A stretch of 43,320 bases of DNA from Gallionellaceae bacterium (GTDB lineage: Bacteria; Pseudomonadota; Gammaproteobacteria; Burkholderiales; Gallionellaceae), in assembly GCA_008080515.1 (NCBI GenBank), contig VIKH01000011.1:1-43320 (forward strand), given 5' to 3'. Within the stretch, counting starts at the first letter, position 1, and each line of letters starts with the position of its first letter. Under the pieces are notes generated by a model. The model saw only the letters and a program-made list of their open reading frames with translations. It searched no databases and was not told where the DNA came from. The position numbers were made by a program, and so were the translations under genes. Below are positions 1-43,320 of this stretch, one piece after another.

Positions 1-30
1 CCCGCGTCAATTGCGGAGGATATCAACACC

Positions 31-297
31 ATGTTAAATCCCAAATTTTTTGAAGAAATGGCGGCGAAGCTGAACGGTGCTCTCGCCAGTAGCCCGGCCA
101 AGGATTTCGAGAAAAATGCGCGCGCCTTGCTGGCGCAGGGCTTCGCCAAGCTGGATCTGGTGACCCGCGAAGAATTCGACGTGCGGGCGAAGCTGCTGTC
201 GCACGCGCTTGAGAAACTGGCGGCACTCGAGGCGCGCGTGGCGACCCTCGAGGCGCAACGCGGCAATCAACAAACTCCCGCCCTGCCCACGGATTGA
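31..297 (+). CDS. ubiK: UbiK-family ubiquinone biosynthesis accessory factor (BMFP/YqiC family)
   Basis: This is an 88-residue protein of the BMFP/YqiC family. Family members assist aerobic ubiquinone synthesis, probably by linking the Ubi enzymes to lipid or membrane. The N-terminal half (about residues 1-45) reads as an amphipathic helical region. The C-terminal part (about 50-75) is a heptad-rich coiled coil ending in LEARVATLEAQ, a hallmark of the family. A GGAGG ribosome site lies about 10 bases before the ATG. The length is normal for the family. It is followed in the same direction by yifB, a common arrangement. The function is assigned from family knowledge; the fold features are visible in the sequence. 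Confidence 0.85.
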   Translation: MLNPKFFEEMAAKLNGALASSPAKDFEKNARALLAQGFAKLDLVTREEFDVRAKLLSHALEKLAALEARVATLEAQRGNQQTPALPTD

Positions 298-390
298 AGT
301 GGGCGCTCGCCGGCTCGCCATGCTTTTATGCGAACGGCGAGCCTGTCTTGCCCGCATCCTGCTTGTGTTGACTTTGCATTCATCTCGAGC

Positions 391-1887
391 ATGAGCCTTG
401 CGGTTTTATACAGCCGCGCACTTTCCGGCATGGATGCCGCGCAGGTCACCGTCGAGGTGCACCTCGCCAACGGTCTGCCCAGCTTCACCATCGTCGGGTT
501 GCCAGAGACGGAAGTCAAGGAAAGCAAGGATCGCGTGCGCGCTGCGCTGCTGACTTGCCAGTTCGAATTCCCCAGCCGACGCATTACAGTCAACCTCGCG
601 CCCGCCGATCTGCCCAAGGAAAGCGGGCGTTTCGATCTGCCCATCGCGCTCGGCATTCTTGCCGCATCCGGACAGATACCCGCCGCGCGCCTAGCCGAAT
701 ACGAATTCGCCGGAGAGCTGGCGCTGACCGGCGAGTTGCGCCCGATACGCGGCGCGCTGGCGATGACCTACCACGCCGCGCATTGCGGTCGCTCTTTTAT
801 TCTGCCCGCAGCCAATGCGGCGGAGGCGGCGCTGGTGGAAGATGCCGCCGTGTATCCGGCGCAATCGCTGTTGCAGGTTGCGGCACATCTGGGCGGGCGC
901 GATGCGCTGGACCGCTTCGTGCCCGACGCGCACTATGCCAGGCCGCACTATCCCGATATGCGTGAGGTGAAGGGCCAGGCACAAGCCAAGCGCGCTCTGG
1001 AGGTTGCGGCCGCAGGCGGCCACAGCGTGCTGATGAGCGGTCCACCGGGCACCGGCAAGAGTATGTTGGCCGCTCGCTTCCCCGGCATCTTGCCGCAGAT
1101 GACGCAGGAAGAAGCGTTGGAAAGCGCGGCCATGCAATCGCTCGGTGGTATGTTTGATGTCGCCAACTGGAAGCGCCGCCCTTACCGCACGCCGCACCAC
1201 ACCGCTTCAGCCGTGGCGCTGGTCGGCGGCGGCAGCAACCCGCGCCCCGGCGAAATTTCTGTCGCCCTTCATGGAGTTTTGTTCCTGGACGAACTGCCCG
1301 AGTTCGAGCGCGGTGTGCTGGAAGTGTTGCGCGAGCCGTTGGAAAGCGGGCGCATTACCATCTCGCGCGCCGCGCGCCGCGCGGATTTTCGCGCCCAGTT
1401 CCAGTTGATAGCCGCGATGAACCCGTGCCCCTGCGGCTACCTCGGCCACTTCAGCGGCAAATGCCGCTGCACCCCGGATAAGGTCGCGCGCTATCGCGGC
1501 AAGATTTCCGGCCCGCTGTTGGACCGGATTGACGTGCAAATCGAGGTTCCCGCAGTGCCGCAGGAAGAGCTGCTCAAACAGCCGGACGGCGAAACCAGCG
1601 AAACGGTTCAGGGGCGCGTGGAAACGGCGCGACAGCGACAGCTCGCCCGCCAGGGCAAACCTAACGCATCGCTTGCGGTAAGCGAAATCGAAGCGCTGTG
1701 CGCGCCGGATACGCAAGGCGCCGCGCTGCTGCAACAGGCCATCACCCGCCTCAACCTGTCGGCGCGCGCTTACCACCGCGTGCTCAAGGTCGCGCGCAGC
1801 ATCGCCGACCTGTCGGGAAGCGAGAAAATCGCGGTATCGCACATCGCCGAGGCGGTGCAGTACCGAAGGATGGGCGGGCTGGGATAA
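391..1887 (+). CDS. yifB: YifB-family Mg-chelatase-like AAA+ ATPase
   Basis: This 498-residue protein is of the YifB/ComM family of hexameric AAA+ helicase-like ATPases. ComM promotes branch migration during natural transformation. The order is an N-terminal ChlI-like domain (about 1-165), then a Walker A motif GPPGTGKSM near residue 218, a Walker B motif with LDELPE, a Cys-rich stretch CPCGYLG...CRC, and a C-terminal Mg-chelatase helical domain. I start it at ATG 391 (MSLAVLYSRAL), where family homology begins; an in-frame ATG at 328 would add 21 unrelated residues. No strong ribosome site is seen at either start. Whether it acts in DNA uptake here cannot be told from the sequence. Confidence 0.9.
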   Translation: MSLAVLYSRALSGMDAAQVTVEVHLANGLPSFTIVGLPETEVKESKDRVRAALLTCQFEFPSRRITVNLAPADLPKESGRFDLPIALGILAASGQIPAARLAEYEFAGELALTGELRPIRGALAMTYHAAHCGRSFILPAANAAEAALVEDAAVYPAQSLLQVAAHLGGRDALDRFVPDAHYARPHYPDMREVKGQAQAKRALEVAAAGGHSVLMSGPPGTGKSMLAARFPGILPQMTQEEALESAAMQSLGGMFDVANWKRRPYRTPHHTASAVALVGGGSNPRPGEISVALHGVLFLDELPEFERGVLEVLREPLESGRITISRAARRADFRAQFQLIAAMNPCPCGYLGHFSGKCRCTPDKVARYRGKISGPLLDRIDVQIEVPAVPQEELLKQPDGETSETVQGRVETARQRQLARQGKPNASLAVSEIEALCAPDTQGAALLQQAITRLNLSARAYHRVLKVARSIADLSGSEKIAVSHIAEAVQYRRMGGLG

Positions 1888-1917
1888 CCGTCGAAGTGCC
1901 GCGCCGCACTGCGGGCG

Positions 1918-2784
1918 CTACTCGATGTTCTGGATTTGCTCCCGCATCTGCTCGATCAGCAGTTTCATCTCCATCGAAGCGCGCGACACCTCGGCATCCA
2001 CCGATTTTGCGCCCAGCGTGTTGGCCTCGCGGTGCAGCTCCTGCATCAAAAAATCCAGCCGCTTGCCCGCTGCCCCACCCTTTTCCAGCACCCGTTTCAT
2101 TTCCGCCAGGTGGGTGCGCAGGCGCGACAGCTCCTCGTCCACGTCAATCTTGCTGGCAAACAGGGAAATTTCCTGACGCAGCCGCTCGTCGTCGCTGTTT
2201 TGCATCGCCTGCCGCAGGCGCGCCGCCAGCTTCGCCTCGTAAGCCGCAACGGCATCGGGAATGCGCGGGGCGACGATGTCGCACAACGCTTCGATCTGTT
2301 TTACGCGCTGTAGCAAGAACGATTTCAGCTTGCCACCCTCCCGCTCGCGCGCAGCAGAAAACTCCCGCAATGCCTGTTGCAGCAACCCCAGAGCTGTGGC
2401 GCTCAACGCGTCGGCGGGCAGCGCGGCGTTTTCCAACACGCCGTTCCAGCGCAGGACATCGGCCACGCTCAAACCGCCCGCCCCGGGCAGAGCGGCTTGC
2501 ACCTCGCTGCTCCATAGCGCCAGTTGCCGCAACAGGTCGTGATTGAGCTGCGCCGGGTTCTGCGCGGACTGCCGGGCGGCAAAACCGATGCGGCAATCCA
2601 CTTTGCCGCGCGTCAGTTGGGCGGCGACAGCTTCGCGCAGTGCGGGTTCCAGCATGCGCAGATCATCCGGCAGACGCATCTGAATATCCAGATAACGGTG
2701 ATTGACCGCACGGATTTCCACCATCAGCGAGCCGGTATCCAGCTCTGCGGTAGCAACGGCAAAACCGGTCATGCTGTAAATCAT
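1918..2784 (-). CDS. yicC: YicC family protein (RNA-turnover associated)
   Basis: This 288-residue protein begins MIYSMTGFA, the highly conserved YicC start, and includes EIRAVNHRYLDIQMRLP. The C-terminal DUF1732 part contains FLMQELHREANTLGAKS and ends EQMREQIQNIE. YicC proteins are endoribonuclease-type factors implicated in small-RNA turnover. Length and both domains match the family. An upstream in-frame extension exists, but homology begins at this ATG. It is divergent from the PP2C phosphatase gene, so the roughly 95 bases between them hold both promoters. The identification is secure; the physiological role comes from family knowledge. Confidence 0.9.
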   Translation of the reverse strand: MIYSMTGFAVATAELDTGSLMVEIRAVNHRYLDIQMRLPDDLRMLEPALREAVAAQLTRGKVDCRIGFAARQSAQNPAQLNHDLLRQLALWSSEVQAALPGAGGLSVADVLRWNGVLENAALPADALSATALGLLQQALREFSAAREREGGKLKSFLLQRVKQIEALCDIVAPRIPDAVAAYEAKLAARLRQAMQNSDDERLRQEISLFASKIDVDEELSRLRTHLAEMKRVLEKGGAAGKRLDFLMQELHREANTLGAKSVDAEVSRASMEMKLLIEQMREQIQNIE

Positions 2785-2880
2785 CGCGTACTCCGAATAT
2801 AATCTGGGCCGAACCCGGCGCATTATATTACGATTACGTTTTCCCCCCGGCCACGGAATAAACCCGTGGTTGTTTAGCCG

Positions 2881-3675
2881 ATGAAATTTGCCGTTTACCA
2901 GGCCAGCCGCATAGGCGGTCGCAACTACAACCAGGACCGTGTGGCCTACGCCTACAGCAACAAGGCGTTGCTGCTGGTGCTGGCCGATGGCATGGGAGGC
3001 CACATGCACGGTGAAATCGCGGCGCAGATCACTATCCATACCTTCATGCAGGCGTTCGCGCAGGCCGCGCACCCGCGCGTGCCCGAACCGGAAGAGTTTT
3101 TGAGCGAAATCGTGCGGCGTGCGCATAACGCCATCATCCGCTACGCGCAAGACCGGCATCTCGGCGGCAACCCCGGCACGACGTGCGTGGCGGCGCTGGT
3201 GCAGGATGACAAAGTATGCTGGGCGCACGCCGGAGATTCGCGCTTTTACCTGCTGCGCGGCAATGAAACGGTCGCCGTCACACACGACCATTCGGTGGTG
3301 CAACAGTGGGCGGACTGGGGCATTATCAGCCGCGACGAAATGAAAACGCACCCCGACCGCAACCGGATCACCAACTGCCTCGGCGGGGTGGAAAACATGT
3401 TCTATGCCGAATCATCCCCCGCCGTGCCGCTGCAACATGGCGACATGCTGCTGCTGTGCAGCGACGGTCTGTGGGGGCCGGTAGAGGAAGATGACCTGGT
3501 GGCGGGGCTTTCTGCGGCACCGCTGTCGGTCGCGATGGAGCGGTTGATGGACAAGGCGGTGGCCACGGGCGGAGCGCGCGCCGACAACACCACGGCACTG
3601 GCGGTGCGCTGGGGCGATGGCGAGGCCGAGCAGATCGCACCCGAACCGGTATGCACCGCGCTCGAGATCCGCTGA
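2881..3675 (+). CDS. PP2C-type (PPM) serine/threonine protein phosphatase
   Basis: This 264-residue cytosolic protein has the complete PPM motif set. It shows RNYNQD (metal-binding Asp) near residue 20, LADGMGGH near 36-43, GTTCVAAL, the HAGDSR motif near 118, and CSDGLWG and ADNTTAL toward the C-terminus. These coordinate the two metal ions used to hydrolyse phosphoserine/phosphothreonine. No membrane or extra regulatory domain is present, which resembles the Stp1/PrpC single-domain type. No partner Ser/Thr kinase gene is in the window. It lies 33 bases before rph in the same direction and may be co-transcribed with rph-rdgB. Confidence 0.88.
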   Translation: MKFAVYQASRIGGRNYNQDRVAYAYSNKALLLVLADGMGGHMHGEIAAQITIHTFMQAFAQAAHPRVPEPEEFLSEIVRRAHNAIIRYAQDRHLGGNPGTTCVAALVQDDKVCWAHAGDSRFYLLRGNETVAVTHDHSVVQQWADWGIISRDEMKTHPDRNRITNCLGGVENMFYAESSPAVPLQHGDMLLLCSDGLWGPVEEDDLVAGLSAAPLSVAMERLMDKAVATGGARADNTTALAVRWGDGEAEQIAPEPVCTALEIR

Positions 3676-3708
3676 CCGTTTCATTACCTTAATCCCGGAG
3701 ATTTTTCC

Positions 3709-4425
3709 ATGCGTCCCAGCCAACGCCAGCCCAATGAGTTGCGCGCCATCCGCATCACCCGCCGCTACACCAAACACGCAGAGGGCTCGGCGCTGATCGA
3801 ATGCGGCGATACCAAAGTGATATGCACCGCCAGCGTGGAAGAGCGCGTGCCACCGCACAAAAAAGGCTCGGGCGAAGGCTGGGTTACGGCGGAATACGGC
3901 ATGTTGCCGCGCTCCACCGGTGAGCGCATGCAGCGCGAAGCGGCCAAGGGCAAGCAGTCCGGGCGCACCCAGGAAATCCAGCGCCTGATCGGGCGCAGCC
4001 TGCGCACCGTAGTGGATCTGAAAAAATTGGGCGAGCGCACCGTGCAGGTGGATTGCGACGTGATCCAGGCAGACGGCGGGACGCGCACCGCCAGCATTAC
4101 CGGAGCGTTCGTCGCCCTGCACGATGCGGTGAGCGGACTGCTCGGCAAGGGGCTGATCGCTGAATCCCCGCTCGATAATTTCGTCGCCGCCATTTCGGTA
4201 GGCGTTTATCAGGGCATCCCGGTGCTGGATCTCGACTACGCCGAAGATTCCGCCTGCGATACCGACATGAACGTGGTGATGACCGGTGACGGCCAGTTCG
4301 TCGAGGTGCAGGGGACGGCGGAAGGGCACGCCTTCAGCCGTGCCGAGCTGGATGCACTGCTCGATATGGCGCAGGCGGGCATCGCGCGGCTGGTGGAAAT
4401 CCAGCGTGCGGCACTGGCGGCATAA
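3709..4425 (+). CDS. rph: Ribonuclease PH
   Basis: This 238-residue phosphorolytic 3'-5' exoribonuclease trims tRNA 3' ends and helps degrade structured RNA. It starts with the conserved [11 protein letters not shown]. It has [19 protein letters not shown] (phosphate/RNA-binding region), [25 protein letters not shown], and the acidic [15 protein letters not shown] region that carries the metal-binding aspartates. The length is typical. It is followed 4 bases downstream by rdgB, so the two are translated as a tight pair, an arrangement seen in many proteobacteria. Confidence 0.95.
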
Positions 4426-4429
4426 TCCT

Positions 4430-5092
4430 GTGCAAAAACTGGTCATCGCCTCCAGCAATCCCGGCAAGCTGCGCGAATTGCAGGCCATGCTGGCCCCGCT
4501 CGGCATCGAAGTGCTCACGCAATCCCAGCTCGGCATCTCCGAAGCCGAGGAACCGCACGGCACCTTCATCGAAAATGCGCTGGCGAAAGCGCGCCATGCC
4601 AGCGCCGCCAGCGGCCTGCCCGCGCTGGCCGACGATTCCGGCATCTGCGTCAATGCTCTCGGCGGCGCGCCCGGCGTGCAGTCCGCGCGCTATGCTGAAG
4701 GGGGTGATGGCGGCACTGCGGCGCACTCACCGCCAACCGGCCGCGAACTTTTACGGCAACAGGCAGATACGCGCAACAACGAAAAACTGCTGCGATTGAT
4801 GCGTGGGTTAGCCGACCGGCGCGCGCACTACTATTGCGTGCTGGTGCTGGTGCGCCACGCGGAGGACCCACAGCCGCTGATCGCGGAAGGCGAGTGGCAT
4901 GGCGAGATTGGCTTTGAAGAGCGTGGCAGCGGCGGCTTCGGCTACGATCCGCTGTTCCGGCTGCCGCAAACCGGCAAGATGGCCGCAGAGATGACGCACG
5001 ACGAAAAGGCGCTGGTCAGCCACCGCGCGCAGGCGCTGCAAACCTTGCTGCAACGGCTTGCGGCGCACGGGAGCTATCTGGCGCCACCTTAA
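4430..5092 (+). CDS. rdgB: XTP/dITP diphosphohydrolase (HAM1/RdgB)
   Basis: This 220-residue enzyme hydrolyses non-canonical purine nucleoside triphosphates (dITP, XTP) and so keeps deaminated bases out of DNA. The family motifs are present: ASSNPGKLRE at the N-terminus, LADDSGICVNALGGAPGVQSARYAG-like centre, GGFGYDPLF, and SHRAQAL at the C-terminus. I start it at GTG 4430 because homology begins immediately at VQKLVIASSN and the codon sits 4 bases after the rph stop. About residues 103-117 (SPPTGRELLRQQADT) look slightly longer than the usual family. hemW, often the next gene in related genomes, is absent. Confidence 0.93.
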   Translation: MQKLVIASSNPGKLRELQAMLAPLGIEVLTQSQLGISEAEEPHGTFIENALAKARHASAASGLPALADDSGICVNALGGAPGVQSARYAEGGDGGTAAHSPPTGRELLRQQADTRNNEKLLRLMRGLADRRAHYYCVLVLVRHAEDPQPLIAEGEWHGEIGFEERGSGGFGYDPLFRLPQTGKMAAEMTHDEKALVSHRAQALQTLLQRLAAHGSYLAPP

Positions 5093-5299
5093 AACTGCAA
5101 TTCGACCCACCGGGCACACCGAGAAATCACGGCCCTCACCACTCGATGCGCCTGCACCCCCCGGGTGAGATTTGGTTTAGCGCCAAATAGCGCAACTTCC
5201 CGCACTACGCACACCTTGCACCAGACCATCTGACCAATGCCGCTGCTTGGCTGGATTCGGTAATGGTTGGCCAGGATTTGGCTACGGTTAGCCAGCAAC

Positions 5300-5329
5300 A
5301 AAAAAGCCCTGCATCGCAGCAAGGCTCTT
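5300..5329 (-). terminator. Rho-independent terminator after the rpoD/tRNA unit
   Basis: Read on the minus strand, AGCC...TGC pairs with GCA...GGCT (5323-5326 with 5305-5308, and 5316-5318 with 5310-5312), followed directly by a run of U (complement of A5301-5305). It lies just beyond the 3' end of the tRNA, where the reverse-strand transcription unit should stop. The 5093-5299 stretch beyond it shows no gene. Confidence 0.65.
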
Positions 5330-5335
5330 GAATGT

Positions 5336-5412
5336 TGGTGGGTCGTCGCGGACTCGAACCGCGGACCAAAGGATTATGAGTCCTCTGCTCTAACCGACTG
5401 AGCTAACGACCC
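5336..5412 (-). tRNA. tRNA with CAU anticodon (elongator Met or Ile2)
   Basis: The reverse strand gives a complete 77-base cloverleaf: acceptor stem GGGTCGT/ACGACCC, D-arm GCTC/GAGC, anticodon loop CTCATAA with anticodon CAU, T-loop TTCGAGT, discriminator A and encoded CCA. CAU is shared by elongator methionine tRNA and by isoleucine-2 tRNA, whose C34 becomes lysidine. The TTGGTC variable region and TTAGCTCAG resemble tRNA-Ile2, but I cannot decide. It is not the initiator type: it has a normal 1-72 pair and no GGG/CCC anticodon stem. It lies 12 bases after the rpoD stop. Confidence 0.93.
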
Positions 5413-5424
5413 GTAAAGCTTTTT

Positions 5425-7356
5425 TCAGTTTTCGCCGTCCAGAAAGCTCTTCAGTTTTTCCGATCGTGATGGGTGGCGCAGCTTGCGCAACGCTTTGGCT
5501 TCGATTTGCCGGATGCGCTCGCGCGTGACATCGAACTGCTTGCCGACTTCTTCCAGCGTGTGATCGGTATTCATTTCGATGCCGAAGCGCATACGCAACA
5601 CTTTGGCTTCGCGAGGCGTCAGGCTGTCGAGTATGTCTTTGGTGACAAAGCGCAGGCTGTCGTAAAGCGCCGCATCTATCGGTGCCAGGGTGTTGGAATC
5701 CTCGATAAAGTCACCCAGGTGCGAATCGTCGTCGTCGCCCACCGGGGTTTCCATCGAGATCGGCTCCTTGGCAATTTTCAGTATCTTGCGGATCTTGTCT
5801 TCCGGCATTTCCATCTTGATCGCCAGCGTCGCCGCATCGGCCTCCAGCCCGGTTTCCTGCAATATCTGGCGCGAGATGCGGTTCATCTTGTTGATGGTCT
5901 CGATCATATGCACCGGGATGCGGATGGTGCGCGCCTGGTCCGCGATGGAGCGCGTGATCGCCTGGCGTATCCACCACGTGGCGTAAGTCGAAAACTTGTA
6001 CCCACGGCGATATTCGAACTTGTCCACCGCTTTCATCAGGCCGATGTTGCCTTCCTGGATCAGGTCGAGGAATTGCAGGCCGCGGTTGGTATATTTCTTG
6101 GCGATGGAGATCACCAGACGAAGGTTGGCCTCGATCATGTCGCGCTTGGCGCGGCGCGCCTTGGCTTCACCGTTGGTCATCTGCTTGTTGATTTCCTTCA
6201 GATCCTTGATCGGCATCCCGACGCGCTGTTGCAGGCCGAGCAGTTTTTGCTGCTGTTCGACGATCGCCGCCTGGAAACGAGATAGCGCTTCGCTGTAGGG
6301 TTTTTTGGCGGCTACCTCGCTCGCTGTCCAGTCGAGGTTTTCTTCGTTGCCGGGGAAGGTTTTGATGAAATGGGTACGCGGCATGCGCGCCTTGACGACA
6401 CACATTTCCTGGATATTGCGCTCGTAACTGCGCACTTCTTCCACCAGGTTGCGCATGGTGTCACACAGGGCATCCACCTGTTTGGCGGAGAATCGGAACT
6501 GCATCAGTTCGCCAGAAATCTGGTCTTGCAGCTTATTGTATTGCTTGCTCCGGTAGCCGTGCTTTTCGTAGGCCTTGCCGATTTTGTTAAACAGGTCGGC
6601 GATGGCGGCGAAACGCGCCAGCGCATCTTCCTTCAGCTGCGCGAGGTTTGCGGCGGCGATGGCGTCACCGTCGTCCTCTTCATCCTCGTCGCTGTCGTCG
6701 GGCATTTCTGCGGGGGCCTGTTCCGCCTCTGCCAGTTCGTCGCTGTCGGCATCGATGAAACCGTCAATCACTTCGTCCACGCGCAATTCATCGCGTGCAA
6801 CCTTGCTGGCCAGCGACAGGATTTCAGAGATGGTGGCCGGGCAAGCGGAAATGGCCTGAATCATGTGCTTGAGGCCTTCCTCGATGCGCTTGGCGATGAC
6901 GATTTCGTCTTCGCGGGTCAGCAGGCCGACAGTGCCCATCTCGCGCATGTACATGCGCACCGGATCGGTGGTGCGGCCAAATTCCGAGTCAACCGTGGAG
7001 ATCGCTGCCTCGGCCGCTTCCGCCGCATCTTCGTCGGCCACCACCGGAGCGGTTTCGGACATGATCATATTTTCGGCATCAGGCGCTTCGTCGCACACGG
7101 TGATGCCCATGTCGTTGATCATGCTGACCACGCCTTCGATCTGCTCGACTTCCAGCATCTCCGGCAGGTGGTCGTTAATTTCGCCAAAGGTCAGGTAGCC
7201 GCGTTCCTTGCCGAGAACGATCAGGCTTTTCAGGCGGGTGCGGCGCGCCTCGATATCCTGCAATGGCTCCGCTGCCGGAGCGGCGGTTGGTTTGCTGGCC
7301 TTGGTTGCCGCCTGCTTGGTGCTGACGGGTTTTTTCTTGTCTAGCTTGGTTGCCAT
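5425..7356 (-). CDS. rpoD: RNA polymerase primary sigma factor RpoD (sigma-70)
   Basis: This 643-residue housekeeping sigma factor includes region 1.1 (about 35-110). Region 1.2 follows at [11 protein letters not shown], and an acidic non-conserved insertion contains [12 protein letters not shown]. Regions 2.1-2.4 hold [20 protein letters not shown], which binds and melts the -10 element. Region 3 follows, and region 4.2 has [30 protein letters not shown] for -35 recognition. The Lys/Ala-rich N-terminal tail (about 1-30) is typical of betaproteobacteria. It is the last gene of the rpsU-yqeY-dnaG-rpoD cluster, 93 bases after dnaG. Confidence 0.97.
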
Positions 7357-7449
7357 AATGATGTGGTTTCCGTTCCCGTAAGTTTGTCGGGGAGGTGTTG
7401 CCGAAAAAAAGTAGCGGATTATACCCGATTTTTCAAAATTTTCAGCGGC

Positions 7450-9276
7450 CTAACTGCGCTGCAACAGTTGCCGGTAACGTTCCTTTTCCCGCTCGTCCAG
7501 CGCTTGCAGCCCCCCCGGTTTGGCCTCCAGCGCACGCCGTTGCTGCTCGTGCCCCGCCAGGCGCAATTTGGCCAGTACACCCTGGAATTCCTCGAGCACA
7601 TCGAAGGAGTCGCCCCATTGCATGATCTCGGCCTGCTCCGCTGCCAACAAGGCTTCGTGGGCCGTGCCCTGAAAAGCCTGGATCACGGCGGCGGTGCTCG
7701 CTTCTCCAGCCTGGGTGCGCAGCCATTCGACCAGCGCAAAAACCGCCCCCGCGTCGGCACCCTCCGCCGCGAAGTCTGGCGGTAGGCGCTGCGCCAATTC
7801 CGGCTGAAACAGCAGGCAGCGCAGCAGCACGCGCAGGCTGGATGCCGCCGGGCGCGCCGCTTTCTGCGTCGCGCGCCGTGGTGGCTCGCCCACGGGCTTG
7901 ATCCCGCACAGCGCTTCCAGCTCCGCCTGCGTGATACCCACCAGGGCCGCCAGTTCCTTGCGCAGCAGCAGCCCGGCTCCCGGTGCGACAATCGCCGCCA
8001 GCAATGGCTTCGCGCGTTGTAACAAAGCGTTACGGCCTTCCTGTGTGCCAAGATCAACATGCGCCGACAGTTCGCGCAGCAAATAACCGGACAGCGGCAG
8101 CGCCTCGCGCAGCAACTGCTCGAAGGCTTCCTTGCCGCGCTCGCGCACAAAACTGTCGGGATCATGCTCGGGCGGCAGGAACAGAAAGCCGATGCGCTTG
8201 CCGTCCACCAGTTGCGGTAGCGCGTTTTCCAGCGCACGCCACGCCGCTTTCCGCCCTGCCGCATCGCCATCGAAGCAAAATACTACCCGGTCGCTCAAGC
8301 GCAACAGCTTCTGCACATGGTAAGGCGTGGTCGCCGTACCCAGTGTGGCGACCGCGTATTCGACACCGTGCTGCGCCAGTGCCACCACGTCCATATACCC
8401 TTCCACCACCAGCACCGCCTGACTGCTGCGGATCGCCTTCTGCGCCTGGAACAGGCCGTAGAGCTCGCGCCCTTTCTCGAACAGCGGAGTTTCCGGCGAA
8501 TTGAGATATTTGGGTTGCGCGGAGGTGCTGGATGCGCCGACTATCTCGCCGCGCTCTCCTGTGTCAATTTCGTCCAGCCTTTGGCTGGTGACGGATTGCC
8601 CGACTTTGTTCTGCGGGGGCGCGTCCTTGCCCAGCACCCGCCCGCCAAAGCCGATAAACTGGCCGCGCACATTTGCGATGGGAAACATGATGCGGTCACG
8701 AAAACGGTCGTAACGCTTGCCGTCATCGTTCTCTATCACCAGACCGGTTTCCAGCAGGCTGGCATCCCGGTAATCCGGGAAAGCGCTTTCCAGGTTTTGC
8801 CACCCCTCCGGCGCGTAGCCGATGCCGAAGCGCGCCGCAATCTCGCCCGAGAGCCCGCGCCGCTTGAGATAATCAATGGCGCGCGGCGATTGTTTGAGCT
8901 GCTCCCGGTAGTAGCGCGTGGCAGCCCCCATCACCTCGTAGAGATCGGGCGCAACCTTGCGCTGTACCTGCCCGGGCGCGGGCATTTCGCGCGGCACGGA
9001 CACACCGGCGTTGCGCGCCAAGTCTTCCACCGCCTCGACAAAGCCCATTCCGGCGTGTTCCATGACAAAGCCGATGGCCGTTCCGTGCGCGCCACAACCA
9101 AAGCAGTGATAAAACTGCTTGCTCTGGCTAACCGTGAAAGAAGGGGATTTTTCGTTGTGGAACGGACAGCAGGCAACATAGTTCGCCCCCGCCTTTTTCA
9201 ACGGAACGTAGCGCTCGACCACATCCACGATATCGAGGCGGTTGAGCAAGTCCTGAATGAAGCTTTTTGGAATCAC
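7450..9276 (-). CDS. dnaG: DNA primase DnaG
   Basis: This 608-residue primase makes RNA primers for replication forks. The N-terminal CHC2 zinc-binding domain shows CPFHNEKSPSF and FYHCFGCG (about 36-66). The catalytic TOPRIM core shows LVVEGYMDVVALAQHGV and VFCFDGDAAGRKAAWRAL, carrying the acidic metal ligands. The C-terminal roughly 150 residues form the DnaB-interacting helical domain and are, as usual, poorly conserved. The start MIPKSFIQDLLNRLDIVDVV matches the family. It lies between yqeY and rpoD in the conserved macromolecular-synthesis cluster. Confidence 0.96.
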   Translation of the reverse strand: MIPKSFIQDLLNRLDIVDVVERYVPLKKAGANYVACCPFHNEKSPSFTVSQSKQFYHCFGCGAHGTAIGFVMEHAGMGFVEAVEDLARNAGVSVPREMPAPGQVQRKVAPDLYEVMGAATRYYREQLKQSPRAIDYLKRRGLSGEIAARFGIGYAPEGWQNLESAFPDYRDASLLETGLVIENDDGKRYDRFRDRIMFPIANVRGQFIGFGGRVLGKDAPPQNKVGQSVTSQRLDEIDTGERGEIVGASSTSAQPKYLNSPETPLFEKGRELYGLFQAQKAIRSSQAVLVVEGYMDVVALAQHGVEYAVATLGTATTPYHVQKLLRLSDRVVFCFDGDAAGRKAAWRALENALPQLVDGKRIGFLFLPPEHDPDSFVRERGKEAFEQLLREALPLSGYLLRELSAHVDLGTQEGRNALLQRAKPLLAAIVAPGAGLLLRKELAALVGITQAELEALCGIKPVGEPPRRATQKAARPAASSLRVLLRCLLFQPELAQRLPPDFAAEGADAGAVFALVEWLRTQAGEASTAAVIQAFQGTAHEALLAAEQAEIMQWGDSFDVLEEFQGVLAKLRLAGHEQQRRALEAKPGGLQALDEREKERYRQLLQRS

Positions 9277-9357
9277 CCCGGTTCTCGCATTGTGGCGGCA
9301 GCGCGCCAGTTAACCCGGTATGGAGAAACGGCCCGCAGCAACTGCCGCAAATGGAAA

Positions 9358-9807
9358 TCAGCAGTTGGACAGGCCAGACTTGACTTGCGCCGAAACCTTG
9401 CCCATATCAGCGCGGCCTGCCAGCTTGGGCTTGAGCAGCGCGATCACCTTGCCCATTTCCTGCGGCGATTTTGCGCCGCTGGAGGCGATGGCTTCGGCCA
9501 CAGCGACTGCCACCTCGGCATCGCTCATCGGTTGCGGCATGTACGATTGCAACACGGATATTTCAAATTTCTCGGCATCTGCCAGATCCTGCCTGCCAGC
9601 AGTTTCAAACTGGCTGATGGAATCGCGACGCTGCTTGATCATCTTGTCTATGATCGAGATTACATCGGCATCGGTCAGGTCGATGCGCTCATCCACCTCG
9701 CGCTGTTTCATGGCGGCGAGCAGCAACCGGATGGCGCCGAGGCGCGCCGTATCCCTGGCGCGCATCGCCGTCTTCATGTCTTCGCTGATTTTCTGTTTCA
9801 GGCTCAT
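9358..9807 (-). CDS. yqeY: GatB/YqeY domain-containing protein
   Basis: This 149-residue stand-alone YqeY protein is related to the tRNA-binding tail domain of GatB amidotransferase. It starts MSLKQKISEDMKTAMRARD and has RLLLAAMKQREVDER and the EMGKVIALLKPKLAGRADMGKVSAQVK helix-hairpin region typical of the family. Its precise role is unknown; a link to tRNA or translation is assumed from the GatB relationship. The position between rpsU (40 bases) and dnaG (81 bases) is the standard betaproteobacterial order and supports the call. Confidence 0.9.
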   Translation of the reverse strand: MSLKQKISEDMKTAMRARDTARLGAIRLLLAAMKQREVDERIDLTDADVISIIDKMIKQRRDSISQFETAGRQDLADAEKFEISVLQSYMPQPMSDAEVAVAVAEAIASSGAKSPQEMGKVIALLKPKLAGRADMGKVSAQVKSGLSNC

Positions 9808-9847
9808 GGTAAGCGCGCGGCGGCAACCGCTGCGGGGCAGCCGGAAA

Positions 9848-10060
9848 TCAATACAGCTTGGGGGGCAACACCTGGCTGCGCAGGCGCTTGTAGTGGCGCT
9901 TTACGGCGGCGGCCAGCTTGCGTTTGCGTTCTGCGGTGGGCTTTTCGTAGAACTCGCGGGCGCGCAACTCGGTAAGCAGACCGGTTTTCTCCACCGAGCG
10001 CTTGAAACGGCGCATGGCCACCTCGAACGGCTCGTTTTCCTTAACTCGCACAGTTGTCAT
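9848..10060 (-). CDS. rpsU: 30S ribosomal protein bS21
   Basis: This 70-residue basic protein of the small ribosomal subunit takes part in translation initiation. The sequence [21 protein letters not shown] and the Lys/Arg-rich tail [16 protein letters not shown] are diagnostic. The ATG at 10060 is the family start; a longer in-frame reading that begins 51 bases upstream overlaps the promoter. It is the first gene of the rpsU-yqeY-dnaG-rpoD cluster. Confidence 0.95.
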
Positions 10061-10095
10061 GAGCAAACTACCCTTTACAAAAAAATGAGGGCGCG

Positions 10096-10124
10096 ATTCT
10101 ACCAAAGTCAACCTTGTTCCACAA
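10096..10124 (-). promoter_or_regulatory. Sigma-70 promoter for the rpsU-yqeY-dnaG-rpoD cluster
   Basis: On the minus strand TTGTGG (10124-10119) is followed after 17 bases by TAGAAT (10101-10096), a good housekeeping promoter match. The predicted start site is near 10089, giving a leader of about 30 bases before rpsU. It lies in the short gap between lptG and rpsU, the expected place. Confidence 0.6.
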
Positions 10125-10144
10125 CTCCCTCAAGCCGGCAGGAA

Positions 10145-11221
10145 TTAGCGTCTTTCCGTCCACCACAGCATGGTTGCCGCCAGCAGCAGGAACAGCATGG
10201 GCATCGCCATGGCGCTCAAGAAAGGATGCCACTCGTTCAGCGCGCCCAGGCTGCCGAACAGCCGCCCGACAAAATGGAAGGCCAGCCCCAGCACGATACC
10301 GGCAAACACCTTGGCGCTGATCCCGCCCTCGCGCCGGTGGTGCGCCGCAAACGGCAGGGCCAGCAACATCATTACCAGCACCGCCAGCGGGTACAGCAGC
10401 TTGTTCCACATGGCAATTTCGTAGCGCGCGGTCTTCTGCCGGTTGTCGCGCAGATGCTGGGTGTACTGGTACAGGCTCCAGGCCGACATTTGTTCCGGCA
10501 GCACCAGCAACACGCCCAGCAGATCCGGATTGAGCGCGGACATCCATTCCATGCTGGCCAGATTGCTTACCGCCACCCCCGCCTTGCCGAACCGTGTCTG
10601 CGTCACCTCTTCCAGGTTCCAGCGGTTTTCGTCCACAAAGAAGGCGCGCTTTGCCGCCACGATGGAGCGCAAGTGATAGCTCTCGTCGAACTCGTAAATG
10701 CTGACGTTCAGCAGCGAGGTGTCCGGCAGCACGTTTTTGGCGTTGACAAAGCTGCGCGCATCTTTCGCCCACACGCCGGAGCGGAACTCTTTCAGCGTTA
10801 CCTCGGCATTCTGCGCCTTGAGCCTGAGGCTCTGCGCCAAGCGCTCGCTGTATGGTGCCAGCACGTCCCCGCACAGGTAGCTTAACAGCACCAGCGGCAA
10901 CCCTATCTTGAACAAGGCGCCCACCATTTGTTGCAGCGATGCGCCGGAAGCGCGATAAACCGTCAGCTCGGAATTGGCCGCCATCTGCACCAGCGCAAAT
11001 ATGGAGCCGATCAGGATAGCCACGGGGAACAGGTCGTATATGTGGCTGGGCAAGGTCAGCAGCACGAACAGCAGCACATAGCCCAAGTTGTAGCTTCCAT
11101 GGCCCATCATGCTCAGTTCGTGGATCAAATCCAGAAAAGCGAACAGCATCAGCAGCGCGGTGAAAACCAGCGCGATGCTGGCGTAAATCTCGCGTGCCAT
11201 ATATCGCGCCAGCAGCTTCAC
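10145..11221 (-). CDS. lptG: LPS export ABC transporter permease LptG
   Basis: This 358-residue inner-membrane protein of the YjgP/YjgQ family pairs with LptF and the ATPase LptB to extract lipopolysaccharide and pass it to the LptC-LptA bridge. Membrane helices are visible near residues 8-35, 55-80 and 95-120, and three more lie after about residue 270. Between them is a roughly 150-residue periplasmic beta-jellyroll domain. I start it at GTG 11221 (VKLLARYMAREIYAS), which overlaps the lptF stop in a GTGA arrangement and gives the usual family length; an alternative is ATG 11200. It is in an operon with lptF. Confidence 0.92.
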   Translation of the reverse strand: MKLLARYMAREIYASIALVFTALLMLFAFLDLIHELSMMGHGSYNLGYVLLFVLLTLPSHIYDLFPVAILIGSIFALVQMAANSELTVYRASGASLQQMVGALFKIGLPLVLLSYLCGDVLAPYSERLAQSLRLKAQNAEVTLKEFRSGVWAKDARSFVNAKNVLPDTSLLNVSIYEFDESYHLRSIVAAKRAFFVDENRWNLEEVTQTRFGKAGVAVSNLASMEWMSALNPDLLGVLLVLPEQMSAWSLYQYTQHLRDNRQKTARYEIAMWNKLLYPLAVLVMMLLALPFAAHHRREGGISAKVFAGIVLGLAFHFVGRLFGSLGALNEWHPFLSAMAMPMLFLLLAATMLWWTERR

Positions 11222-12357
11222 TTCCGGAGCCTCCGCAAGGAAAACACCGATAGCCTGCGGAAGAAAAACAGCAGCATCAGCACGAACATCAGCGCGTGGA
11301 TGCCGACCAGTCCGGCCACCGGCCCCATTTTTTCCTGCCCCACCCAGGAGTTGGTCACGCTGATCATGTTGTTGTAGATCATGTAAATCACCAGCGCCAT
11401 GATGAGGTTGAGCGAGCGCCCGGCGCGCGGGTTGACGAAGCTTAACGGGATCGCCAGCAACGACAGGATCAGCGCGCTGAGCGGCAGCCCGATCCTCCAT
11501 TCCAGGTCCGCGATGTTCCAGGGAGTGGGGTCTTGCAGCAGGTACAGGGTGGAAAGGGTTCTGGGCAAGGCGCTTTCCTTGCGTGCTTTTACCTCTTCTA
11601 TGCGCATGGCGTAGCGTTCGAACTCGACGATCTTGTAGTCGCGCTGGCCGGGTGTGCCTTCGTAGCGTGTGCCGTCCAGCAACACCAGAAAACGGTCGCC
11701 GTTGGGCGCGGTTTCCTGCAAGCCCTGCTTGGCCACCATGATGCCGGTTTTGCCGTGCTGCACCGACTGGACGAAGATATTGCCGACGCGGTTCTTGCCG
11801 ACTTCCACGTTCTCGATGAAATACACCCGGTCATCCTGCTTGGATTCGCGGAAGGCGCCGGGGGTGGCGGCGGCCACCTCGTCGCGGCTGTTCAACCGGT
11901 GTTTGAACTCGTCCGCCTTGTTCAGCGCCCACGGCGACAATACCAGGCTCAACAGCGCGATTACGCCCACCACCGGCAGCGCGTATCCCAGCACCGGGCG
12001 CACCCACCGCGTCAGGCCGATCCCGGAACAAAACCATACCACCATTTCGCTGTCGCGGTAGCTGCGGGTCAGCGTCAGCAGCACCGACAGGAACAGGCTG
12101 AGTGAAAGCAGTACCGGCAAATAGTTCAGCGCACTGAAACCCAGCAGCGCCAGCACCCCCTCCACCGCAAGCACACCGCTGACCGATTCGCCGAGCAGGC
12201 GGATCAACTGGGAGAGGACGACAATCCCGAGCAGGATGGAAAACACCAGCAGCCCCATGCCGGCAAATTCGCGCACCAGCGCCTGGTGGAAGAGCGTGGC
12301 TCGCAACGGCCCTTGCCGCTTTGACTTTTGCCTGTCAGTTTGAGGATAATCCGGCAT
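11218..12357 (-). CDS. lptF: LPS export ABC transporter permease LptF
   Basis: This is the second permease of the lipopolysaccharide transporter, with six predicted membrane helices around a periplasmic jellyroll domain. Recognisable parts are FHQALVREFAGMGLLVFSILLG, LPVLLSLSLFLSVLLTLTRSYRDSEMVVWFCSG, and the C-terminal helix pair with NLIMALVIYMIYNNMISVTNS. The start is uncertain. ATG 12357 adds 17 charged residues not typical of the family and lies under the pepA promoter. A TTG at 12306, just before the FHQAL homology, is a good alternative. The gene is divergent from pepA and its stop overlaps the lptG start. Confidence 0.9.
   Translation of the reverse strand: MPDYPQTDRQKSKRQGPLRATLFHQALVREFAGMGLLVFSILLGIVVLSQLIRLLGESVSGVLAVEGVLALLGFSALNYLPVLLSLSLFLSVLLTLTRSYRDSEMVVWFCSGIGLTRWVRPVLGYALPVVGVIALLSLVLSPWALNKADEFKHRLNSRDEVAAATPGAFRESKQDDRVYFIENVEVGKNRVGNIFVQSVQHGKTGIMVAKQGLQETAPNGDRFLVLLDGTRYEGTPGQRDYKIVEFERYAMRIEEVKARKESALPRTLSTLYLLQDPTPWNIADLEWRIGLPLSALILSLLAIPLSFVNPRAGRSLNLIMALVIYMIYNNMISVTNSWVGQEKMGPVAGLVGIHALMFVLMLLFFFRRLSVFSLRRLRK
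12321..12350 (+). promoter_or_regulatory. Sigma-70 promoter for pepA
   Basis: TTGACT (12321-12326) and GATAAT (12345-12350) are separated by 18 bases on the plus strand. They lie 52 bases before the pepA ATG, which itself has a GGAAGG ribosome site. The promoter overlaps the N-terminal codons of the longest lptF reading frame. Confidence 0.6.
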
Positions 12358-12401
12358 TTAGTACAGTGCGAGCTTGCGAACTTTTTTGGAAGGAAAACAT
12401 A

Positions 12402-13900
<1,499 letters not shown>

Positions 13901-14123
13901 TTCGGCCACGACCCTTTTAATTGCTTTTAATTGCACCGTGCTGAAGCCGCCCAACTATATGTCACGCCCGCCGGGCTGACGTAAGATTTACGGAACGGCA
14001 GGAAGCTCACAGTCAGTCAACTGCGTTCCCCCGGATATAATCCGTTCATCCGCGTCACAGCGCGTCGCAGCCGAAATGTATCTTTCAGTTTTCGACCGCA
14101 CAGCGTGACGCCATGAACACAAC

Positions 14124-14224
14124 CGTGCTTATCCGGTTGTCTCCCAAGGCACACCACCTGTAGGGTTCAGCTATTAAAAAACCACTGCCTATAGTAGGTC
14201 GTGGGTGTTAACCGGATAAGCACG
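14124..14224. repeat. Long spaced inverted repeat upstream of the WYL regulator; possible operator
   Basis: CGTGCTTATCCGGTT (14124-14138) recurs in perfect inverted form at 14210-14224, and the match extends to CCCA after four mismatched bases. The arms are separated by 71 bases that contain a -10-like TATAGT (14190-14195). Each arm has GAACACAAC nearby in direct orientation. A second, shorter inverted pair, GCGTCAC (14052-14058) and GTGACGC (14105-14111), lies upstream. The rest of the gene-free stretch 13901-14254 shows only a TATAAT at 14036-14041. Confidence 0.6.
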
Positions 14225-14254
14225 AACACAACATCCAACCCACCGGGCGACACC

Positions 14255-15262
14255 ATGCCATCCCAGAACGATACGCAACTGCGCCAATGGGCGATGCTCC
14301 GGCGCATCCCGCAACAACCTCGCCAGATAACCGCGCTTGAGCTCACCGGGCGTTTGGAATCCGAAGGGTTCGAGGTCAGCAAGCGCACCGTGGAGCGCGA
14401 CCTGCACTCGCTTTCCGGAATCTTCCCGCTGATTGCCAACGACCGCTCGCGCCCTTACGGGTGGAGCTGGAGTAAAGATGCCGAGGCGTTTGCCTTGCCC
14501 GCCATGTCGCCGTTACAGGCTTTAACGCTGGAGCTTGCGCGCGACCATTTGTCGGCCTTGCTGCCTGCCAGTCTGCTCGGAACACTTGCCCCGTACTTCA
14601 AGTGCGCCGATGGCGTGCTATCCAGCGGAGATGGCGTGAAGAAACTGGCGGGCTGGCGCAAGAAGGTTGCCATCGTGCCGCCCAACCAGCCTCTGATCCC
14701 GCCGGACTACCCGGATGGAATCATCGAGGCGGTGCATTCCGCCTTGCTGTCCGGGCAGCAACTGGAAATCAGCTACGCCTCGCGCGAACAAGGTGAAACC
14801 AAAACCTATCCCGCCCATCCGCTGGGCATCGTGCAGCGCGGCGCGGTCACCTATCTGGTCGCCACGTTGTATGGCTACACCGACATACGCTTGCTCGCCG
14901 TACACCGCATCCGGTCGGCGCAGGTATTGGACCAACCCGCCAAAGCGCCGAAAAAATTTGACCTGGCAGAATACATCCGCCAAGGAGCGTTCGGCTTTGA
15001 AGAAGGCGGCGAAATCAAGCTGGCGGCGCGCTTCACCGCACCCGCCGCCGAACACCTGCGGGAAACGCCGCTCTCTCCCGACCAACGGATTGAGCCGGAC
15101 CAGGCGGGCTGGGTGCGCGTAGAAGCCACCGTGCCGGGCACGGCCCAGCTACGCTGGTGGCTGCTGGGTTTTGGGGATCAGGTGGAAGTGCTGGATCCTG
15201 CAACCTTGCGGGAAGAGTTTGTAGCTATCTCTCAGTCGCTGCATGGCATTTATCACAGATAG
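14255..15262 (+). CDS. HTH / WYL domain transcriptional regulator
   Basis: This 335-residue protein has an N-terminal winged helix-turn-helix (about 10-65: LRRIPQQPRQITALELTGRLESEG, then VSKRTVERDLHSL). A helical linker follows, then a WYL (Sm-like) domain about 160-230 with LEISYASR and the ligand-type motif YPAHPLGIVQRGAVTYLVATL. The C-terminal WCX-type extension ends LREEFVAIS. Such regulators bind ligands such as nucleic acids or nucleotides and often control defence islands (the BrxR/CapW type). ATG 14255 is chosen for homology; an extension to 14201 would run through the inverted repeat. It opens the accessory island and may control it or only itself, which is inference. Confidence 0.85.
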   Translation: MPSQNDTQLRQWAMLRRIPQQPRQITALELTGRLESEGFEVSKRTVERDLHSLSGIFPLIANDRSRPYGWSWSKDAEAFALPAMSPLQALTLELARDHLSALLPASLLGTLAPYFKCADGVLSSGDGVKKLAGWRKKVAIVPPNQPLIPPDYPDGIIEAVHSALLSGQQLEISYASREQGETKTYPAHPLGIVQRGAVTYLVATLYGYTDIRLLAVHRIRSAQVLDQPAKAPKKFDLAEYIRQGAFGFEEGGEIKLAARFTAPAAEHLRETPLSPDQRIEPDQAGWVRVEATVPGTAQLRWWLLGFGDQVEVLDPATLREEFVAISQSLHGIYHR

Positions 15263-15288
15263 CGCCCTGGGTGAAATCTGTAGCCAGT

Positions 15289-15651
15289 TCAGACTATTTT
15301 CTTCACTAGGAAATGGTAAGCAGCAACCATCTCCGAATCCAGCTCTCTATCCATCCCCTTAATCGAAAAATCAGTAACAGCGCCTTTCTGGTCCCCATTG
15401 CCCGGATATGGCGAAGTGCCAGCTCTTACAACACCACCCTTAATATTCAAAATGGCATCGCCATTACCAGGGTATGGGGAATTCCCTTTCCTGATGACGT
15501 CATTCTTTACGTTACCTTGAGCATCACCATTGCCAGGATATGGTGAGTTTCCTTTCCTGATAACGCCATCTTTTAAGTTCCCCAGCACACTCCCACTGCC
15601 AACCGACGAGCCATCCCTAATAATTCCATCTTTATAATTTGCGGTTAACAT
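15289..15651 (-). CDS. Small repeat protein with five 20-22 residue units (beta-flower-like)
   Basis: This 120-residue protein has units starting at about residues 5, 25, 47, 69 and 91. The best-preserved form is N-x-K-x-x-V-I-R-K-G-N-S-P-Y-P-G-N-G-D. Units 2-4 are near identical, also at DNA level (a 66-base period), while units 1 and 5 are degenerate. Five short Gly/Asp-turn units fit a five-bladed beta-flower or small propeller-like fold; I recall similar 'five-fold beta-flower' families, but this is not verified. There is no signal peptide or membrane helix. The ATG at 15651 is set by a strong AAGGAGG 8 bases upstream. The function is unknown. The gene is AT-richer than the housekeeping genes around it. 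Confidence 0.7.
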   Translation of the reverse strand: MLTANYKDGIIRDGSSVGSGSVLGNLKDGVIRKGNSPYPGNGDAQGNVKNDVIRKGNSPYPGNGDAILNIKGGVVRAGTSPYPGNGDQKGAVTDFSIKGMDRELDSEMVAAYHFLVKKIV

Positions 15652-15835
15652 TTTTGAATCCTCCTTGACTTGAATAGATAGTAGATTAACAACCATAAAA
15701 CTTGCTGACCTACATTTACATTATAACAATTGCTCAGTAAACCATTGGCAATACAATCTCGTATTCGTTGTTATTGCCAGATGCCCAGCAACGCCAAAGG
15801 CACGCTATTTTATTATGCGCAAAGGTGCTGTCAAT

Positions 15836-16003
15836 TTAACCAGCACGCAAATCTAGGCCATTGGTCATCACCACAAAAACTTGCTTCCGGTTGAAATCCT
15901 CCTCCGATAACTCAACACCAGATTTCTCCTTGTGCGCCACTTTGAGCGATTGGGTTGGGCCGGTTGCCTTTTTGAACCAGGCACCCATCTCGGGGTATTT
16001 CAT
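15836..16003 (-). CDS. Possible small protein, 55 residues, unknown
   Basis: This reverse-strand frame starts MKYPEMGAWFKKATGPTQSL and ends TNGLDLRAG. It lies 29 bases after the stop of the unrecognised gene at 16033-16728 in the same direction, so it could be a third member of that operon. No convincing ribosome site is visible, and I do not recognise the sequence. It may instead be a remnant of a longer gene. The rest of the stretch 15652-16032 shows no other gene; an AT-rich section at about 15660-15770 could hold the promoter of the repeat-protein gene. Confidence 0.3.
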   Translation of the reverse strand: MKYPEMGAWFKKATGPTQSLKVAHKEKSGVELSEEDFNRKQVFVVMTNGLDLRAG

Positions 16004-16032
16004 TGCGCCGTAACGCCTTTGTCAGGTAGCGG

Positions 16033-16728
16033 TTATCGCTCGATCAAAAAATAACCCGCCTCGCAAATCGCATCGAATACCTGGATGCATTCGTCCACAA
16101 ACCCCTCAAGCGTGCCGAATGCCGCAATGTCGTCTGGCGTAAGCCGCCGCCCAAAGAACAGCCAATTCTGGAGTATATTCACTTCGGTTTGCCACACCTT
16201 TTCTGCCGTAACCGCCCCCTTGAATGCTCCGGTTGGCTCCGCATAGCCACCAAGACTACCGAAGGTGGCATCGAACAACTCAGGCTCGACAAACACTTTC
16301 TCGTAAAACGCTTCATATTCATCGACGCACTCAGTAATGATCCCGTGCGCATTGCGAAAATCAAAACCCAGCCCGATGGATACACCCCAAGGGTGAGGAA
16401 ATATAACGCTCGGTGGGTAAGCATCGAACCCGACATGGAGCTGTTTCCTGCCTGATCGCCCCTGGCTGTAGCTGTACACTCGATGCGGGAACACACGAAA
16501 ATCCTTCTCGAACCGGTAACGGCCATTGCTGCGCTCGGCGAGCATGGCCACGAAATCGCGGGCCAGCCCGGCAAAAGCGTCGCTGATCCTGCCTGCCGCG
16601 TGCAGCTCTGACACACGCAGGCGGAAGCCGTCGCTTGGCGGCATCAGGATTGAATCGTATTCATTCAATTTGACGAGCGCATCCAGCTTTGCGAGCTCAT
16701 TGAAAAACGCGCTATCGAATGTATTCAT
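16033..16728 (-). CDS. Unrecognised protein, 231 residues
   Basis: I do not recognise a family. The protein is soluble, with no signal or membrane segment, and alternates helical and aromatic-rich beta regions. Notable stretches are FRVFPHRVYSYSQGRSGRKQ followed by LHVGFDAYPPSVIFPHPWGV, and EYEAFYEKVFVEPELF. The many Tyr, Phe and Pro residues and a conserved-looking GRSG-K-Q-LHVGF suggest a binding or enzymatic core. It starts 12 bases after the stop of the tandem-repeat gene upstream, so the two are almost certainly co-transcribed and perhaps act together. The location in a cluster of nuclease-type genes hints at defence or an immunity function, but this is inference only. Confidence 0.7.
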   Translation of the reverse strand: MNTFDSAFFNELAKLDALVKLNEYDSILMPPSDGFRLRVSELHAAGRISDAFAGLARDFVAMLAERSNGRYRFEKDFRVFPHRVYSYSQGRSGRKQLHVGFDAYPPSVIFPHPWGVSIGLGFDFRNAHGIITECVDEYEAFYEKVFVEPELFDATFGSLGGYAEPTGAFKGAVTAEKVWQTEVNILQNWLFFGRRLTPDDIAAFGTLEGFVDECIQVFDAICEAGYFLIER

Positions 16729-16740
16729 TTGCCTATCCCT

Positions 16741-17505
16741 TCAACATTCTTCTCCTATCGCGCACATCCACTCGCGCAAGACACTCTGAAGCAGCGAGCA
16801 GCACTGAATAAATCTGTCTGGCCTGCCTATCGGTGGCTCTTGCGTGATCGTTCCGTCCGGCAACTGGTAATACAGCCTCATGCGTTGAACCTCCGCACGG
16901 GAGGGTGGAAATTGGGCAAGACATTTATCAAATTCATCGTTAACGCATGCATCCAAGCGGGCTATGTCATCTTCAGCTACCCGGTACCCGGCTACCCCCA
17001 CCATGAACATCGCAGTCAGTTTGTTGATCCGTTCCGCCGGGATGCTGTATCGCTTCCCCTCTATGGAACAAATCCTGTTTGACTTACCGGCAGGCTCTTC
17101 CTTTTCAAGTCCTGGCTCGATGCCCTGAAGAGTCGCCATCGGAACCCATGAGAACATCCAGTTACATTCGATATGGCTTGCTGGGAGACCCAATGGTGGA
17201 GATAGCGAAACCGAGCGGTCTGGCAGTTCAAAATACAGCCTGCTGCTTCGCACCAGCACCTTTTCAGGGCGCTGCAAAAGCAATGGGATGGTTTTTCCAG
17301 CCAGCCGCTCAAGCCGCAAATGCACCAGCTTCGCTTCCGTATTCACGGCCAGCATCTGGAATTCGGCTGCCGCGTCTTTGTCGGCGGCAGCAATGTCCTT
17401 CTCGGTAACAAAGCCGCTCTCGACCAGCGCCACTCCCGTAATCCGGGTCTCAATCAGCTCCGATTCCGGAAACTCGAATTGCTTGCCATCCATAGTGAAA
17501 ATCAT
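16741..17505 (-). CDS. Unrecognised protein with internal duplication, 254 residues
   Basis: The protein consists of two similar halves (about 1-115 and 142-254). MDGKQFEFPESELIETRITG aligns with IEGKRYSIPAERINKLTA. RLYFELPDRSVSLSPPLG aligns with RLYYQLPDGTITQEPPIG, each followed by a Cys (IECNW / IQCCS). This is a clear intragenic tandem duplication of a roughly 110-residue domain. No family is recognised, and no signal peptide or membrane helix is seen. A GAGGCG ribosome site precedes the ATG. The gene is divergent from 17704 and heads a reverse operon with 16033-16728. Confidence 0.7.
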   Translation of the reverse strand: MIFTMDGKQFEFPESELIETRITGVALVESGFVTEKDIAAADKDAAAEFQMLAVNTEAKLVHLRLERLAGKTIPLLLQRPEKVLVRSSRLYFELPDRSVSLSPPLGLPASHIECNWMFSWVPMATLQGIEPGLEKEEPAGKSNRICSIEGKRYSIPAERINKLTAMFMVGVAGYRVAEDDIARLDACVNDEFDKCLAQFPPSRAEVQRMRLYYQLPDGTITQEPPIGRPDRFIQCCSLLQSVLREWMCAIGEEC

Positions 17506-17703
17506 GCTGTTCGCCTCGCTTGATTGCCGTGGTTTTATAAACAGCCTGTATTAAGCGCCCCGAACGCGACGCCGCGTGTCGCATTCGGGCAGTATGATCG
17601 CTGCCGCATGAGGGGTTTTTTGGAATTCACATTTAGCGCGGAATATTTTTCGGCGCTTTATTGTGTATAGTGGCTTTCGACAAAAAATACAGGCGTAGAA
17701 ATA

Positions 17704-18072
17704 ATGGCACGGCCAAAAGTCGGCATCTTCTTTGTCGTAAACGGCGACCTGATTATTGATGCGGTTCCACTTGAGCAGGGCGAGCGCTATGGCGAAACGG
17801 TCGGCTTCGGCGGGCACCATGATTACTGGCTGGCGCTTGCCCCCGTAAACCCTGCGGAGCAGATGTTCAAGAGCCACGCCTACGATTACTTCCCGCGCGG
17901 CAGAGTGGTCTATTTCAAGAACGCCGGCAGCTTCAGGCTTTATGCCGACCGCTGCATAAAGAAGGCCGACATCGAGAAGGTTGCTGCGACCTTCCAGTTG
18001 CCTGTGTACCGGTTGGCGCGGGACGAGCATTACCAGTGCTCAAGCTGTAATTCGGAACATGTTGATATTTGA
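17704..18072 (+). CDS. Unrecognised protein, 122 residues; a 3' homologue lies at 19320-19478
   Basis: This soluble protein begins MARPKVGIFFVVNGDLIID and has VGFGGHHDYWLALA near residue 40. It ends with a CxxC pair (HYQCSSCNSEHVDI) that could be half of a metal site. The region from about residue 70 to the end is repeated, with changes, 1.25 kb downstream after the restriction-like gene. A -10-like TATAGT sits at 17666-17671. I do not recognise a function. The gene is divergent from the operon at 16033-17505. Confidence 0.65.
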   Translation: MARPKVGIFFVVNGDLIIDAVPLEQGERYGETVGFGGHHDYWLALAPVNPAEQMFKSHAYDYFPRGRVVYFKNAGSFRLYADRCIKKADIEKVAATFQLPVYRLARDEHYQCSSCNSEHVDI

Positions 18073-18112
18073 TTGGTGTGAAGTATGGTGCTGGCGAATC
18101 AGCCGTATTGAA

Positions 18113-18226
18113 ATGGTCTATCAACTGAAACACAAAACATTTGAACCTTGCCCCTTTTGTCACGGAATTGCGGCTTTGGTCTTCGCTGGCGTCCGCGCCG
18201 GGCGCCCCTTATCTTTCATTCGTTAG
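18113..18226 (+). CDS. Possible 37-residue peptide with PCPFCHG motif
   Basis: The short frame reads MVYQLKHKTFEPCPFCHGIA and stops just before the restriction-like gene. The Lys-x-Pro-Cys-x-x-Cys pattern resembles the start of small Lar-type (restriction alleviation) zinc ribbons, but the second Cys pair is missing. It could be a remnant or chance, and no clear ribosome site is seen. Confidence 0.2.
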   Translation: MVYQLKHKTFEPCPFCHGIAALVFAGVRAGRPLSFIR

Positions 18227-18241
18227 ATTTCTCTAGAACCC

Positions 18242-19303
18242 ATGGATATCACCGGAAAGACGATTTGGCAGCAAGCTGCGGGAGATACAGATCGGAACTA
18301 CTCCGACCTTTGTCTAAAGTGGGATGTTATCTTGAACGGCCCCGGATACGCTGGCCCGTGGCCCGACTGCGAGAAGCCTCTCCGGAGTGACGGGTGGTCT
18401 TCCCGCAAGACCGCTGATCTAAGGCGCTTTGCCGAAGAAATGAAGGATGGCGATCTTGTCGTTCTCCGTATTGGAACTGCAACTGTGCTTGGTGTTGGGC
18501 AACTTGTCGGAACCTATGAATGGCGCGACGAGTTCGGCGACATAGACGGTTGGGATCTCCAGCATGTTCGCAGAGTTCGCTGGTTATGGGTGGACCGAAA
18601 CAGCCCCAAGACGTTTGATACTTACGCGCTCAAGCAGGGCGACACAACGCAAAAGCTGAACGAGGGGCCAGTAACAGACTGGCTCTCAAACCTTCCGGTA
18701 AATGACGATGCCTTGTCCCGTTCGCTCGTGGAATTGCCGATGCAAGAACAGCCAAATGACATCGGCGTCACCGAAATATCCGAGTTCCTCTTCGATCACG
18801 GTGTCGCGAGCTCCTCAATTACCGCGCTGCTCAACGAAATTGGTGAGCTAACTCGCATTGCCAAGTGGTATCAGCGTGCGGGTAAGCCATCTGAGCATGA
18901 GACGGTAGCGTATCTGGTTGTGCCGCTGCTTCGCGCTCTTGGCTGGACGCCCCAGCGCATGGCCGTTGAGTGGAATCATGTCGACGTTGCGTTGTTTGAA
19001 CAGCTTCCGCGTAGCGATGAAACCCTACGCGTTGTGGTCGAGGCGAAGAAGATGGACAACTCGTGCCTTAGTGCGATGCCCCAGGCAATGTCGTACTCGG
19101 ATGGAAAGGCCGCATGTCACCGCCTGATCGTTACTGATGGCCTCCGATATGGCGTCTACACGCGAATCAAAGCAGAGCCGTTCCGTCTCTATGCATATCT
19201 GAACCTAACTCGGTTGAGACATGACTATCCAATATATGAGTGTAACGGCGCCGAAGAAGCTCTTCTAGCAATGGCTCCAGAGTGGAAGCCAAGCGAAATC
19301 TAA
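18242..19303 (+). CDS. Putative modification-reader plus PD-(D/E)XK restriction endonuclease
   Basis: This is a 353-residue protein. The N-terminal part (about 20-120) has DGDLVVLRIGTATVLGVGQLVG and the strand-rich HVRRVRWLW, which resembles an EVE/PUA-like modified-base reader. The C-terminal part (about 205-340) looks like the nuclease domain of type I HsdR subunits: E218/E220, D248 in NHVDVALF, and E267-x-K269 in VVVEAKK form a PD-(D/E)XK site, followed by QAMSYSDG and LIVTDGLRYGVY. Together this suggests an enzyme that cuts modified DNA (type IV-like). The nuclease call is good and the reader call moderate. The gene is framed by GTTAGAT (18222) and ATCTAAC (19298, over the stop codon) and by homologous copies of a 122-residue gene. 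Confidence 0.65.
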   Translation: MDITGKTIWQQAAGDTDRNYSDLCLKWDVILNGPGYAGPWPDCEKPLRSDGWSSRKTADLRRFAEEMKDGDLVVLRIGTATVLGVGQLVGTYEWRDEFGDIDGWDLQHVRRVRWLWVDRNSPKTFDTYALKQGDTTQKLNEGPVTDWLSNLPVNDDALSRSLVELPMQEQPNDIGVTEISEFLFDHGVASSSITALLNEIGELTRIAKWYQRAGKPSEHETVAYLVVPLLRALGWTPQRMAVEWNHVDVALFEQLPRSDETLRVVVEAKKMDNSCLSAMPQAMSYSDGKAACHRLIVTDGLRYGVYTRIKAEPFRLYAYLNLTRLRHDYPIYECNGAEEALLAMAPEWKPSEI

Positions 19304-19319
19304 CGATTTAGAGGCAAAT

Positions 19320-19478
19320 TTCAAAGAGCCCGGCAGCTTCAGTCTTTACGCCGACCGCTGCATAAAGAAGGCGGACATCGAGAAGGTTGCCGCGACGTTC
19401 CAGTTGTCAGTGTGCTGGCTGGCGCGGGACGAGCACTACCAGTGCGCGGGGTGCAATGCTGAGTATGTTGACGTTTAG
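19320..19478 (+). pseudogene. 3' fragment homologous to the 17704-18072 gene
   Basis: The open segment encodes FKEPGSFSLYADRCIKKADI and continues to a normal stop. It matches about the last 52 of 122 residues of the 17704-18072 product, including the CxxC end (CAGCNAEYVDV). Differences are spread over the segment, many at third codon positions, so it is a diverged relative, not a fresh copy. It has no start codon or 5' part and begins 17 bases after the restriction-like gene. Confidence 0.75.
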
Positions 19479-19574
19479 GTCTGCGGGGGAAAATAGCTAA
19501 CAAATGTATCATCTACTCTCTGCTCAAGGCTTAGTGGTCTGATATAGACGGTTGCACAACTAAAAGGAATAACA

Positions 19575-20783
19575 ATGGACCAAAAAGTAGATCAACTACT
19601 CGATGAAGTGACATTCAAAATCGGAACCCTTCACCAAGCCAGAAAATATTTCTCTGCCCAACTTGCGCCGGAATTCAGGATTTTTGACTACCTGCGCACG
19701 GATGAAATGGGGCTGTCGCGGTGCATCGCAAGCCTGCTCGACCCCAAAGGAAAACACGGGCAGGGAAGTGTATTTTTAGATGCCTTCCTGAAAACTATTG
19801 GTTCGGCGGCAGCCTGGGCGACGAACACCGCGAAATGCGAAGTAAGTAAAGAACGGCAAGCTAATGGAAAACGGCGTATTGACATCTATTTGAATTTGCA
19901 GAATGGTGTCATAGGCATCGAGAATAAGCCATGGGCAAGCGATCAGGACCATCAACTGGCAGACTATGCAGCCTTTATCAAGAAAGATGCCGGAAACAGA
20001 TTCTGGCTGCTTCTCTTTCTGAGCAATCGCGACCCATCAGATGACAGTATCAAGCCTGACGAACGCAGGAAAATGGAACAGGACGGGCAATTCGTCAGGC
20101 TCAACTATGCAGAGCTTATTGAGTGGCTTGATATTTGTGCAGGTAACTCAAGAGCCGCAACTGTGCGAATATTTATCGAAGAGCTTGCACAATTTGTCCG
20201 CGAGGATATCAACGGAGAATTAGATATGTCAGACGAGGTTGAAGTGCATAACGCAATTCTTAAATCAGCGGAGAATCTTGGCTCTGCCTTCCAGATTTAC
20301 AGTTCAATGGATAACCTTAAACGAAAATTGCTTAAAAAATTCCAAGGCAACCTTAAGGAAAAACTCAAGTTACATAATATGGAGCTTGATTGGGGATTAG
20401 AAGGTTGGCAAGCCTACAGCGGCTTCATTATCCAGTTTGATGAGACCCAACAATCTCTCAACCTTCGATTTGAATTTGATCAGGCAAATTTGAATGGATT
20501 TTTATGGGGAATCAGAAGACGTAATGAGGACTATAACAATCCACTCGTATGGGATGAGGTTAATAAATTAATGAGCGCCGATTTTGGCTCTGCAAAGTCA
20601 TCAAAATGGTGGCCATGGTATTCGGAATTGCCGAATCAAGAGTTTCATGAGGAAATGAAGAACTGGAGGACCAGCGCGGAGCCGTGGATATCGATAGAGA
20701 ATGAAAGTCTAGTCGAAAAAATATGCAATCTAGCTCTTCGTGTGCGAGAAGTGTTTAAGAACGCCCCCCACATATTGCGCTAA
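19575..20783 (+). CDS. PD-(D/E)XK nuclease superfamily protein (PDDEXK_4-like)
   Basis: This is a 402-residue protein. The N-terminal half carries a PD-(D/E)XK fold: DEMGLSRCIASLLDPKG (E44), then RIDIYLNL (D103), then GVIGIENKPWA (E116-N-K118) and QLADYAAFI, the order seen in the PDDEXK_4 family. The C-terminal half (about 230-400) is rich in charged helices and tryptophans (WGLEGWQAYSGF, SSKWWPWYSEL) and may bind nucleic acid or a partner. Base composition is clearly more AT-rich than the neighbours, which suggests acquisition by transfer. Family members are common in defence and mobile regions, but no specific system is established. Confidence 0.75.
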   Translation: MDQKVDQLLDEVTFKIGTLHQARKYFSAQLAPEFRIFDYLRTDEMGLSRCIASLLDPKGKHGQGSVFLDAFLKTIGSAAAWATNTAKCEVSKERQANGKRRIDIYLNLQNGVIGIENKPWASDQDHQLADYAAFIKKDAGNRFWLLLFLSNRDPSDDSIKPDERRKMEQDGQFVRLNYAELIEWLDICAGNSRAATVRIFIEELAQFVREDINGELDMSDEVEVHNAILKSAENLGSAFQIYSSMDNLKRKLLKKFQGNLKEKLKLHNMELDWGLEGWQAYSGFIIQFDETQQSLNLRFEFDQANLNGFLWGIRRRNEDYNNPLVWDEVNKLMSADFGSAKSSKWWPWYSELPNQEFHEEMKNWRTSAEPWISIENESLVEKICNLALRVREVFKNAPHILR

Positions 20784-20812
20784 AGTTATTTGCCAACAGC
20801 ACCAACTGCCCC

Positions 20813-20941
20813 ATGAACAACCCACAGTTCTGGATTCAAAATAATCTGTTTGATGTCCCGCAGCGAGGCGGCAGTGACACGTGCGACCGTATCGAGTTGG
20901 GAGCAAAAATGTTAAATGCCCCGATAGGCGTCGGCCTGTAG
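20813..20941 (+). CDS. Possible 42-residue peptide before the DUF1643 gene
   Basis: This open frame starts MNNPQFWIQNNLFDVPQRGG, contains DRIELGAKMLNAPIG, and ends at TAG 20941, 17 bases before the DUF1643 start. It could be a small upstream gene, a leader peptide or a decayed fragment. I do not recognise it and see no strong ribosome site. Confidence 0.3.
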   Translation: MNNPQFWIQNNLFDVPQRGGSDTCDRIELGAKMLNAPIGVGL

Positions 20942-20958
20942 TTGCAAAGGCCGAGCCA

Positions 20959-21510
20959 ATGCGCTACGAACACATTGATGGCGTGAAAGTGACAGCGCAA
21001 TTCGCTTGGGAAGGCGATTTACGTTATCGCTACCGGCTGGAGATCGTCTTGAATGATGCTGCGCCCACGGGAAAAACCGTCTGTGTGGCTATGCAGAACC
21101 CGAGTTATGCGGGGGAGGATGTGGCGGACAAGTCGGTTCAGTTCATGGAGAAAGTGGTATTCAAGAAAGGGCTGGCCGAGTTTGAAGGCGCGCACCGGCT
21201 GATTGTGGTCAACCTGTTCGCTTTTATCCAGACAAACAATTTTCAAGGGCTTCCGCACGAGGTCGGCTCGCTCAACGACGCTGCCGTCAGAAAAGCGGTC
21301 GAAGAATCCGAGATAGTGATTCTCGGATGGGGCGCCTCGAAGCGATTCGAGGAACGCAAGGCATTTGTCCTCGGCCTGCTTGGCGGGATGCCGCATAAAA
21401 CGCTATTCAAAACCAGAATGCACCCCTCGCGCGGATGTTACGAAAACTTTATTCAGCCTTTCTCAATCCGCGAGACCTGCACTCGCGGGAGCGATCCGCT
21501 TCAAACCTGA
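20959..21510 (+). CDS. DUF1643 domain-containing protein
   Basis: This 183-residue protein has the DUF1643 pattern. RYRLEIVL is followed by VCVAMQNPSYAGED (where the family often has a short NPS motif), HRLIVVNLFAFIQTN, and EIVILGWGASKRFEERK toward the C-terminus. The biochemical role of DUF1643 is not established; it is common next to restriction-modification and phage genes. I choose ATG 20959 (after an AAAGG ribosome site), because an upstream reading from 20881 adds unrelated residues. It is 176 bases downstream of the AT-rich nuclease gene. Confidence 0.8.
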   Translation: MRYEHIDGVKVTAQFAWEGDLRYRYRLEIVLNDAAPTGKTVCVAMQNPSYAGEDVADKSVQFMEKVVFKKGLAEFEGAHRLIVVNLFAFIQTNNFQGLPHEVGSLNDAAVRKAVEESEIVILGWGASKRFEERKAFVLGLLGGMPHKTLFKTRMHPSRGCYENFIQPFSIRETCTRGSDPLQT

Positions 21511-21512
21511 TA

Positions 21513-21662
21513 ATTCCAATTCCAGATTAGAAGGCCGTTAATTGCCACCACGCGCCGTTCGCCCTGAGCTTGTCGAAGGGTGTGATTGGTGGATGTGCTT
21601 GTGGTTCGACAGGCTCACCACGAACGGATCATATTATTGGTGTTTGAATTTGGAATTGGAAT
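21513..21662. repeat. Nested palindrome, copy 1 of the GTTCGCCCTGAGCTTGTCG core family
   Basis: The core CCGTTCGCCCTGAGCTTGTC at about 21555 continues to GAAGGG and faces GGTTCGACAGGCTCACCACG at about 21603, continuing to AACGG 21627. Outside it lies a further inverted pair: ATTCCAATTCCAGATT (21513-21528) and AATTTGGAATTGGAAT (21647-21662), 15 of 16 matching. It fills the gap between the DUF1643 and DUF2779 genes, which otherwise holds no gene. Confidence 0.8.
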
Positions 21663-21809
21663 AGGTTGGCTCCACCGTATGTGGCGCATTGGCCAGCGAT
21701 GCGGCGAGCAGAATTGCCGGGCGCAACGTAAGAAGCTACACGAGTTGCGTCGCATCCTGTCGCACTCTTGGCGTAATGTGCTTTTCTCACCACAACAAAT
21801 CAGCCTGCC

Positions 21810-23275
21810 ATGAACAACACGCAACCAAAACGCCACGGCCTTTCCAAATCGCGCATCCTGCTGCATCGCCAGTGCCCGAAGCGCCTGTGGCTGAAGGTGT
21901 ATCGCCCGGAACTGGAGGAAATAGATGACGGGAGCCAGTCGCGCTTTGCCACCGGCGTTCATGTCGGCGAAATCGCGCGGCGGCTTTTTCCGGAAGGGGT
22001 GCTGGTTGATGGCGACGACCTGGGCCAAGCCATCAGTGATACGCAAGCAATTCTGGCCGGAGAAAAACGCCCGGTTTTCGAGGCGACGTTTCAATCCGGC
22101 GGAGTGCTAGTTCGCGCCGACTTGTTGCTGCCCGCAAAGAACGGCTACCGCATGGTGGAGGTCAAACAATCCGCCAGCGTAAAGGATTACCACCTGGCCG
22201 ATGCGGCCATTCAAAGCTGGGTTGCGCGGCAAGCGAAACTCCCGCTGGCCAGCGTGGAAATTGCGCATATAGACAGTTCGTTCGTCTATCCCGGCGGCGG
22301 CGATTACCGGGGCTTGTTCCGCTACGCCGACATCAGCGAACCGGTTGCGGCCATGGAAGCCGAGGTTCCAGGCTGGGTAAGCGCGGCGCGTGAAACATTG
22401 TCCGGCGAGGAGCCGCGCATCGCTCCGGGCGCTCAATGCGAGACCCCGTTTGAGTGCCCGTTTTTTGGCTACTGCTCTTCGCCTGCTAGCGCCGAGGATG
22501 GTTATCCGCCTGAAATTCTTCCTTACGGCGGCGCGTTGGCCGCCATCTTGCGCGGCGACGGGTACACCGATTTGCGCGATGTGCCGGAAGGCCGCTTGGG
22601 CAACATAAAGCACCGGCGCGTCTGGCGTGTTACCAGGAGCGGGCAAGCCGAGCTGGACCCGGAAGCAGGAAAGCTGATTGCCGCCCTCCCTTATCCGCGC
22701 TATTACATTGACTTTGAAACCATCAATCCCGCAGTGCCGGTTTGGGCGGGCACGCGCCCTTATATGCAGGTGCCATTCCAGTGGTCGTGCCATGTTGAAA
22801 CGGCAAACGGGGCGATGTCGCATCGCGCGTTTTTGGCCACCCGCGCCGACTTTTCGCGGAAAGCCTGATGGAAGCGGTTGGCGCTGACGGCCCGATCCTT
22901 GTTTACAGCGCCCCGTTTGAGCGGAGCCGGTTGCAGGAGCTTGCCGGGTATTTCCCCGATCTTGCGCCCGCGCTGCAAGCCGCGATTGACCGCATCGTTG
23001 ATCTGCTGCCGATTGCGCGCGAGCATTACTATCATCCGGAAATGCGCGGGTCATGGTCTCTCAAAGCCGTGTTGCCGACAATTGCGCCAGAGCTGGATTA
23101 CGGCAATCTGGAAGTGGCAGATGGCGGCATGGCACAGGAAGCATTTGCAGAAATCATGCAACCCGAAACATCGCCGGAACGCCGCCAGCAATTACGCGCG
23201 GCGCTGCTGTTGTATTGCGAACGGGACACGCTGGCAATGGTGCGGATCGCGCATTATTTCGAGAGCGGCGCTTGA
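21810..23275 (+). pseudogene. DUF2779 protein: RecB/Cas4-like nuclease plus DEDD exonuclease, frameshifted
   Basis: The N-terminal part (1-230) is RecB/Cas4-like: R..CPKRLWL (C22), D104 in VRADLLL, E117-x-K119 in VEVKQ, and Cys 210, 216 and 222 in a CETPFECPFFGYC block that with C22 could hold an iron-sulfur cluster. From about 298, YYIDFET begins a DEDD-type exonuclease domain. The frame stops at TGA 22866-22868 after DFSRKA. The expected continuation (MEAVGADGPILVYSAPFE and onward, with a DTLAMV end) runs in another frame from ATG 22868 to 23275. The break is at the TTTT run near 22850. The TGATG overlap would allow re-initiation. Mutation, sequencing error or true two-part translation are all possible. 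Such proteins are predicted nucleases of unknown pathway. Confidence 0.75.
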
Positions 23276-23307
23276 GTTTTTTCAGGGGCAGCTCTTTGTC
23301 ATGCCCG

Positions 23308-23544
23308 TCAGAATGAGTTTTTGGCAGGCGGCTTGTCGCCCGGTTCGGGTGGTGTTTCTTCCTTCTGCGTTTTTTTCTCCGGCTGGCTGGCCAGCATCGC
23401 GTCTTCGTCGTCATCCAGCAAGATGCGGCTGGCGTTGCCTTCCATGTCTTCGTATTGCCCCTTGCGCACCGCCCAGACCAGGATGGCGACGAACAGCAAA
23501 CCGAAGAAGGTCATGCCGGGGATGAGGCTGTAGATGACTTCCAT
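23308..23544 (-). CDS. ccoS: cbb3-type cytochrome oxidase assembly protein CcoS
   Basis: This 78-residue protein has one N-terminal membrane helix (about 5-26, LIPGMTFFGLLFVAILVWAV) followed by RKGQYEDMEGNASRILLDDD, the diagnostic CcoS motif. The tail is charged, Lys/Glu/Pro-rich and longer than in many homologues. CcoS is needed for heme b and copper insertion into CcoN. It is the distal gene of the reverse-strand cbb3 assembly group and follows ccoI across a 260-base palindromic gap. Confidence 0.92.
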   Translation of the reverse strand: MEVIYSLIPGMTFFGLLFVAILVWAVRKGQYEDMEGNASRILLDDDEDAMLASQPEKKTQKEETPPEPGDKPPAKNSF

Positions 23545-23602
23545 AGTCCCTGTTCCTTAAGCCGGACGAGCCGGAGCCAAAAATGGAAAACCACCTTTTC
23601 GC

Positions 23603-23799
23603 AGGTTGGGCAAAGCGTGGCGCGCCCAACGAGCAAAGATGTTTTTTAACCCAGATAATCCACTAGCCAAAAATCCGTTCGCCCTTGTCGAAGGGCCGCA
23701 CATGGTTCGACAGGCTCACCACGAGCGGCCTTTTTTGCCCGATTTCGGCTAATGGATTATCTGGGTTTAATGTTGGGCACGCCGCGCTTTGCCCAACCT
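23603..23799. repeat. Nested palindrome, copy 2, between ccoI and ccoS
   Basis: Three concentric inverted pairs are visible. Outermost, AGGTTGGGCAAAGCG (from 23603) pairs with CGCTTTGCCCAACCT (to 23799). Next, AACCCAGATAATCCACTAGC (from 23648) pairs with GGCTAATGGATTATCTGGGT (from 23747). Innermost is the core GTTCGCCCTTGTCGAAGGGC facing GGTTCGACAGGCTCACCACG. GCGGCC followed by TTTTTT at 23725-23736 could terminate plus-strand transcripts. The gap otherwise holds no gene. Confidence 0.8.
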
Positions 23800-23804
23800 A
23801 CACA

Positions 23805-26267
23805 CTATTCCTTGAACAGGTTGCGGATGCGCGCCGCGTTGCCGATCACCAGCAGCGAACTAAGCGGCATAGTGATCGCCGCCACCAGCGGCGTCACCCG
23901 CGCCATCATCGCCAGCGGCACCATGATGATGTTGTAGGCGAACGACAGCCCGATGTTCTGCTTGATGGTGCGCAGAGTACGCCGCGACAGCAGCGTTGCC
24001 AAGCGCACTTTGTCCAGCTCGCTTTGCATCAGCACGATGTCGGCGCTCTCCACCGAAACGTCGGTGCCGGAGCCGAGGGCGATGCCGACATCGGCGCGGA
24101 TCAGCGCGGGTGCGTCGTTGACGCCATCGCCGACCATCGCCACGCATTCGCCGCGCTGTTGCAGTTGCCGGATCACTTTGTCCTTGTCCTGCGGCAGCAC
24201 TTCGGCGATCACTTCCATGCCGCCCAACTGGCGCGCGACCGCTTCGGCCACCTGTCTGCGGTCGCCGCTCAACAAGGTCATGCCGATCCCCGCCGCGCGC
24301 AAGGCGTTGATCAGGCCCTGGGCATCGGCGCGCAGGGTATCCGCCAGCACCAGCACAGCGGCATGCTGTCCGGCCACGGCGAGGTGGACGCAGGTTTTCG
24401 CTTGCGATTCCAGTCCGGCAATCTGCGCTTGCAGCTCATCGCTCAACGCGACCCGGTTGCGCCGCAGCCACTCCGCCGTGCCCAGCACGATGCGCTGCCC
24501 GCCCAGCACCGCTTCCACGCCCGCCCCCGGCGTGGCGCGGAAACCCTCCACCGCCGCGTCGCGGTAGTCCAGCCCGCGCTCTTCCGCCACCCTCGTGACG
24601 GCCTGCGCCACGCTGTGCTCGGAATAGCGTTCCACCGCCGCAGCCAGTTTCAGCAGCGCGTTTTCGTCCCGACCCGCAGCGGCGATCACGCGCTCCACGC
24701 GCATTTTTCCTTCGGTCAGCGTGCCGGTTTTGTCGAACACGAAATGCGTTACTCTGGACAGCGTTTCCAGCACTGCGCCATTTTTTACCAAGATGCCGTG
24801 CTTGGCCCCGATGCCGGACGCGACGGCGATGGACATCGGCGTCGCCATGCCCAACGCGCATGGGCAGGTGATAATCAGCACCGAAGTCGCTGCCATCAGC
24901 GCCACCTCGAAATGATCTGACCAGACAAAGAAGGCGATGCCCGCGCACGACAAGGTGGCCAGCACGAACCAGGGCACGATGGTGTCGGCCAGCCGCTGGA
25001 TGGGTGCCTTGGAAGCCTGCGCCTCTTCCACCAGGCGGATGATCCTGGACAGGGTGGAGTTCTGGGAGGTTGCCCCCACTTCCACCACCAGCGCGCCTCT
25101 GCCATTCAAGGTGCCCGCCGCGACGCGGTCGCCCGCATTTTTGCGCACCGGCGCGGATTCTCCGCTCAACATGGATTCGTCCACCTGGCTGCTCCCTTCG
25201 CGCACCACGCCATCCATCGGGATTTTGCTGCCCGGCTTGACCAGCACCCGGTCGCCCACTTTCACCGCGCGCACCGGGGTGAGCTTTTCCTCGCCATCCA
25301 GCAGCACGGTGGCCACGCGCGGCTGCAAATCCAGCAGACGGTTGGTGGCGGCCACCGCCTGGTGGCGGTACATGCCTTCCAGGTAGCGCCCGATCAAAAT
25401 CACGAAGGTGAGGTTGGTGACGGTATCGAAATACACCGCACCCACCCGGCTGCCGCTGACGATGATGTAAAGCGAGTAAGCGTAGGTGACCGACAGCCCG
25501 AGCGCGATCGGCAGATCCATGGTCAGGCGCGCATTGCGCAAGCCGCCCCACGCTCCTTTGTAGAACGGGAACGCGGAGTAAAGCAAGGTGGGGGTGGCGA
25601 GGGCGCAGCCCATCCAGTGGAAAAAATCGCGGAACGGCCCGCTGTCTGCCCCGCTGTAAAGCGCGATCGAAACCAGGTTGAGGTTCATCATCGCAAAACC
25701 GGCGAAAAACAGCCGGAACAGCATCGCCCGGTTGGCCTTTTTCAGCGCGCCTTCGGCGGCTTCCGGGTCGTAAGGAACGCCGGTATAGCCGACCTTGGAA
25801 AGCTCCGCGATGAGGGAGGAAAGCTTCGTGCGCCGTTTGTCCCAGCGCAGGTGCAGGCGCTTGCCGGCGAGGTTGACGTTGGCCGCAAGCACGCCCGGCG
25901 CGCGCGCCATGGTGCGTTCGATCAGCCAGACGCAGGCGGGACAGTGTATGCCCTCGACCAGCAGGTGCGCATCCAGCATGTCGCCCTGGCAGCGGACAAA
26001 GTCCTGCTGTACTTCGTCTAGGTCATACATCTCGATATCTGTTGGGGGAGCGGGCGGCGGGGCGAGCAGTGCGCCTTGCGGGGTGCGCTGGTAATAGCCT
26101 TGCAGCCCCGCCCCATAAATCGCTTCGCAAACCTGCTGGCAGGCAAAGCAGCAAAACTCGCGCTCCGCTCCTTCCAGCAAATTACGGTAATGCGCGCCTC
26201 CCGGAACCGGCAGGCCGCAATGGAAACACCCCGCTGGCACGGGGTGGGTGGTTTCAGTCTGCCGCAT
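23805..26267 (-). CDS. ccoI: Copper-transporting P1B-type ATPase CcoI/FixI
   Basis: This 820-residue inner-membrane pump delivers copper for cbb3 oxidase assembly. The N-terminal Cys-rich segment (CFHCGLPV, then CCFACQQVC) is typical of CcoI/FixI. A heavy-metal-associated domain with GIHCPACVW follows. Eight membrane helices then include the CPC ion motif (TCPCALGMATP). The phosphorylation site DKTGTLT and the hinge GDGVNDAPAL are intact. I start it at ATG 26267 (MRQTETTHPVP); an extension to 26336 would run through a palindromic repeat. It lies between fixH and ccoS in the oxidase assembly group. Confidence 0.94.
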   Translation of the reverse strand: MRQTETTHPVPAGCFHCGLPVPGGAHYRNLLEGAEREFCCFACQQVCEAIYGAGLQGYYQRTPQGALLAPPPAPPTDIEMYDLDEVQQDFVRCQGDMLDAHLLVEGIHCPACVWLIERTMARAPGVLAANVNLAGKRLHLRWDKRRTKLSSLIAELSKVGYTGVPYDPEAAEGALKKANRAMLFRLFFAGFAMMNLNLVSIALYSGADSGPFRDFFHWMGCALATPTLLYSAFPFYKGAWGGLRNARLTMDLPIALGLSVTYAYSLYIIVSGSRVGAVYFDTVTNLTFVILIGRYLEGMYRHQAVAATNRLLDLQPRVATVLLDGEEKLTPVRAVKVGDRVLVKPGSKIPMDGVVREGSSQVDESMLSGESAPVRKNAGDRVAAGTLNGRGALVVEVGATSQNSTLSRIIRLVEEAQASKAPIQRLADTIVPWFVLATLSCAGIAFFVWSDHFEVALMAATSVLIITCPCALGMATPMSIAVASGIGAKHGILVKNGAVLETLSRVTHFVFDKTGTLTEGKMRVERVIAAAGRDENALLKLAAAVERYSEHSVAQAVTRVAEERGLDYRDAAVEGFRATPGAGVEAVLGGQRIVLGTAEWLRRNRVALSDELQAQIAGLESQAKTCVHLAVAGQHAAVLVLADTLRADAQGLINALRAAGIGMTLLSGDRRQVAEAVARQLGGMEVIAEVLPQDKDKVIRQLQQRGECVAMVGDGVNDAPALIRADVGIALGSGTDVSVESADIVLMQSELDKVRLATLLSRRTLRTIKQNIGLSFAYNIIMVPLAMMARVTPLVAAITMPLSSLLVIGNAARIRNLFKE

Positions 26268-26299
26268 TGAACCCAAACCGAATGAGCTGGAATCAAAAA

Positions 26300-26386
26300 T
26301 GTAGGGCGGATAAAGCACGCAGTGCGTATCCGCCAACTTGCTCGGGCAATCTTCTGGTGGAAACGCTACGCTTTTTCCACCCTACA
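26300..26386. repeat. Palindromic intergenic repeat with TGTAGGG/CCCTACA ends
   Basis: TGTAGGG (26300-26306) and CCCTACA (26380-26386) are inverted ends. Inside are two hairpins, GGCGGATA...TATCCGCC and GGTGGAAA...TTTTCCACC. It occupies the gap between fixH and ccoI. A relative with the same TGTAGGG end is at 40254. Confidence 0.7.
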
Positions 26387-26438
26387 TCAACCTGGTTGAG
26401 ATTCATTGGAAAGCCTCGCCAGAACCTGGCTGCGTGAG

Positions 26439-26993
26439 CTATTTTGAAGCCGCAACAAAAACTTTCTGCTCCAGCTCAAACAGGTGCCCGTCCCGCTGCG
26501 TTTTGATCAGCAAATCCCAGCGTCCCGCGCGCGGAAAATTCAGGCTGCCCTGATAAAGGCCGGCGGCCACTTCGTACAAGGTGGCGCTGAAATCCTGCGC
26601 CGCATTGCCGGGCCATTGCGCGGTTACCACCACCTGCCCGCCCTGCACCGGTTTGCCGTCACGGTCGTTTAACGCCAACTCGATGGTGGCCGGGTTCGCC
26701 ATCAAAATAAAATGGTCCGCGTCTTGCGTCTTCCGGTCGTCGCCTGGCGCCTGCTGCGGGGAGTGCAGTTTGGCCTGCCAGCCCAAAGTGGCCCGTCCGG
26801 CCTGCTGTTGCACCCATTTCGCATCTTGCTTATCGTGGTTCTTTACGCTGTAAACATCGTCCAGCAAACGAACCGGGGTGCGCATGACGTTCCACAGCAG
26901 GTAAACGTTCACCAGCACCCCGCACAACACGATAGCCGCGAAGCCGAGCATCCACGGGTTGCGCCAACCTTGTTTGTTGCTTTGCGAAATCAT
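26439..26993 (-). CDS. fixH: FixH family cbb3 accessory protein
   Basis: This 184-residue protein has one N-terminal membrane helix (about 15-37, PWMLGFAAIVLCGVLVNVYL) and a periplasmic FixH domain. The domain has NPATIELALNDRDGKPVQGG and ends LLIKTQRDGHLFELEQKVFV, an immunoglobulin-like strand pattern. FixH/CcoH stabilises early cbb3 assembly intermediates and works beside the copper pump CcoI. ATG 26993 has a good AAGG ribosome site; an upstream reading adds 16 residues with no support. It lies between ccoG and ccoI, the usual order. Confidence 0.88.
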   Translation of the reverse strand: MISQSNKQGWRNPWMLGFAAIVLCGVLVNVYLLWNVMRTPVRLLDDVYSVKNHDKQDAKWVQQQAGRATLGWQAKLHSPQQAPGDDRKTQDADHFILMANPATIELALNDRDGKPVQGGQVVVTAQWPGNAAQDFSATLYEVAAGLYQGSLNFPRAGRWDLLIKTQRDGHLFELEQKVFVAASK

Positions 26994-27060
26994 CCTTGTC
27001 CTTTCTCCGCAGCCCCGCCAGAACGGTCTGGCCGGAGCCAAGCTTGCAGTGCTTCCCTAA

Positions 27061-27198
27061 GGAAGCGCTGATTTATTCCGTTCGCCCTGAGCTTGTCGAA
27101 GGGCATGTTGGTAACTCATTGATTGATTTATTCCTCCGTTCATGGTTGTTCATGGTTCGACAAGCTCACCACGAACGGAGGAATAAATCAGCGTTTTC
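27061..27198. repeat. Nested palindrome, copy 3, between ccoG and fixH
   Basis: Outer arms CGCTGATTTATTCC (27066-27079) and GGAATAAATCAGCG (27180-27193) are perfect inverts. They enclose CGTTCGCCCTGAGCTTGTCG and, 50 bases on, GGTTCGACAAGCTCACCACG running to AACGG. The right end abuts the ccoG stop codon. The sequence between the two core halves (TGATTGATTTATTCC...) partly repeats the arm. Confidence 0.8.
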
Positions 27199-28635
27199 CT
27201 AACGCTTGGGGCCGTTGAACACCGTATGGTACTCCGCCGATATCGAGGGATCTTCTGTGTTTTCCACGCGGAACTCGATGCGGGTCACTTCCTTCTTGAT
27301 ATTTTCTTCCTTGGCCCTGACAAATATTGTGAAGGTTGACGCCTTGCCGTGCGTGACCGGTTGCTTCACGGTGCCGTCAACGATGATCTGGTCTTTTACC
27401 CCCCCCTCGGCGCTGACTGTAACCGAAAAATCCTTGTCGGTTTTATTCAGCACCCTGAAGGTGTATTTGTTCTGGATCGAGCCATCGCTCATGCGCACAA
27501 ATAAGGGCTGGCGTTCCGGCGCAACCCTGAGAGTGAGCGCGCCCAGATGGGTCAAACCGTAAAGGATGCCGCAGAATGCCAGAAACAGGATCGCCACATA
27601 CACCCATGTGCGCGGATGCTGGTAGAGTTTCTTGACCGGCTTCCCTCCCAGTTCGTCCAGCGACGCGTAGCGGATCAGGCCGCGCGGGCGAGCGATCTTG
27701 TCCATCACCTGATCGCACGCGTCCAAACACAGGCCGCAGGTGATGCAGCCCAGTTGCTGGCCCTGGCGTATATCCACGCCGGTGGGGCACACCTGCACGC
27801 ACTGGAAGCAATCTATGCAATCGCCAAGCTTGGCATCACCCGCTGTCTCGCCCTTGCGCAGCTTCCCGCGAGGTTCGCCGCGTTTCTCGTCGTAGGCTGG
27901 AAGAATGGTCTGCGAATCGCACATTACCCCCTGGATGCGCGCGTAGGGGCACAGCCACATGCACACCTGCTCGCGCATGAAGCCGGCGAAATAGTAAGTG
28001 GTCAGAATAAAAAATATCAGTACGACCCACTCCAGCAGAGACAGGTTGAACGACAGCAGGTCGCGCCAATACTGGAAAGCATCCTCGAACCAGATGGTGA
28101 AGCTGATTCCGGTCAGCACCGATACCAGCAACCAAAGGGTGTGTTTGACGGTTTTCAGCCGGATCTTCTCGGCGCTCCACGGCGCGGCATCCAGCTTGTG
28201 GCGTTTGCTGGGAGGCCCTTCGACTTTCTCTTCTATCCAGGTAAACAGGTCTGTCCATGCGGTCTGGAAGCAGAAATAGCCGCAGAATACGCGCGAGGCG
28301 ACGGATGTCACGGCAAACAGCACCATCGCCAGCAGCAGCAGCAACAGGGACAGCATCCAGATGTCCTGGGGCAGGATGGTGAGATTGAAAAAGTGGAACT
28401 GGCGGTTGTTGATGTCCAGCAGGATCGCCTGTTTTCCATTCCAGCGCAGGTAGGCGCCGACGAAAAAAAACAGCCACAGCGATTCGGTGAAGGTTTTGAA
28501 GGTGCGGAAAAACCCCGGCATGCGTTTCGCGTGTACGGTTTTCTCGCCCGAGTTGACGTGCCATTCCGCGTGCTCGTGGTAAATGCCCGTCAAGCTACCG
28601 GGCTCTATTTCTTTTTTCTGCAACGGATCGTTCAC
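27199..28635 (-). CDS. ccoG: cbb3 oxidase accessory iron-sulfur protein CcoG (RdxA/FixG)
   Basis: This 478-residue membrane protein has about five helices (near 45-70, 90-115, 160-180, 200-225 and 345-365). A ferredoxin-like block CIDCFQCVQVCPTGVD ... CITCGLCLDACD (about 273-310) binds two 4Fe-4S clusters. The C-terminal periplasmic domain is immunoglobulin-like. CcoG is a cupric reductase that supplies Cu(I) for cbb3 assembly. The start codon is GTG (28635). A terminator lies 48 bases upstream, between this gene and the small membrane-protein gene, so its expression may be lower than that of the oxidase subunits. Confidence 0.94.
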   Translation of the reverse strand: MNDPLQKKEIEPGSLTGIYHEHAEWHVNSGEKTVHAKRMPGFFRTFKTFTESLWLFFFVGAYLRWNGKQAILLDINNRQFHFFNLTILPQDIWMLSLLLLLLAMVLFAVTSVASRVFCGYFCFQTAWTDLFTWIEEKVEGPPSKRHKLDAAPWSAEKIRLKTVKHTLWLLVSVLTGISFTIWFEDAFQYWRDLLSFNLSLLEWVVLIFFILTTYYFAGFMREQVCMWLCPYARIQGVMCDSQTILPAYDEKRGEPRGKLRKGETAGDAKLGDCIDCFQCVQVCPTGVDIRQGQQLGCITCGLCLDACDQVMDKIARPRGLIRYASLDELGGKPVKKLYQHPRTWVYVAILFLAFCGILYGLTHLGALTLRVAPERQPLFVRMSDGSIQNKYTFRVLNKTDKDFSVTVSAEGGVKDQIIVDGTVKQPVTHGKASTFTIFVRAKEENIKKEVTRIEFRVENTEDPSISAEYHTVFNGPKR

Positions 28636-28682
28636 GCCTTACCCTCGTCCTGCCGTGCAAAGGCAATCACATTTTCATGCTG

Positions 28683-28714
28683 AAAGAAAAAGGAGGAGAA
28701 CTCGCCTCCTCCTT
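28683..28714 (-). terminator. Rho-independent terminator between the oxidase and assembly genes
   Basis: On the minus strand AAGGAGGAG (28714-28706) pairs perfectly with CTCCTCCTT (28698-28690) around a 7-base loop, followed by a T-rich tail. It ends the ccoNOQP plus small-ORF unit and may leave partial read-through into ccoG. Confidence 0.75.
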
Positions 28715-28743
28715 CCTTGGTTCTTGCTGCAACCTTGCGGCAA

Positions 28744-28863
28744 CTACTTCTCGCCGTGCTGCTTTCTCGAATTGCGAAACAACCAGACCAGCGCCGAGAT
28801 CACCACGGTAAACGCCAGGGCGGCTGCAATCATCAAGGCCCAAAAATTAAAGTCGCGTGCCAT
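28744..28863 (-). CDS. 39-residue single-helix membrane protein at the end of the ccoNOQP operon
   Basis: The frame starts MARDFNFWALMIAAALAFTV and ends RNSRKQHGEK. One membrane helix (about 7-27) is followed by a positively charged tail, so the N-terminus is likely periplasmic. An AAAGGAAAT ribosome site lies 4-5 bases before the ATG, and the gene is 51 bases after ccoP in the same direction, just before a strong terminator. Its size and place resemble CcoM-type small subunits of cbb3 oxidase, but the sequence alone does not prove homology. Confidence 0.7.
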   Translation of the reverse strand: MARDFNFWALMIAAALAFTVVISALVWLFRNSRKQHGEK

Positions 28864-28914
28864 TTTAATTTCCTTTCATGAATTCTGCATGGATATTCCG
28901 TGCGATATCCCGCA

Positions 28915-29823
28915 TTAATTGGTTGTCGCCGCAGGGTCGGATGCCTTGCCACCGCCAAACTTGAACACGTAAACGGCCAGCTTCTTCATTTCGACTGCGG
29001 ACAATTTTCCCGCTGCGGTAAAGTTGGGCATGATCGCGACGCGCGTTTCCTTGTCGCCCGCATCGTTGACGCCGTGGGTGATGGTGTATTCGATATCTTC
29101 CGGCTTGCCGGAAAAACGCCACACCTTGTCGGCCAGGTTGGCTGCGCCCATAGCCTGCATCCCTTTGCCATCGGCGCCGTGGCATCCGACACAACCTTTT
29201 TCCGTGAATAACGGGGTGGATGTCGGGTTGCCCTGGGCGACCGCAGCGGCCAAGGTCTTAATCTCCGGCGCGGACAGGCTGCTCTTGTGCGCCATCATCA
29301 TGGCCTGACGCCCGTTGGCTATGCTCTCGTATATCTGCTCTATGGTTCCGCCAAACAGCCAGTCGTCATCATTGAGGACAGGCGCGAACAGCCCCTGTTT
29401 GTCTATGGTGCCGATGCCGTTCTGGCCGTGGCAACCGGCGCAGTTGTCGCTGAACAGCACTTTGCCCGAGCGCGCCACATATTCTGAAAGCTCCTTGTCC
29501 GCCAGAATCGCGGCAGGGGTCATGTCCTTCAGCTTGTTCTCGTACTTGCTGCGCGCGTCATTCACAGCCTGCATGTCCGCTTCCATTTCCTTGACAGCGG
29601 TCCACTGCCCGGTTCCCGGCACCCCGATGCCCGGCGTGAAAGTCCCGGAAGTTGCGATGGGGATGGAGGGGTACATCAGAAAATACACCACCACCCAGAT
29701 CGCGCTGGCAGCCAACCCGATCATCCACCATCTTGGCGGCTGGTTGGTGTAATCGGCCAGATCATCATCCCATACGTGTCCGGTTGTGGTTTCGCCGGTA
29801 TCGGCGTTGCGGTTGTCGCTCAT
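28915..29823 (-). CDS. ccoP: cbb3 oxidase diheme cytochrome c subunit CcoP
   Basis: This 302-residue protein has an N-terminal cytoplasmic part with a DDDLADYTNQPPRWW motif, a membrane anchor (about 32-51), and two periplasmic cytochrome c domains with CAGCH (128-132) and CVGCH (211-215). It carries electrons from soluble cytochromes to CcoO and CcoN. The start ATG overlaps the ccoQ stop in an ATGA arrangement, which indicates translational coupling. The family is unmistakable and the length normal. Confidence 0.96.
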   Translation of the reverse strand: MSDNRNADTGETTTGHVWDDDLADYTNQPPRWWMIGLAASAIWVVVYFLMYPSIPIATSGTFTPGIGVPGTGQWTAVKEMEADMQAVNDARSKYENKLKDMTPAAILADKELSEYVARSGKVLFSDNCAGCHGQNGIGTIDKQGLFAPVLNDDDWLFGGTIEQIYESIANGRQAMMMAHKSSLSAPEIKTLAAAVAQGNPTSTPLFTEKGCVGCHGADGKGMQAMGAANLADKVWRFSGKPEDIEYTITHGVNDAGDKETRVAIMPNFTAAGKLSAVEMKKLAVYVFKFGGGKASDPAATTN

Positions 29824-30020
29824 TTCTTGCCTCCGAAATTGTTGTGTTCGCCCTCGTCACGCAGTGCCATGTCGCCCTGCGAGTTGAACGCTTCCTTGTT
29901 CTTTGGATTGAATACCAGTACGTAGGCCGCGACCATCGCTACGAAAGCCAGAACGGTGAGAGCCACTCCGATCCAGTCGTTCCGGGACATGGCCTCCCAG
30001 TCGGTATGCAGGTATTCCAT
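29820..30020 (-). CDS. ccoQ: cbb3 oxidase small subunit CcoQ
   Basis: This 66-residue protein has one membrane helix (about 17-37, IGVALTVLAFVAMVAAYVLVF) followed by NPKNKEAFN, the typical CcoQ/FixQ motif, and a polar tail. It stabilises the interaction of CcoP with the core. ATG 30020 lies 4 bases after the ccoO stop; a GTG at 30032 overlapping ccoO would add four residues. Its stop overlaps the ccoP start. Confidence 0.88.
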   Translation of the reverse strand: MEYLHTDWEAMSRNDWIGVALTVLAFVAMVAAYVLVFNPKNKEAFNSQGDMALRDEGEHNNFGGKK

Positions 30021-30024
30021 CAGC

Positions 30025-30822
30025 CTAGTCACGGTAGTTCACGCCTTCCTGGAACTTCACGTGATTGCCCAAGGATTGCAGGTAGGCAATGACCGCATCC
30101 ATTTCGGTCTTGCCCTCGATTTGGGCCTTGGCGCCCGCGATGTAGGCATCGGTATAAATCGTTTTGGGCACTGGGTTGAACGGCATCTTGGTCATCACCT
30201 GCATGGTTTTGACGGTCTGCTCGACGTCAACCGCAGCCTTGTCCAAAAAGAAGTAGTTGGGCATGACAGATTCAGGCACCACTTCGCGCGGATACCGCAA
30301 ATGGCGGCGATGCCATTCGTCCGAATACTTGCCGCCGAGGCGAGCCAGATCCGGGCCGGTGCGCTTGGACCCCCACTGGTAAGTGTGGTCGTACATGGAT
30401 TCCTCGGCGATCGAGTAATGCCCGTACCGGTCTTTCTCGTCGCGGAAGGGGCGTATCATCTGCGAGTGGCACAGGAAACACCCTTCGCGGATGTAGATGC
30501 TGCGCCCGGCCAGTTCCAGCGGTTTGTATGGGCGGACGCCATCGCCAGGCTGCCAGTCTTCCAACGTTTTATGTTCGGAGGTGGCCGGATTCCAGACTAT
30601 CTTGTCCATCGGGATAACATTCCCTTTGGAATCCTTGTGCGTTGTTTTGTTGAACGTGCCGTCGCCTCCCGCCATCCCGGTATTGGGCAGATAAAACAGC
30701 GGGACGATTTCCACGATGCCGCCGATGGCCACCGCTATCGCGGTGAACACGAACATCGTCAGGGTGCTGCGCTCGACCTTGTCTTGCAGCTTGGTCGAAT
30801 ATAACTTGTCGTGATCGGACAT
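30025..30822 (-). CDS. ccoO: cbb3 oxidase monoheme cytochrome c subunit CcoO
   Basis: This 265-residue protein has an N-terminal membrane helix (about 20-42) and a periplasmic cytochrome c domain with heme motif CFLCH (115-119). The context [19 protein letters not shown] is typical, followed by [26 protein letters not shown]. It passes electrons from CcoP to the binuclear centre. It is separated from ccoN by 10 bases and is part of the ccoNOQP operon. Confidence 0.96.
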
Positions 30823-30832
30823 TTCTTTCCCC

Positions 30833-32263
30833 TTATGCTTTTGCCGGAACGGCGTTCACGCCGCGCGTCGCGCTGGCCTGGCGGATGGTCATCACCACGT
30901 TGTACAGCATGATCACCGTGCCCAAGTTGAACAGTGCGCCGCCGACGGCCCGCATCACGTAGTACGGATGCATCGCGGACACGGACTCGACAAAGCTGTA
31001 GGTCAAGGTGCCGTACTCGTCGTAGTCGCGCCACATCAGGCCCTGCATGATGCCGGACACCCACAACGCCACGACGTAGATCACCGTGCCGACCAGCGCC
31101 ACCCAGAAGTGCAGATTTACCAGGCTATCGGAATACATTTCGGTGTTCCACAGCTTCTTCACCATGTGGTAGAGCGCGCCGAAGGAAACCATCGCCATCC
31201 AGCCCAAGGCTCCGGCGTGGACGTGGCCCACAGTCCAGTCGGTATAGTGCGACAGCGCGTTCACGGTCTTGATGGACATGACCGGGCCATCGAAGGTGGA
31301 CATCGCGTAGAAAGCCAGCGAGGTTGCCAGGAAACGCAACACATAGTCGGTGCGCAGCTTGTCCCACGCGCCGGACAGGGTCATCATGCCGTTCATCGCC
31401 CCGCCCCACGACGGGATAATCATCGCCAGAGAAACCGCTGCGCCCAGCGAGCCGGTCCAATCGGGCAATGCGGTGTATTGCAAGTGGTGCGCGCCCAGCC
31501 AGACGTAGCCGAAGGTCAGCGTCCAGAAGTGCAGCACCGACAGCCGGTAAGAGTAAACCGGGCGCTGTGCCTGCTTCGGCACAAAGTAATACATGATGCC
31601 GAGGAAGCCGCCGGTCAGGTAGAAGCCCACCGCGTTATGCCCCCACCACCACTGGATCATGGCATCCTGCACGCCGGAGAAAACAGAAAAAGATTCCGTC
31701 AGACTGACCGGGAGCGCCAGACTGTTCACCACGTGCAGATAAGTGATCATGACGATCATGCCCATGGTGAACCAGTTGGATACGTAGATGTGCGAGGTCT
31801 TGCGTATCGCCGTCGTCATGATGTGGTTTAAACCGAACGACAGCCACACCACCGCGATCAAGAGGTCGATCGGCCAGATCAGCTCCGCGTATTCCTTGCC
31901 CTGGGTCAGCCCCAGCGGCAGGGTGATCACCGCCAGCACGATGATCAGGTTCCAGCCCCAGAAGGTGAACCACGCCAGCCCGTTGCTCCACAACCGCGTC
32001 GCGCCGGTGCGCTGCACGATATAGAAGCCGGTCGCCATCAGGGTGCAGCCGCCGAACGCAAAAATAACCGCGTTGGTGTGCAGAGGGCGCAAGCGGCCAA
32101 ACGAGAGGTAGGGACTATCGAAATTCAGAACCGGGAAGGCCAGTTGAAACGCGACTATTACGCCGATCAATGTGCCCACTACCCCATAGATGACGGCCGC
32201 GATGGTAAACCATCGGACCACATCCATATCGTATTTTACAGGTGCCGCTTGTGTCGCTTCCAT
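30833..32263 (-). CDS. ccoN: cbb3 oxidase catalytic subunit CcoN
   Basis: This 476-residue heme-copper oxidase subunit has about 12 membrane helices and reduces oxygen at a high-spin heme b / CuB centre. Visible signatures are the low-spin heme helix with [14 protein letters not shown], the CuB helix [21 protein letters not shown], and the helix VII-VIII region with [20 protein letters not shown], followed by [20 protein letters not shown]. The length matches C-family oxidases. These high-affinity oxidases serve growth at low oxygen, consistent with the FNR-type box upstream. It is the first gene of ccoNOQP. Confidence 0.97.
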
Positions 32264-32515
32264 TCTCGCCCTCCTTGAAATTCAAACCAAAAACCTGATG
32301 CCCCAGAAATCGTAGCGCCATCCCGCTTTGCTTATATCCCTTGACCTATCCGGCAATGGAACTTGACCTGCATTGCGTGGCGGCCGCACGTACTTTAAGT
32401 AGGCTTGCTTCTACAAATTATCCGCTCGCCCGACTTGCAAACCGGCAAGACTGTTATCTCATTGTGCCGCCCCGCAGACGAGTGCGAAAACCCCACCATC
32501 ATGTAAACCTAAATG

Positions 32516-32557
32516 ATTCTCTGATTAAAAAACAAAAAAAACCATGACATCCGTCAA
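32516..32557 (-). promoter_or_regulatory. FNR-type box and -10 element upstream of ccoN
   Basis: ATGAC-ATCC-GTCAA (32544-32557) matches the FNR/Anr palindrome TTGAC-N4-GTCAA with one mismatch. On the minus strand GAGAAT (32521-32516) lies exactly where the -10 of a class II promoter would be if the box is centred at -41.5. A second palindrome, CTTGC-N6-GCAAG (32434-32449), lies closer to ccoN. The stretch 32264-32622 holds no gene. Confidence 0.55.
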
Positions 32558-32622
32558 CCCTGCCAATTAATAATTTCTGCGCGGGTGAGCATCTGTGCCG
32601 AAAACATCCCCCGCGCCCGCTA

Positions 32623-33459
32623 TCAAACCGCAATAGGTGCAGGGATGGGGGGATGAGGATCGTAGCCCGCAACCTCGAAATCCTCGAACCTGTAGTCGAA
32701 AATCGAGCCGGGATCGCGCTTGATGATAAGCCGGGGCAAAGGCCGGGGATCGCGCGCCAGTTGTAGTCTAGCCTGCTCCAGATGGTTCAGGTAGAGGTGA
32801 AGGTCGCCGAAGGAGTGGACGATTTCGCCGGGCTCCAAACCGCATTGGTGGGCAACCATGTGGGTGAAAAAAGCAACGGAGGCCCCGTTGTAGGGTACGC
32901 CGAGGAAACAGTCCGCCGAGCGTTGCGTGAGCATGCAGCTCAATTTTCCGTTTGCGACGTAAAACTGGTACATGACATGGCAAGGTGGCAGCGCCATCCT
33001 GCCTTCTGCCGCATTCTGCTGCGGTTTCCTGGTCTCGTCCGGAAGGTAGGCCACATTCCAAGCATTGATAATATGCCTGCGGCTGTCCGGGTTCTTGCGG
33101 ATGCCGTCGATCAGCTTCGCTACCTGGTCAATACTCGATCCGTTCGCGCCTTGCCACGCCCGCCACTGGGCGCCATACACCGGGCCCAGCTCCCCTTCCG
33201 GGGTCGCCCACTCGTCCCAGATGGTGACGCCGTTGTCTTTCAGGTAGCGAATGTTGGTATCGCCACGCAGAAACCAGAGCAACTCGTGGAGGATGGATCT
33301 GATATGGAGCCGTTTGGTCGTCAGCAGTGGAAAGCCTTCGCTCAAATCGTGCCGGACCATGCGCCCGAAAACAGAAAGCGTCCCGGTACCGGTGCGGTCA
33401 CCCTTGCGGGTGCCGTTGCGGAGAATGTCGTCGAGAAGGCCGAGATATTGCTTGTCCAT
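32623..33459 (-). CDS. thyA: Thymidylate synthase
   Basis: This 278-residue enzyme converts dUMP to dTMP with methylene-tetrahydrofolate. Motifs: [26 protein letters not shown], the active-site Cys in [38 protein letters not shown], and the C-terminal PIPAPIAV. A short insertion [13 protein letters not shown] sits before the catalytic loop, as in some other proteobacteria. I start it at ATG 33459 ([13 protein letters not shown]); a longer reading adds 37 unrelated residues. It is divergent from hslR. Confidence 0.96.
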
Positions 33460-33592
33460 TTGACTGTAGCCGCTTTGGCGTGACCGACCGGAAATAACGA
33501 AACGGGAAAGGGATGCGGCTGTTTGTATAATGCGTTCAGCACCAAACCAGCGAGGCACAAATGCTAGCACAACTTACCCTCCCCCAGACCAG

Positions 33593-34057
33593 ATGAGCAA
33601 GGCATCGCAGTCGCATTCTGAAAAAGAACACAAAGGCAATGCCGCCGTATTGGTCGGCGAAACCGGCAAACTGCGCATAGACAAATGGCTGTGGGCGGCG
33701 CGCTTCTTCAAGACGCGCAGCCTCGCCGCCGAGGCGGCGGAGGCTGGCCGCGCGCTGGTCAACGGCGCGCGCGCCAAACCTGCCAAAGCGATTGCTGTCG
33801 GCGACAGGCTGGACATCCGCATCGGGCAATACCGCTTCGAGATCGAGGTGCTGGCGCTCTCCGGCAAACGCGGCGGAGCGCCCGAGGCACAAAAACTCTA
33901 CCGCGAAAGCGATGCCAGCCGCACCGCACGCGAAGAGTTATCCGCGCGGCTCAAGGCGATGCCGCAACCGGCGTTCAAGGGCAGGCCGACCAAGCGCGAC
34001 AGGCGCAAGATCGAAAACGTCAAGGTGGAAGTGAAAAATGGCAGCGTGTGGGGGTAG
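33593..34057 (+). CDS. hslR: S4-domain RNA-binding heat-shock protein Hsp15
   Basis: This 154-residue basic protein has an S4 domain, LRIDKWLWAARFFKTRSLAA, and EAGRALVNGARAKPAKAIAVGD, and a Lys/Arg-rich tail with GRPTKRDRRKIE. Hsp15 binds stalled 50S subunits that carry nascent-chain tRNA and helps recycle them. An N-terminal Ser/Glu/His-rich leader of about 25 residues precedes the S4 domain; ATG 33593 is the likely start, but an internal start is possible. It is divergent from thyA. Confidence 0.88.
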   Translation: MSKASQSHSEKEHKGNAAVLVGETGKLRIDKWLWAARFFKTRSLAAEAAEAGRALVNGARAKPAKAIAVGDRLDIRIGQYRFEIEVLALSGKRGGAPEAQKLYRESDASRTAREELSARLKAMPQPAFKGRPTKRDRRKIENVKVEVKNGSVWG

Positions 34058-34109
34058 TTTGATAAAGGCATGTCATGTTCACGGGATTTCTATCAGCGCA
34101 ATATAAGGT

Positions 34110-35120
34110 CTAGCCCTCGGCGACTGTAACGCGGTTGCGGCCCTGGTTTTTCGATTGATATAGCGCGCTGTCGGCGCGGGCAATAAATTCGCTGATGTGC
34201 TCACCCTTCCGATAACTGGCCAAGCCAAAGGAAGCGGTAATGTTGGTTATGGCCTTGTTATTATCGGCGCGCTTGATGCTTAACTTTTGAATGGTCGCCC
34301 GGATTTTCTCGGCGAGCTGTTTGGCGCCATCAAGCGGAGTCTCCGGCAGTAAAATGACAAACTCTTCTCCCCCGAAGCGGGCAGCGATATCTTTACCTTT
34401 GATGTTGTCGTTTAATATTTTTGCGATGGCGTGGATGACTTTGTCGCCCAGCAGGTGCCCGTAGGTATCGTTGACACGCTTGAAGAAATCAATATCGGTA
34501 ATGAGCAGGCTCGGGCACTCGATACCGTCATTGCAATGTTCGAGGCATGTCGCCAGAGCCAAATCGAAGCCCTTGCGGTTGAACAAACCGGTCAAGCCGT
34601 CCAGGAGTGATTCTTCCCGCGCCTTTTTTACCTCGTTGCGCAACTGCTCGATTTCGCGCCTGCTCTCTTCCAGTTGCGACTTGAGTGCCCCGATGGATCC
34701 TTGCATGACCCGCGTGTGGCCGAGCAAATGATCAAGGCCGCTCACGCGCGCCGCCGCCGCATCTCCAGTCCAGTGTTCCAGCACATTCCCGAATTTCTCC
34801 GCCTCGTTTTGCGCTTGAAAAGCAGAGCTTGCGATATTGGTCATGACTTTCTGGAAGCCTTCCGTCACTCGTTCAGCCGTGGCCTCATCAATTTCTGCAA
34901 TATGCTTCCGGAAAAGGTCATGGGTGGTTTCATCATCAAGCACGGAGCCGTCGGCCATCAAGACATCAATGTCTTTCTTGAGCGCAGCATTCTGTCCGGA
35001 AGCGTATTCGTACCAGATGGTATAGCTGACTGGATGCAGCGCGGCTGCTTGTCTGGTCATGAATTGCACGGCCTGCCTGAGATATTCGGCGCTTTTTTCC
35101 AGACTGTCTGCGTATCTCAT
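34110..35120 (-). CDS. Diguanylate cyclase (GGDEF domain)
   Basis: This 336-residue cytosolic protein makes cyclic di-GMP. The N-terminal part (about 1-165) is all-helical with no known sensor, and a coiled coil (about 140-170, LKSQLEESRREIEQLRNEVKK) leads into the GGDEF domain. The active site is intact: DGLTGLFNRKGFD, DIDFFKRVNDTYGH and RFGGEEF. The residues where an RxxD inhibitory site would lie read KGKD, so product inhibition may be weak. ATG 35120 has a GAGG ribosome site. A perfect FNR-type palindrome lies 243 bases upstream. Confidence 0.88.
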   Translation of the reverse strand: MRYADSLEKSAEYLRQAVQFMTRQAAALHPVSYTIWYEYASGQNAALKKDIDVLMADGSVLDDETTHDLFRKHIAEIDEATAERVTEGFQKVMTNIASSAFQAQNEAEKFGNVLEHWTGDAAAARVSGLDHLLGHTRVMQGSIGALKSQLEESRREIEQLRNEVKKAREESLLDGLTGLFNRKGFDLALATCLEHCNDGIECPSLLITDIDFFKRVNDTYGHLLGDKVIHAIAKILNDNIKGKDIAARFGGEEFVILLPETPLDGAKQLAEKIRATIQKLSIKRADNNKAITNITASFGLASYRKGEHISEFIARADSALYQSKNQGRNRVTVAEG

Positions 35121-35362
35121 AAACAACCTCAACTTATTTATTCCCGGGTTCGCCAATGCAGTGCCCCGAGCTTTGCAACCCCCGCGAAATAAACAGGATT
35201 GCCGGATTGCCCCCCTGCCTGATTTCCCGTGCTGATCGCCGATATGAAAGCCGGGCGGGCTGGGCTGGAGGTCAAGTTTACAGCGGGCAGAACAAAGTCG
35301 GGTAAAACAGATTAACGTTTTGATATTACGTACAAATTAATACAAGTTACCCGCACACGACA

Positions 35363-35376
35363 TTGACACCCGTCAA
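35363..35376 (-). promoter_or_regulatory. Perfect FNR/Anr-type palindrome upstream of the diguanylate cyclase
   Basis: TTGAC-ACCC-GTCAA is a perfect 14-base FNR/Crp-family half-site pair. On the minus strand ATTAAT at 35341-35336 fits a -10 within one base of class II spacing. The only downstream gene in that direction is the diguanylate cyclase at 34110-35120. The rest of 35121-35418 shows no gene. Confidence 0.5.
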
Positions 35377-35418
35377 CTTGCTCGACTAAATTTCACGAAA
35401 ACGCTGAAGCGACGCGGT

Positions 35419-37416
35419 TTATGGGGGACTTGTTCGGCTTTTCGACATGACGCGATTCTTTGCTTTGCCTATCACGTGCATCTCACATTTCCTGCAGTCG
35501 AATTCCAGCCTCAGCTTCTCGCTGCCGTTGACCAGCGTCATCGGCTCGGCGCGCACCTCCCCCTGCACGCCGGTTACACCCTTTGCCTGTTTCGGGCACA
35601 GGCTTAACGAGTAGCGGATGCAGTGGCGCGTGATCATCAGCGAGGCCTCGCCCGTCATTTCGTGCGCTTCGTAGGCGGCCTCGATCAGTTTCACGCCATG
35701 TCTGGCGTAGAAAGCGCGAGCCGCCGTGTTATAGACGTTGGCGAGGTAAGAGAGGGATTCTTCCGGGTAGCTGGCGGGCGGTTCCACAACCGCCTTGCGC
35801 GGCGGTCTGGTATATGCGCTGGCGCGCGCCGCTTCGAGTTTTTCCACCGTGTCGCGGCGCAGTTTGTTGAGAATAGAGCCAGGAATGAACCGGGGTTGAA
35901 TCCAGTTAACCGTGAGGCCGTTCAATTCAAAGTCGGTACTGCCGAAGCGGTCAAGCTGTACGCGAAGGTTATTTTCGGCTTCCGCCGGGTGCTGCGCGTG
36001 CTGTTTTTCCAGGACGACACTACCGGTCGCCGCGATGCCATCTTCATCTTGCAGCGTAAGCGAGAAACCATCGTTGATGTCAAGTTCGCGCAGCGAATCG
36101 TTTGCTCCCTCTCCCGCCGGGAGAGGGATGGGGTGAGGGAGGCGCACAGCGCCAGTTTCGGAAAATACCGCACTGATACCGATCTTGCGCCCGGCGGACG
36201 TTTTGGCAAGCGCCTGCTCCCACGCGTGGTCGCTGTTGCGGCTGACCAGGGTGCCGACGCGCAACCCTGCCAGCTCAAAAATCTTTTCATTTGGCCATAC
36301 GCGCCACACGCGCCCCATCTGCTGCACGCTGTTCGCACGGATGCCGCGTACTTCGCGCTTGTGCTGGTAGTTGAGGCCATCGCCGTTGGCCAGTGTTTCG
36401 CCCGCCTCGATCTCGAACCAGCCGGTGCCGATCTCCGTTATTGGGCCGAGCGGGGTACCGGTGAAGGCAGGCGTATCGAACGAGCCGATATCGGCTTTGC
36501 GGCCTTGTGAAAAATAATCCGTTGCTCCGCGATGAAAAGTCTTGTCCGGATCGGGCGCAAACAGCAGCCGGGTTTTGCCGCTCGATGCGGCGGCGAGTTC
36601 GGGCCGCTCTTCGAGAATTTCGTCGAGCAGCCTGCGGTAATGGCCGGTGATGTTCTTGACGTAGGGCGCATCCTTGTAGCGCCCCTCGATCTTGAAGCTG
36701 CGCACGCCCGCATCAATGAGCGCGCGCAGGTTGTCGCTCTGGTTGTTATCTTTCAGCGACAGCAGGTGTTTCTCGAACGCGACGACGCGCCCCTGCGCAT
36801 CTTGCAGCGTGTAAGGCAGGCGGCAGGCCTGCGAGCAGTCGCCCCGGTTGGCGCTGCGACCGGTGTGCGCGTGGCTGATGTAGCACTGCCCGGAATAGGC
36901 CACGCACAGCGCGCCGTGGATAAAGTGTTCGAGTACGGTGTCGGCGGGCACGGCGGCGCGCACTCGCGCGATCTCGCCTATCGTCAGCTCGCGCGCCAGC
37001 ACCAGTTGCGAGAAACCCACATCAGCGAGGAAGCGCGCTTTCTCCGGCGTGCGGATGTCGCATTGGGTGGAAGCATGCAGCGCGATGGGCGGCAGATCGA
37101 GTTCCAGCAGCCCCATGTCCTGCACGATCAGCGCATCCGCTCCCGCGTCGTAACATTCGTAAACAAGTCTGCGCGCGGCCTCCAGCTCGGAGTCGTGCAG
37201 GATAGTGTTGAGCGCGACATAGATGCGCGCGCGGAAGCGGTGCGCGAATTCCGCCAGCGCGGCGATGTCGCCCACCGGGTTGCCCGCCTTGTCGCGCGCG
37301 CCGAAGGCCGGGCCGCCGATATACACCGCGTCCGCGCCGTGCAGGATCGCCTCGCGACCGATGGCCGCAGTTTTTGCCGGTGCGAGCAGCTCAATGAATG
37401 ATGTGCTTTTAGACAT
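35419..37416 (-). CDS. rlhA: U32-family 23S rRNA hydroxylase-type protein RlhA
   Basis: This 665-residue protein resembles RlhA/YdcP, which makes 5-hydroxycytidine in 23S rRNA. The N-terminal U32 domain has LLAPAKTAAIGREAILHGAD, LHASTQCDIRTPEKARFL and LEHFIHGALCVAYSGQCYIS. Its Cys set continues with NRGDCSQACRLPY. A DUF3656 collagenase-like domain follows. The C-terminal end has another Cys group (CRKCEMHVIG). An in-frame palindromic repeat encodes LPHPIPLPAGEGAN near residue 434, between domains. ATG 37416 is preferred over a TTG at 37425. Confidence 0.82.
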   Translation of the reverse strand: MSKSTSFIELLAPAKTAAIGREAILHGADAVYIGGPAFGARDKAGNPVGDIAALAEFAHRFRARIYVALNTILHDSELEAARRLVYECYDAGADALIVQDMGLLELDLPPIALHASTQCDIRTPEKARFLADVGFSQLVLARELTIGEIARVRAAVPADTVLEHFIHGALCVAYSGQCYISHAHTGRSANRGDCSQACRLPYTLQDAQGRVVAFEKHLLSLKDNNQSDNLRALIDAGVRSFKIEGRYKDAPYVKNITGHYRRLLDEILEERPELAAASSGKTRLLFAPDPDKTFHRGATDYFSQGRKADIGSFDTPAFTGTPLGPITEIGTGWFEIEAGETLANGDGLNYQHKREVRGIRANSVQQMGRVWRVWPNEKIFELAGLRVGTLVSRNSDHAWEQALAKTSAGRKIGISAVFSETGAVRLPHPIPLPAGEGANDSLRELDINDGFSLTLQDEDGIAATGSVVLEKQHAQHPAEAENNLRVQLDRFGSTDFELNGLTVNWIQPRFIPGSILNKLRRDTVEKLEAARASAYTRPPRKAVVEPPASYPEESLSYLANVYNTAARAFYARHGVKLIEAAYEAHEMTGEASLMITRHCIRYSLSLCPKQAKGVTGVQGEVRAEPMTLVNGSEKLRLEFDCRKCEMHVIGKAKNRVMSKSRTSPP
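36107..36127. repeat. REP-like hairpin inside the rlhA coding sequence
   Basis: CCCTCTCCC (36107-36115) and GGGAGAGGG (36119-36127) form a perfect 9-base stem with a 3-base loop, followed by ATGGGGTGAGGG. This is the common proteobacterial intergenic repeat usually read as PHPNPLPRGEG when it falls inside a gene. Here it keeps the rlhA frame open. Confidence 0.75.
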
Positions 37417-37574
37417 GCAGTGCAATTATATCGGACGCGGCAAAGAAACCGGTGCCGGGATTTTCTTCCAAAATTACAGCGGCAGATTTATTGCGACGCA
37501 TTCTGTCGTACCCCTGCCTTAACATTCCTTCCCATCACATTGCGCCCCGTTCACGGAGGCAAGGAGAGGAAAGA

Positions 37575-39470
37575 TTGGAAGAGACTATAGAAACAGTAGA
37601 AAAATGGGCTGCGGAAGTCTGGAAAGAGCCGCCGGTTTTCAAGCCGGATAACGATGGCGGATCGGGCACGCTGAAATTCAAATATGCCAGCAAATGCGGC
37701 GATCTGGACGGTTATCTGGAGGCCGGCAACTCCGGGGACACGATCGTCCTGCACCTGTATGCGCCGGGCGCTATTCCGGAAAGAAAACTCGCGCCGGCGA
37801 TGGATGCCGTTGCCGCGATCAATCAGGGCATGTCCGTCGGGAACGTCGAAATCGTGCGCAAGAAAGAGAACTGGTTCCGGTTCCGCGCCGGCATGAACGT
37901 GGAAGGCGGCAAACTTTCAACCGCCATGCTCGACAACCTGCTGGACCTGGCCGTCGCCACCATCGAGCAATACTATCCGGCGATGCTTTCCATCTGCTTT
38001 GCAGGCATGGCCCCCAAACGGGCGATTGCCGAAGCTGGCGGGGAAAAACCCGGCGATGACTGGATAGGCGATGAAATCGCCGGGGCGGATGCAGGCGAGC
38101 TGCTGCCGTCTGGCGAGGCCGCGCCATCACCCGTCTTGTCCGCGTGGGCCAAAGAATTGGCCGATGCCATTTCCGGTGAAGCGGACACCAACACCTGGCG
38201 GGCTATAGGCTGCGGTGCAGTGGTCACGCACGACGACATGGATCGCGCCCGCGAGATGCTGCGCCGGGCCGCAACCGAAGCCAACATGCGCTTCGTGCGC
38301 ATCGAATCGGGCGACGTGCTGGATATTCCGCTGGGCGCGGCAGACCCGTTCGCAAATGCCGCGCCGATACTGGTCTATCTGGAGCCGGGCCAATGGATGG
38401 GAAAGATAGGCGATGGCGCAAGCAGCGAAGAAGCGGACAGAATCCGCGGGTTCAGAATGTTGCTTGCCGCATGTATGGGCGCGTTTGACCCGGAACATCC
38501 GGTAATCTATGCGACTTCCGCATACTCGCTCGAGGATGTCTCGCCTGCCCTGCGCAAGCGCGGGTTTTTTGATCGCTACTTCCACGTTCCGAAATTGCCC
38601 CCGGACATACTGGGCAAGGAATTCATCGCCCTGTTCGGCCCGGATAATTGCGATGCCTCGATTACCGGCTTTCCAGGCAAGGTGGGAAAGCTGCTCGGGA
38701 ACGAATTTGACAGCGGGCGCCTGCGTAGTCTTGCGGCGCTGAACACGGCCAGGCTGGTCAAGCGCGAAAGCCGCAAGCTGAACTTCCTCGACCTGGTGGA
38801 TATGGCGGCAGCCGGGCTGGGGGATTCCGACGAAGCGGCCAGAGACAACGAAGTGCTGCTGCGCCACACCGCAATCCACGAGGCGGGGCACGCGGCGATG
38901 GCCCTGCTCGACTCCAACGGCAAGAATGCCCCCGAGTATTCCACCATCGTTGCGCGCAAGGATTTCAATGGCGTGGTGGTCGAGTCCATGTCCTACAGCT
39001 TTGCCAGGGGAGGCTTGTTCACCTATGCGGACTTTCGCCACAAGATTCGCGTCTCGCTGGCCGGGCGCGCGGCCGAAGAAGTTGCCCTGGGCCTTGACTG
39101 GATTTCCGACGGATCAAGCGCCGACCTGGAAAGCTGCTCGAAGCTGGCTTCCAGAGCGTTTGCTTTCTGGGGTTTCGCGCCCGGCATGGGCGATGCGGAA
39201 ACTTCCGCCAGCAACCTTGCCGTGATAGTGGGCGATGCCAGCCCCAGCGAAAACCTGCATAACGAAACCCTGGTGCGCAAATTCCTGGCGGACGAATACC
39301 GGGCCACCGTCAAGACTCTCACCGGGAATCGCGCCCTGCTCGATGCCATCGCAGGCCGATTGATCCGGGATTCGATGCTCGACCAGGGCGAGATCGCGGA
39401 ACTGTATGCGGCCCATCTCCCGGAACGGCTCTCTACAAGAACCGCCGCGCGAACTCGCCGGGAGCGATGA
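37575..39470 (+). CDS. FtsH-like M41 metalloprotease with YbjN-like N-terminus and degenerate AAA domain
   Basis: This is a 631-residue protein. Residues about 1-140 resemble the YbjN fold. About 170-410 follow the AAA+ order of FtsH, but the P-loop is replaced (VVTHDDMDRAREMLRRAATE) and Walker B reads ILVYLEPGQ. Sensor-1 and arginine-finger-like parts remain (VIYATSAYSLEDVSPALRKR, then GFFDRYF). The M41 peptidase is intact: HEAGH at 435-439 and D517 in SDGSSADLES as the likely third zinc ligand. No membrane helix is seen. I start it at TTG 37575, 4 bases after an AGGAGAGGAAAG ribosome site; the upstream extension to 37452 is AT-rich and unlike protein. It converges on the PIN gene, overlapping by 38 bases. 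Confidence 0.75.
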   Translation: MEETIETVEKWAAEVWKEPPVFKPDNDGGSGTLKFKYASKCGDLDGYLEAGNSGDTIVLHLYAPGAIPERKLAPAMDAVAAINQGMSVGNVEIVRKKENWFRFRAGMNVEGGKLSTAMLDNLLDLAVATIEQYYPAMLSICFAGMAPKRAIAEAGGEKPGDDWIGDEIAGADAGELLPSGEAAPSPVLSAWAKELADAISGEADTNTWRAIGCGAVVTHDDMDRAREMLRRAATEANMRFVRIESGDVLDIPLGAADPFANAAPILVYLEPGQWMGKIGDGASSEEADRIRGFRMLLAACMGAFDPEHPVIYATSAYSLEDVSPALRKRGFFDRYFHVPKLPPDILGKEFIALFGPDNCDASITGFPGKVGKLLGNEFDSGRLRSLAALNTARLVKRESRKLNFLDLVDMAAAGLGDSDEAARDNEVLLRHTAIHEAGHAAMALLDSNGKNAPEYSTIVARKDFNGVVVESMSYSFARGGLFTYADFRHKIRVSLAGRAAEEVALGLDWISDGSSADLESCSKLASRAFAFWGFAPGMGDAETSASNLAVIVGDASPSENLHNETLVRKFLADEYRATVKTLTGNRALLDAIAGRLIRDSMLDQGEIAELYAAHLPERLSTRTAARTRRER

Positions 39471-39843
39471 TGGGATATTGCCCGGATAACCCGTCGAAAT
39501 CCCCGTCGCCGGTTATCAGCCAATCGGACTTGCTGGCGATCAGGGTTGCCAGCAAATGGTTGTCGTTCGGATCGGCGGGAACATCGGCCACGATGTCGGC
39601 AATATGCGCCATCTCTCCTTCAAACCGCAGCAGCACAATGTAGCGTGAGATAAGCTCGTCATCCCAGCCCAGCCGCCTCCTGATCTTCGGGTAGGCCAGC
39701 ACGCGGGCAATCTCCTCCAGCATCGGCTCGGAAAAAACCAGCCCGAAATTCCGCTTGCGCCATGCCGCGACGATTCTGCCGGGCGTGCTGTCCGGCAACA
39801 TCAGCCCGGACAGCAACACATTGGTATCGAGGACAACGCGCAA
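39433..39843 (-). CDS. PIN-domain toxin of a type II toxin-antitoxin pair
   Basis: This 136-residue PIN-fold ribonuclease is of the COG1569 type. The acidic centre is visible: VLDTNVLLSGL at the N-terminus (D6), E near 43 in SEPMLEEIARVL, and PNDNHLLATLIASKSDWLIT followed by GDGDF toward the C-terminus. It probably cleaves RNA (target unknown) and is neutralised by the protein encoded 2 bases upstream. Its 3' end overlaps that of the M41-like protease gene on the other strand. Confidence 0.85.
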   Translation of the reverse strand: MRVVLDTNVLLSGLMLPDSTPGRIVAAWRKRNFGLVFSEPMLEEIARVLAYPKIRRRLGWDDELISRYIVLLRFEGEMAHIADIVADVPADPNDNHLLATLIASKSDWLITGDGDFDGLSGQYPIIAPGEFARRFL

Positions 39844-39845
39844 GA

Positions 39846-40115
39846 TCAGCGCTTTCTTGCAGCGGCAACGGCCTTTGCGATTTCCTTCTCGGCAACCTCG
39901 ACGGGTTCGCCCTGATAGGCTTTTGCCAAATCTGAAGTCAGGCGGTCAAACTCGGCGCGCATCATGCGTATCTTGTCGAACAGCGCGACATCCACTATCG
40001 CGGCGACAGGCTTGCCGCCCTTGGTGATGAGCACCTGATCCTGCCGGTATTGAATCTCGTTCAACAATTCGCCCAGGTTCTGCCGGACAGTCATCGCGGT
40101 CGCTTCTCGAATCAT
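39846..40115 (-). CDS. Phd/YefM-type antitoxin
   Basis: This 89-residue protein has the Phd/YefM N-terminal DNA-binding fold: IREATAMTVRQNLGELLNEI followed by QYRQDQVLITKGGKPVAAIVD. A C-terminal helical tail rich in Lys and Glu probably wraps the toxin. A GAGG ribosome site favours ATG 40115; a GTG at 40124 is in frame. It precedes the PIN toxin by 2 bases, the usual order, and is expected to repress its own operon. Confidence 0.87.
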   Translation of the reverse strand: MIREATAMTVRQNLGELLNEIQYRQDQVLITKGGKPVAAIVDVALFDKIRMMRAEFDRLTSDLAKAYQGEPVEVAEKEIAKAVAAARKR

Positions 40116-40253
40116 GGCAATCACCTCAATTGATATGGTCAGTGCAGTCTATTCCCATCTTGAACGCTTGTCCAACTCCGATTGGCGCGACTCAACCTGT
40201 CGCAGCGCCGTGGACAATGGGCCTTGTGCCGGCTGCGGCGCAACAGCGGCAGA

Positions 40254-40376
40254 TGTAGGGTGGATAAGCCCCCGCAAGGGGGACGCTGTGGTTGCCTCGA
40301 AGAGGTTCTCGCCCCCTGTGGGGGTAAGGGGGCTGAAGCCCAACAACCACGTAGCGCGCAACGCGAATCCACCAAT
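40254..40376. repeat. Palindromic repeat with TGTAGGGTGGAT ... ATCCACC ends
   Basis: The ends GGTGGAT and ATCCACC are inverted, GTGGTTG (near 40288) pairs with CAACCAC (near 40343), and CCCCCGCAAGGGGG forms an inner hairpin. It shares the TGTAGGG end with the repeat at 26300. It lies in the 40116-40439 gap, which otherwise holds only the antitoxin promoter region. Confidence 0.65.
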
Positions 40377-40439
40377 ACGGAGGCCGTCAGCCGCAACCCG
40401 GCGGGAAATCGTAATCACTATCGAGAAAGGTTAAAAACC

Positions 40440-40688
40440 ATGAGCAGGATATTTTTGTCGTGCGCGCTGGCATTGCCGCTTCTGGCCGGATGCGGGAAAA
40501 CCATCCCCGAGTGCGGCGAGCCGCAGGTTCAAACCTTGTTGGGCGAGGTGCTGAAAGAAGCTGACACATCCGAATTTTTGAATGCGATGAAAGCGGAAAT
40601 CCCCGGCGCGGTCAATCCTGCGGGCGGGTTCACTTACTGGAGCATCGTGAGCGCGGCTTCTACAGTCAGCCTTGTTAGCGCCGATTGA
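40440..40688 (+). pseudogene. Lipoprotein gene truncated by the IS21-family insertion
   Basis: The frame starts MSRIFLSCALALPLLAGCGK, with a signal peptide and LLAGC lipobox (Cys18 would be lipidated). A short mature region follows, with a CGEPQ segment and FLNAMKAEIPGAV. From about residue 78 the codons come from the insertion-sequence end, giving a stop at 40688 after about 5 foreign residues. The native C-terminus is lost. The function is unknown; a stretch of similar size occurs in small envelope lipoproteins. Confidence 0.65.
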
Positions 40689-40832
40689 ATATTGACCCAC
40701 CCTGCCGATTGAATATTGACCCAGGACGGGTAGCTGTTTATTGAATCAACAACTGTGGCTAAGTGTACCAAATAAGTGCCGGGGAATTCGCAAAGGATGA
40801 ATTCCGTAGCGAAATCCCCGGCATGCACCAGA

Positions 40833-41636
40833 TTAGAATGGCTCGTCAGATTTTGCTGCTTTACCTCCCTTCCGTGTTTGCTCCCGCGACTTGATACGTG
40901 ACTTTGCGGCCACGCTGCTGTGCTGGAACCGGAACGAATCGTTGCCCGTCTCCACGATATGGCAGTGATGAGTAAGCCGATCCAGTAGCGCCGTAGTCAT
41001 CTTGGCATCACCGAATACGCTGGACCATTCGGAGAAGCTCAGGTTCGTGGTGATGATCACGCTGGTGCGCTCGTACAGCTTGGACAGCAGATGAAACAGC
41101 AAGGCGCCACCGGCTTGGCTGAACGGCAGATAGCCAAGCTCATCGAGGATGATGAGATCCATGCGCATCAGCGACAGCGCAGTCCGCCCAGCACGACCAT
41201 CGTGCTTCTCCCGCTCCAGAACATTGACCAGGTCAACCGTGGAATAGAAGCGCACCCGCTTGCCCTGTGAAGCAATGCCGGACACAGCGATGGCGGTGGC
41301 CAAATGCGTCTTGCCGGTGCCAGGTCCCCCGATGAACACAGCGTTCTGTGCCGTATCGGTAAATGACATCGTCGCCAGCTGCTTGACCAGGTGCTTGTCC
41401 ACAGGGGAAACGTCGAAGTCAAACCCGGCCAGATCACGATGCACCGGAAACTTGGCCGCCTTCATTTGGTGGCTCACTGATCTCATGGCCCGATCCGTAT
41501 GCTCGGATTGCAGCAGGTGTTCGATCAACCATCTCGATGATTCCGTTGACGTCGCACCTTGGGCCATCAAATCCGTCCAGGCACCGGCCATGCCGTGCAG
41601 CCGCAATTCCTTGAGTTCGGCCATGACATCACGCAT
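40833..41636 (-). CDS. istB: IS21 helper ATPase IstB
   Basis: This 267-residue AAA+ protein assists the transposase in target selection. Walker [18 protein letters not shown], Walker [14 protein letters not shown] and [11 protein letters not shown] with [11 protein letters not shown] mark it as IstB/DnaC-like. ATG 41636 is chosen because GAGGAGG lies just upstream and it overlaps the istA stop by 8 bases, giving coupled translation. A TTG at 41651 is also in frame. Confidence 0.93.
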
Positions 41637-43149
41637 GGTTGGCCTCCTCAACGTCGGTCACCACTTCGTCAATATCCCGCAGGTCGTCATAACGGCCGGT
41701 GTTGGCCATCGGCGCTTCCTTGAGTTGCAGGCTCGTCTCGACGCACGGCGGCGGCGGACTGGAATTGAGCCGCGCCAACACATTGAGGACATGCTCGGCG
41801 CTGAGCGCGCCGGATTCGATCACCAGCTCCACGGCCACCAACACCGCATCCAGCCCGGCGGTGGGTACAGCCGCCAGTACCTGTGCCAGGATCCGGTCAC
41901 CCCCCGCGTGACGCATCAGGCCCAGCCTCAGTTGTTTGAGCGGCGCCGGCATGTCGGCGAATGGGGCGCCGTTCCGGAGTGCGCCCGGTTTGCGCTCCAC
42001 CAGCGGGATGTAGTGTTGCCAGTCGTAGCAGATATGGTCACGTTCGGTCAGCCGGTCATGGCTGGCGACAACGGCATCTCCTGCCACCACCACAACCCAG
42101 TTCGGATAGAGCCGGGTGCTGACCATCCGGCCTGCCAACTCACACGGCACCGAGTAATGGTTTCGATGTACGTTGATCAGGCACGTACTGGATACCCGGG
42201 ACAGTTTCTCCACATAGCCGTCAAACGGGGTAGGCATGGGCATCATCTGGGCGCGTTCCTGCTCCAGCATTTCTGCCACGCTGAATTCCTTGTAATCGGG
42301 ATGGCGCAACTCGTTCCACAGGGATCGGCAACGCTCGCCCAACCATGCATTGAGTTCGGCGAACGAGCCAAACCGTTGGCCCTGCGCATCCAGCCAGATG
42401 CGCCGACGACTATCCTGGACGCTCTTCTCCACCACCCCCTTCTCCCAGCCGGAGGCCACGTTGCAGAAGTCGGCGTCAAACAGGTAGTGCGCGCACATCA
42501 CGGCAAAGCGCGCATTGACCACGCGCCCACGGCCTTTGTTGACGCGGTCGACAGCCGTCTTCATGTTGTCGTAGATGCCGCGCCGGGGGATGCCGCCTAA
42601 CGCGGTGAAGGAACGGGTGTGGGCATCGAACAGCATCTCGTGCCCCTGGCTCGGATAGGCTACCAGCCAGAAAGCCCGGCTGGCGCACAGCTTGAGGTGC
42701 GATACCTGCATGCGCCGGTAGATGCCGCCGATGACCAGGCCCTCTTCGCTCCAGTCAAACTGAAACGCTTCGCCCAACTCGAACTTCAGCGGCACCAAGG
42801 CATGCGGGGTTTTACTTGCACGACCGCGCCAGTCGCGGATGAAAGCGGTGAGCTGGCTATAACCGCCTACATAACCTTCCGCCTTGATTCGCGCAAACAG
42901 ATCCTTGGCAGTGCGCCTGTTCTGCCTGGCACGGAGGGAATCGGCCTTGAGAGCTTGCTCCAACACCTCGTGGAATGCGGCAAGTTTGCCAGGCTCCGTT
43001 TTCCTGCGGTACGTTGGCGCCGCCGCTTCCTTGGAGCTTCTGAGCCATTTGCGTATCGTGTTGCGCGACAAGCCTGTGCGCTTCGTTATTTCATGCAGCG
43101 ACAGCTTGTCGCGTAAATACATCCGTCGAATCTTTCCAAACATTTCCAT
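41629..43149 (-). CDS. istA: IS21 transposase IstA
   Basis: This 506-residue DDE transposase has an N-terminal helix-turn-helix ([22 protein letters not shown]). The catalytic core carries D in [11 protein letters not shown] in [10 protein letters not shown] and E in [13 protein letters not shown]-terminal Mu-type barrel contains [13 protein letters not shown]. It appears complete. ATG 43149 follows an AAGGTG ribosome site; a GTG at 43158 is in frame. With istB it makes an intact mobile unit. Confidence 0.93.
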
Positions 43150-43261
43150 AGTGATCACCTTTTATCTCCCGCCTAAAAGTTAGGCAGGGCAAGTAGAACA
43201 CCTGGGTCAATTTTGGATCGGCACAACCTCTATATGTGGGTCAGTTTTCGGTCAGCGGCAA

Positions 43262-43320
43262 CAGGCGTACCTCAACGAGTTCACGTTCCGCTTCAACCGC
43301 CGCTTTTATCCCTTCAACGC
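43262..43320 (+). pseudogene. C-terminal fragment of an IS1595 (ISXO2-type) transposase, runs off the window
   Basis: Immediately after the IS21 right end, the plus-strand frame reads QAYLNEFTFRFNRRFYPFN, the typical C-terminal block of IS1595/ISXO2-type transposases. The upstream part of that gene is not on the other side of the IS21 element, so it was lost or moved. Confidence 0.55.

Follow-up and report, generated by a model that had tools for sequence, protein, structure and literature searches.

FtsH is the standard M41 peptidase, dependent on an AAA motor and a membrane anchor, and its proteolysis normally requires ATP. Two described systems have lost part of such a machine. As the available part of its description reports, Meiothermus LonC (MtaLonC) has a dead AAA-like domain, forms a hexamer and degrades unfolded substrates without ATP (PMC3391209). 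The chloroplast FtsHi pseudo-proteases are M41-AAA proteins with one dead half, and in the accessible sections of the papers they keep the P-loop and have lost the zinc site (PMC11266112, PMC9020784). We report here on a gene in a 43,320-nucleotide stretch of contig VIKH01000011.1 of a Gallionellaceae bacterium (the window), whose product belongs to a clade that is the mirror image of FtsHi. With MtaLonC it shares a non-functional AAA-like domain, a conserved protease domain and the lack of a membrane part, and LonC may serve as a model of how it works; the LonC protease, however, has the Lon catalytic dyad, which is not homologous to M41, and LonC still binds nucleotide, as far as the text available goes (PMC3391209). 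No Lon family is listed by Pfam for the window protein, the protease of which is an M41 domain with HEXXH. We propose, with a probability of roughly 60%, that the protein belongs to a separate and conserved clade of soluble M41 peptidases whose FtsH-type AAA domain has turned pseudo-ATPase, and which would act as ATP-independent zinc proteases of accessory conflict loci.

An earlier sequence-only reading had described the gene product (Table 1) as a soluble FtsH-like protease with a YbjN-like N-terminus and a dead ATPase. Both families are found in the one protein above their Pfam cut-offs, M41 with 70.3 bits (cut-off 29.9) and YbjN (PF10722) with 27.1 bits (cut-off 22), and no AAA family is listed for it by Pfam; the NCBI FtsH model TIGR01241 covers residues 294-606 with 64.6 bits, far under its cut-off of 600. 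The TTG start recurs at the equivalent place in L033, the closest relative. The linker is 23% identical to that of L033, against 60-81% for the folded domains, and residues 158-182 have a pLDDT under 50 in the predicted structure. Two M41 matches are present in the window's genome (183 contigs), this gene and a canonical membrane FtsH which lies on a separate contig and spans two open frames there. A PIN toxin and Phd/YefM antitoxin pair occupies 39433-40124 on the minus strand, and the last 38 bases of the M41 gene also lie within the PIN frame.

Table 1. Coordinates of the M41 gene and its parts in the window.
Feature	Coordinates	Strand	Basis or remark
Whole gene, 631 aa, TTG start	37575..39470	+	GGAGAGG at 37563-37569 ahead of start
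N-terminal part (head)	37575..38009	+	
Variable linker, residues 146-180	38010..38114	+	low pLDDT, low identity to L033
Pseudo-AAA domain with lid, residues 181-425	38115..38849	+	
Lost Walker A site, residues 218-226 (THDDMDRAR)	38226..38252	+	alignment to canonical FtsH
Lost Walker B site, residues 265-271 (ILVYLEP; Asp to Glu, catalytic Glu to Pro)	38367..38387	+	
M41 zinc peptidase domain, residues 426-615	38850..39419	+	
HEAGH, two zinc ligands and catalytic Glu, residues 435-439	38877..38891	+	12/12 clade members
Third zinc ligand, Asp517	39123..39125	+	alignment to FtsH; 12/12 clade members

Relatives were found at similarity cut-offs of 1e-12 to 1e-60, so P-loop-bearing intermediates could fall below them. 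Three clear clade relatives were identified among ten loci: L033 (Gallionellaceae MAG, 67% identity, full length), L034 (Myxococcales MAG, 35%, full length) and L035 (unplaced MAG, 44%, headless). The other members came from genome sets that overlap between searches, so that the following counts are not additive (ranks are given relative to the window): L045 from the window's family, with carriers in 3 of 151 genomes (counting the window's own and apparently that of L033); L064 and L065 from its order, 3 of 399 (window included); L150, 2 of 200 (the genome of L064 included); and L156 to L159, 6 of 186 genomes of one genus (those of L064 and L150 included). Three more sets of 195, 80 and 369 genomes each contained one match to the AAA part, always the known carrier, and their remaining matches (3, 1 and 2) were to the head only, in short YbjN-type frames without M41. 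The low carrier counts mean that the clade is rare and patchy; it is part of the accessory genome. The 12 members group as one clade (support 0.986) in a 39-row M41 tree, which implies a single loss of the motor with the peptidase retained through the divergence that followed (median identity within the clade is 38% in M41 and 23% in AAA-N). The neighbouring branch (support 0.715) is formed by the Polynucleobacter proteins L036 and L037, which resemble the clade in having lost Walker B and kept HEAGH, L036 also being without a strongly hydrophobic stretch, but differ in a half-kept Walker A (GKHGMGKL), in AAA domains above the Pfam cut-off (41.2 and 31.5 bits) and in a zinc-ribbon-like start (below cut-off) in place of YbjN. 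With this half-broken AAA on the next branch, loss of the motor looks old and stepwise rather than a recent decay. L036 (4987-6900) and L037 (4987-6921) thus make up a second, less advanced dead-motor line.

In comparison with canonical FtsH (PF00004 and PF01434, TIGR01241) the clade has the same M41 fold, the same HEXXH with a distant Asp and the same AAA fold and lid, in equal order, but it lacks the hydrophobic membrane stretch and the motor motifs, and some members carry a YbjN head. Alignment of the window protein to canonical FtsH places unconserved residues at the Walker A position, converts the Walker B 'FIDE' to 'YLEP', and shows the pore loop to be deleted and the sensor-1 Asn and the first Arg of 'GRFDR' to be gone. 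Walker A, the Walker B Glu, the sensor-1 Asn and the first Arg finger are each found in 0 of 12 clade members, and GK[ST] is absent anywhere in all 12. The dead ATPase is thereby borne out; homologues with an intact Walker A were looked for and none was found among the 12 members, all of which combine P-loop loss with a retained HEAGH. A P-loop is located 210-385 residues ahead of HE[AS]GH in 78 of 82 distinct other M41 proteins, this control set being the longest HE[AS]GH frame per locus from L004-L032, L036-L041 and L069-L148 with identical proteins merged (28, 6 and 48); GxxxxGK[ST] alone is too loose for such a count, as the pattern fits the FtsH linker too. The four controls without a P-loop are L036 and L037, with their half-broken motif, and L117 and L126, which are cut by contig ends.

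Some traces of the motor are left. The second Arg of the finger motif is retained in 10/12 members and one of the 12, L159, carries the Walker B Asp, so that nucleotide binding of some kind is possible; W274, just after the former Walker B, is near-invariant (11/12). The AAA part aligns with the AAA domains of L036, L037 and L041 over 195 columns (hhalign 96%, E 1.6e-9). L041, from an alphaproteobacterial MAG, consists of two adjoining AAA-M41 frames (4609-9638) with intact P-loop cores (GPPGVGKT and SPPGFGKT). The whole-protein structure model is moderate (pLDDT 75.7, pTM 0.49), with two M41 loops (460-480 and 539-554) under pLDDT 50, and six of the ten rows of the alignment behind it are real AAA proteins. 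Folds were predicted for the AAA, M41 and head domains, including an AAA alpha/beta core with lid; the relative placement of the domains is not usable (whole-chain rmsd about 17). Peak 19-residue hydropathy on a simple scale is 0.69-1.85 in the 12 members versus 2.00-2.34 in three canonical FtsH controls, which argues against an N-terminal membrane helix and agrees with the soluble protein suggested before. One alternative is that the protein is a dead-motor subunit in a ring with an active ATPase, be it canonical FtsH or another AAA protein, to which it would lend a chaperone-like adaptor and protease sites, in an FtsHi-like manner. The canonical membrane FtsH of the host, the retained AAA fold and second finger Arg, and the large translocon-linked chloroplast complexes in which FtsHi is held, according to the accessible part of PMC11266112, would all fit; however, hydropathy gives the clade no membrane helix, the first Arg finger, sensor-1 Asn and pore loop are lost, the clade is patchy (3/151 and 6/186 genomes) where an FtsH-type match occurs in 52 of 61 relatives of the window's genome (itself included), and no FtsH-linked gene was seen beside clade members. 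Such a mixed ring we regard as unlikely.

The peptidase site, which had been called intact from HEAGH and D517, is so throughout the clade, the zinc ligands H, H and Asp and the catalytic Glu436 being invariant in 12/12 members. The M41 domain is above its curated cut-off in all nine of the 12 members scanned (window, L033-L035, L045 and L156-L159), and it is the slowest-evolving part of the clade proteins. For the one pair of window and L033, dN/dS by Nei-Gojobori-type counting is 0.36 in the head, 0.52 in the linker, 0.26 in AAA-N, 0.18 in the lid and 0.16 in M41, i.e., this pair is under purifying selection. A decaying FtsH copy, a pseudogene in progress, would explain a lost P-loop and an insertion sequence nearby, but not identical losses in 12/12 proteins of one clade, long open frames and a folded-domain dN/dS of 0.16-0.36; it is extremely improbable, and the relatives and dN/dS led us to rule it out. 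Since FtsH proteolysis is normally ATP-dependent, a protein without the motor could have lost proteolysis too, and might then be a double pseudo-enzyme which binds zinc and is a scaffold or sensor only. Pseudopeptidases in many metallopeptidase families, as reported in the available sections of PMC11266112, and the low-confidence loops of the M41 model are compatible with this, whereas the invariant Glu436 and three ligands and the slow evolution of M41 are against it, and we find it quite improbable.

The YbjN-like N-terminus is matched both by sequence and by predicted fold. The head is fused in five of the 12 members (window, L033, L034, L045 and L156); it scores above the Pfam YbjN cut-off in the first four, and in L156, for which Pfam lists no YbjN at E 0.001, it was found only by own-built profiles (48.9 and 52.5 bits). 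As the head is optional, the defining core of the clade is the pseudo-AAA domain with M41. The members of the YbjN family or TY-chaperones (E. coli YbjN, AmyR, DR1245) differ in being stand-alone binding proteins without an enzyme domain, and LonC is not known to carry a YbjN head. L150 (locus L151) is headless and has YbjN-type genes nearby. The next gene on the strand (8518-9123) is weakly recognised by head profile yb1 (20.8 bits, E 1.8e-5) and unlisted by the narrower yb0 at E 0.5; another gene (5101-6051) has 24.1 bits to Pfam YbjN (cut-off 22) and 18.7 bits to yb0, and is unlisted by yb1. A head that is fused in some members and adjoining in another weakly suggests a working link between head and peptidase. 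Near the other six headless members no YbjN in trans was detected, in L060, L066/L067 and L068 at E 0.5, nor in L157, L158 (3.9 kb only) and L159 at E 0.1.

The neighbourhoods of the clade members point to conflict or defence islands, a setting that the earlier reading had not brought up. At least one gene of a conflict type (defence, restriction, toxin-antitoxin or other) is present in 12 of 12 stretches (3.9 to 43 kb), a raw count in which the partners differ; such genes cluster anyway. Downstream in the window are the Phd/PIN pair and an IS21. L033 is accompanied by McrBC and a helicase with an RNase_H_2 domain, L034 by HEPN_STY4199 and DUF4407, and L035 directly downstream by a DUF4011 helicase, cut by the contig end, with 1055.7 bits to the PADLOC candidate PDC-S37. 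L045 overlaps by a single base the end of a helicase gene of UvrD type that includes a PD-(D/E)XK domain, itself behind a PD-(D/E)XK gene (labelled AddAB-like here), and is followed by DUF433/DUF5615. The locus of L064 has DUF2779, WYL, a gene with 68.5 bits to PD-T4-3 and, by blastp, a type I restriction R relative; that of L065 has a type I restriction R gene about 6 kb upstream, that of L150 also DUF2779, and that of L156 two proteins with TIR, NPHP3/NACHT-type and TPR domains, and SIR2. L157 has WYL and DUF2779 directly downstream and type I HsdM and HsdR upstream, while about 160 bases from L158 a divergent gene cut by the contig end, with no Pfam hit, is 48.8% identical over 287 residues to the DUF2779 protein of L157. 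L159 lies in an island (1641-19800) with DUF4407, caspase, patatin and a DUF4062-NACHT protein of 1661 aa. The DUF4407 proteins of this locus and of that of L034 (Myxococcales, L059) are 35% identical over 418 residues (blastp). All-against-all blastp of 226 frames places DUF2779 near four of six members of one genus (L064, L150, L157 and L158) in differing arrangements; it may be a nuclease, to judge from weak Cas4 and RNase_H_2 similarity alone. This recurrent neighbour is also found in the window, in two open frames (21810-23275, plus strand; parts of PF11074, 64.1 and 66.2 bits) about 14 kb from the M41 gene. The window has a lower G+C (0.50-0.54) at 14201-21510, where genes for a WYL regulator (14201-15262), a PDDEXK_4 nuclease-type protein (19575-20783) and DUF1643 (20881-21510) are located. 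WYL regulators have been reported alongside phage-defence islands (PMC9122601), and YbjN-like 'TY-chaperones' have been predicted in ADP-ribose-linked immune systems (PMC9503650), in the parts of these papers available. PADLOC gave no model match at E 0.001 for the window, L034 and L045 proteins, the three of 12 members scanned.

The same islands could reflect horizontal transfer only, with the protein acting as a protease that clears damaged or unfolded proteins in general and needs no ATP, as was suggested for LonC, the plan of which is equal in the available description (PMC3391209). This explanation, which is possible though we lean against it, gains from some mobile neighbours (the IS21, and terminase-like genes in L066/L067, recognised by eye), but patchiness and the recurring DUF2779, WYL, restriction and NACHT/TIR neighbours fit an accessory conflict role better. 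A phage or plasmid origin of the window gene was dropped, as none of the tblastn matches listed for plasmids (20 of 157 matched records) or phages (20 of 31) reached 80% coverage of the query. Viral contigs gave no match with query A1; with query A7, the best 80 of 87 stretches contained an HE[AS]GH frame in 70 and none in 10. One viral-contig M41 protein (L126, 3-1532), cut by the contig edge, has a long N-terminal part with no AAA visible.

Our preferred reading is of a soluble M41 protein which is most likely a zinc protease with no need of ATP. Its pseudo-AAA domain, which may still form a ring, would scaffold or gate the peptidase chamber. The head, of YbjN/type-III-chaperone fold and either fused or, in one relative where the match is weak, the product of an adjoining gene, would bind an unfolded segment or a partner protein and deliver the bound polypeptide to the zinc site; the whole would probably serve as a protease under regulation in a module for phage defence or another kind of conflict. 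More tentatively, and as a possibility we would not yet call probable, the clade may be the protease arm of an undescribed anti-phage conflict module, in which a TY-chaperone head, whether part of the same chain or supplied in trans, would seize a polypeptide from a phage or a partner and pass it on, ATP-free, to a pseudo-AAA-gated M41 that activates or destroys it, partnered with DUF2779- or helicase-type nucleases and in some loci under WYL control.

The architecture had been judged uncharacterised, and no description of a YbjN-FtsH/M41 pseudo-ATPase was found in the literature searched, which had most subscription papers outside its reach. The folds are already known and there is a Lon precedent, which makes the clade a variant on known themes; no such precedent in M41 was found in that literature, and the dead-motor, live-protease plan in M41 is what appears to be new here. 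By losing the motor and the anchor and keeping the peptidase site under selection, the clade suggests that an M41 peptidase can be run by another input, perhaps a chaperone-like head. Its parallel in an unrelated protease is LonC and its mirror image the FtsHi pseudo-proteases, and it offers a candidate for proteolysis in phage-defence islands.
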